A model generated the notes under the pieces. That model searched no databases. It was not told where the DNA came from and saw only the letters and a program-made list of their open reading frames with translations. Position numbers and translations under genes: made by a program. Positions 1-56,386 of a stretch of DNA of 56,386 nt are shown here, piece after piece (the first letter of the stretch is position 1; every line of letters starts with the position of its first letter). The stretch comes from Chromera velia (Eukaryota > Sar > Chromeraceae), in NCBI GenBank assembly GCA_018398765.1, contig JAHBMJ010000002.1:82228-138613 (forward strand). The letters are read 5' to 3'.

Positions 1-125
1 CGGTCAGTCAGTCAGTCGATCGATCAACTAATGAATCAATCAGCCAGCAAGTCACTTAGTCAGATAAGCAATGACTGCTTGTCTCTCGCTCTTTTCAAAC
101 TGGAATTGTAAAAGGCAAATCTGAC

Positions 126-768
126 CCTCGAGATAGAGTCCGTTTCTCTTCGGTGTTTGCTTGCTTGCCTCCACCACCCTATTGAAAAGAACAGGGTCAA
201 GAGGCTGTCTCTCAAAAATGACCGTTGCAGGAGGCTGCGGACCCTCTTGGGAGGCCGAGAAAGTGATCAGAGAGAAGAGATCTGTCTCCTCGCCGCTCCC
301 TTCAACGATTCTGTCGGCAACGAAATCGGTGGCAACAGTGCGGAACGCTCTCTCCCATCTGTTCTTTGCGTCATGCACGTCGCACGTTTTCATGGACGCG
401 CTGGAATCGACGATGAAAACAGTGTGGAAGGTTGCTCTTTCAGGGAATAGACATAGCGCTTCCAAACACTGAAGGCGCGAAGTCTGCGTTTGTTCATCGA
501 TGTAGACGGTGGACAGGGGGGGGAGCTGAAGGTAAGTCGTCACCACAGTTCCGTCAGTCTCAGCCACGACGATTTGTTTCTCGTACTCATAAATCAGACG
601 GGTTTTCTTTGGGCCCTTGTGACGTTTGCACGTACCCTTTTCGATGGTCTCTTCCACGGAGCTCTCTGCGATCCGTCTCTGCAGAAGACGAAGTTCTGCA
701 TGCTGGGTTTTCAAAAGGGAGACCGTGGAGAAACGGCCGGAGCCAGTCTGGAAACCGGCTGTATTCAT
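126..768 (-). CDS. vWA-domain protein, first exon (partial)
   Basis: Reading leftwards from ATG at 768, an open frame of 214 codons runs to a plausible splice donor (G|GTCAGA) at 125; later exons lie beyond the window edge. Residues about 112-215 look like a von Willebrand factor A domain. A hydrophobic strand leads into DSSASM, matching the DxSxS part of a MIDAS metal site, followed by an amphipathic helix and an FSLITFS strand. vWA domains bind divalent metal and mediate protein-protein contacts. The preceding residues 1-110 are basic and unrecognised. No signal peptide is seen, so an intracellular role is likelier. The gene is divergent from the ankyrin gene at 1465 with about 700 bp between the two starts. 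The domain call is fairly sure; the full protein and its role are unknown. Confidence 0.6.
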
Positions 769-1464
769 TTTGAGAAGCAGCTGAGCCTATATATGTGCAG
801 GGTGGCTGAAGACAAAAAGACGTTCAAGACGTCTGGAATTCACTCGACTGCGTGCAGAGGAGACGCCGGTTCTCGAACAGCGACAGAGACAGAGGCACGC
901 TCGGGAAATCGCCACCACCTGTCACAAGCTTCTGTGTGTGAGCTTGCAGTCCCTCAGCCTGTCATGGAAGATTCAGTGTTTTGCTTCAGCACTCAGTAGG
1001 AGCATGTAGGAGCATGTAGGAGCACTCAATTAATATTAATAGTAGAGTCAATACTGGCAGCTGTCAGATCGACTCTCTACTGTCAGCTAGCTCAGTCAAA
1101 CGTTCAGCACTCCGAGCTAAAGTTCTGCATGCATGCACGCTCGCGGGGGCCGGCCCGGCCCCGGCGCGAGCGAGCGCGGCCTCGGGGCCGCGAGAGCCCG
1201 GGTCCAGTTCAACGCAAATTCTTTCTCTTCTCTCCAGCTAAGCTGTCAGAATTTGACTCAGAAAAATTCAGAAAAACCTCAGGAGGACGCCGCTTGCAGT
1301 GACCTGGTCGTGTAAGATGCTGCTTGTCATTAGTCTGGCATTTGCGTGTAAGGTTCACTGAGCGTTGGTCGATTCTGGGCTTTCTGAGTCCGTTGCTCTC
1401 ATTCGATGGTTTCCATCAGAAAAAAACCGTCTCTCCTACTTTTCTGAATCAGTGTGTCACCCCG
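769..1464. other. divergent intergenic region
   Basis: This is shared upstream DNA of the vWA gene (leftward) and the ankyrin gene (rightward). It holds a very GC-rich block at 1139-1205 and, from about 1110 on, is duplicated in inverted orientation at 43.6-43.9 kb. A short ATG at 1318 encodes a hydrophobic dozen residues (MLLVISLAFACK). It could be spliced in phase (AAG|GTTCAC to CAG|TGTGTC at 1450) to the ankyrin frame, which would add a tiny signal-like leader. That intron is speculative. No TATA-like element can be assigned with confidence. Confidence 0.4.
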
Positions 1465-3500
1465 ATGATGCGAAGGGAAAGAACAGCCGCGAGTCTTGTC
1501 CCTGTCCGCAAAGGGCTGAGGACTCTTGCTGAGAGCCTCAGGAAGGTTGCTGGTCTGGTGGAGAATATGGACGATCTGCTGGGCGCTGTCAAGTTTTCCG
1601 ACCCGCCCAAAAGAGATATCTCCCCTCCAGACCTTCTCCATGACAAAACGCCTTCTGTGCTGCTTCCGACGGAGGCGGCTGCTCTTCACCGACTTACAAA
1701 ACTGGTAGAGGATATGAGGAGAGGTGTGAGGATGGAGTTGAACACACTCCTGAGTTTGTACTACAGGATGGATGTGGAGCCGCTTTTTGCCCTCGCGATG
1801 CGCAAAGTGATCCCCTCCTTCCAGACAGTCACGGGCGAGACCCTGCGTCAGGCTCTCGATGCCTTCATGAATACAGGGGAGGGGCAGAAGAGGGAAGACC
1901 TCGAGCTTCTCCTGAAGGTTGGGGCGGCAGTGGACGCTGTCGTGGAGGTGCCTCAGGGTGAGTCACAGGCAGGAGTCATAGAAAAAGTTCGAGAGACAGC
2001 GTTGGTGAGAGCAGTCAGCTTTGGAAGTCTGGAGGCAGTCAAGATTCTTGTGGGGGCGGGGGCAGTGCTGGAGCTTCAGGTTTCTGGAGGGATGAGGGCC
2101 CTCCATGTTGCTTGCCAGAAGGGCAGATCTGAAGTTGCGAAGTACCTCGTGTGCAGCGGCGCAGAGTTAGAGGCAAGGAGTGAAAAGGGGGTCACACCGC
2201 TCCAGTTTGCCGCCACATCGGGTGCAGTAGATCTGGTCCATTTTCTTCTCACGCAGGGTGCCAACGTGCATGCCACGGGCGCTTTCGGTCATACCGCTCT
2301 CTTTGCAGCAGTAAGGTTTGGCCGAAAAGACGTGGTGCAATTGCTTCTTGACCGCGGGGCAAGAGTGAACGAGAGGGACCAGTATGGACAGACTCCGCTG
2401 TTTTGTACTGCTCGTATTGATTGGGGGTGTTTCAGAGATCTCAGAGACATTGCAGAGTTGCTCATTTCTCGCGGGGCTGATATTCATGCAAGGGATGAAG
2501 AGGGTCGCACAGTCATTCATTTTGCAGCTGGGAGCGGCGCCATGAATGTCTTCAATCTTTTGTTGACGAGAGGTGCTGACCCCCTTGCAGTAGACGATGT
2601 TGCGCGTAGTGCGCTTCACTACGTTGCATTCGTCCTCGATTCAAAAAAGAACGAACGACATCTTTTCGCAAAAAAGCTGCGTATTGCACGGCGTTTGGTT
2701 TCTGTTGGGGTCGACATAGGCGCTGGGGGAGGGGGGATAGGGACAGCACTTGACGTTGCCGAGGAACATCAGCCTGCAGATTCGCCTGTGTTTGAACTTC
2801 TTCGAGTTCTGAATTCAAGATTTGCCTTTCTTTCATCTGTATATATATCCATTCGTGGCTGACTTCCGCCTGTCCATGATAACGTTTCTTCGTTTCAATC
2901 ACACTTTATCCCTGTGTGAACGTCTCCTTCCTGGCACTACCCAATTTGTGAGTCAAATGTCAACCCCTCAACGTCAATTCCTGTGCTTTGTTTGCTCGGT
3001 ACTGTCTTGTCATTTTGTGCCCTCTATTCCTTACGACCGGTTTCCTTCCTTCTCGTTATCATTCTCGCTACGTGAGTCGCTAACATTCTCGCTGTGGCTT
3101 TTCTTGTTCTGGGCTCTGCTTGAGTGCATGTTGAACTTGATGGGCCGTTGATTTTTCTTTTTTCTGAATTTGCTGCATGAAAATCCGTGCACCCTTCCCC
3201 ATGCGAGCCTCAGGGTGTAAGTGTGATTGACGGCGCCGGCTGAGAGAGCTGATGAGGGAGTTTCACAGAGGCGGCTCAGGCGGGGGAAATTGAAAGGACA
3301 ATCCATACGTCGACATGTCTCCACGCAAAAAATCAAAACATCATCCATACTATGGATCAACCACACAATAGCACACATATATGTAATGCATTATGCATGC
3401 TTTACAGGCTAAATTAATTAATGCACAAAAAAAAGATCAGCTGCTGATCTATACAGGCCGGGGTTCACTCCTGTGCTAGCTCCTGTGCGATGTCACAAAG
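1110..3500 (+). repeat. inverted duplication, copy A
   Basis: About 2.4 kb covering the upstream GC block, the whole ankyrin frame and about 600 bp of downstream DNA is present again, reverse-complemented, at 41571-43900. Similarity is evident by eye through the coding part and continues downstream (for example the block around 3300-3360 matches 41650-41720). Copy B is cut off by the assembly gap, so the true length of the duplication may be greater. The part of this copy downstream of the stop, 2863-3500, shows no gene. Confidence 0.85.
1465..2862 (+). CDS. ankyrin-repeat protein, copy A
   Basis: This 466-codon open frame starts at the double ATG at 1465/1468. The frame is open upstream to 1324 but has no ATG there, so 1465 is preferred. 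Residues 1-165 are a helical region without a recognised family. From about 170 on there are six or seven ankyrin repeats with the usual TALxxAVxxG, VVxLLLxxGAxVN and TPLHxAA-type positions, for example ALFAAVRFGRKDVVQLLLDRG. Ankyrin repeats form protein-binding solenoids; no catalytic domain is attached. A near-identical inverted copy lies at 42103-43581, and there the reading frame is broken. In this copy the C-terminus ends early because a short TA tract at about 2838-2848 is 4 bases longer than in the other copy, shifting the last codons. Partners and function are unknown. Confidence 0.75.
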   Translation: MMRRERTAASLVPVRKGLRTLAESLRKVAGLVENMDDLLGAVKFSDPPKRDISPPDLLHDKTPSVLLPTEAAALHRLTKLVEDMRRGVRMELNTLLSLYYRMDVEPLFALAMRKVIPSFQTVTGETLRQALDAFMNTGEGQKREDLELLLKVGAAVDAVVEVPQGESQAGVIEKVRETALVRAVSFGSLEAVKILVGAGAVLELQVSGGMRALHVACQKGRSEVAKYLVCSGAELEARSEKGVTPLQFAATSGAVDLVHFLLTQGANVHATGAFGHTALFAAVRFGRKDVVQLLLDRGARVNERDQYGQTPLFCTARIDWGCFRDLRDIAELLISRGADIHARDEEGRTVIHFAAGSGAMNVFNLLLTRGADPLAVDDVARSALHYVAFVLDSKKNERHLFAKKLRIARRLVSVGVDIGAGGGGIGTALDVAEEHQPADSPVFELLRVLNSRFAFLSSVYISIRG

Positions 3501-3869
3501 GGAAATTATCCCCCGGACATACATGCGATCGTATATAGTCGGCCAATATGATTTTGAACCTTAGTTTGAACAAAAACTTGGACAAAAACCTAGGTTAATA
3601 CAAGAAAGAAGTTCTAAAACAGGTTACTGTGTCATTTTAACTGTGAGGCGCTAGCTGTGAAAACAGTTTAGCTAAAAATTTAGGCTTATAGAATATGATA
3701 GGATTAATGAAAGTGATAAGTGATTTATTATGTCTGGAGGTATCTAGAGGATTCAGATTGGCCTCCTGCCCTAATGCCAAGCGCTCGACGTAATTATTTA
3801 GTAACAATTGCACATAATTAAACCACTCGACATACTTTATATTATAATTAAAACGTAAAAGCTCTATAT

Positions 3870-4306
3870 TACACTTGGACTTTAAGAGTTACCCGAATAG
3901 CACAGTAACTTTAGGGTCCAAGACCCTCTAAAGTTACCATACTTTAGTAACTTTGAGAGTTGCCCTAAAGTTACTAAAGTATAGTAGAAAGGTTCTGCTA
4001 TCATAGTGAAACTAATGTGTACACACTGACAGTTTTTTTCAGTAGTGTGACACTGTTTTAAAATGTTTTCTCTGCTTCAGACATACAGTAAAATGATTTA
4101 AAGCTATGAGTTCAAGAAAATAGACTAATATCATCATGCACTTCAGAGACTTTTTTGAAGTTATTGCATAAGTCATCGTACGTCACTGTGGTAAAAATCA
4201 GTAAAGAATTGAGACCAACTGTGATGTTTAACTGTCATAGACCGATAAAGTCTCATAGACAGACAAACAGACAGACAGACGTACAGACAGACGTACAGAC
4301 AGACGT

Positions 4307-4340
<34 letters not shown>

Positions 4341-4856
4341 TCTATCATCTTTTCTTCACTTCATTTTTTCTGAATCACCTCCTTTCTTTCCGACAGATAA
4401 ACAGACAAGTAGGCATGCAGACAGACTGGCAGACAGACAAACAGACAGTTACAGACAGTCTAAAATAGACAGACAAACAGACAGACATACAAACAGACAC
4501 ACAAACAGACAGAGAGACAGACAGATAGACAGACAGACAGATAGACAGACTCTATATTTTTTCTTTTTCTCCCTTCTTTTGTTCAATAACATAGCAGACA
4601 ACAGACAGACAGACAGACAGACAGACCGACAGATAAACAGACAGATAGTAGACAGAGACGGTTATTAACCATGCGGAGATGTACAGGAACGGCCCCGAAA
4701 AGTTTTTGAACGTGGTCTAGAAAAGAGTTAAATTACGGTAACTTGACTCCTCTAACAGGCTAAAAAAAGCCGTTGGTAACCAGTAAAAAGTTACGCAATT
4801 CTGGTAACCCAACTTTTTTATAAAAGTCTCTTAGTAACTCTTAAGGTCCAAGTGTA
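3870..4856. mobile_element. non-autonomous TIR DNA transposon, 8-bp target duplication
   Basis: The ends are inverted repeats: TACACTTGGACTTTAAGAGT at 3870 and its complement, with one mismatch, ending at 4856. Both flanks carry the identical octamer CTCTATAT (3862-3869 and 4857-4864), as expected for a target-site duplication. An 8-bp duplication is typical of hAT-superfamily insertion. The interior of about 0.99 kb has no transposase frame. It holds extra subterminal palindromic GTAACTTTA-type motifs and a long CAGA microsatellite. It therefore looks like a deletion derivative or MITE moved in trans. Confidence 0.75.
4255..4650. repeat. CAGA/CAAA microsatellite cluster
   Basis: Several runs of (CAGA)n with CAAA and CGTA variants, interrupted by two TTTTTCTTT-rich stretches, fill the centre of the TIR element. 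The same tetranucleotide recurs at 7690-7830 inside a CFAP206 intron and at 15100-15180. A short open frame across it (4155-4373) only reads QTDRQTD-type repeats and is not a gene. Confidence 0.85.
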
Positions 4857-4864
4857 CTCTATAT

Positions 4865-5385
4865 TTTTTGAATGATTTTTTGCCCTAGTTTTTGCTTAAA
4901 ATGACTCAAACTCATATGATAAAATTAAAATTAATTAGTTGAATTCAATTTAAGATATTCTATTGTTTTAAATAGGTTGTTCTCAAAGCGCTTTGTCAGT
5001 GGCTTGGGATCTGCATGGCCGCTTCTCGTGTCGCTAGGTCCGAGTCTACGATTTAATTAACACTCAATCATATCATCATCCAGCCGAGTCATCAAATCTA
5101 GCATTAAATATACTTTTTGTAGTTTCAAACATTTATTAAACTATTTTTTTCCCGAATCATAATTTTTTCCTACTTTTTTTTTTCTGGAAATTTCCCAAAC
5201 TTTTTAGTGTATGGGCCGGCCATTGATGAACATAGTAATTATATCAATTCATGATCATGCACATCTTGATTCATGGTACTAGTTAGTAAAAGTTTGAAAA
5301 TTAAAGGAAAACATATACTAAGCACGGCACTTCACACGGAGCGGTCCATTCATGCGGGGCATATAGTTTAAGGATTCATGCAAAA
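4865..5385. other. AT-rich intergenic DNA
   Basis: No coding, RNA or repeat structure was recognised here. The stretch lies between the TIR element and the 3' end of CFAP206, so it should contain that gene's 3' untranslated region. Confidence 0.5.
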
Positions 5386-7751
5386 TCACAACTCAAAGCA
5401 GATGTCCACGATTCGAGGCTTGAGGTTGTACTCCCCCCTAAGACCCCGAAGGTACCTTTTCATCACTGGGGGGTTCGTTCCCACCTCCTGGGGGGTGCTT
5501 GTGGCCTCGTGCTTCTTCAGCCAGACCTGGGTCTCGTTCTCTCTCCTGGAGAGGGAGTACACACAGAAAGAAAGAAGTACAAACACAGAGAGAAATCAAT
5601 GTACAAATGCAGGGAATGAGATTCACTTCTAAACGTTTGCAAACAGGGCCTTGTACTTCTGCAATAGCAGCCAGCAACCCCGGCATCCATCCTGCTCACG
5701 ACTACACCACTCGCAGGGAGCAAATTAAGGGTTGCAAAAGAAGAAGAGAGAGTGTGCACCGGAGAAAAGGAGAAGGACACACCAAGGGACAGAAAGTTCA
5801 GTCTGATTATCTCAGCTTTCCTCCGCCCAGCGCTCAGCCTTTCTCTCAGCCAGTCCATCAATGAATCCATCAATCCCCCATTCACACACAAAAAGAAGGG
5901 CAGCACACCCAACCCCACACCGACCGACCTGAAGTTTGAGAGCACCGTCTGGCTGTCCTTCGTCGACCTCCCTCTGATGTCTGCCCATTGGAGCGCTTGT
6001 TTTCTCAACTCCCACTCATTCCACTCATACGTCCTGCAAAGGACGGGAAGGGGGAAAGGAACATCGAATGCCGTGCTGCTGTCGGAGTCTCATCGTGTGT
6101 GCGCAATGAAACGCGTGGCGTAAACTTTTGCCGGGCAGTCTCTTCTTTTAAGTGCTGCGTTGCTTGCACGTCCCCCAACAACTTACAGAAAGAAGTAAAC
6201 GGTTCTTCTAGACAAAGAAGTCAGACTATAGAGACACAACGTCCTAAATGTCTTGGAGCCAATTCGCGACTCGGAAGAAGGGGCGCGCGGACAAGAAGCG
6301 GACATACACGCATACGTACACGCATACACAAAGACGGGCAAACATCTGTTGGCAACAAGAAGACAAATAGACACTGGCACACATAAACAACTCACCCACC
6401 CCTCCCTCACTCACTTCCTCACGTCTTATCCCACCTGTCTCTATGCTTCTCCACGAAATGCGTAGGTGTGATGGTTGCGGCATCTGCCTGGAGGGGCATC
6501 GCCAGAACTGCACCGTCCACGTCAGCTGCCCTCTGGAGAATGTTCAGGAGTGAGGACCTGCAGGGAGGCAAAAGAATGAGGCAACACCACAACGACTGTT
6601 GGTAGAGAACAAAACCCAAACAGCCACAAAAACACGTTGCCTGCAGGGGTCAGAGGATTCCGACAAACAGAACGAGAAGGATGAATACATGGGGGTACGC
6701 GCGCCCCGAGATACCAATCGCAAAGCTAAGAAGAGGTGTGCAGAAAATGAACCATATGCAAAGAGGTGCGGCACTAAAAGGACACAACTCGTTCTTCGAG
6801 CAATCCACCTTCTATCCGTCGAGACGCATTCGACGAATTCCTCTCAGAAGTCTGCAATTTTTCCCCCTCACTTAGCCTTACTATTTCCTTTTATCCCACT
6901 GACTGCCTGACAGAAAGACTCAAAGACTCACTTGGCAAAGTCCATATGGAGCCTCATCAGGTGGATGAGCTCGGGCCGATGCAGGCATGAGTCCCTGCAT
7001 GCATGCATTTGTTCAGACGGTCATGCATTCACACATGAGTCACACATACTTTCAGACATACCGGACAGAAAAGGAGAGAGAGAGGGACACACACACACAC
7101 AGCCAGAGAGACGGGCGGGGGGGGTGCAGTGGTCAATTCATGATGAAAACACCTCCTTCTTCTCTCACGTGACGTCAAATCCCACGGGCCGACTCCCCGC
7201 CTGGCTGCCTCTCGATCCGACCTGATGCCGATGAAGTATCTCTCTGGCCGTGCGAGGAATTCGTCCTTCGCCTTGTCGTGGTGGAAGACGCAGAACCGTC
7301 CCTGATCGAGGGGGGGAGGTATGGATGGATGGATTCATTCTCTTCGATCTTCTTTCACTCAGTCAGGGAACAGAGATGTTGAGGGACAGAGCAGGAACGA
7401 GGACCCTTCAGCTCGCCCTCTCCACGTGTCGTCAAGCCAGAACAAAGAAAGAAAACAAAATGCAAAAAAAGGTTTTGGGGGAACGACTGAATGAACCTGG
7501 TGTCAATCGGATAAGCAGCTTCGGGCAGGTCGGTGTTTAGGGGGGAAAGAGCACCCCTCATTGACTCCCTCTCTCTGTCTGTCATGTGTCTGCACTCACC
7601 TTATACTTGACAACTCCCAGCGAAGGCCTCCCTGAGATCAGAACTCCTCTCTCTACGAGAGTCCACACACAGAAACCCTGTGAGACAATCAGACAGACAG
7701 ACTTTATGTTTCTTCTTCTCCCTTCTTTCCAGACAGACTATATCGTCTTTC

Positions 7752-7784
<33 letters not shown>

Positions 7785-10700
7785 CACAGACTTTATGTTA
7801 CACAGACAGACAGACAAACAGACAGACGGTCAGGAGACGAGACAGACAGGGGAACGGCAAAGACAAGCAAGATAAATTGGGACGCTTTGGAAAAGGAACG
7901 GCCTACTTGGGGAGCATCAGAACAGTAGCATTTCTTATGAATGAGCCGGAAGAACTGTCTATGGAAGGCACTGCCAGAATTCAAATCGCAGATACGTGAG
8001 GGGAAAACAAGTGCACTCACTTAGCGACCAAAACCATTGGAGGAGAGGAGCAACAGAGAGGCCCCCCTGGACGATTTCAAGGTCCGAGTGTTCTTCTCTG
8101 TTTTAAAACGCTCTCTTCCTTTGAAAGTGCCCCTTCATTTATCCCACACCTACTTGAAAGTCCAGAGGCAGATGCAGAAAGTCCTGAGTGTTGTCCTCTG
8201 TGATCAACACAGGCTCCTCCACGTCCTGGACAGTCCCCTCTTCAGGAACAAAACCTAGGGGGGGCTGCACAGGAGGATCGAGGAGGGGTGTGGCTGATTT
8301 TGTTTCATCGGTTCGTTCGAATTCCATCAGTAGAAGGAAGCAGATAGAGAAACCATGTGTTCTTTGAGAGATGGTCGAGTCACGAAAATAGAGATTCGTT
8401 TCCTCCTTCGTGGGGGCATATCAATGAGCTCCGATGCCGCCTGCCTTTCCTGCCTGTCTTTCTTCTTGGTAGCTGGAGAAAAGTCAAGAGCTTTACAATT
8501 GGCTGTCTGCCTGCCTGCCGCTTTCTTTTCTTCCTGACTACCTGCCTGTCTGCCTGACCTCATCTGGGAGGGGAATGGTCTCAGGTGAGTTGTTCGCCTG
8601 CAGGGTGGCAGGACGTTTACATGGAGAAGTATGAAATTTTTGGAGGGGGAGAAATACGCATGCAATGGAATTCAAGGAGGTGTGGGCGGCCGGGTGCAAG
8701 CTCAGAAAGGAGCCAACTTAACTTTTCATGTGTGCATGCTCAGAGATGAGGACAATATGATTGTGCAGGCGGTATGTAGACCTCCCCACTGGAAAGACTC
8801 AAGCAGGTCCTTGCAGATGTTGGATGGAGAAGTCTATCAGAGCGGTCCTGCGGGTAGATTGATTGCTCTTTCTTTCTGGGACCGATGCTTTTAATTTTAG
8901 AAGAGTGGGAGGGAACCCCACTCCAGAGAAAGAAGAATGAAGGAAGGCCAGCTGCACATTAGATGTACGTGTATCTAGTCTAGCCCCGAAGCGAGAAAAG
9001 AAACACAGCGAGAGAGAAAAAAGGGACCTTTGCAGCTCGAGCGCTCTCCACGAGTTCCTGTGCAGGAGAGGGGAAGTATTCGTTCCTGTGGTTTCGGAGT
9101 CTCTCAAAGAGCGTCCTCCTGCAAGCAACGTCATGTGAGGATGCAGGGAGGTGGACTGTCAAGGAGGAAGGGCAAGGGAGAGAGGAAAGGAAGGTAAAAA
9201 TATACTGAGAAAGAATCCACAAGGAGATGTTGATCAGGATGTCTTCTTTTTGTGTTCCTTAGAATAGCGCTCTAATGTTGTCCTGCCCTGCAGAAAGACA
9301 AAGGAACCAAACAGAGGCGCTGTTCTTCTGTCGTGCTGCATGTCTCTGCTGATTGATATGCATGCACGGACAAATTCTCGCGCTGAAGAGTAAATGGACC
9401 CACCTGGACTGGAGCCACTGCAAGGAGGCGATTGCGGTCTGGTAGAGTCGTGCAGCGTTGTCGAACATTGGGTAGACCTGTGGGTAGGGAGGGGGGGGTG
9501 GAGGAGGGTGTCTATTTCCTTCCGTATTTTCAAAATAGAAAAAAGAGAGAGAACGAAAGCTAGGCAGACAGACAGACACAAAGAAAGAAAACTTCAGAGT
9601 GGCCGCAAATCGATCACGGCTGCTCAGTTGACAATTTTGATTTCCTGGACTGACAATTTCCTTTGGCACCGTCTGTTTGTCTGCCACACTCGCATCGACC
9701 CTGGCCAGTTCCTCCTCCAGTTCTGTGTGGGCTGTCTGGAGTTTTTGCCGTGCAGAGGCGAGATCGTCCTGCAGAGACACCAGATAGGCCAGCAGCTGCC
9801 GGCAGTAAGCGAGCTCCTTCCGCAACTTGTCCAACTTTGGGGCTGCAGGGAAGGAGGTGGGAAGAAAGGAAGGAGGGAAGGAAAGAACGTTCACTGACAC
9901 AGACAGAAAAGAATCGATCGGGTGCTGTTGAAGAGTGAGAAACTGGAAGTAAAAGACGAAAACAAAGACGAAAGGAAATGACGAGATAGATTATAAAAAT
10001 TTTCTCCATTGCGTTCTACGAAAAAAAAATGCAGTCTCATGCAGCTCGAGGAAGAAGCATCAGCAAAGACAAAACAAAAAGAAGGCGAAGAGCAAAGAGC
10101 CAAACACGACGGAGGGCAAGAGGACAAGGGAGGACAATGATTCATGCATGAAAGACGGTGGCTTGCCAGAATTAAAAGAAGATGTCGCAACGCCGTTTCT
10201 GTACAAGCGCTGGTGACGGACATTCACACTTTTCTCCCATTCACTGTCAGTGGCTGACTGACCATCAAGTTTGTCTTTCAGAAGGGGGGCATACAGGACA
10301 ACGTCGCTGTATGAGGAGCACACAGCCGAGACTGTGTCCGTCTCTGACCGCAACAGTCCCTCCAGCTCTGACCCGTCCTCAAGCACTTTGTCGTCAAGCG
10401 GCCTCAGCCCCGCGCCCCCCTTCCGAATCTTTTGATTGTAAAGCCGGATGCCCAACACGATAGAGGCCAATTCAGACAACTGGGCCACCCTCTCCGCTGG
10501 ACTCAACGCAATGAACGGACGAAGCCCAACACGTGGAAAGACAGACTCCAGTGCTGCTGCTACCTCTCTCTCTATGGCTGCGTTCTTCGGTTGTGTTGCT
10601 TGCTCAATCGCCCCGCATTTCAATAACAACAGGTGAAAGACCTTTCTGTACAGTGCTGCCAGATTGTCAAAATCATCCGCAACCGTTTTTGTCGCACTGT

Positions 10701-11049
10701 CAATGAAAGCTTCTGAGATTTCGGATGTCAGCGCACTCTGCTGCTCTTCTCGTTGCCGTGCTTCTTTCATCAGTCTCCTGGACTCGTCGAGGAACGCGCT
10801 GTCATACACGGCCTGAAGTCTCAAAGTTTCCAGTGCAGGGTTGTTCCTTGAGAAGATCTTCCGCACTGCTGCCTCGACTAGGGCTCTGGCTTCTGTTTCG
10901 TCCAGGCCTTTGTCTACGTAGAAGGTCCCAGAGGCCGGGTTGAGAATGGTACTGGCAATGAAGGCCGCATAGGTCTCAGACACGGCCTGCCCAATCTGTC
11001 TACAGGCAATCACGATTTCGCGCGTGATCGCGGCAAGCCCGATAATCAT
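5386..11049 (-). CDS. CFAP206: CFAP206, cilia- and flagella-associated protein 206
   Basis: CFAP206 belongs to the radial-spoke base region of motile cilia and flagella. Twelve exons can be joined with every phase matching: 11049-10263, 9842-9655, 9477-9404, 9118-9028, 8847-8782, 8264-8154, 7677-7600, 7301-7222, 6994-6932, 6557-6435, 6033-5929 and 5545-5386. The product is 641 aa, close to the 622 aa of the human protein. Family-typical blocks are visible: IGQAVSETYAAFIA near the N-terminus, EVAALESVFPRVGL-like and GIRLYNQKIRKGGAGL in exon 1, VYPMFDNAARLYQTAI in exon 3, GFCVWTLVERGVLISG then SLGVVKYK in exon 7, FCVFHHDKA in exon 8, RPELIHLMRLHMDFA in exon 9, TYEWNEWELRKQAL in exon 11 and RRENETQVW in exon 12. 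Exon 5 (22 codons) has no clear counterpart and is the weakest call. Introns hold CAGA and other simple repeats. It implies that the organism builds motile flagella. Confidence 0.93.
7690..7830. repeat. CAGA microsatellite in CFAP206 intron 6
   Basis: Two runs of (CAGA)n at 7690-7710 and 7755-7825 lie in the intron between exons 6 and 7. Read on the gene strand they form TCTG repeats close to the acceptor of exon 7, so they contribute to its pyrimidine-rich tract. Confidence 0.75.
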
Positions 11050-11494
11050 CTTGACTGCGAGAGGGGCGAAGCCGTTCGTATGCTCGGGCGCTTCTGCTCT
11101 TGTAGGATGTTTCTTTCACCCTTCCACGCAGAGAGAGAAGGGATTTGCGTGTGGCGCTACAGCAAATCAAACGTGCCACAGCTAGTCTGACAGAACAACA
11201 GTAGCATGCAGGTGGGCAACTCGACCGTTCCAAAGCTTGCTGGAGTCAGACCGCTTCTCCGAGTGTTTGCAGAAGAAAAAATAACATCGGGGTGACTTGC
11301 TTGGCTGGCAGTCAGTCATAGAGCCGCCAAAGGCACGGAAGATATATATGGATAGCGAGGTACGTATACATAGATCGACATGTATATATATATATATATA
11401 TTATATTATATACTTCGCTCTTCATAATACGTGCCCCTCCAGTATAACTCGCACAGAGTTAATTACATATGTGTTCATGCGCGGTCCCGAAAAG

Positions 11495-11907
11495 CATATA
11501 CCAAGCGCAACTCAATTTGGCACGATTACGATTGTGATTGCAAATGTGAAAAAGATTTTTATCGTGCAAACAGTCTTTTAAGACTTGCGATATGTTTCTG
11601 ATAATATTTGTAAAGTCTGTGCAAATTTTCAAGTTCGTACGCGCCACCGATTACGTTTGCGAAAAATATAAAAATTCAAAGTCAGGATTCGTTTTCCAGG
11701 GCCGCCCGACTTTGAATTTTCATATTTTTTACAAACGTAATTGGTCACGCGTACGAACTTGAAAATTTATACAGACTTTACGAATATTATCAGAAACATG
11801 TTGCAAGTCTGAAAAAACTGTTTCCGCGATGAAAATATTTTTCACATTTGCAATCCCAAACGTAATTGGCTGTATGGGTTTGCCAAATTAAGTTGCGCTT
11901 GGTATAT
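11495..11907. repeat. long foldback (inverted repeat)
   Basis: Left arm 11497-11683 and right arm 11708-11906 are reverse complements at roughly 85% by eye, separated by about 24 bp. Outer ends read TATACCAAGCGCAACT and its complement; inner ends read CAAAGTC and GACTTTG. Transcribed, it would form a hairpin of about 190 bp. No target duplication was found at the ends and no frame inside is coding. It may be a foldback transposon or an inverted duplication of a shorter element. Confidence 0.8.
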
Positions 11908-13044
11908 ACGTATACGTACCAACTAATACAATTAACGTATACAATTTTGAATAAATTAATTCATATTATAATTCATGCGATGCATTCAATACAGAATTTA
12001 CCAGGAATTAACTTTTGTCAGTTTTTTCTTGGTGGCTCCGTAACTGTATGCATGTGGCCCCGCGCGCGAGTAACGAAAAGAACATGCACCTGTATGCCGC
12101 AACAGTCAGTATACCACTCAATTTTAATAAGAGCCCCGCGCGCACAAGCCTCAACAACTTTCCGGGATTCATGACATGGTGCGAGTTTGGCGCAATGTAA
12201 GCGAAAAACACTTTTTGGACCACTTAAAAAGAGCCCTAAATATAACTGTTATATCTGTTGCAGTGTTGCATGCATGCACTTAATCAAATCTACGTATACG
12301 TCGGAAATGCCACAATTGATGGAATGCGTAACCTAGGAATGTATTAGGCATAATTTCTATATACTCGACTAACCTTTTAGGCTGAGTGTAGGGGACTTGC
12401 ATCTACTTATAGAGACGTTGATGGTATGACTTGCAGAGAAGGCAACAACCACTCAGTTCCTCTAAAAAAGCTTCTACATTAGCTTTTTAGGCCTCCAAAC
12501 CCTCTAGTCATAGCCAATGCAAGAGGCGAGTGCAAGCAGGGTGTCAATTTTCTGTCAAAGGAGTTATGCGAGAGAGATGGTGGTAGTCCAGATTAGATAC
12601 AGGAATTCTCTTACCCTCTCGAGGTTGCGTAGGATACCATAGCTCCACAGAACATCTTTTTTCCCAGTACTTCCCACGAAACGGAGATAAAGGTCTTAGT
12701 TTCTTCAACATAGCAGACTTTTTCTTTGTTCGGGTTAGGGCTTGTCATTTTAGGTCTAATAACACAGATTCAACAACAGGCCTAGCTGCCTCTTTTATTT
12801 TGAGTCTGTTATTGAACAGTTGTTTAAGTTGGGACTCTTGCATGTCAAAAAAGTCTCTTCAGATACTTACTTAAACTCTTCATTTGGAAGGCCCCAATCT
12901 CTGAATCTATGGTGACAGTACAGGGTGTCTTGCAGAAGATTGGAATTAAGTCAAACAGACTCCGTCTTCAGATTTTGTACACTGATCACTTTTTTTTTCG
13001 CGCTTTGCGCGCATTCTATCAATTCTGGTTTCACGATGCGTGCA

Positions 13045-13130
13045 TGCATGCATCGATCGGTGCATACGTTAAATTTATATCGCGTGAATTGCATGCATCG
13101 ATCGGTGCATACGTTAAATTTATATCGCGT
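13045..13130. repeat. 41-bp direct repeat
   Basis: Two identical 41-bp copies (13045-13085 and 13090-13130) are separated by GAAT. Each starts TGCATGCATCGATCGGTGCA and ends TATATCGCGT, so each contains the palindromes TGCATGCA and ATCGAT. Confidence 0.85.
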
Positions 13131-13595
13131 ATGTACAGATCGAGGTCGATACATATATACTTATAATTAATTGTAAATATGATTTACATTTATATATACG
13201 TGCATTCATGCTGCCGCTCCCTGTCGTGAAAATCTGTGCATAGATCATGCTTCAAAAGTGTCAGAGTGTGTCAGCAGTACGTATGTCGGGATGCGTGAAG
13301 TCAGCGTTGGGAATAGGTCTTAGCTGAGGTCTGCTGCAGCTACACACAAGAGTTTCAGGTTGCCGAAACAACACACGTATTAAAGAGACATCTCATAGTT
13401 GCGAGAGATCCTGCTGTTCTGGCCAGCCGCTTTTGGCAATCCAAGGACCAGGCATCGTTTCCTCCCCGCGCAGTTGCACTGCAGTTGCACTTTTTCTTCA
13501 TACGTTGCACTTTTCTTCATGGCTGGACGAAGTTCGGCTACGCAGCTCTGCATGTGTTGCCATTTTTCCATTTTTTGACGTACGTACGCATACAG

Positions 13596-17837
<4,242 letters not shown>

Positions 17838-19440
17838 TTGTTAGTAGCTGCATGTTTTTTCGTCTTTAAATGGTAGAATTGGAACTATGACCTCTGGAAA
17901 AACATTTGGGTGCCAGTGCACTTTTTATATTGGGTGATGACTGAGCATCATGACTCATGCATGCAGATGATTCATGACTTTCATAAATTTGCTAGGAGCC
18001 CCTCTGAAAGTTTTGTTGCCTTTCATTCTTCTTCGTTTTTGAAATCATGTTTTCATTGAAAAATAATTTAACAGCTTTGAAAAGATGTTAGCGAGCAGTA
18101 TGATACTTAGTCTAAGCATGATAGGCTATCTGACGTACGTATCCACCTTTTTTTTTTAAGCCTGTGATCTCTTGTAATTTTTTTTCACCTTTTTTGTTTG
18201 TTTATGCAGAATAAAAAAAAAGCACCGTACGTGACGCGGTTAAAGTTCTCTAGGGACCAGTTTTAACTAAGTTCTTTTTACTGGAATGGCCGCGGTCAGT
18301 TGTGTATATCTACTTTCCGTTCTTTAAAATATAGAAACCTGGGGACCCTTTTTAAATTTCTGAATGCAATAAAACAGTTTATAACAATATTGAAAAACGA
18401 AGTCACCGTTTTGCAGCTACAGAGAGACTCAAAATTGGATGGATCCACATACTCACCTTTTTCCTAGCCTTTTTCATTGCAACTTCTTTTCTTCTTTTCA
18501 GTGTTTTCACTTCATCCTCTCACATTATATCAAACAACCACTGCGTTTCCTTCTTGCTTTTATACCTCAGGCTGTCTCCAGGTTTGGCTGAAAATGACTG
18601 GCTGAATTCCATATAATAGTTATGTTTCCCAGTTTTTTGAACAACTCACTCTCAATCCGTCTCTAATTCAATCGATCTGAATCTATTTTTTGCACTGTAC
18701 GTAGCGCTACTCAGTTATTTTCAGTTCTAGTTCCGGTTATTTGATTAGCTTGTGCACTACCAGATAGTATTACTCAGGGCGGCTAGTAGGGCCTAAGGAG
18801 GCTACTCGCTTATGTACATGGACCATTTTATTATGCATACATGACTAACCAGTCAAAACCTGCATGGTTTCAGTGTGATCTATTGAATTGTTAGTAGCCT
18901 GCATGTTTACTATAGTGTTTAGAACATCGGCAAACAGGTCTAAAAACAGGTTGACGTGGTCTAGTACTAAGGATGAGAAAAGGTGCATCAAGTGTTGTTG
19001 CAAAGCTGCGCTTGGGACAAACGTTCAGGCTATTAATTAAAACTATATCCAATACGTGTAACTTACATAGTGTAAGCAAGATGCATCGTATTATTATAAT
19101 TCGTAAATATGTACTAGTCAGATTTCATAAAAGTTTTATACGATATAAATTATAAAAAAAAAGTTTAGAATATAACGGTCTCTTTATTAACCGAACCTTT
19201 AGATTTTAAGAGTTGCTCGCTAGGTTCAGCGATCGTCTAGACGATAGTTTTCATAACAGATCTATGAATCTATCATAATACATGTATTAGCTTATTTTAT
19301 CTCTTTTTTTTCTTCATATCAAGTAAAAACTAGAGTAAAGATCGCATATAAGATCGCATGAGAATTGTAATACACTACAGTATCGCCATACAAAAGACTT
19401 CACTGCAGCTGCGGGTGGGCTCATCGTTACGATGGATAAA
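17838..19440. other. AT-rich intergenic DNA between convergent genes
   Basis: This is the space between the 3' ends of the 17837 (+) and 19441 (-) genes. I saw no coding frame or RNA gene. A similar 20-base string (AATTGTTAGTAG[C]CTGCATG) occurs just after the stop at 17836 and again at 18885, hinting at a duplicated or inserted segment of about 1.05 kb between them. Confidence 0.5.
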
Positions 19441-21774
19441 TCACGCAGGACCCTGAGGACCGTCTACATGATCTTTACTTACATTCTCCGCCTTCTTTTT
19501 ACTTCTTCTCTTTCTTCTTCTTTTCGGATAGAGCATTTCTCTAAGGTCCTCGAGCCAACAACTAGCCGCCAAGGAATCCTGCCCATAAAGGCGCTTCAAC
19601 ATTGCACAGTCCCCAGTGCAGCGAACTAAGTCGCATGCTCTGAGGCCTTGGTTATTCACCGCGGTCAAGTCAGCCCTTCTGTCAATCAGAATGTCCAGAA
19701 CTTCGGAGTGATCAGTATCATAGTTGCAAATTGCAGCAGCAGCAGCCATGAGGGCTGTGGTCCCTTCCTGATCGACTGTATTCACATCTGCCCCCTTTTC
19801 AAGCAGAGCCCTTACCACATCGGCGTTGCAGCTGTCAGACGCCACAATCAGTGCTGTGCGCCCGTCTGAATCCACCGCATGCACGTCCACTCCTGCTTCA
19901 ATCAGCAGGATAGAGGCACGAGTGCCCCCACGTGCTGCAATCAGAGCTGTACGCCGATTTCGATCGACTGCGTGCAGATCTGCCCCCTTTTCAAGCAGAG
20001 TCCTTATCACATCCGTATGGCCTTTTTCAGACGCCCTGCTGAGCGCAGTGCATCCATCTCCGTCCACCCTATTCACATCTGCCCCCGCTTCAATCAGAAC
20101 TCTGACGCAATCCTTCGCATCAGAGTTGCCTCCCGATCCCGCAATCAGAGCCGTGCGCTGGTCTCGATCGACGGCATGCACGTCTGCCGCCTTCTCAAGC
20201 AGAGTCTCTACTACGGCAGTGTGACCCTGCACAGACGCTGCAATGAGAGCTGTGCGACCGTCTCCGTCCACCCCGTTCACGTCTGCCCCCCCTTCAATTA
20301 GCGCGGCAACACAGCCACCTCTGGCAACGAAGTGCCTACCTGCTACTTTCCGACCAGCGTAGCTCCCACATGCTGCGCTTAGGGCTGTCTGCTGATTGAA
20401 TTTCCGATCGACTGCGTGCAGTGCCACATCTGCTCCACCTTTCAAGAGAACTTTCACCTCTGCTCCACCTTTCAAGAGAACTTTCACCTCTGCTCCACCT
20501 TTCAAGAGATGAGACGCGACAATGAGCGCTGTCCGCCCCTTTGCATCGACTGCAAGCGCATCTGCACCCGCTTCGAGAAGGACATCAGTGCAATCGCCCT
20601 TATGCGACAGTAAAAGAGCTGTGTCTCCATCTCCAGCGACCGCATTCACATCTGCTCCCCCCTCTACAAGTGCTTTGACCACCTGCGTGCGGCTCCTCAT
20701 GGTTGCAGCCATGAGGGCTGTGGTCCATTCCTGATCGACCGCATTCACATCTGCCCCCTTTTCAAGCAGAGCCCTTACCACATCGGCGTTGCAGCTGTCA
20801 GACACCAAAATCAGTGCTGTACGCCCGCCTGAATCCACCGCATGCACGTCCGCTCCCCCCGCGAGGAGGACTCTTATCACGTCGGTACGGCCATTTGCCG
20901 ATGCGTGCAGGAGAGCGGATCGGTTCATGCTTCCACCCTGACGGTTCACATCTGCACCCGCTTCAAGGAGGGCCCGGACTATCTCAGTGTGGCCATTGAC
21001 AGAAGCATAGGAAAGCGAACAACGCCCCCCATCATCAACTGCATTAACACCAATCTCGTTGAGCTTTGTGAGCAGACTGGAGACAGCTTCGGTGTTGCCC
21101 TTCTCAGAAGCCAGCATCAGAGCTGAGGTTCCATGTTTGGAGACTGCGCTCGCATCTGCCCTCTCTGCCCTCGCTTCAAGGAGCACTTTCATCACACTGG
21201 CGCTGTTCTGATCAGCAGCAAAAAGAAGGGCGGAGAAATGACGACTCTCTTCCACCACGTTTGGGCTGGCCCCTGCGCTCAGGAGGGCTTTTGCAACCTC
21301 TGTGTAACCCCCGATCGAAGCCCACATAAGAGCCGTCAGCTGCCACGGGCAGTATGTCCACATATATCGAGAATACTTCACTCGAGAATAAGCCTTCACT
21401 TCAACGCAGGCACCCAAAGAAAGAAGCCGCGTGGTTGCTTCCAGAGACCCCTCCATTGCTGCCAAGTGGAGAGGAGTTAAGAATAAAACGCCGTCTCTGT
21501 TGTGAGTGTTCTCAAGATCAGGTCTCTGCTCACGTGCAAGTCTATATATACCGCCGGGGCCGAGACAAAGCCGCAAATCAGGTCTCTGCCCACCTGCCAG
21601 TCCATTGATGTGACTGCCGAGGCGGAGAAGAAGCAGCAGATCTTCTCCTCTGCCTTCGTCGATTAATGTCTTCACAGATGCGTGGAGCTCACGCGCAGAG
21701 ACGGGCAGAAAAAGCCGTACATTCTTCAACACCATGGGTGTGAGCTGAAACAGGGAAGTGTTTTCTGCTGCCAT
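19441..21774 (-). CDS. ankyrin-repeat protein, about 17 repeats
   Basis: This is a single-exon frame of 777 codons from ATG 21774, chosen because its context (AAGATGG) is Kozak-like and the text after it (MAAENTSLFQLTPMVLKNVR) looks coding. The frame is open further up to 22158 and includes a hydrophobic stretch, so a longer N-terminus from 21930 is possible. After about 60 helical residues come roughly 17 ankyrin repeats of the GRTALIxAS, VVRALLEKGADVNAVD type. The C-terminus ends in a basic patch (PKRRRKRRSKKK), a plausible nuclear localisation signal. Two repeat pairs are nearly identical at DNA level, and one repeat contains a triplicated 30-bp unit, so the array is still changing. Such proteins act as binding scaffolds; no effector domain is attached. 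Confidence 0.85.
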   Translation of the reverse strand: MAAENTSLFQLTPMVLKNVRLFLPVSARELHASVKTLIDEGRGEDLLLLLRLGSHINGLAGGQRPDLRLCLGPGGIYRLAREQRPDLENTHNRDGVLFLTPLHLAAMEGSLEATTRLLSLGACVEVKAYSRVKYSRYMWTYCPWQLTALMWASIGGYTEVAKALLSAGASPNVVEESRHFSALLFAADQNSASVMKVLLEARAERADASAVSKHGTSALMLASEKGNTEAVSSLLTKLNEIGVNAVDDGGRCSLSYASVNGHTEIVRALLEAGADVNRQGGSMNRSALLHASANGRTDVIRVLLAGGADVHAVDSGGRTALILVSDSCNADVVRALLEKGADVNAVDQEWTTALMAATMRSRTQVVKALVEGGADVNAVAGDGDTALLLSHKGDCTDVLLEAGADALAVDAKGRTALIVASHLLKGGAEVKVLLKGGAEVKVLLKGGADVALHAVDRKFNQQTALSAACGSYAGRKVAGRHFVARGGCVAALIEGGADVNGVDGDGRTALIAASVQGHTAVVETLLEKAADVHAVDRDQRTALIAGSGGNSDAKDCVRVLIEAGADVNRVDGDGCTALSRASEKGHTDVIRTLLEKGADLHAVDRNRRTALIAARGGTRASILLIEAGVDVHAVDSDGRTALIVASDSCNADVVRALLEKGADVNTVDQEGTTALMAAAAAICNYDTDHSEVLDILIDRRADLTAVNNQGLRACDLVRCTGDCAMLKRLYGQDSLAASCWLEDLREMLYPKRRRKRRSKKKAENVSKDHVDGPQGPA
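20431..20508 (-). repeat. 30-bp tandem triplication inside the ankyrin gene
   Basis: Two exact 30-bp units and an 18-bp third copy (20431, 20461, 20491) code for VKVLLKGGAE three times in frame. They lengthen one ankyrin repeat by 20 residues without disturbing the frame. This disrupts the normal 33-residue spacing there. Confidence 0.9.
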
Positions 21775-22533
21775 CTTCGTGCTGGATGGTGTCGATTCTC
21801 GTGTAAGAAAAGCCAGGCAGAGCAAGAACAGGGATGTATTGATATCAATAAACCAAGTGGTGAATGGTGAGTCGGCGTGCAAGCGCGAGCCTGTCCGAGA
21901 GATCAGATTTCTTGGATGCACGAGGTGCATGGTTTTGGAGGAGGGTTTGCGATGGCTGCCGAGCCACCAGGCTGAACCGATTATTCGGATAAGCAAGGGA
22001 AAATTAAAGGCTTTCTTGCGTGTCCCCGGGACAGCAACGGTGGACACGCAAAATTGCCCCCGTAAAAGTCGGCTGAGGTGGCTCTTTCTTAGCCTTTCGC
22101 ACGGAGTAATTATCCCGCAAAACACGCTTGGGGGGGCTCTTAATTTCCAAATGGTCATCCGTGGCTACCTATATAAAACCAGGACTTTCGCGGGAAGCTC
22201 GCACGGAGCTGCGCCGGGGACTGCGGCCTGTCGCGCAAAAAATGCAGAAAACCCCTCCGCGCACAGTCGGGGCATGCCGGGCGCCTTGAAAAGTTGAAAA
22301 TTGCTTCTTTCTCTCTCCTCAAAAAATACGTTGACAGCTTGGAACTTGCTTCAATAATTCTGTGAGGAAGCTCAGTGACTCAACTTCCCTGCCAAAGACG
22401 CAGACAGCAAGTCGCAGTCCGAGTGGTAACTTGTAAAAGTCGAATTTGCTTCAGTTATTAATACCTAGGTCCTTCTCCTCCCCCGTCTCCTTCTCTCGCC
22501 GAATACTTGCTGCGTTTTTGTCTGGCATCAGGG
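21775..22533. other. divergent intergenic region
   Basis: This is upstream DNA shared by the ankyrin gene (leftward from 21774) and the gene starting at 22534. An open leftward frame continues to 22158 and may be 5' untranslated or an N-terminal extension. No regulatory motif can be named. Confidence 0.4.
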
Positions 22534-23969
22534 ATGAAGCACATCATCCGCAGCTTCAAGGGAATCAATTTGCAAGAGCAGAAATCCGCGGAATCAGTTT
22601 CTCCAAGACGTCCACATGGACAGAGAGACTTCCGTGTGTGGGAAGACTACAGAGTCGCCTTGAGAAATACCTTTCTCGAAGTTTCCACGAGAAGGAAAGA
22701 AGACTTCGTATACGGCCCCAAAAAGAGATGCCGATCAGAGCCTCCAATTCCAGTTTCCTTTCTACCCTCAGAGCACGGCACCCATTCAGTGCCTCGTGTC
22801 GAGGAGGACCCTTCATTTTTGGCCCGCCTGCCCAGCATCGGCTCTTTGGTTCACCGCACTGCGGGAAGGTGCGGAGGACGTCCCTGCGTGTACGCTCATG
22901 GCAAAAAGGTCCGTCAGTTTTCCCCTCCAAGTCCCTTGTCTGGCTTCATTTGCCTGATTCGTGACTGCTGATTCCTGACTCACTTCTGTGCTTTCCTTGT
23001 TTCTGCAGGGCTGCAGAAGAGGATGGCTGTGCATCGCGTGCCACTTTTGCGCACCACGTAAGTCAACTCGACTTTCTTCACCAGTTTCAGTTTCTCTCTG
23101 TCTCAAACGAACTTTTTTTTTCAAGGATTGCCGTCCTGTGCTTTGTGTGCACGTAGTGCGGTTTCCTTTTGGTGTCCTTTCCTCTGCGTCCCGGCTTTGC
23201 GCCGAGCATTTTCCGCGCATTTTTTCGTGTGGTTTTCGTTTCATGGTCTCTCCTCAGATTTGGGTGCCGTCTCTGGTCTTTTGGCAGACGTTTGGTCTTT
23301 CCTTTGCTTCTGCCCTGTCTGCTTGACTCTTCTCTCCGTGGACTCACGGCGCTCCCTCTCTTCCCTTCATTCCCCCTCCTTTTGCTTGCAGCGCCCCGTG
23401 CTCCATCTGCAAGTGCAGTGAGGAGAAACATCCTCGACCTGCAGAACTTTCTGAAGAGAAGGAAAAACAGAACCCAGCAGGAGGCCCGACTGGCCTTTGC
23501 CGGTTTGGGGGGACCTTCCAGCAGGAATGGGGGGAACCGTCGGGCAGCAGCAGGGGTGGAGGGCCTGGAGGGGGGGTGCAGGAGCTCGACGTCGAACTTG
23601 AACAGATCGCGCAGAGGTATGGTCTACAGACCCAAAGAGAGGCAGTCGGCAGAGGGCGAAAGTCCGGCCGAGTCCTCGTCGTCCCCCACCTTCGCACCCC
23701 CACACACCCCTCCTCTTTTGAGTCGACAAATCGTCATCGAAACTCCAACCATGCAGACGCCTCTCATCAGAGTGCCGACGGGCAGTCCACGTCCCCCAAA
23801 TCAAAGGACCAAACGAGCAAGGGAGAAGAAGACACCAGCTCAGGAGGGGTGGCAACTGACACAGTCGAGACGACCAGCAGAGACCAAACGAGGAGAAGGG
23901 ACAAGGACTCACCCCCTCTGTCGGGCTTCCACCATGCCCGGCAGGCAGGGAGATGGTGTGTCTAGCTAG
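22534..23969 (+). CDS. unknown basic protein, three exons (frame uncertain)
   Basis: One self-consistent model uses exon 1 22534-22908 (ATG to AAG|GTCCGT), exon 2 23009-23057 (CAG|GGCTGC to C|GTAAGT) and exon 3 23392-23969 (TTGCAG|CGCC to TAG), giving 333 aa. Exon 1 reads like a folded region (FRVWEDYRVALRNTFLEV). Exon 2 is Cys-rich. Exon 3 begins with an amphipathic helix (ILDLQNFLKRRKNRTQQEA) and then becomes long, basic and Pro/Ser-rich. A second frame of exon 3 (ending at 23965) is also open and reads well (QELDVELEQIAQRYGLQ, after a CSICKCSEEK motif), so the true frame is not settled. No family is recognised. It is divergent from the ankyrin gene. Confidence 0.4.
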
Positions 23970-25888
23970 GGGTATGGGCATGCACATCAACACAACACTA
24001 CCAGAGAAGAGATCGACATCAACTCTGTCGTGCTTCAGGCAGGAAAGGGATCAGACGAACGGGGGAGGGAGAGCAGATGGGTTGCTCGACTCCCCGTGAA
24101 TGATTCCACTCTGTCTGTGTGGGTGAGGAGTGTCTCTGTCTGCTTATTTGACTCTTTTTGTTTCTAAGATAGATTTTCTCCACAGGTGCTGCTGATCAGA
24201 AACACCTTAACTGGCCAATTTAAAGGAAGAGAGTGGGAAAGCCAGGAAGAACCACTGGACTTCCCTTTCTTTCTCTTTGAATAATAAACGGTTTCCTTCG
24301 GCCCGTGTGGGAAAGAAAACGTCTATGAATAGTCGGGGTGGGAGTGGGGACAGACTAAGTGCATGTATGCTTTTTGGTTCTGGTGCTGTTTGGGTCTTGT
24401 TTTTTTCTTCTCTCCCCCCCCGCTCGACTTTTCCCCCCCCTCTTTTCGTGTCGTGATGTGTATTTGTCACTCGCTGACTGTGTGTCTATGCACGTTCGTG
24501 AAGTGATGGGGATGTAGGAACACAGGAGCTTCGTTACGCTTCCCAAACTGTTCGTGTCTGTCGTGCTTCTGTTGAATGGTTCCTTCCGTGCGTGCGCATG
24601 TGTACTCATGCACATGTAGTCTCCCTCTCTCTCTTCTCTCTCTCCCTGCCTCCTGACTGAATTTATGCATGTTACTTGGCGGCCTGCATGGTCAGGTCCA
24701 CATGCGCTTTCTCTCTTTTTTCCCTCTTCATTTCAGTGTTGCTGCTGTTGGGAGTTCACTCAAGGAACTAACTCCCTGGAGATGATTTTCTTTCATCCAC
24801 TTCTTCTTTATCGTCCCTCTCTTCCTTCTTTGCCCCCTCGTTCGTTCTATCGAGGCACTCCCTTGACTTTCTACAAGACTAAATTTCACGCGCGTGTGCA
24901 TGACAAAGAAAGATCCTCCTGGGTTGAAATGAACGTCCGTCCAAATCCATTTCTTCCTTCCTTCCTTCCTTCCTTCCTTCCTTCTTTCTTTCTTTCTTTC
25001 TTTCTTTCTTTTTTTCTTTCTTTCTTTCTTTCTTTCTTTCCAATGGGGCTTTACAGTTCGAATTCATTTCCGAAGAAAGCGGCGATGATTCACGGAAAAA
25101 ATAAATGAAGCAATGCAAGGGAGGGCCGTCTTCATCCACCTCCTATCGACACCGATAGATGCATGCATGCCTGCCTGCATGCATGGCAAAAGAGCTCGTG
25201 CATGAAATGTTAAACGGATGTGAAAAGGGGTTTGTGTCTCACACCTCCCTCCTCAATTTCTTCTTCATGCACCTTCTCCTTCTCTTTTCCCTTCTTGCCA
25301 CCGTTTTTTCTTGTGACAGAAAACTGACTGACCAGGCGTGCCCAGTCTCTCTTTCTCTACCTGGACTCGTTTCTTTTGTTTTCTCTCCAAGGCTTCCAGT
25401 TGTAAACGACGACCGTTGGCATTTGAAGAGAGCTCATCCATCCAGGCATCCATCAAGACAAAGAGACGACAGGCAGGCAGGCAGACTGTCCGAGACCTCC
25501 CTTTAGTGACGAATCTCTCTTCTCTTCTCTGCTCTTCTACGTGCATGCACGCATGAATGCCTCTCTGTACGCATCATCAGGGGCCCATCAGCATCGTGTC
25601 TGTATTCGGTTCCGCTGGTTTGTCTGTGCATGCACGCCCGTATGCATGTTGTTGGGTCCCCTATTTACCCACCTCTCCACTAAGATGATGCAGGGAGGCG
25701 GCGATCGAGAGGGCAAGGCAGTGCAGTGCGTCCTTCCTATTTCCTTCCTTCCTTCCTTCCTGTGGTTTTGTGCAAACAAACATCCATGCATTGAATTCGT
25801 TTTTTCTGTCTCTGCCTTTTCGCCCCTCCTCTGTGCATGCATGTGCCTATTCCCCCTCTCTTTCTTTCTTTCTTTCTTTCTTTCTTTC

Positions 25889-25919
<31 letters not shown>

Positions 25920-27351
25920 TCCTTCCTCGGCCCCCCTCCCTGGGAGGGAGGGAATTTCTTCTTTCTTTAAGTGAGCGTCTGTGTGCACTTCTTTTTCTTG
26001 ATGCATGCCCGTATGTATGTCTCGTTGAGCATACATGGAGTGCGGTGTTGAGTTGATGAATGAATGAATGCACTGGCCATCTGCGTCCATCGAATCGACT
26101 GTGTATGTGTGATGGGGGATTGAGTGAGCGGGTTGTTGAGTGGACGAATGTCGAACCTCCCCTTTTCACTTTCACTGGAGAGTGAGTGAGGGATCTTCCT
26201 GTTGGGTCGGCTGATCTGGTGGGAAAGGATTTAAGACGGTTTTTGTTGCCTCAAGGAGGCTTCAAGAAAATCATGCGAGAACAGGAGGGTCAGAGAAGAT
26301 AGGACACTCAAGGGAAGTAGCCTTGACTCGAAGGAATGGGGGTGGGTTGGGGGGGGGCACTTGGAAGCAGTGACTTTTTTTCACTTTGCGAGCCCGCCCT
26401 TTTTTTGCTTCTTTTTTTGACACTATCGAAGGCAAAAGCCTAGTTGTGGGAAGGAAAAGAGACGCAAAGGGAGAGGAGGCATTCAATTTCATGAAGAAAA
26501 AAAAAAAGAAGCATGTCAGCCTCGTAGTCAGTTTGTGGTGCTTCGGGGTGACGCACGCAAACGAGGCCAGGAGGCCGGACAGAAAGGCAGTCTTTGCGTG
26601 TATCTAAATGAACTCGCGATCGCGACTTCAAGAATGATTATCGAAAGGAAAACAAGTGCGGGGCCGTTTTCGAGATGCAGCCATGGTTTAAAGGCTCCAC
26701 AAGAATCGGCCCTGCTCGCTTGACCTTCTTTGTGATAGCACGCGTCAATAAAGAGCAGAGGCTGACAGGCACGCCTATTTGCCTTCCCTTGTCCCGCAAC
26801 TTGGGGATGCGTCTTGACTTCCTTTCTGTCGGTCTTTCTTCTCTTCTCATCTCGTGCGTTGTCGTTGTGGAGCAGCAGCTCTATTTACATGCATCTATCT
26901 TCAAATGTATGTGCGAGAGAGAGTTCGGGTCGGTCGCCGCTGCTCGTTTCTGCGAATCAACGAGCGATGGCAATCGGCAGAAAAAGGAAAGGAATGAAGT
27001 GGGTGCGTTGCATTCAACCATCCATCCATGCATTTATGCTCCTTCATTCGTCGCCATTCATTCTTCTAACCATGCGCTTTTTTCTTTCTGTCTCCTTCTC
27101 GCGTCTGTCTTGTTCCTTCCTTCTGCTCCCCCTTCTCGTGATTGGATTGATGCACGCCCCTCTTTCTTGATTTGGATTCCTTCCTTCATTTTTGACTCTC
27201 CATCACAAGAGAGATGCAGCCTACTGGGAGGGGAGGGGACTTCCTTTGTCTGCATGTCTGTTTGCATGTCTGTCTGCATGCTTTTGTGCTTGGAGAAACA
27301 ACGCAAGGCTAAATCCACTGCCTGCTGGGCCGTTTGTCGTGTCTACACTTT
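23970..27351. other. gene-poor region rich in TTCC/TTTC tracts
   Basis: No convincing gene was seen on either strand. Pyrimidine-rich sequence dominates, with polymer tracts at 24951-25041 and 25740-25925 and many TGCATGCA palindromes (for example 25160-25185 and 25543-25555). Scattered short open frames read only repeats such as FLSFFLSFF. It could be a long untranslated region or intron of the gene ending at 23969. Confidence 0.5.
24951..25041. repeat. TTCC then TTTC tetranucleotide tract
   Basis: A run of (CTTC)n passes into (TTTC)n, about 90 bp in total. A second tract of the same type is at 25858-25925, with a short TTCC run at 25740-25760. Confidence 0.9.
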
Positions 27352-28135
27352 CGTTCACGAATCAGCATTCAACTGAATGTGCGATGGGTGAACGATCAAA
27401 TGGAGGAAGGCGAAAGGAAAAAACATCGAGATTGAGAGACTAACGTGTTTTGTTCGTTCGTTCTATGTATGTATGTATGTATGTATGTATGTTGATGGAT
27501 GTTGGAGACTTACGTTCACGAATCAGCATTCAACTGAATGTGCGATGGGTGAACGATCAAGTGGAGGAAGGCGAAAGGAAAAAACATCGAGATTGAGAGA
27601 CTCACGTGTTTTGCTTGCTCATTCTATGTCTGTCTGTATGTATGTGTGTTGATGGATGTCGGACACTTACGTTCACGAATCAGCATTCAACTGAATGTGC
27701 GATGGGTGAACGATCAAGTGGAGGAAGGTCGAGTGAAAAAACATCGAGATTAAGAGACTAATGTGTTTTCTCTGCTCGTTCTATGTCTGTCTGTCTGTAT
27801 GTATGTGTGTTGATGGATGTCGGACACTTACGTTCGCGAATCAGCATTCAACTGAATGTGCGATGGGTGAACGAGCAAGTGGAGGAAGGCGAAAGGACAA
27901 AACGTCGAGATTGAGAGACTAATGTGTTTTGTTTGCTCGGTCTATGTATGTATGTATGTATGTATGTTGATGGATGTCGGACACTTACGTTCGCGAATCA
28001 GCATTCAACTGAATGTGCGATGGGTGAACGAGCAAGTGGAGGAAGGTGAAGTGACAAAACATTGAGATTAAGAGACTTTCGTTACGTGTTCTGTATGCTC
28101 ACTCTATGTCTATCTGTCTGTCTGTATGTTGATGC
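27352..28135. repeat. five-copy minisatellite, period about 155-161 bp
   Basis: Copies start at 27352, 27513, 27670, 27831 and 27986 with CGTTC[A/G]CGAATCAGCATTC. Each has a conserved core of about 100 bp (CATTCAACTGAATGTGCGAT, then AGTGGAGGAAGG) followed by a (TATG)n or (TCTG)n microsatellite of different length and a closing TTGATGGATGTCGGACACTT. The core contains the palindrome ATTCAACTGAAT. No frame is conserved through the copies. Confidence 0.9.
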
Positions 28136-30119
28136 ATGCCTGTGATGGAACAGGTAATTGAACGAAAAACAACCGTGCACACACACGCACACAGAAACCC
28201 ACACAGACCAAGCCCGTCTTCATCCACTCATCCAAGGGAAGAATACTAGTAGAACAGAGCGAGTGTCTGAACAGCTCCCCTCCCCGGACGGAATGTCTGA
28301 CACACAGGGGGATCATGAGTGAGATCGCGTATGCATTCATGTGAAGGTTGCGCACACAGCCGCGTGCTTTTGACTTCCTTCGTGCCCTTTCCTTTCTTGG
28401 TGCTTGCATGCACGAAAGGTGTCCTGATGTTAATTCTTCATCAAATCAATTTATCGATCGATTGATTAATGAATCTACCTGAGAAGGGATTAATTCCGGG
28501 CAGAGCTGCTTCCTGCCTGCAATTTATGCTGTCGACTCGAAGTGCATTTAATATGGGGTTGTTCTCCACTTTTCTGTCTTTCTCTCTCACTGTCACCTCT
28601 TCGTACTGCACGAACAGGATGCATGCAGTCGTTTCGATGCTCACTTGTTTGTCAGATGCCATTTTTGTCTTTTAATTCTGCCTGCCTGGCTGTGACCGAC
28701 TGTACGTTGTGAAAGAATTCAGTCCTCGTGAGAGCCCGGGCCGGGCGAGGCTCTGCCTTCTGTCTGTCTTGGGGGGTGCATGGCGGTGCACTGGCAGAGC
28801 TACGACACTGAATCGCTCGGACCGGGTACGTCTCGGATCGGGTGCGCGGACGTCAGATGCGGATCGATCGGTATTTTGCTCCAACCGGTCGTGTCATGCA
28901 GCTATGGGCGTTCTGTGAGGTTCGTAGTGAGACTAGTAAAGATCGGTGCGGACCGTGCGGAGAAAAGAAACTGAACAAAGATCTATATATGATGAGATAC
29001 GTTCACTAGTACGTTCAATTCATCATCATTATCATGCTTAGCATGATACACATGTCTTCGTACCATCAGCTAGGCCATCAACCCATTTCTAGGTTTTCAG
29101 TGTTGCGTGCCACCGTGGTTGTGGGACACGCACGCGGTCTACATTCTCGCTTTGCCGGGCCAGGATTCATATCCAGGGCCGCGCCGGGCGTTTACCGCAT
29201 CCGTCCTTGACCTATCGCGTTCATCCGTTTCGTCCAATGCGTTCGATCAATCGATAAGAGTGACGTACTTTGTCCGGCTTTCGTTCTATTCCTCTATCTA
29301 ACAGTCTTTGGACTCTGAATGACGGCCGAGCCCCGGGTGTACCTCTATACAGTCTTTATGTCTGTTTAGTATCATCATTATGGTACACAACATTCAGCGT
29401 TAGGCAGCAATCAATTTTATTTCCATATCAGTATAGTATAACAACATCAATTCTGAGTATGACATCAATTACTAGTCTAATTTACTAGATCAATCAGTAT
29501 CTGAATAAATTCAATTGTGTAGCAGTAACTAGGACAGAAGGAAGAGATGAAAGACGTATAGGCCAGACGCTAGGAACAAACTTTAAGTCAATGCCCCCCC
29601 GTGTAGCATAATCTAGAGCATAATTTAAAAAACGTCATAAGGAAATTCAATTTGAATACTAGTTTGAATGAAGCGAGGGGTATAGTTAAACCGTGGTTTG
29701 AGAAATTCTAGGAGAAAATTTGAAAAGATATACATGCATGTACATGCATGACTCGCAATATGAGAAGCTAGGGGGCTAACTATCTATGTATGAGCGCCTT
29801 TAAATACCTTTCTCACTCTCTAATTCACTCTTAGGGTATACGTGAATGAATGTGAACGGAACTTGCATGCATGTTATGCATGCTTCGCAGTTGGAAAGAG
29901 CCTACTAGTAAATGGTATGCTCACCAGCTTTTACTGCCTTAATTTAATTCAATTCATGACTTATGAGATGTAATTAAGATATTATAATAAATTAATTTAT
30001 CTGGAAATTTCTTTCATTCATTTTTTTCTTCCAAGTTGTTTTTCGGGGGCACGCTATTCAAGTTCAATGCATGCAGTCTAGCATTCAGTCAATCTAGTAT
30101 TAGGTATAATAGACAAATA
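28136..30119. other. intergenic DNA, no gene recognised
   Basis: Mixed GC up to about 29300, then AT-rich. Short frames on both strands have no coding character. No tRNA, rRNA or transposase signature was seen. Confidence 0.45.
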
Positions 30120-30127
30120 GTACACAC

Positions 30128-31232
30128 CTAGGGTTGAACACTAAAGTTTTAAAGTTTTTTTTTGTTAAAGTTTTTTTTTTGCCCTTTAGACTTTATTTTA
30201 AAAAAATATTTTTCAATCAGTTTTTGAGTAGATCGTTAATTAAGTCAGTCATAAGTTAGACTCATAACTAAACTAATCAACTAGCCTACATAGAAGATGG
30301 CACAAGCTTAGTCTCTTTAAGTTGAAATTTATGTTCACATTGAAAACAATCATCAGCGAGATCGATCGGATCTAGCATCGGAAGAAAAGTGATCGGATAA
30401 CATCATGGATCAAAAGTTTAGATGTACTTGCACCGGGAAGTAAACACTCGCAATCGTTAGAATCAATGGATTTCAGATCAGGTATACAACGCAGGAATTC
30501 CCTTTCATCTAGCGACTTAACACAAGAACGCGCCTAAGAACGCACATAAAGAAAGTCTATGTATAAAGCCATCAAGAAATCGAATTCAAGAATCATGTAC
30601 ACAGAGTTTGTGCTCGCGACATTCATCAAACACATAGCAAGGAGTCCAGCGATTGAGGAGTACTACATAGATTTTCTGCATGCGATAGGCGATCAACACA
30701 AATGTACACAACATGAACGAACTCAACTTTGCCTTGTCTGCATTTAAAGGCACGAATGATTGCATAAAAAGAGAAGAAGAAAAAAGAGGACAGATGAAAG
30801 GGAAACACAATTTGATATCAATTTCTCTCTCCTCACTCATCATCTGACTCTTTGAGCGCGCGGCGGTTCTTGATACGGTGACGCTTCGGGGTTCGCTCAG
30901 CTACGTCAGAAGAGGACCAAAGTTACCGGTTGTTTGGATTTATATTAACGTTGTTTCTAGGAATTTTTATGAGAATTGTAATTAATATAGTAATGCATTA
31001 CATACATCGTTTTGAAATTTAAAAAATTTTTGTATAACTATAGTATATCTAGTAATTTATAAAGCATCAACTTTGTCTGCAATAATATAAATGAAACCAA
31101 CTTCTCTAGCAATGTCTTTTAAATGAGCTCTTGCATGTCTGGTTGCATGTTTACTTTTAAAGTTTTAAAGTTAAAGTTTAAAGTTTTGCAAGCAAACTAT
31201 ATTATAAAAAAAACTTTAGTGTCCAACCCTAG
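30128..31232. mobile_element. non-autonomous TIR DNA transposon, 8-bp target duplication
   Basis: The left end CTAGGGTTGAACACTAAAG (30128) and the right end, which reads CTAGGGTTGGACACTAAAG on the other strand (ending at 31232), form 19-bp terminal inverted repeats with one mismatch. The octamer GTACACAC flanks both sides (30120-30127 and 31233-31240). Subterminal AAAGTTTTAAAG motifs occur inside both ends. The 1.1-kb interior has only short frames (for example 30559-30747), none resembling a transposase. The 8-bp duplication suggests hAT-type mobilisation in trans. Confidence 0.8.
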
Positions 31233-31240
31233 GTACACAC

Positions 31241-31910
31241 TCAATACGTCCGTGAAAAACAGCTACTATTCAGTCTATAGCCATATTTAATAAAATAACA
31301 ATAATTCAGTGCTGCACTGCATGAAGCTAGCACCGAAGAAGACGTTTGACTAGGGCAGATCTCTCTGACACCCCCCTCAGTGCGTTACCACACACCAGTG
31401 GACCCTTTCTCCCTTTCTTTCTCTAGTTCTTTCTTCGGCTCTCACCCTACACTCTGACGGTCCTCGCTCCCCCTTCTTTATCATAAAAAAACGATTTTCT
31501 GCATGGCCCATTGCGTTCCTCCCCCAACTTCCACGTTGCCTCCTCAGTGCTATCATTTCTCAAGAACTGATCACACGCATTCAAATCGAGAGCAGATCTA
31601 TACATTTGGTCATGATACAGAGAAATGCACGAAGCAGTTCGATATCGTTCATGCAACAAGAGTTCGTGGGAGGACTCCATGGACAAAGCACGCAAGATAC
31701 CGCAAGCAACGCGGATTTTGTTAGAGCCTAAATGCGATAGATCTCCAAAGTTGTCACCAGGGCCATCAAGGTCAGGTATTTTGCCCTCGACGCACAGTGA
31801 CTGCCTCTGGTGAGGGCACCCATCCCGAAACTGGATCATTTACAGAGAGGACTCTTCTCAATTTCATTTACACTGTGTGGCTGGTCAACTGAAGACCAGT
31901 TCTTCTTCTG
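31241..31910. other. 3' flank of the CAP-domain gene
   Basis: Between the transposon and the CAP gene stop. An open leftward frame at 31447-31839 exists but lacks any recognisable motif and sits where the 3' untranslated region of the CAP gene is expected, so I do not call it. Confidence 0.45.
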
Positions 31911-32597
31911 CTAATGCAGTCCAGTTGCAAAGAGAAGGGGTACCACCACTGCGGATGCTGTTGCAATCATGGAAGGCGTTGAAAGCATCGGGGCCGCAGA
32001 CTGAGTCGTGTTTGTGGTTGTACCTGTCTCGGCAAAGTACCCCTCTGCCTTCACCCTACAGCCTGCTTCGTCATTCTTTGCAGCAAGCACGTTTTCCTCG
32101 AACCCCCCTTCCATGTTTGGTGTATCTGTTGTGAGAGTGTCTCCTCCCTTGTATCGACATACGAACAGCGTGTCCTTCTTCCCGCACCCAAACGAAGTCA
32201 TCCCTTTCCACACGATGATGGTGAAGTGCCCCGCCTCTTTGACAAACTTCCCCGCGCCCTTCTCGTCTCCGTTCGTGAAGTATTTGTCTTTCTCACTGTA
32301 CCATCCAGCAACTGCGGTGGTGGGAGTGGCATAGTACTTCGCCAGATTCTCCGCAGCCGGACCTTCGCATGGAGGCAAGTCGTATGAATTGGAGTGCTCA
32401 AATTTCTCGCGTTCTGCCCAGTTTTCTGCTGATGCTGCTACACACAAGTCCCAAGGAACCATGTCTACTCCGTGCATGCAACGGTAAGTGTTGTGCGCAA
32501 CGCTGAACTGCTTAATCTCATCCATGGTCATGTTGTAAGCTGTGCCGACGGTGACCAGAAGTGCCGCCAGCGCAGCACGAAAGAGTGGCGTGGCCAT
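31911..32597 (-). CDS. secreted CAP/SCP-domain (PR-1-like) protein
   Basis: A single-exon frame of 228 aa from ATG 32597. Residues 1-20 are a clear signal peptide (ATPLFRAALAALLVTVGTA). Residues about 25-150 match the CAP (SCP/TAPS, PR-1) fold: HNTYRCMHGV, WDLCVAASAENWA, the FEHSN motif, CEGPAAENLA, AVAGWYSEKDKY, then GHFTIIVWKGMTSFGCG and a closing LFVCRY strand. The GHF and FEH histidines with the two acidic residues are the usual CAP cavity ligands. Seven or so Cys residues suggest disulfides. The tail after residue 190 is Thr/Ser-rich and ends in a hydrophobic segment of about 20 residues, compatible with a GPI-anchor signal or a membrane anchor. CAP proteins are extracellular; many bind sterols or lipids. 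It is divergent from the PGGGxFR gene. Confidence 0.9.
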   Translation of the reverse strand: MATPLFRAALAALLVTVGTAYNMTMDEIKQFSVAHNTYRCMHGVDMVPWDLCVAASAENWAEREKFEHSNSYDLPPCEGPAAENLAKYYATPTTAVAGWYSEKDKYFTNGDEKGAGKFVKEAGHFTIIVWKGMTSFGCGKKDTLFVCRYKGGDTLTTDTPNMEGGFEENVLAAKNDEAGCRVKAEGYFAETGTTTNTTQSAAPMLSTPSMIATASAVVVPLLFATGLH

Positions 32598-33509
32598 CTT
32601 GCCACCTCGACAGAGAAAAGAAGTCTTGCAGATAAAACCGTTCCAAGGCTTTGCAAAGCAAGACTGTTGTGCTATGTAGAGCTACAGGGCATCAACAGTA
32701 CTATAGGGAAGGAGAGAAGAAACAAGGGACGAAGACGGCATGTAGAGCCGATTACTTACCGCATGCATGTAGAATTCGGCTTTTTTTGTGCCTCGGATGG
32801 CAGCTTTCAAGGCAAGAGGCCCCAGTAACTTCGCACGTGCGGCCGCAAAGTTTCGCAAACGGCACTCATGCAGAAGATAGCCGGACCTGGAATTTCCGAT
32901 CAAGGCACTAATCAAAAAGAGAGTGTATCGTAAAGTGAACTGTGACTGAGTTCCACCGATGCCCGGCGCAGTTTCTCCAGAGATTCGACGCTTTTTTCAG
33001 GTGTCGGCGGTATGCTATTTTTTTTCCGTGGGCCTCTAAAAATTCGACACAGAATCGGTACAGGCGCGCGACACGTGTTGTTCACTTTTTTCTGAGAGCA
33101 CGAAAACAACATGCATGCAGCAGGACCTTGTATATATATTCGACTTCGGATCTGGTGACACGCCTCGAAAAAGTCATTGAGTTTTCATCGTAAGCATCAA
33201 AACTCGAGAGAGAGGTCAGAAGACACCAAACAATAAGTTCGGCCTTCTAATTAATCGTACCAAGACATTCTTTGAAACAACGACTTCAATTCAGAGTCCG
33301 CAACACTCAGAAAGGAAACCCTTCGGACGCGGCTCTTGCTCAGGAGCCTTGAGCGGCTCGTCTGCGCACATCAGCAAAAAGCTGGTTGTTCAGCTTGCAG
33401 CTTTAACGTAGTCTCTGAATCAGACTCTTTCACTGAGTGACAAAGAAAGAGAGAGAGAGAAAGGAGTTTATTTGCTGCTGTTGTTCTGTTCTTCTGTTGA
33501 GCTGTAACG
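32598..33509. promoter_or_regulatory. bidirectional upstream region of the CAP and PGGGxFR genes
   Basis: About 910 bp separate the two divergent start codons, both of secreted proteins. No further gene is seen here. Compact spacing makes shared regulation possible, but I cannot identify specific sites. A TATATATAT string occurs at 33132. Confidence 0.4.
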
Positions 33510-36500
33510 ATGATGTCTACCCGATCGCTGTTGCTGGCACTGCTCGTCGGTGTTGCAGCCGTGAGTGTTCCCCTTGTGCTCCAAGTGAGCGAGAGTGAGA
33601 TCAAAGAATCCCTGAATGTCCGACAGAGGAAGACAGTCACTTTTGACATCACCAACAACGGAGAGGAAGACATCACTTTGAACATCGATCTCGAATCCGG
33701 TGTCTACTCAAAATGGTGGTGGCTGCCCGTGGGCGTCTTCCGCTCTGTTGACTTCTTCAACTTCTGGACGTACTACCTCCCCGGAGGGGGGGTCTTCAGG
33801 TCTCAGCCCTGGCAACCGTCAGTCGACACCCTACCTGCTTCCTTCGATTCTTGTTGCACAAGCAACACTTGAACAACACTGTGTGTTGCTCACTGTTGAA
33901 TCACTCCCTCTATCCCCCCCCCTCCTTGCAGGTTTGTGCCTGGTGGTGGTGTCTTCCGCAACTTTACGTTCATGCCTCCTGGAGGAATCTTCAGGAGCAC
34001 CATGAGCTACCCTTCCACCTTCATGCCCAGCGACATGCCCACCAGCCAGCAGACATGGTTCTTCCCTTCCACTGGCCTCTTCCGCTCCCTCCCCTACTAC
34101 GCCCCCGTCGCTCCCTGGATCGGCGAGGGTGACCTCGTGAATGCCGAGAACACGACTTGGAACGGCTACCCCTTCCTTCCCGGTGGTGGCGTGTGGAGGT
34201 CCACTGACGACTACTGCCCCTGGTGCGGGTTCCTCCCTGGAGGGGGTCTCTTCAGAACTGAAGATAACTTCTGGTACGTCTACCTTCCCGGTGGAGGAAT
34301 CTTCAGATCCGATGGAAGATTCTATGAGCCATTCACCCCTGGTGGAGGCATCTTCAGAAACGATTCCTCTTGCCCCCCCGGAGGCTGCCCCTTTTTCCCT
34401 GGTGGTGGGGTGTTCAAAGGAGACGAGGGGACCTTCGATGAGACCTTCGTGCAGTCGAACGGTTTCGCTTCCGAGGAATTTTTCCCTCAGGGCCTTTTCC
34501 GTAGTTCCGCAGACGGTTTCGGTCTCCCTGTAGGTCTGTTCAGAGAGGAGGAGGGACAGGAAGATACCCTCTTCATGCCTGGAGGCGGACTGTTCCGCAG
34601 TCCCAACGGGTCCGTCCCGTTCCTTCCCGGCGGCGGCATCTTCCGCAACGGCACTGGAGGAGACGTTCCCTTCATTCCCTCTGGTCTTTTCAGGGAGATG
34701 ACTGAAGGAAGCACCTTCCCCGAGTCGTTCGTTCCCATCGGTCTGTTCAGAGACAACAACAGCAACCCCGTGCCCTACTTGCCTATTGGCCTGTTCAGAG
34801 GCAACGAGACAGACTTCCAACCCTTTTCCCCTGTCGGGCTCTTCCGTCAGGCTGATGCCTCCACCTTCCAGCCCTTCATTCCCGGCACCGGACTCTTCAG
34901 AGAGGACAGTGGAGCTTTCTTCCCTCTGTTCCTCCCTGGAGGGGGAGTCTTCAGAAACGACTCCGGCACTGCCTACTATCCCTTTGTGCCCTCCGGCCTC
35001 TTCAGAGACTCCGACGGTGCTGTGTGGGAGACCAACGAAGGGTCATCCTTCTCTCAGCAGGTGGAGGTGGTCGGTGCCTCCGATCTCTCCTCCTGGGCCA
35101 GACTGAAGAGCTCATCCACAGTGTACCTCAGAAAGGGAAAAACCACTACAGTCAGAGTGGAACTCCTCGGCGCTCGTCACGGACAGTTCGGGTCAGTTGG
35201 AAGGAAGAGGGAGAAGCTAGATAGACAGACAAAAAAGGGAGGGGGGGAGTGACAAGAAGGGGGGGGCAACAAATGTTGTCGTCTCCAGTCAGTCTGATAC
35301 AGAATGTTTTCCTGTCGGGTGATGTGGTATTGTTTTCTCGTGTTTCATGATCTTTCTCCTTTGTGTGATTCCATCGTAGAGTGCTCTCTTCCAAACTTCT
35401 CTTCTCCTCTTCTTCTTCTCTGCCTTTTTCATGCAGTGCTGACCTGAAGATCTCCGCTGAGGGCCATGAGACCATCAGCGTCCCCATCAAACTGGACGTC
35501 CACGGCACCCCCCAGGCCGAGTCTCTCCCTGAGGAGATGGATTTCGGCACCCAGGCCGTGCACCAACCCTCCGAGGCCAAGTCCTTCGATATCGGCAACA
35601 AGGGCACCTGGCACAGCAGCAACACCCCCCTCTTCGTGGAGGTCGCCTCTGTGAACAGCGAAAAGGGACACCAGGCAGCCTTCGAGGTCCTCCCCCCCGT
35701 TGGCTCCGTCATCGTCGTAGACTCCTCTTCCAAGATCGAGGACGCGGTCCAGGTCCGGTGCGTTCCCTACGCCTCCGGATCTCTTGAGGCAGAGCTGGTC
35801 TTGAAGACCAACGAGGAAGGAGACGGCATCGGGTCCTCTCTTGAGAAGACACGCACCGTCTCCCTCAAGTGCGCTGGTGCCGAGATGTCCGTCACCCCTG
35901 ACGCCATCGCAGCAGTTGTTGACCCTGACGTTCCTGCAGACGTTGAGGTCTCTCTGCAGAACCTGAAAGTCGAGGGTGACCTCTCCTACACCGCCTTCTT
36001 CCTTCCCGAGGGCGACTACTCTGCCGATGTCGTTTCCTCCTACACCGTCTCTGAGGGGGGGTTTGCCTGGATGGACATCCATGGCCTGTCTGGAGCCAGA
36101 CGTTTGAACAACAACGCCAGGCGACAGCTGCCCTTCCCCGTCAGGACCATGGGAGGCCCTGCAAGCCACGTGAAGATTCTGGAGGACGGAAAGGTCGAAC
36201 TCTACTCTAACGACCCCAACCACTCCACACAGGTCTGTCTGTCCTTGGGGGGTCTTGTGATCACTCAGGTTGAGAGCAGCTGCTAGCTTCTAACTCTCCT
36301 CACCGTCCTCCGAAATACCCCTCTATCCTTCCTCTGTCTACACAGACGTGTTTTCTTCCAGCAGCTTATCGATGTCCTCGACCATGTGAATTCATCAACT
36401 CTCTTCTCTCTCTTTCCCTTGACCGCACATTTGCAGATTCTGGCCCCCTACGCCACCGACTTGAAGCGTCCCGTGTTTGGCAACAGGGACACCGGAATCT

Positions 36501-39123
36501 GGTACATGGAGAGTGAGGATTCTGTGACCGTGCAGTGGGAGAGAATGAAGCTCGGCTACTTCTCTTCCACCGTCATGACCTTCCAGGTGGTCATTCACAA
36601 AGACGGCACTATCAGATTCTTCTATAAACAAATGGACGGAACTGACCAAGTCTGCCTCTCTGACTCCTGCAGCGACAAGCCCTTCATCGGCCTTGCTGTC
36701 GAGTCTGACCACACAAAGGACATCGTCTTTGAACCCACCGCCTCCTTCCCTGCAGAGTTCATGGCTTTCTCCTTCCAGCCCTCAGCCCCCGCAGGCGCCC
36801 TTGAGGTTGTCTTCTCTTCCTCTTCCGGCACCGTCTCACCCGCCTCCTCTGAATCCTCCGCCGTCCAGTCCACCGCATCCGACGATCCTTGCCCCTTCTG
36901 CCCCTTCCTCCCGGGAGGAGGCATCTTCCGTGGCAACGGCTCCGCCCCCTTCATTCCCGGTGGTGGCATCTTCAGAAACGAATCTTCCTGGTCTCCCTTC
37001 CTTCCCGGTGGGGGTGTGTTCAGATCCGAAGAGGAATTCAACCTCCTCTTCGTGCCCCAGGGAGGTGTGTTCAGATCCGATGCATCCACAGGCAACGCAT
37101 GGGACCTTATGGCATTCAACCCTGCTGGGGGTGTCTTTAGAAACGGCACCTACCCCACTCCCTTCCTTCCCGGTGGGGGTGTGTTCCGATTTATGCCCGG
37201 AGGAGGTTTGTTCAGATCGAACGCGTCCGAAGTGTTCATTCCCGGTGGTGGTATCTTCAGACAGGAGGACGGGTCGACGGTCTTCATCCCTCCTGGAGGA
37301 TTGTTCAGATCCAATGACAGCACTCCCTTCATCCCAGGGGGAGGTCTCTTCAGAGGATCCAACGATTCTACTCCCTTCATTCCTGGAGGTCTGTTCAGAT
37401 CCAATAACTCCACTCCCTTTATCCCCGGTGGACTTTTCAGAAACGATTCTGGCACCATCCCCTTTATCCCTGGTGGTCTGTTCCGTGGCAACGAGTCCAT
37501 TCCCTTCATTCCCGGAGGTCTCTTCAGATCCTCCAACGACTCTTCCCCCTTCCTTCCTCCCGGAGGTATCTTCAGAAGCCTTCCCGGAGTGTACACCTTC
37601 TCCCCCAACGGCATCTTCAGAAATGAAGAGAACGGATCCGGCCCCTCGGTGTTCATCCCTCAGGGCGCCTTCAGAGGACTCAGTGGAGAGGAAGTCAACG
37701 AATTCCTTCCCGTCGGTGTGTTCAGAAACGCCTCTTCTGATCCCTTTGTGCCTATCGGCATCTTCAGAGGCTTCGGAGATCAGGGAGAAGAGCAGTTCGT
37801 CCCCTTCGGATTCATCGTCACCCCTGTCGGGTACACCCCTGTGGGTGTGTTCAGAACTGACGGCGCCAACGGACCCTTCGTCCCTGTCGCTCTCTTCAGA
37901 GACCAGGGCACTGCCGGAGCTGCCCCCTTCCTTCCCGCCGGAATCTTCAGAGAGTCCAACGGCGTTCCTGAAGAGTTCATCCCCATCGGACTCTTCAGAG
38001 ATGCCTCCTCTGACGGACCCTATATCCCTGCAGGGCTCTTCAGATCTTCTATGGACCTTGCTCTTGCCAATTTCCCCTATCTCCCTGTGGGCATCTTCAG
38101 AGAGACCCTCGAGGCCTCTCCGTTCCTTCCGATGGGAGTCTTCAGAACAGAGGGAGACTTTTCTTGGCCCTTTGTGCCGTTGGGACTCTTCAGAGGCAAC
38201 GAGACCGGAGACTTCTCTCCCTTCATGCCCACCGGTGTGTTCAGAGAGGAGACTGCTGAGACATTCATCTGGCCCTTCCTCCCCGGCGGGGGCGTTTTCA
38301 GAGACGAGACTGCAGGGACCGTGTCTGGACCCGAGTTCTTTCCCTTCATCCCCGGCACAGGCCTCTTCAGGTACGGCGATCAGTCTCACAGTGCATGCAT
38401 GAATGCATGGATGCACGAACATGTTGCCAGTCAAAGAAGCACTACTTTCAAACGACTAGATCGTTTCCCTATCCATAAAATGAAGTGCTTACCCCCGTGG
38501 CTAACAGCAACGTCCTTTTATTGCCTTTACCCCTTAATTCCCTCCTCCTGTCTTCCTTCTGTGTTTCAACCCCCCCTGCATGCAGGTCCGAGACTGCCGC
38601 CCCCGGTCAGGCTCTCGTGAAGGCCTCCCTGAAGCTCCCTGCTGGGGGTTCCACCGGGTCCGTCTACAGAGGCAAGATCGTCCTCAGAACCTCCGACCCC
38701 TCCGTGCCTGTCGTGGAGGTCCCCGTGGAGATCAAACAGGCTGAGGTGCCTGACATGCCCACCACAACTACCACCACCACGACCACCACCACCACCCCCG
38801 GTGCCTCTACCACTACCACTACTACCACCACAACTGCAGCAGCAGGCGACGCTGTGATCCCCTCCAGCCCCCTGCTTCAGTTCGAGCGCATCCCCGGTGC
38901 CGCCATCAAGGGACACAACCAGGAGGTTGCAGTGACAGCCGACGTGGAGGCCTGTGCTTCTGAGTGCCTGGCTCGGTCCTGGTGCAAGTCCTTCGACTGG
39001 GAGGTGCTCAAGAACGAGTGCAAGATGTCGATGCAGGACAGGTACTCTGTGGGGGAGGGTGGGTTCATCGAGCTTGCTCACGGATGGGTGGACTATTATG
39101 GCAGATACAGAGAGGCTCGTTAA
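33510..39123 (+). CDS. secreted PGGGxFR-repeat protein with Ig-like modules and PAN domain
   Basis: Five exons join in phase: 33510-33817, 33932-35191, 35437-36232, 36437-38370 and 38586-39123, giving 1611 aa. Residues 1-25 are a signal peptide (SLLLALLVGVAAVSV). About residues 26-65 and 490-620 read like Ig-like modules known from bacterial secreted proteins (VTFDITNNGEEDITLNI; MDFGTQAVHQPSEAKSFDI). Array 1 (about residues 72-465) and array 2 (about 940-1435) hold some 21 and 30 copies of a P-x-G-x-FR motif at about 13-18 residue spacing. Between them, TGIWYMESEDSVTVQWERM with FQVVIHKDGTIRFFYK resembles a beta-sandwich found beside such modules. After array 2 come a third Ig-like stretch, a poly-Thr linker and a PAN/Apple domain (about 1530-1607) with its paired Cys. 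The motif itself is new to me. A structural or adhesive surface role is inferred. Confidence 0.88.
33715..35010 (+). repeat. PGGGxFR array 1
   Basis: About 21 motifs, two in exon 1 and nineteen in exon 2. The core runs from full PGGG[VIL]FR to shorter P[VIQS]GLFR forms toward the end. The intron at 33818-33931 falls between motifs, so the array is split at a unit boundary. Confidence 0.9.
36896..38370 (+). repeat. PGGGxFR array 2
   Basis: About 30 motifs in one exon. The first half is dominated by F[IL]PGGG[VIL]FR and FIPGGLFRS; from about 37600 the forms are P[VIAM]G[VIL]FR, and the last two return to PGGGVFR and PGTGLFR. The exon ends inside the last FR codon, which is completed by exon 5. 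Confidence 0.92.
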
Positions 39124-40720
39124 AGGAAAGTCAAAGAGGGGTTGGAGAAACACGAAGAGAGAAGGGAGGAAGGAGAAGCAGCGAGGGCATCTGAGCATTC
39201 TCAGCTCCTGTTCCTGCCGTCCCTTTAGAGAGCAGAGAGAGACCCCACATGCACACATTCACAGAGAGTAGTGAGAGAGAAGACGTTCCCCGACTGCGAA
39301 AAACGCGAGTCGGAGAATGAATAGATGAGAGAGTCTCGTGAAAAGACGAAAGAGAATCATTCACTTGAATTCCTGCCTGTTTGCTCAGACAGCAGAATGA
39401 GCGATCAATCAAATTTTTCCCCGGAAAGGGTTTCCTTCCTTCCACCCGCCTTTCCGGTGTGTGAATGAGGGTGTAGAGAAGAGAAGAGAGAGCCGAGCGT
39501 GCGAAGGATTTTGGCTGATGCAGCCAATCGAGTTTCCTTCATGCATGCAGTCAGGTGTGTTTGTCTACCGGGTTCTTGATTTGGTTTTTCGTTCACATTT
39601 TCTGTTGTATTGTTGCACTGTTTGAACAGAAGAGTTGAATGAAGTCTTGGCTCCCTTGTCTTGTCTATCACACATTCTTGTAGAAGCAGTAACTGTCAGA
39701 AGCCCTGCCATGTTGCGTCCGCATGGCGAGAGAGAAACGGGGAAAGAAACCTCGGAGGGCATTGTGGAACGAAAGCAGTGACTTTTGCCGTTATTTTCCG
39801 TGTAAATGAAGTCTCTATTAAGTCGATACGCGCGGTCTGACCATGCTTGGTACAGTGCAGGGCTTGCGAGCAAAAGCCGCGGCCTCTGTCCGTGCCTCGT
39901 TCATGTCCCAAGAGAGCGAAAAAAAAACGAATCGATGCTCAAAGAGAGAGGCTTTGTCAGAACGACAAAACTTGTGTGTCTGTGTATTTGCATGATAATG
40001 CGTGTCATGCATGCAACTTTTGCTGTGCGCGCGCAGTTGTGCATGCTAACAACGGAGGAAGTGGTCACACGGCCTTCGTGTGCAAGATGTGTGCCTGCAT
40101 GACGAAGTGTAATCTTTTACAGAGGAAGAAATCACTGCTGATTCACTGCATTCAGGATACAGTGGGTTTACGGACATGCAGCATCTGTGTTGTGATGGTT
40201 TTGCATGGTCAGCCTGCTTGTAAATAAAGCTTTGATCGAATGCGGCTTCCAACTATCTGCATGGCGGCTGGTAAAGATCAAAGAAGTACACAAGCAGACG
40301 CTTTGTTAATTTACCTATATGTGGCCAACTAAGCGATATTATGCCTCCAAAATTATTCTTATCGGCAATACTACTGCTATAAATGATAGCTAGCAGGATA
40401 GCATGTTATTGTAAAAAAAAAAGTTTGTCAAAGATTTTTTTTCTTCTCCAAAACAACGCACTGTTGTTAATTTAGCTGTTAATTGCACGGGTTTTACACA
40501 AGTGCATGTTATAAGGCACATGTTGCAGACCCTTAAAAAAAAAAAAGAAGAATGTATGTATCTCACTTTTTAGTAACTGTGATAATTAAAAAAGTAAGAC
40601 CCTAAGAGATTATTCCTAAATTATTCAGCTAGTCATTTAGAGCTAGATTCAGAGATTACTGCACTGTTTGCGGAGGCGACCTCTAAAAATCTTTAAAAGA
40701 TCTAGTATAAAAAATTAAAT

Positions 40721-40755
40721 CTAGGATTAAACACTAAAAGTTTAAACACTGTAAT
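40721..40755 (+). mobile_element. TIR-like end related to the 30128-31232 element (fragment)
   Basis: CTAGGATTAAACACTAAAAG at 40721 is a close variant of the terminal repeat CTAGGGTTGAACACTAAAG at 30128. No matching opposite end is visible before the assembly gap, so this may be a truncated or gap-interrupted copy of the same family. Confidence 0.4.
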
Positions 40756-40756
40756 A

Positions 40757-40840
40757 TAATCAGTAGTTTAGCGGTAAGGGAGCTCATATAATTCCAAGGC
40801 ATTAAGGTAATTACACTAGACTAGTCGATTCCTCGCTCTG
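40757..40840 (+). mobile_element. tRNA-like (possible SINE head)
   Basis: TTTAGCGGTAAGGGAGC at 40768 resembles a pol III A box and AGTCGATTCCTCGCT at 40824 a B box, spaced about as in a tRNA. No cloverleaf with a good acceptor stem can be drawn, so it is more likely a tRNA-derived short element or a decayed tRNA than a working gene. Confidence 0.3.
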
Positions 40841-41242
40841 TTCCTGTTGCAAGTAAGTCTCTTCATGTAGAACGCTACCGCACTTCAATTCTAGTAGGCT
40901 CGACTCTCAAAGTGCACACGCGCGGATAATGCTAAGACAGAACGAGCGCGGTCTGGCCCGGCGCAGCCCGATCCAACGCTGACGAATGGCGGCAAGCCGG
41001 CGGCACAAGCGTTCCCGTCACAAACACTGCTTTTAGAAAATTAACTAAAATTAAGCTAAAAATTAAGGAACATATCAAATGATTATTTATACTCGATTTT
41101 TTAGTTATAAACTGTCGCCATTCATGCTGGCTTACTATATAGTATATCTAGTATTACATAGGTTTATGTCATACATGTGTGACGAACATATACTACTACT
41201 ATGATATACGACTACTGATACAGAGTCCCCCAGGGGGGGGGG

Positions 41243-41554
41243 NNNNNNNNNNNNNNNNNNNNNNNNNNNNNNNNNNNNNNNNNNNNNNNNNNNNNNNNNN
41301 NNNNNNNNNNNNNNNNNNNNNNNNNNNNNNNNNNNNNNNNNNNNNNNNNNNNNNNNNNNNNNNNNNNNNNNNNNNNNNNNNNNNNNNNNNNNNNNNNNNN
41401 NNNNNNNNNNNNNNNNNNNNNNNNNNNNNNNNNNNNNNNNNNNNNNNNNNNNNNNNNNNNNNNNNNNNNNNNNNNNNNNNNNNNNNNNNNNNNNNNNNNN
41501 NNNNNNNNNNNNNNNNNNNNNNNNNNNNNNNNNNNNNNNNNNNNNNNNNNNNNN
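41243..41554. other. assembly gap (312 N)
   Basis: A run of N is bordered by a 12-base G run on the left (41231-41242, with one short break upstream) and a 15-base G run on the right (41555-41569). The homopolymers look like sequencing or gap-closing artefacts. Confidence 0.98.
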
Positions 41555-41570
41555 GGGGGGGGGGGGGGGC

Positions 41571-43900
41571 TTTAACATCGCACACTCCGGAGTGAACTTC
41601 TGTAAAAGAACAGCTAATCCTTTTTTCGTGCTTTAATTTAGCCTTTAAACCATGCGTTAATTAAATACGTGTGGTCCATAATGTGGATGGTGTTTTGATC
41701 TTCTTCGCGGATATATGTCGACGTATGGATTGTCTTTCCAGTTTGCCTCTGTGAAACTCCCTCACCAGCTCTCTCAGCCGTCAATCACACTTACACCCTC
41801 GCATGGAGAAGGGTGCACGGGTTTTCATGCAGCAAATTCAGAAGAAAAAAAAATTCAACGGCCCATCATGTTCAACATACACTCAAGCAGAGCACAGGCT
41901 GCACAGAATATGAAATGCTGTCCAAGCAAAGAGAAACACAGGGAATGATAGCGAGGAGCAAGGAAACCGGTCGTAAGGCTCAGCCTTAGGAAAAAAGGGA
42001 GGCACAAACTGACAAGACAGTTCCGAAGAAACAAAGCACAGGAATTGACGTTCAAGGGTTGACATTTGACTCACAACTTGGGTAGCGCCAGGAAGGAGAC
42101 ATTCATACAGGGGTAAAGTGTAATTCAAACAAAGATCGAAACGTCATGGTCGTCTTCATCATGGACTTGCGGAAGTCATTCACGAATGGATAGACAGATG
42201 AAAGAAAGGCAAATCTTGAATTCAGAACTCGAAGAAATTCAAGCACAGGCGAATCTGCTGGCTGATGGTCCTCGGCAACGTTAAGTGCCGTCCCTACCCC
42301 CCTTTCCCCAGCGCCTATGTCAACCCCAATGGAAACCAAACGCCGTGCAATACGCAGCTTTTTTGCGAAAAGATGTCGTTCGTTCTCTTTTGAATCGAGG
42401 ACGAATGCAACGTAGTGAAGCGCAGTACGCGCAACATTGTCTACTGCAAGGGGGTGAGCACCTCTCGCCAACAAAAGATTGAAGACATTCAGGGTGCCGT
42501 TCCCAGCTGCAACATGAATGACTGTGCGACCCTCTTTATCCCTTGCATGAATATCAGCCCCGCGAGAAATGAGCAACTCTGCAATGTCTCTGAAATCTCT
42601 GCTAGAATCTCTGAGATGCCCCCAATCAATACGAGCAGTACAAAACAGCGGAGTCTGTCCATACTGGTCCCTCTCGTTCACTCTTGCCCCGCGGTTAAGA
42701 AGCAATTGCACCACGTCTTTTCGGCCAAACCTTACTGCTGCAAAGAGAGCGGTATGACCGAATGCGCCCGTGGCATGCACGTTGGCACCCTGCGAGACAA
42801 GAAAATGGACCAGATCTACTGAACCCAATGCGGCGGCAAAATGGAGCGGTGTGACCCCCTTTTCACTGCTTGCCTCTAACTCTGCGCCGCTGCACACGAG
42901 GTACTTTGCAACTTCAGATCTGCCCTTCTTGTAAGCGACATAGAGGGCCCTCATCCCTCCTGAAACCTAAAACTCCAGCGCTGCCCCCGCCCCTACAAGA
43001 ATCTTGACTGCCTCCAGACTTCCAAAGTTGATTGCTCTAATCAACGCTGTCTCTTGAACTTTTTCTATGACTCCTGCCTGTGACTCACCCTGGGGCACCT
43101 CCACGACAGCGTCCACTGCCGCCCCAACCTTCAGGAGAAGCTCGAGGTCTTCCCTCTTCTGCCTCTCCCCTGTATTCATGAAGGCATCGAGAGCCTGAGG
43201 CAGGGTCTCGCCCGTGACTGTCTGGAAGTAGGGGATCACTTTGCGCATTGCGAGGGTAAAAAGCGGCTCCACATCCATCCTGTAGTACAAACTCAGGAGT
43301 GTATTCAACTCTATCCTCACACCCCTCCTCATATCCTCTATCAGTTTTGTAAGTCGGTGAAGAGCAGCCGCCTCCGTCGGAAGCAGCACAGAAGGCGTTT
43401 TGTCATGGAGAAGGTCTGGAGAGGAGACATCTCTTTTGGGCGGGTCGGAAAACTTGACAGCACCCAGGAGATCGTCCATATTCTCCACCAGACCCGCAAC
43501 CTCCCTGAGGCTCTCAGCAAGAGTCCTCAGCCCTTTGCGGACAGGCATAAGACTCGCGGCTGTTCTTTCCCTTCGCACCATCGGGGTGACACACTGATTC
43601 AAAAAATTAAGTAGGAGAAGAGAGACGGTTTTTTTCTGACGGAAACGATCGAATGAGAGCAACGGACTCAGAAAGCCCAGAATCGACCAACGCTCAGTAA
43701 ACCTTACACGCAAATGCCAAACTAATGACAAACAGCATTTTTCACGACCAGGTCACTGCAAGCAGCGTCCTCCAGAAGTTTTCTGAATTTTTCTGACAGC
43801 TTTAATGGCTGGAGAGAAGAGAAAGCATCTGCAATTGTAATGGGCCGGGCTCTCGCGCGCGGCCCCGAGAGCTCCTGCGATGGCGCGCCGCCGCATGCAC
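41571..43900 (-). repeat. inverted duplication, copy B
   Basis: Reverse-complement match to 1110-3500. The match includes the GC-rich upstream block (43840-43900) and the downstream region up to 41571, where it runs directly into the G run and the gap. Confidence 0.85.
42103..43581 (-). pseudogene. ankyrin-repeat protein, copy B, broken by a nonsense codon
   Basis: This is the inverted second copy of the gene at 1465-2862. From ATG 43581 the frame is homologous codon by codon down to 42967, where CTTCAG of copy A is TTTTAG here, giving an in-frame stop just before the ankyrin repeat that starts VSGGMRAL. After the stop the same frame stays open to 42103 through the remaining repeats, with only one in-frame insertion (RDSS near 42595) and scattered substitutions. 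Its C-terminal tail differs from copy A because of a 4-base difference in a TA tract. It may be a recent pseudogene, or it may make a truncated N-terminal protein of about 205 aa. A base-calling error next to the gap region is possible. Confidence 0.75.
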
Positions 43901-45222
43901 TAGCTCACGCATGTACTCACTTGACTCCGCGCGCGCAATGCGCGCGAACTGACTTGTACGTACGTATATCCCTGGTATCGGTGCATGTATTGGTCGCCTT
44001 CGGCGTGCGATCGAGTCGTTTCCGATCGAATTAAGCCGGCTTCCGTTTGTCATCCTTCACACTCGCTGTCTTTCTCTTATCCTTCGTCGTGGTGAGTGTT
44101 CTGCTCTCAGTTTGCTTTGCACGGCCAGGCGCAGCCAGGTGACCTGGCTTCGCAAGCGCGCTTGACAGGGTGACTCAACAACTGTTGTTCTGGTCAAGCT
44201 TCGAGCCATTTTTCTTCATTCCTTCTCGTTACGTTCTTCCTACATTTCTGTCGTGAGGTTGTTCGACAAGAGCAAAGGGCAAGGGTGAAGGGTGGCAGTA
44301 GGCCCAGTGACAGTCACACTGACACACAGCCTGTGACATTCTACCAGTCGCGCTGCTGCATTGAAAACGATCTGACTGTCAAGGCGACGCACTTTGTAAG
44401 TCAGATTGTTTACATTAGGATGGATTCTCGTAAGTCTGCTTCAAGTCTGCTTGGTAGAGGCGAGGAGCGGCAGCAGCTTTCAATGAACAACAGATGTCTT
44501 GATTGAGCGCACGGAGCAGTCATCATCACGTCACACACGCTTGATGACTGTCCATGAGCTTTGTCATGCACTCCTGATCTTCGAAGCCCGGTTCCTTCTT
44601 GAATGTCTGTGAGGAATGCAACTGCTGTGCGCTTTGTTGCTGCGCGTCATGAACTCTGTTGGATTCTGTTGGTAGTACGGCTGGTTGAGAGGGATGACAA
44701 GTCGCTCATGCACCCTGCCCTGGGGATGCTGTTGGCTACTGCGGTCGTTTTGTTTCACGTGGGTTCAGGTTCTCCGTGGTCGTCCGTTGGGCTGTTGGTT
44801 GGTCGTTGCAATCTTCCATATGGAGGTTCTCTGCTTGCCCTCTTTATCGGTCTCCGTTCGCTCCCAGCGTTTGATGACGGTGTCCGTCTTCTAATGTATA
44901 TCCACGCAGTGTTGCCCCTTCCTTTCCTCCTTGCCTATCCTCTCCCCTCTCTCCAGCCCTTTTTGTCATGCATTTCTTTCTTCCTGTTCCCAAGTGTTCG
45001 TTTACTGATGTGTGTGCTATTTCCTCTTTTGTTTGCAGTAGTGTTGGATGTTCGTGGGGGTGCGGGAGGGTGTGGTATCTTTGTGCACTCCTTGTCACTC
45101 CTTTATGGGTGTCCTCCCAACTGGGTACCCAAAGAAAAACCCGTCTGTACCTCTGGTCGCGTTGAGCTTTGGGTCTGGTGATCCAACTGTGCGTCTGCCC
45201 ACCTTTACGTTTGAGTAATCTG

Positions 45223-45258
<36 letters not shown>

Positions 45259-45535
45259 ATTGTGTCCATGAAGAAAAGAAGGGAGAAGAAGAAACATATA
45301 GTCTGTCTGTCCGTCTGTCCCATTTTGTCTGTTATGTTCATCAAGAAAAGGAGGGAAAGAAAAAAGGCAGTCTGTCTACTTGCGCGATTGGCTCCTGAAT
45401 CAACAGAGGCATCCTACGGAAGCGATAAGGAACAAATGTTTTGAGTTTTTTTCTTTTTGCTCCTCTTACTCGCCCCTCAACCGTCTTCTCCTTCATCCTC
45501 TCTGCGCTCTCTCCCTCTTGTGTCGCTGCGTGCAG
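43901..45535. other. region upstream of the tandem array, no firm gene
   Basis: A stretch 44285-44396 followed by TTT|GTAAGT could be an exon (reading THTDTQPVTFYQSRC). A rightward frame at 44603-45181 is open but of ordinary composition. TCTG runs occur at 45223-45255. I cannot join these into a gene. Confidence 0.3.
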
Positions 45536-45617
45536 GCAGAATCGGGTCAATCAATTGCATTGACAGGAGTGCATGCGTGAAGTACGACTCGTGGACACAT
45601 CCGGCACAATTGAAGAG
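45536..45617 (+). pseudogene. exon-like segment A, unit 1
   Basis: An 82-bp segment between a pyrimidine tract plus TGCAG and GAG|GTCAGT. In the frame that is open in unit 3, this copy has TTGCATTGA in place of TTGCGTCGA, which introduces a stop. The rest reads REVRLVDTSGTIEE. Confidence 0.4.
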
Positions 45618-46289
45618 GTCAGTGGACTTGCCTTGTGGTTGGACAGCAAAGAAGTGTTTTTGCTTCTGCTGAATTGTTCGTTTGTTTGCTTGTTTGTTTG
45701 TTCTCTCGAGAGTCGTTTAGACGTCTGTATTTTTATGTCAGTATGGGCTTTGAGTCTGTTTGTCAAAGACTTCAGCGTTATTTCACGAAACGGTACTGGC
45801 GGAAGGGCTTCTTGTTTTGTTTCTCGTGAAAGAAGATCAGACTGCCTGCCGATCGATCCATCGATCGATCGATTGATTCTGTTTTCCCAAGAAAAGAAAA
45901 GCCATATTCAATACCTTTTGAGAAGGCCTTCTTTCATTCATTCTGGTGGCTTAGTCTGTGCGTCTCTACGTCTCTTCTGTTCTGTTCCTTTCCTTTCCTT
46001 TCTTTTCTTTTTTTTGTTTGTCAGTCCTTGAGTGTACCTGTCTCTCTGCCTCTCTGTGGAAGTAGGGGGAACAAAAAAGGAATGGTCTGTCTGTGCATCC
46101 ATCTGTGTCTCTGTCTGTCTCTCTGTCTGTTTGTCTTTTCCTCCGGTTGCTCATTGAAGGCTTGATTTGTTGGTTTCGAGATTGGATGAAGAGACAAAGA
46201 AGACTAGCAAAGAAGAAAGACAAAGATCAGTCTGTGGACCGTTGCGTCCGTTCTCTTTCGAGATTGATAACACAAAGAGTCACTCTCAC

Positions 46290-46325
<36 letters not shown>

Positions 46326-46332
46326 GTCTGTC

Positions 46333-46372
<40 letters not shown>

Positions 46373-46419
46373 TCTCTGTCTGTCTGTCTGTCTTTCTGTC
46401 TGTCTGTCTGTCTCTGCAG

Positions 46420-46479
46420 GCTCCTTTCACCGAGTCCTTCGCAGAGAGCAAGCACACGGCCGGAGAGCGACATCATGAG
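46420..46479 (+). CDS. exon-like segment B, unit 1 (20 codons)
   Basis: 60 bp, phase 0 at both ends, bounded by CTGCAG and GAG|GTCAGC. It reads APFTESFAESKHTAGERHHE. All three copies keep the length and the frame. The tract in front is (TC)n-(TCTG)n-(TG)n-(TCTG)n. It could follow segment A, which also ends in phase 0, but the rest of the gene was not found. Confidence 0.4.
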
Positions 46480-47418
46480 GTCAGCTTGAGATTCTTTTTT
46501 TGATTGACTTTGCGAGTCGATGTCGTTGGACGCTCATCCATATGCATTTGTGTGTGGACGGGAGGGAATGAGGTTTGCCCGCCTGGCTCTCAGTTTCTTA
46601 TCGCGAGTCTCCGCAACTGCTGTTGCGTTCGCGTCGGTGTGGTCTCTTAGACACCAGACGAGGAATTTGCATTCTCAGCTTGCGTAGTTTACGTGAGCAA
46701 GCAACAGATCCATCAACTGGCCATTCTTCCTTCGGTGATGTGTGGATGAGCGTGAGACCACCAATATTCCCGGAGGAATTCAGTCTTTCTGTCTCGCATG
46801 TCTACCTTTCTGCTTGTCTGCGTGTCTGTCTTGGTACGTATGCATGATCGAGTGCGTGTGTGTGTTGGTGAAAAGTCAGTCGTGAATTTTCGGCGCTAGC
46901 CTCTGCTTTGCATACCGACAGAGACTGCATGCGGCTATGAGCTTCTGTGTCAGAGCTCAGCCTAGGGGGCAGGGGTTGGACCTCGTTTGTATATCGAGGG
47001 GGGGTGGAATGCGGTCTCGGGTTGCACTTCAGAGGGGTCGTTGATTCAGTGATCGTTGGGTTGGGCACGTATGGTTTTGGAAACGGCAGCTGTCTCCTGA
47101 ATTTGTGTCCACTGAGGGGGATAGTGGGTGCGTTCAGACACCCATGCTGCTGTCTGCTCCTTGACTGGTTGTCCACGCAAACCATCGGTCTCTGACTGCA
47201 TGGCCAAAGGATCGACTTAGTGTTGCCCTTCCTTGCAGAACGGAAAAGTAGACCAGTCGAATTAGTGTCCTCCCTCGTATTTAACCTTGTCGCGTATGTA
47301 ATCGTATTTATCAAAACTTCCGAGTCTCCTTATTTCACCTTCTTTTCCTCTCCTTCGACAGTCTTCTCCTTCATTCTCTCTGCGCTCTCTCTTTTCTCTC
47401 TTGTGTTGCTGCGTGCAG

Positions 47419-47489
47419 GCAGAATCGGGTCAATCAATTGCGTCGACAGGAGTGCATGCGTGGAGTCCGACTCGTGGACACATCCGGCA
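47419..47489 (+). pseudogene. exon-like segment A, unit 2 (cut at N)
   Basis: Identical in type to unit 3 up to CATCCGGCA, then a single N, then sequence that belongs about 1.1 kb further on in the unit (GATCCATCAACTGGCCATGC). The join is most likely a collapsed assembly rather than biology. Confidence 0.6.
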
Positions 47490-48199
47490 NGATCCATCAA
47501 CTGGCCATGCTTCCTTCGGTAATGTGTGGAATGTGCGTGGGATGCCCATTATTCCCGGAGGAAGTCTTTCTGTCTCGCATGTCTACCTTTCTGCTTGTCT
47601 GCGTGTCTGTCTTGGTACGTGTGCATGATCGAGTGCGTGTGTGTGTTGGTGAAAAGTCAGTCGTGAATTTTCGGCGCTAGCCTCTGCTTTGCATACCGAC
47701 AGAGACTGCATGCGGCTGTGAGCTTCTGTGTCAGAGCTCAGCCTAGGGGGCAGGGGTTGGACCTCGTTTGTATATCGAGGGGGGGTGGAATGCGGTCTCG
47801 GGTTGCACTTCAGAGGGGTCGTTGATTCAGTGATCGTTGGGTTGGGCACGTATGGTTTTGGAAACGGCAGCTGTCTCCTGAATTTGTGTCCACTGAGGGG
47901 GATAGTGGGTGCGTTCAGACACCCATGCTGCTGTCTGCTCCTTGACTGGTTGTCCACGCAAACCATCGGTCTCTGACTGCATGGCCAAAGGATCGACTTA
48001 GTGTTGCCCTTCCTTGCAGAACGGAAAAGTAGACTAGTCGAATTAGTGTCCTCCCTCGTATTTAACCTTGTCGCGTATGTAATCGTATTTATCAAAACTT
48101 CCGAGTCTCCTTATTTCACCTTCTTTTCCTCTCCTTCGACAGTCTTCTCCTTCATTCTCTCTGCGCTCTCTCTTTTCTCTCTTGTGTTGCTGCGTGCAG

Positions 48200-48281
48200 G
48201 CAGAATCGGGTCAATCAATTGCGTCGACAGGAGTGCATGCGTGGAGTCCGACTCGTGGACACATCCGGCACAATCGAAGAG
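48200..48281 (+). CDS. exon-like segment A, unit 3
   Basis: 82 bp bounded by TGCAG and GAG|GTCAGT. Taking one base to finish the preceding codon, 27 codons are open and read QNRVNQLRRQECMRGVRL then VDTSGTIEE, which looks coding. Family unknown. It is the only intact copy of this segment. Confidence 0.4.
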
Positions 48282-48984
48282 GTCAGTGGACTTGCTGTGT
48301 GCTTGGACAGCGAAGAAGTGTTTTTGCTTCTTTATTTGTTTGATTGGTTTCTGTGTCTGTATGTTTGTTCGTTTGTTTGGTCTGTGGAGAATCCTTTGGA
48401 CGTTTGTCTGTTTGTGTCAGTAGTATACCGTCTGAGTCTGTCTGTCTTTGGCGTTGTTGCACGAAACGTCAATAGCGGAAGGGCTTCTCTTTTGTTTCTC
48501 GTGAAAGAAGATCAGTCTGAGTGCCGATCGATCCGTCGATCGATTGATTCCGTTCTCCGAAGACAAGAAAAGTCATATTGAATACCTTTTGAGAAGGCCT
48601 TCTTTCATTTTTTCTGGTGGCTTTGTCTGTGTGTCTCTACGTCTCTTTTCTTCTTTTTTTTTCTTTTCTTTTCCTTTCTTTTGTTTGTCAGTCCTTGAGT
48701 GTACCTGCCTGTCTGCCTCTCTGTGGAAGTGGGGGGAACAAAACAGGAATGGTCTGTCTGTGCATCCATCTGTGTCTCTGTGTGTCTGTCTGTCTGTCTG
48801 TCTGTGCATCCATCTGTGTCTATGTCTGTCTATCTGTTTGTCTTTTCCTTTGGTTGCTCATCAGAGGCTTGATTCATTTGTTTCATGATTGGATGAAGAG
48901 ACAAAGAAGAAAGACAAAGGTGAGTCTGTAGACCGTTGCGTCCGTTCTCTTTCGAGATTGATAGCACAAAGAGTCACTCGCACG

Positions 48985-49019
<35 letters not shown>

Positions 49020-49075
49020 GTCTCTGTCTGTCTGTTTGTCTGTCTGTTTGTCTGTCTGTTTGTCTGTCTCTGCAG

Positions 49076-49135
49076 GCTCCTTTCACCGAGTCCTTCGCAG
49101 AAAGCAAGCGCACGGCCGGAGAGCGACATCATGAG
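49076..49135 (+). CDS. exon-like segment B, unit 3
   Basis: Second copy of the 60-bp phase-0 segment, with one residue change (ESKR for ESKH). The donor is GAG|GTTAGC. The preceding tract is (TC)n then (TCTG)n with TTTG variants. Confidence 0.4.
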
Positions 49136-50074
49136 GTTAGCTTGAGATTCTTTTTTTGATTGACTTTGCGAGTCGATGTTATTGGACGCTCATTACTTCA
49201 TATGCATGTGTGTGTGGACGGGAGGGAATGAGGTTTGCCCGCCTGGCTCTCAGTTTCTTATCGCGAGTCTCCGCGACTGCTGTTGCGTTCGCGTCGGTGT
49301 GGTCTCTTAGACACCAGACGAGGAATTTGCATTCTCAGCTTTCGTGGTTTACGTGAGCAGGCGACAGATCCATCAACTGGCCATGCTTCCTTCGGTAATG
49401 TGTGGAATGTGCGTGGGATGCCCATTATTCCCGGAGGAAGTCTTTCTGTCTCGCATGTCTACCTTTCTGCTTGTCTGCGTGTCTGTCTTGGTACGTGTGC
49501 ATGATCGAGTGCGTGTGTGTGTTGGTGAAAAGTCAGTCGTGAATTTTCGGCGCTAGCCTCTGCTTTGCATACCGACAGAGACTGCATGCGGCTGTGTGCT
49601 TCTGTATCAGAGCTCAGCCTAGGGGGCAGGGGTTGGACCTCGTTTGTATATCGAGGGGGGGTGGAATGCGGTCTCGGGTTGCACTTCAGAGGGGTCGTTG
49701 ATTCAGTGATCGTTTGGTTGGGCACGTATGGTTTTGGAAACGGCAGCTGTCTCCTGAATTTGTGTCCACTGAGGGGGATTGTGGGTGCGTTCAGACACTC
49801 ATGTTGCTGTCTGCTCCTTGACTGGTTGTCCACGCAAACCATCGGTCTCTGACTGCATGGCCAAAGGATCGACTTAGTGTTGCCCTTCCTTGCAGAACGG
49901 AAAAGTAGACTAGTCGAATTAGTGTTCTCCCTCGTATTTAACCTTGTCGCATGTGTAGTCTTATTTATCAAAACTTGCGAGTCCCCTTATTTAACCTTCT
50001 TTTCCTCTTCCTGGACAACCTTCTCCTTCATGCTCTCTGCTTTCTCTCTCTCTCTCTTGTGTCGCTGCGTGCAG

Positions 50075-50152
50075 GCAGAATCGGGTCAATTGCGTCGACA
50101 GGAGTGCATGCATGGAGTCCGACTCGTGGACACATCCGGCACAATTGAAGAG
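50075..50152 (+). pseudogene. exon-like segment A, unit 4 (4-bp deletion)
   Basis: One of the two tandem TCAA copies in TCAATCAATTG is lost, leaving 78 bp and shifting the frame relative to unit 3. Confidence 0.5.
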
Positions 50153-50805
50153 GTCAGTGGACTTGCCTTGTGGTTGGACAGCAAAGAAGTGTTTTTGCTT
50201 CTGCTGAATTGTTTGTTTGTTTGTTTGTTTGTTTGTTTGTTCTCTTGAGAGTCGTTTGGACGTTTGTATGTTTGTGTTGGTATGGGCTTTGAGTCTGTTT
50301 GTCAAAGACTTCAGCGTTATTTCACGAAACGGTACTGGCGGAAGGGCTTCTTGTTTTGTTTCTCGTGAAAGAAGATCAGACTGCCTGCCGATCGATCCAT
50401 CGATCGATCGATTGATTCCGTTCTCCCAAAACAAGAAAAGCCATATTCAATACCTTTTGAGAAGGCCTTCTTTCATTCATTCTGGTGGCTTAGTCTGTAT
50501 GTCTCTACGCTCTTCTGTTCTGTTCCTTTCCTTTCCTTTCTTTTGTTTGTCAGTCCTTGAGTGCACCTGCCTGTCTGCCTCTCTGTGGAAGTAGGGGGAA
50601 CAAAAAAGGAATAGTCTGTTTATGCATCCATCTGTGTCTGTTTCTGTCTGTCTGTCTGTTTGTCTTTTCCTTTGGTTGCTCATTGAAGGCTTGATTTGTT
50701 GGTTTCATGATGGGATGAAGAGACAAAGAAGAAAGACAAATGTGAGTCTATTGTCCGTTACAACCGTTCTCTTTTGAGATTGATAGCACAAAGAGTCACT
50801 CGCAC

Positions 50806-50846
<41 letters not shown>

Positions 50847-50857
50847 CCTTCCTGCAG

Positions 50858-50917
50858 GCTCCTTCAACCGAGTCCTTTGCAGAAAGCAAGCGTACGGCTG
50901 GAAAGCGACATCATGAG
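50858..50917 (+). CDS. exon-like segment B, unit 4
   Basis: Third copy of the 60-bp segment, reading APSTESFAESKRTAGKRHHE. Splice signals are intact. The pyrimidine tract in front is a pure (TC)n without TCTG repeats. Confidence 0.4.
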
Positions 50918-51050
50918 GTCAGCTTGAGGTGCTTTTTCTGATTGACTTTGCGAGTTGATGTCATTGGACGCTCATTACTTCATATGTATGTGTGTGTGGA
51001 CGGGAGGGAATGAGGTTTGCCTGCCTGCATTTCGTTCAATTTCGCTGAAT

Positions 51051-52622
51051 TGATTTTTTTCTTCTTCTGTGATTTCATTTACCTGCCGGTCGTCTTGTTC
51101 TGTTTGTCTGGCCCCCCCTTCTATCCCATCTGCTCTAAAAGACATCTATTTGAGTATGCATATGTGAACGGGTGATTCTGTGAGGAACCTTTTGCTGTTT
51201 GTTGACTTTGCTTCTCTTCTTTAGTATGGCATCCTGCCGTGCTTCTTCCTCTGTAATTTTTAGTTAAAAATGAGTGTATTCACCTCTTCTGATCGGGCTT
51301 ATCTTCAGATTACTATTGGGGTTGGAGGCCTAACACCGGGTTTTGCTTCTTTGGCGGTTTTTTTTTTTAATGAGCTTGGACGCGAAGCTCGGTTTGGTGT
51401 TTGTGTGTGTGAGGGGTGTGTGTGTATGTGTGTAGGTCGATGATGATGTACTGGGGAACGGGGGCCCAGTACGAGCGATTGAGCGGGCGACCTTACCTGT
51501 CCCTGGGAGGTCCTGGTGGTGTGAGTGGCCAACTCACCCCCTGAGGGACCTTATATGCGCATGCGCATACGTCTTCTCGCCGCGAAGGCATCAGGGTCGG
51601 AGGCTGTGGGTTATATACGCCCGGCAGGTCTGTGTTATCTGCCTTTATTCATCAGTCACCGATCGGTACGCGGTGCTGCTCCAGGGAGGGTTCGTGTGTA
51701 TGTAGGTGCGGGTGAGTAGATGAATGAGGGTGAAGATGTATGAGTGTGTGTGTTACAGTATGCTAGGTGTGTATGGGTGTTTTGTTTCTATTCATCCCTT
51801 TTCAGTACTTAGGGGGTCATTCAGTTGGTCTTTTTGTCGACACACTTGTCTTGCCTTGCATCTTTCGTGCCCTTTATTTGGTTCAGTTGGTCGTTCTGAT
51901 CCGAATCAATCAGGCATCTACCTGTCCATCCTTTATTCATTTGATCATTCATTTATAAGTGTTCATCTTGTCTATCTTTTCTCTCTGTTTGGGTGGTTTT
52001 TGACTTACGCACGACTTTTGTGCACCTCCAGTGCCTGCGCGTTTTCCATTTCTGGTTGTTGACGGTGCTCACTCTGACTCTTGATCTCCCACTCAGTCTG
52101 CCGATGTAATTGTCGTTGAGAACGTAGTTGATGACGATTTCATCTCTCCATATCTGCAGATTTTCAGTTTCAGGCTCCACGGTCCCTGTTTACGTTTGCC
52201 TTCCCCACGGTAACCCCGGAAGTGAGAGTACTAAAAGCGCACCGCCTTAGTTAACGTGAACTGGCCTCCCGTAATTGGGGCTGCCAGCTCCTTCTAAGGT
52301 GGGTGTTCCCCATTCTGTTCCTTGCATGTTTTGAATGCAGTGCCAGTATCATACTCGGCTCTGCTAGTCTCTCTTTTTTATCATAGTGTGTTGCTTTTGT
52401 TTCGTCTTTCCCCTTCTGCGCCGTGATTTTTTCTTTTTGATCTGTCTTCTTTCTTTGACTGCTGAGTTTCCTTTCTTGCTTTTTAAGAATAGCGGCTCCC
52501 TTTTTTACAGTTTGCTTTACCTCAAATTACCAAATAAATGCAGAGCAGTCGCAGTCTTCAACTTTGATCAACCACAATTCGTTTGGGCATCCTTCATAGG
52601 TGAGGGAGTATTGTACCTTCTG

Positions 52623-52653
<31 letters not shown>

Positions 52654-53223
52654 TTTTTGACCACTTCTCTCACTTTGTGGATAGATTTTTTTTTTTATCA
52701 TGAGTCTGTCTAGTCTTGAAGAATGCGTACATTTCAAGCGCATGCAAGTTAAACAAAAAGTTGCGTCTCATCGAAGAAGAGATGTGAAATTCAGTTTTCC
52801 TGATTCTCTGTAAATCAAACAAAAAAAGGAACAAGTCTTTCGTTGAAAAAAAGAAATGAGTCTTTCATTCTCAAGTTTGTTTCCCCCCTCATCTTTGATT
52901 CAGAGAGGTGAAGGAATGGCCTTCAAGGACGAGTTTCCTGTTGTTAGCTGCTGCCGGACGTGTTCGTGTACCATGATTCACCGCACGTCTGCTGTCCATC
53001 ATTGTAAGTACGACCATACTGTGACCGAAGAGACGAAGAGTTCTACCTTTTGTCAGTTCAAATGGATGTGTATGACTGCTTTTGTTTAGTCCTTCTTATT
53101 GTTTTTCTTCCTTTTCTCTCCCTTTCTCCTCTCCCCTTTTTCTGTTTCTCTCCATGGTCTTCAGTCACTGTGTTCCTTGCTCTTTCCAGCCTTCCTTCTC
53201 TACTGTAACATTTTTTTTTCATG
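51051..53223. other. intergenic DNA, possible decayed retroelement 3' part
   Basis: No confident gene. A leftward frame at 51953-52180 (NLQIWRDEIVINYVLNDNY) has the flavour of the linker before a retroelement integrase and lies on the same strand, and at the expected distance, downstream of the gag remnant. The evidence is weak. Pyrimidine tracts occur at 52623-52650. Confidence 0.3.
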
Positions 53224-54719
53224 TTAAGGTCTGTTTTTTCTAAGACTGAAAGGCGTAAATCGATTTACTTTCAAGTCCCTTTTTAGTCTTCTACATGCTG
53301 GTCTCCCATGTCGTTTGTTGCCATAATATGCGCATTCATAGTCTGGTGGCAAAGGGCACTGGTCACTTACGTGAGGGGTCGAGCCTGCGCATCTCTTGCA
53401 AGTTGCTTGTGCGGACACTGCTGCAGGACCGTGTTGATCAACGAGGAGATGTGTCGTTCTGTGAAGGGTGCGGGCTTTTCCTTCTGGCTCTCGGTGAGTC
53501 TGTCTCCTTTTATCATTTCGCCATTTGTTTCTTCGACTACCAAAAACTTTTTGGGTCTCTCAGTTGCCCCACTGTTGTGTGAAATCAGTTCTGCTGCCCC
53601 CATTAATTTGTCGAATGAGGTGTATTACTTTTGTATGAGGATTGACTTTGTGATCTTGTCAGACAGTCCTCTCCGGAATTTTTTTATTAGTCTTTCATCC
53701 TCGATCGACAAATTTGCTTGTCGACAAAGGGAAGTGTACCTGTCTGCGTACTCTTGGATTGTTTCTTCTTCTCTTTACTACAGGTTGTCTAAGCTGGCCT
53801 CTGCTCTCTCTATGTGCGGTTCCTTGAGTCCAAACTTTGAGAAGAAGGTGTCTTTCAGGTCAGTGATGGTTTGAATTTTGCTTATTTTTTCGTCGGATAT
53901 GTTTGTGAACCAATCGAGTGCATTTCTCTTCAGCGACTTTCGGAAATAGAAGAGAATCTGGGTGATGTTCCATTAGAAGGCAGTGGCATCCATCTCAAAA
54001 GCTCTCCAGAAGTTTTATACGTCTTTTCTTTCTCCTGAATATGCATCAATTTGATGTCTGCTTTGATTGGGGGGTTGTAGAAGTGGTTTGGGGTTGGCAG
54101 CAGTGGAGGGGTTGGTAGCAGAGGAGGCAGATCAGCTCTTTGGGCGTCTTTGGGTGGAAAAGGAAAACTGTGAAGGTACCGAAGCCATGCTGTCTGCTTT
54201 CGTTTCCTTTACGGGCAGTTTGTCTATATTAAGCACCAACTCGAATTCTCCTTCTTTTATAGGTTTGAATGTCACTCCCTGTCTTGCTAATTCCTTCAGG
54301 ACAGACGGATCCCATTTCTGTACTTGCGTGGAACTGGCTGACGACTTCTTCTGCGCTTTATCAGTCTGTTGATCTGTCATTTCTTCATCTGATTTTCCTT
54401 CACTCTCTTCTCCATTTCTTTTTTTCTTATTATTTTCCTTCCCTTTCTCATTCTCTTATGTTTCGTTTTCTTCCATTTGTTCGTCTTGGTTCTCCACTTC
54501 CTTTTTTGTTTCCTTTTCCTCATTGTTTCAATTTTTGTTATTCAAAGATTTCCCCTTTTCCTTCTTTTTCAGTGGCTCCTTAATTACTTTCTTGCGTTTT
54601 TCAGCAAGCTGAAGAGACGCATCCATTTCGTGGAATTCGTCAGGGTTGCTTTTCTTGTTTTTTTCTAGTGTTTTTTGTCGCTCCGTCAGTTTTTTCTTGG
54701 GCTGAGGCTTTGGAGCCAT
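53224..54719 (-). pseudogene. LTR-retrotransposon gag remnant
   Basis: Reading leftwards from ATG 54719: a lysine-rich start (MAPKPQPKKKLTERQK), a middle part (54380-54132), then a Retrotrans_gag-type capsid segment at about 54010-53560 with NALDWFTNISDEKI, TITDLKDTFFSKFG, EETIQEYADRYTSLCRQA and IKKFRRGLSDKI. The tail (53418-53224) holds two CCHC zinc knuckles. The first is CKRC-x5-H-x4-C. The second, CAYYGNKRHGRPAC, has Tyr for the second Cys. Several stops and at least three frame shifts break the frame, so it is dead. Gag proteins assemble the intracellular particle of Ty3/Ty1-type elements. No protease, reverse transcriptase or LTR pair was recognised nearby. Confidence 0.75.
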
Positions 54720-54769
54720 ATTCGGTTCTCCCCTTTTAATGCTATGCCTTACGCAAAAGGATGAGTGTA

Positions 54770-55310
54770 GTTTACTGTCAGATAGAACGTGTGAAATTCA
54801 TAGAAAGGGCAGGGCTTCGCCGCTCGCACAAGAATAAAGAAAAGTCAAATTCACTCTCAGGTAGAATGCGTAAAATTCATAGAAAGGGCAGGGCTTCGCC
54901 GTTCTCAAAAAAATGAAGAAAAGTCAAATTCACTCTCAGGTAGAATATGTAAAATTCATAGAAAGGGCAGGGCTTCGCCGTTCTGACAAGAATGAAGAAA
55001 AGTCAAATTCACTCTCAGGTAGAATGCGTGAAATTAACAGAAAGGGCAGGGCTTCCGAATCTTCATTCTCACAAGAATAAAGAAAAGTCAAATTTACTCT
55101 CAGGTAGAATGCGTAAAATTCACAGAAAGGGCAGGGCTTCGCCGTTCTCACAAGAATGAAGAAAAGTTAAATTCACTCTCACTGACAGGTAGAATGCGTG
55201 AAATTAACAGAAAAGGCAGGGCTTCACCGTTTGCAGAAGAATAGAGAAAGGTCAAATTCACTTTCAGGTAGAGTGTATAAAATTTATGAAAAGGGCAGAA
55301 GTGGGAACCC
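54770..55310 (-). repeat. seven-copy leader repeat, period about 79-85 bp
   Basis: The string AAAGGGCAGGGCTTCGCCG (with variants) recurs at 54805, 54884, 54963, 55043, 55127, 55212 and 55291. Each is preceded by CTCTCAGGTAGAATGCGT and followed by AAGAATGAAGAAAAGTCAAA. It sits immediately upstream of the gag start, where the 5' untranslated leader of the element is expected. Confidence 0.9.
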
Positions 55311-55324
55311 GGTTCTGTCTGATT

Positions 55325-55440
55325 TTGGCAGCGCTTCGCGGTGTGGTTCTGCTCGGTACGGAATTTTGATGGACTCCGAGGATGGGAAGTGGGGTTCCAT
55401 CAGAAATTTCAGCAGCGCTTCACGATGTGGTCCTGCTTCT
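55325..55440. repeat. direct repeat of about 50-65 bp
   Basis: GGCAGCGCTTCGCGGTGTGG (55327) and CAGCAGCGCTTCACGATGTG (55407) start two diverged copies, both followed by TCCTGCT- or TTCTGCT-like sequence. It shares the GCTTCGC core with the leader repeat. Confidence 0.5.
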
Positions 55441-56386
55441 TCTCCTTCCAAGTACAGGACACCAAAGGGATGGCCAGGTCCAGGGAGTGTAAATTGAGGT
55501 TTGAGTTGGTGGCTCGCAGGTATAGGCTCCTGTAGTAAGGGTGTAGGTGATCACAGCGTTCTGGTTTCCTCTGGGTGATTCAGAACCTTCTCTGGACGAA
55601 GAAGGTAGTCTGCGTTACTTGCAGAATGATGTTGTTCAGCAAGAGAAGGTTGATCTCCGTTCGCTCAGCTCTTTGATCTTGTCGATCTTGAGCTAGGCGT
55701 CACCACGTGTTAAGGTCTACTTAGAGGGGTTGACGCTGGTGAGTACTTACAGAGGTTCAAGGGTCTTCAAGGCTTGATGTCGCTGGAGTGGTTCAGGTCG
55801 ATCTCCAGTGACAGACTCGATCAGTGTCAGGAGCATGGAGCTTTCTTGTGATTCGGTGATCGATCTGATTTTATTATAGTTTTCTAGAAAGTCTTTCGGA
55901 AGTCTTTCATATGATTTCGATTGAAGTATGATATGTAAACATTTGTATGATGCAGGACGTTTACGTCTTACATCTCCTTTCTTTGATACTTAAAAGAGAT
56001 ATAGCGAGGATTAAACCCATGACCTTTTATTTATTAGTGCTCTATACTAACCACTAAGTCATGAAAGCAAGCGGCGTATATGATCTTCTTTTGCTTAGTG
56101 CTACTTTAAACTAAAACTAATTCATTTAATTTCTATCTTCTTTCTAGCTCTGCTGAGCTATGCTTAAGTAGTGTATAGCATGAGTGTATACATGCGTGCG
56201 ATCTCAGGGCCTCTCGGCTGATCTCAGCAAAGGTGAGCTAAGCTGAGCTACCCCCCGAGGCGATAGGCCATGGTGGTGGTGAGGGGGTCTGGCCATGCAC
56301 CACGACTTGGGTCGTCTTCATGCAGGATCTTAGGGGTGATGCCTAGCTCGGCCGGCCGGCCAGCGGCAGCGGCGCCCCCCCCCCCC
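55441..56386. other. window end, no gene recognised
   Basis: No coding frame is supported. A tRNA-like segment is on the minus strand at 56001-56070. The window ends in a run of 13 C, similar to the G runs beside the gap at 41.2-41.6 kb. Confidence 0.45.
56001..56070 (-). mobile_element. tRNA-like (possible SINE head)
   Basis: On the minus strand TAGTGGTTAGTATAGAGC resembles an A box and GGGTTTAATCC a B box, about 30 bases apart as in a tRNA. Acceptor and anticodon stems do not pair well, so a decayed tRNA or a tRNA-derived short element is more likely than a functional tRNA. Confidence 0.35.

What the first reader, a model, noticed from the sequence alone, without database searches (positions are those of the whole stretch)
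33510..39123. PGGGxFR: a roughly 50-copy repeat I cannot place in any known family
The sequence shows about 51 copies of P-x-G-x-[VIL]-FR at 13-18 residue spacing in a secreted 1611-aa protein with a PAN/Apple C-terminus. Hydrophobic, Pro-Gly and FR positions are fixed while the following residues vary, as expected of a solenoid or fibrous repeat under structural constraint. I know of no named repeat with this signature. A surface or wall role is inference.
Basis: partly seen in the sequence, partly recalled or inferred. Interest (0 to 1): 0.88.

Follow-up and report, generated by a model that had tools for sequence, protein, structure and literature searches.

The report
Secreted FR-repeat arrays in Ig-like loops
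A secreted protein of a photosynthetic alga, probably a relative of malaria parasites, carries two long arrays of an unnamed short repeat as large insertions in bacterial-type Ig-like domains, and may be a sticky, sugar-bearing coat protein.

Summary
Five exons at 33510-39123 encode a 1605-aa, probably secreted protein with 51 motifs P-(G)xG-[VIL]-F-R (48 in strict form; shuffles give at most 3). No match to the repeat was found in Pfam, PDB sequences or elsewhere in its genome, nor (array 2 only) in viral, phage, plasmid or prokaryote DNA. (1) There are two arrays, of 21 and 30 units, each lying inside an Ig-like domain: flanks match profiles built only from bacterial Ig/nidogen-like proteins, in order, across each array. 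(2) The only close relative of its tail found in this genome is a subtilase ending in Ig-like, Thr-rich and PAN parts; the repeat protein has no protease. (3) Spacers are acidic (78 D/E, 1 K/R) and rich in N-glycosylation sequons (22 against 5.6 expected), and 51 of 53 R/K sit in the motif. Best reading: a protease-less extracellular scaffold whose two giant loops alternate aromatic/Arg stickers with acidic, glycosylatable spacers for multivalent binding in a wall or coat. The architecture is fairly well supported; the function is inferred, without structure prediction, transcripts or proteomics.

The parts
33510..33566 (+). signal peptide (about aa 1-19, cleavage site not determined)
   Evidence: the only Kyte-Doolittle 19-residue windows above 1.6 start at aa 1-11
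33567..33701 (+). first half of Ig-like domain 1 (aa 20-64)
   Evidence: 19.1 bits alone, 26.7 joined to its second half, against a bacterial Ig profile; 0 of 1000 controls with this half shuffled reach 26.7 (max 17.8)
33705..35021 (+). repeat array 1, 21 units (aa 66-460), crossed by intron 33800-33931
35070..35524 (+). second half of Ig-like domain 1 (aa 477-546), crossed by intron 35192-35436
   Evidence: 8.5 bits at bacterial profile positions 245-318 in the whole protein; 8.5 bits alone against the Ig profile
35504..35884 (+). further region with two cysteines (aa 540-666), related to the tail of the C3795 subtilase; Ig-like nature weak
   Evidence: part of a local alignment scoring 90 against at most 57 in 1000 shuffles; only 8.3 bits against the bacterial Ig profile and 1.4 against the module profile
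36047..36868 (+). nidogen-like module and start of the second half of Ig-like domain 3 (aa 721-926), crossed by intron 36233-36436
   Evidence: 46.3 bits in the whole protein and 52.0 as a piece, against a profile of 75 bacterial sequences
36902..38370 (+). repeat array 2, 30 units (aa 938-1427; the last codon is completed at 38586)
38599..38757 (+). rest of Ig-like domain 3 (aa 1432-1484)
   Evidence: joining it across array 2 raises the profile score from 51.6 to 63.7; 500 shuffles of it give at most 58.7; 6.3 bits on its own in the whole protein
38758..38844 (+). Thr-rich, mucin-like linker (aa 1485-1513)
   Evidence: sequence; also in the C3795 subtilase tail
38872..39123 (+). PAN/Apple domain (aa 1523-1605) and stop codon
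   Evidence: PF00024

Best explanation
The gene encodes a secreted, protease-less relative of a subtilase tail: Ig-like domains, a nidogen-like module, a Thr-rich linker and a PAN domain. Two arrays of 21 and 30 units are inserted as giant loops into two of the Ig-like domains. Each unit is an aromatic, Pro-Gly-turn 'sticker' ending in a lone Arg (F-[LIV]-P-(G)xG-[VIL]-F-R), followed by a short acidic spacer that carries an N-glycosylation sequon in about two of five units. The Ig/PAN parts would anchor and present the loops. The loops would bind each other or a wall or matrix polymer multivalently, with glycans and acidic residues keeping them soluble and spaced. Shown by sequence: the arrays, their places inside Ig-like domains, kinship to the subtilase tail, and the charge and sequon pattern. 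Inferred: glycosylation itself, flexibility of the loops, self-association, and the wall or coat location.
For: Insertion: profiles built without any sequence of this organism match the flanks of each array in consecutive order. Flanks of array 1 joined score 26.7 bits (19.1 and 8.5 apart); 0 of 1000 controls with the first half shuffled reach it (max 17.8). With array 2 cut out the score rises from 51.6 to 63.7, against at most 58.7 with 500 shuffled second halves and at most 56.1 with 500 array pieces. Kinship: PAN alignment score 132 against at most 46, and the region aa 478-668 scores 90 against at most 57, in 1000 shuffles each. S8 stretches of the relative are over Pfam's cut-off, and none of the 36 S8 matches of the genome is on this contig. 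Pattern: 22 sequons in 49 spacers against 5.6 +/- 2.2 on shuffling the pooled spacers (max 14 in 2000), 20 of the 22 starting 1-3 residues after the Arg; spacers hold 78 D/E and 1 K/R in 443 residues; 51 of 53 R/K of the arrays are the motif residue. An STT3 oligosaccharyltransferase gene is present. Secreted, with no second membrane-like stretch.
Against: No structure, expression, localisation or glycan data. The charge-hydropathy index of the arrays (formula recalled) is positive, 0.155 and 0.221, which does not suggest plain disorder. 2P+G is 0.39-0.41, below the value of about 0.6 that I recall for elastomeric proteins. The first half of Ig-like domain 3 adds only 2.6 bits and 5 of 1000 shuffles of it do as well, one control reaching 31.8 against the real 28.4. 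The middle region aa 539-668 and the relative's Ig-like region match the Ig profile only weakly (8.3 and 13.8 bits, no shuffles run for these). Comparison of the Ig halves with each other was not significant in four tests. Pfam's own Ig and NIDO models do not reach their cut-offs on this protein.
Confidence: 0.45

Rival explanations
1. The arrays fold as ordered repeats: each F-x-P-(G)xG-[VIL]-F-R is a short beta hairpin or arc, and units stack into a solenoid or fibrous rod that projects from the Ig scaffold.
For: Hydrophobic positions around the motif and a dominant spacing (39 of 49 spacings 13-19 residues; columns); third-position drift in the core codons; positive fold index.
Against: Unit spacing runs from 9 to 38; the P-to-G gap holds one residue in 28 units and two in 23; spacers show no constant hydrophobic position; no solved structure (profile of 27 two-unit rows) or Pfam repeat matches.
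Confidence: 0.3
2. The arrays are a polyprotein: cleavage after each lone Arg would release about 50 similar peptides, with acidic spacers as in neuropeptide precursors.
For: One Arg (once Lys) per unit, 51 of the 53 R/K of the arrays at that place; acidic spacers.
Against: No dibasic site within the arrays (the four found between aa 66 and 1430 lie in the stretch between them); sequons directly after the Arg would hinder cleavage if glycosylated; the arrays sit inside Ig-like domains, which cleavage would break.
Confidence: 0.08
3. Low-complexity expansions without a specific role, tolerated because they lie in surface loops.
For: They lie within Ig-like domains; no relative of the arrays found elsewhere.
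Against: DNA of the nine-codon unit cores is diverged (mean identity 0.55 to 0.65 by distance) while the motif persists; third-position drift in the core; strict charge and sequon placement.
Confidence: 0.12

Closest known systems
Bacterial secreted proteins with an Ig-like/nidogen-like module (177 found, 80 kept)
   Same: Nidogen-like part followed by the second Ig half; 52.0 bits for the piece and 63.7 with array 2 cut out. In the bacterial proteins the nidogen-like part itself lies between two Ig halves (read in one; an upstream half recognised in 84 of 105 modules), the slot that array 1 holds here.
   Different: No arrays there: 4 motifs in all in the 75 bacterial open frames, at most one each. 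The protein here is eukaryotic, spliced and ends in PAN.
Subtilase (S8) with Ig-like, Thr-rich and PAN tail at C3795:1-3173 of the same genome
   Same: Ig-like region, Thr-rich linker and PAN in the same order
   Different: Has S8 stretches and, in the part read, no arrays; the repeat protein has arrays and a nidogen-like module and no protease. The subtilase reading starts at a contig edge, so its upstream part was not seen.
GLFG/FG nucleoporin repeats (recalled)
   Same: Many spaced Gly-hydrophobic-Phe stickers separated by polar spacers
   Different: Arg follows the Phe, a Pro precedes, spacers are acidic with sequons, and the protein is secreted
Elastin- and resilin-type Pro-Gly repeats (recalled)
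   Same: Pro-Gly-Gly turns in tandem in an extracellular protein
   Different: 2P+G only 0.39-0.41; Phe-rich; sequons; almost no Lys for cross-links
PAN/Apple extracellular proteins of apicomplexans (recalled; some in the listing)
   Same: PAN domain in a secreted protein
   Different: Single PAN at the C-terminus; arrays of this kind are not known to me in that group (recall, not searched)

Membership tests
PAN_1 (PF00024) | score over Pfam's cut-off | tested here: met
   32.6 bits against 21.4
Ig-like domain of the HYDIN/bacterial type | complete domain matching a family profile | tested here: inconclusive
   Own profile of 84 bacterial domains: 26.7 bits for domain 1 with array 1 cut out, 0 of 1000 full shuffles (893 reported, max 7.0) and 0 of 1000 first-half shuffles; Pfam Ig models below cut-off, best E 0.023; first half of domain 3 weak
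Nidogen-like (PF06119) | score over Pfam's cut-off | tested here: not met
   No hit; of the two bacterial relatives scanned, one is over and one below the cut-off of 25 (25.5 and 23.3 bits)
Subtilase (PF00082) | S8 catalytic domain | tested here: not met
   None in the protein; none of the 36 genome matches on its contig
Any Pfam repeat or domain family for the arrays | match of the arrays | tested here: not met
   Only PAN_1 and one sub-threshold match outside the arrays at E up to 1
FG nucleoporins | GLFG/FxFG repeats in a nuclear pore protein | tested here: not met
   FR, not FG; hydrophobic signal-like N-terminus
Elastomeric Pro-Gly repeats | 2P+G of about 0.6 or more (recalled) | tested here: not met
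   0.387 and 0.406
Solenoid repeats | regular stacked fold | not testable with these tools
   Structure prediction switched off

The most novel reading that the evidence does not exclude
A new kind of extracellular sticker-and-spacer polymer: FR stickers alternating with N-glycosylated acidic spacers, grafted as two giant loops into Ig-like domains of a subtilase-tail-like scaffold, condensing outside the cell into wall or adhesive material.
Probability: 0.25. Interest if true: 0.75.

Novelty: new variant of a known kind. Interest (0 to 1): 0.55.

Why it matters
If right, it shows how a module seen in bacterial secreted proteins became an extracellular scaffold in an alga that is probably close to the apicomplexans, without the protease of its relative and with repeat arrays grown inside Ig-like domains. 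It also gives a sequence-defined Phe-Arg repeat with sequon-bearing spacers whose self-association can be tested in a tube, and that could serve as an extracellular material.

Tried and rejected
Other copies of the arrays in the same genome: array 2 and array 1 as protein queries find only this gene (the tool scores only its best candidates). One extra match at C3927 (E 0.027, five stops) holds no motif in the matched stretch and was rejected. A degenerate DNA pattern for GGG[VIM]FR gave 79 forward and 58 reverse places against 45 and 46 for the reversed control; 12 of the listed places lie in this gene, the listing was cut, and the rest of the excess is not explained except that one 17-base word recurs many times in the list. 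C1888 was fetched because two pattern places lie near each other there; one unrelated motif was found.

Common origin of the two arrays: unit order is only weakly alike (112 against 93.8 +/- 11.2; 17 of 300 shuffles reach it), so duplication of a whole array is not shown. Likeness of the Ig halves to each other was not significant. NCBIfam gave nothing for three non-repeat pieces. PDB sequences gave nothing for the joined non-repeat pieces or the repeat profile. Plasmids gave nothing for the non-repeat middle or array 2; phages gave nothing for array 2. Viral contigs were searched with array 2 and genome contigs with a 133-aa piece of array 2, both without a relative; array 1 was not searched in these collections. 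The target's middle found only itself in the genome. The photosystem reaction-centre family PF00124 was not found in the held genome.

Papers: no paper in the library holds PGGGVFR, PGGGIFR, PGGGLFR or PGGLFR. Of PMC4501334 I read passages and one whole section on extracellular proteins. All other papers were seen only in listings with abstract beginnings.

Full report
What is there. The gene at 33510-39123 (+) has five exons with GT..GCAG introns and a continuous frame of 1605 aa. The N-terminus is hydrophobic and no other membrane-like stretch was found, so the protein is probably secreted. The C-terminus is a PAN domain over Pfam's cut-off, preceded by a Thr-rich linker.

The repeat. Fifty-one motifs lie in two arrays of 21 and 30 units. 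The strict motif occurs 48 times, against at most 3 in 1000 shuffles. Among the units so picked, 50 have G, 50 have F and 50 have R; as the motif picked them, this constancy is partly by construction, and at least one degenerate unit (aa 1236) was not counted. Not by construction is the codon pattern: G uses all four codons, R five codons (plus one Lys codon), third positions of G and R differ in 71% and 46% of unit pairs and second positions in at most 4%; the first position of R differs in 32%, by AGA/AGG against CGN; F is nearly always TTC, as elsewhere in the gene. This supports the reading frame and selection on the protein. The gap between P and the last G holds one residue in 28 units and two in 23.

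The spacers. The 49 spacers hold 443 residues, of which 78 are D or E and one is K or R. Of the 53 R/K in the arrays, 51 are the last motif residue. N-x-S/T occurs 22 times in spacers, against 5.6 +/- 2.2 with a maximum of 14 in 2000 shuffles of the pooled spacers; 21 of 49 spacers hold one, and 20 of the 22 begin one to three residues after the Arg. The rest of the protein (715 aa) holds one sequon. The genome has an STT3 oligosaccharyltransferase, so N-glycosylation is possible, but it is not shown.

Where the arrays sit. From 75 of the 80 I built a profile; L077, L081, L112 and L115 were left out because little sequence lies upstream, and L121 by oversight. No sequence of the alga is in it. 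It scores 52.0 bits on aa 661-940, 63.7 when array 2 is cut out and the following Ig half joined, and at most 7.1 on 500 shuffles. The real second half adds 12 bits; 500 shuffled ones give at most 58.7 in total and 500 pieces of array at most 56.1. In the whole protein the match stops at model position 267 before array 2 and resumes at 262 after it (6.3 bits for that piece), so array 2 lies within one Ig-like domain. A second profile was made of bacterial Ig domains with the nidogen-like part cut out, from 84 of 105 modules in which a short pattern recognised an upstream half (21 dropped; several modules per protein). The flanks of array 1 joined score 26.7 bits (19.1 and 8.5 apart). None of 1000 controls with the first half shuffled (max 17.8) and none of 1000 full shuffles (893 reported, max 7.0) reach it. 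Array 1 thus lies between two halves of one Ig-like domain, the slot that in the bacterial proteins holds the nidogen-like part. Against this: the first half of the third Ig-like domain is weak (adds 2.6 bits; 5 of 1000 shuffles do as well), and the middle region aa 539-668 gives only 8.3 bits. The 75 bacterial open frames hold 4 strict motifs in 123,806 aa, never more than one each, so no arrays.

Kin in the same genome. The best other match of the PAN region is at C3795, in a gene whose exons encode subtilase S8 stretches over Pfam's cut-off, an Ig-like region, a Thr-rich linker and PAN. Alignment scores are far above shuffles for PAN (132 against at most 46) and for aa 478-668 (90 against at most 57), 1000 shuffles each. 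A search with that tail returns matches on these two contigs only (5 matches). No S8 match lies on the contig of the repeat protein. The repeat protein is thus a protease-less relative of a subtilase tail; which came first is not known, and the subtilase is seen only from the contig edge on.

Which organism. The genome is 177.8 Mb in 4040 contigs, with 58 light-harvesting (PF00504) matches, exon by exon, and 11 IMCp (alveolin) matches, a family that also rings in one bacterial control. Chromera velia is published at 193.66 Mb in 5953 scaffolds (PMC4501334, passages), which is near but not equal. I think it is probably Chromera velia, but this is inference.

What it does. The pattern of aromatic and Arg stickers with acidic, sequon-bearing spacers on a secreted Ig/PAN scaffold suggests multivalent binding in a wall or coat. 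The alternatives are an ordered solenoid, a peptide precursor, or passive expansion. The data do not settle order against flexibility; composition indices point both ways and structure prediction was off.

Novelty. No named family matches the arrays in Pfam or PDB sequences, none was found for array 2 or a piece of it in viral, prokaryote, phage or plasmid DNA, no other copy was found in the genome by protein search, and no held paper prints the four motif strings searched. Other eukaryote genomes could not be searched. The scaffold and PAN are known kinds. I file it as a new repeat on a known kind of scaffold.

Noticed in passing
31911-32597, minus strand: A CAP/SCP-domain protein (PF00188, E 2.7e-14) with signal-like N-terminus and, by eye, a hydrophobic C-terminus like a GPI signal lies head to head with the repeat gene, about 0.9 kb apart; they may share a promoter region.
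   Followed up: partly
34215-34226, 34371-34388 and 36890-36901 (aa 192/195, 244/249, 934/937): The six cysteines in or at the start of the arrays come in three close pairs (CPWC, CPPGGC, CPFC), each directly before an F-x-P-GGG unit; possible disulfide or cross-link points.
   Followed up: partly
1303-2859 (+) and 42106-43752 (-): Two very similar ankyrin-repeat open frames in opposite orientation near the two ends of the window.
   Followed up: no
19444-22164 (-): A 907-aa open frame of ankyrin repeats.
   Followed up: no
46805-47329, 47586-48110 and 49462-49986 (-): Three copies of a duplicated stretch that hold nearly the same 175-aa open frame.
   Followed up: no
27345-28138 and 54774-55298: Tandem arrays of about 160 bp and 79/164 bp units.
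   Followed up: no
41243-41554: A run of N in the window.
   Followed up: no
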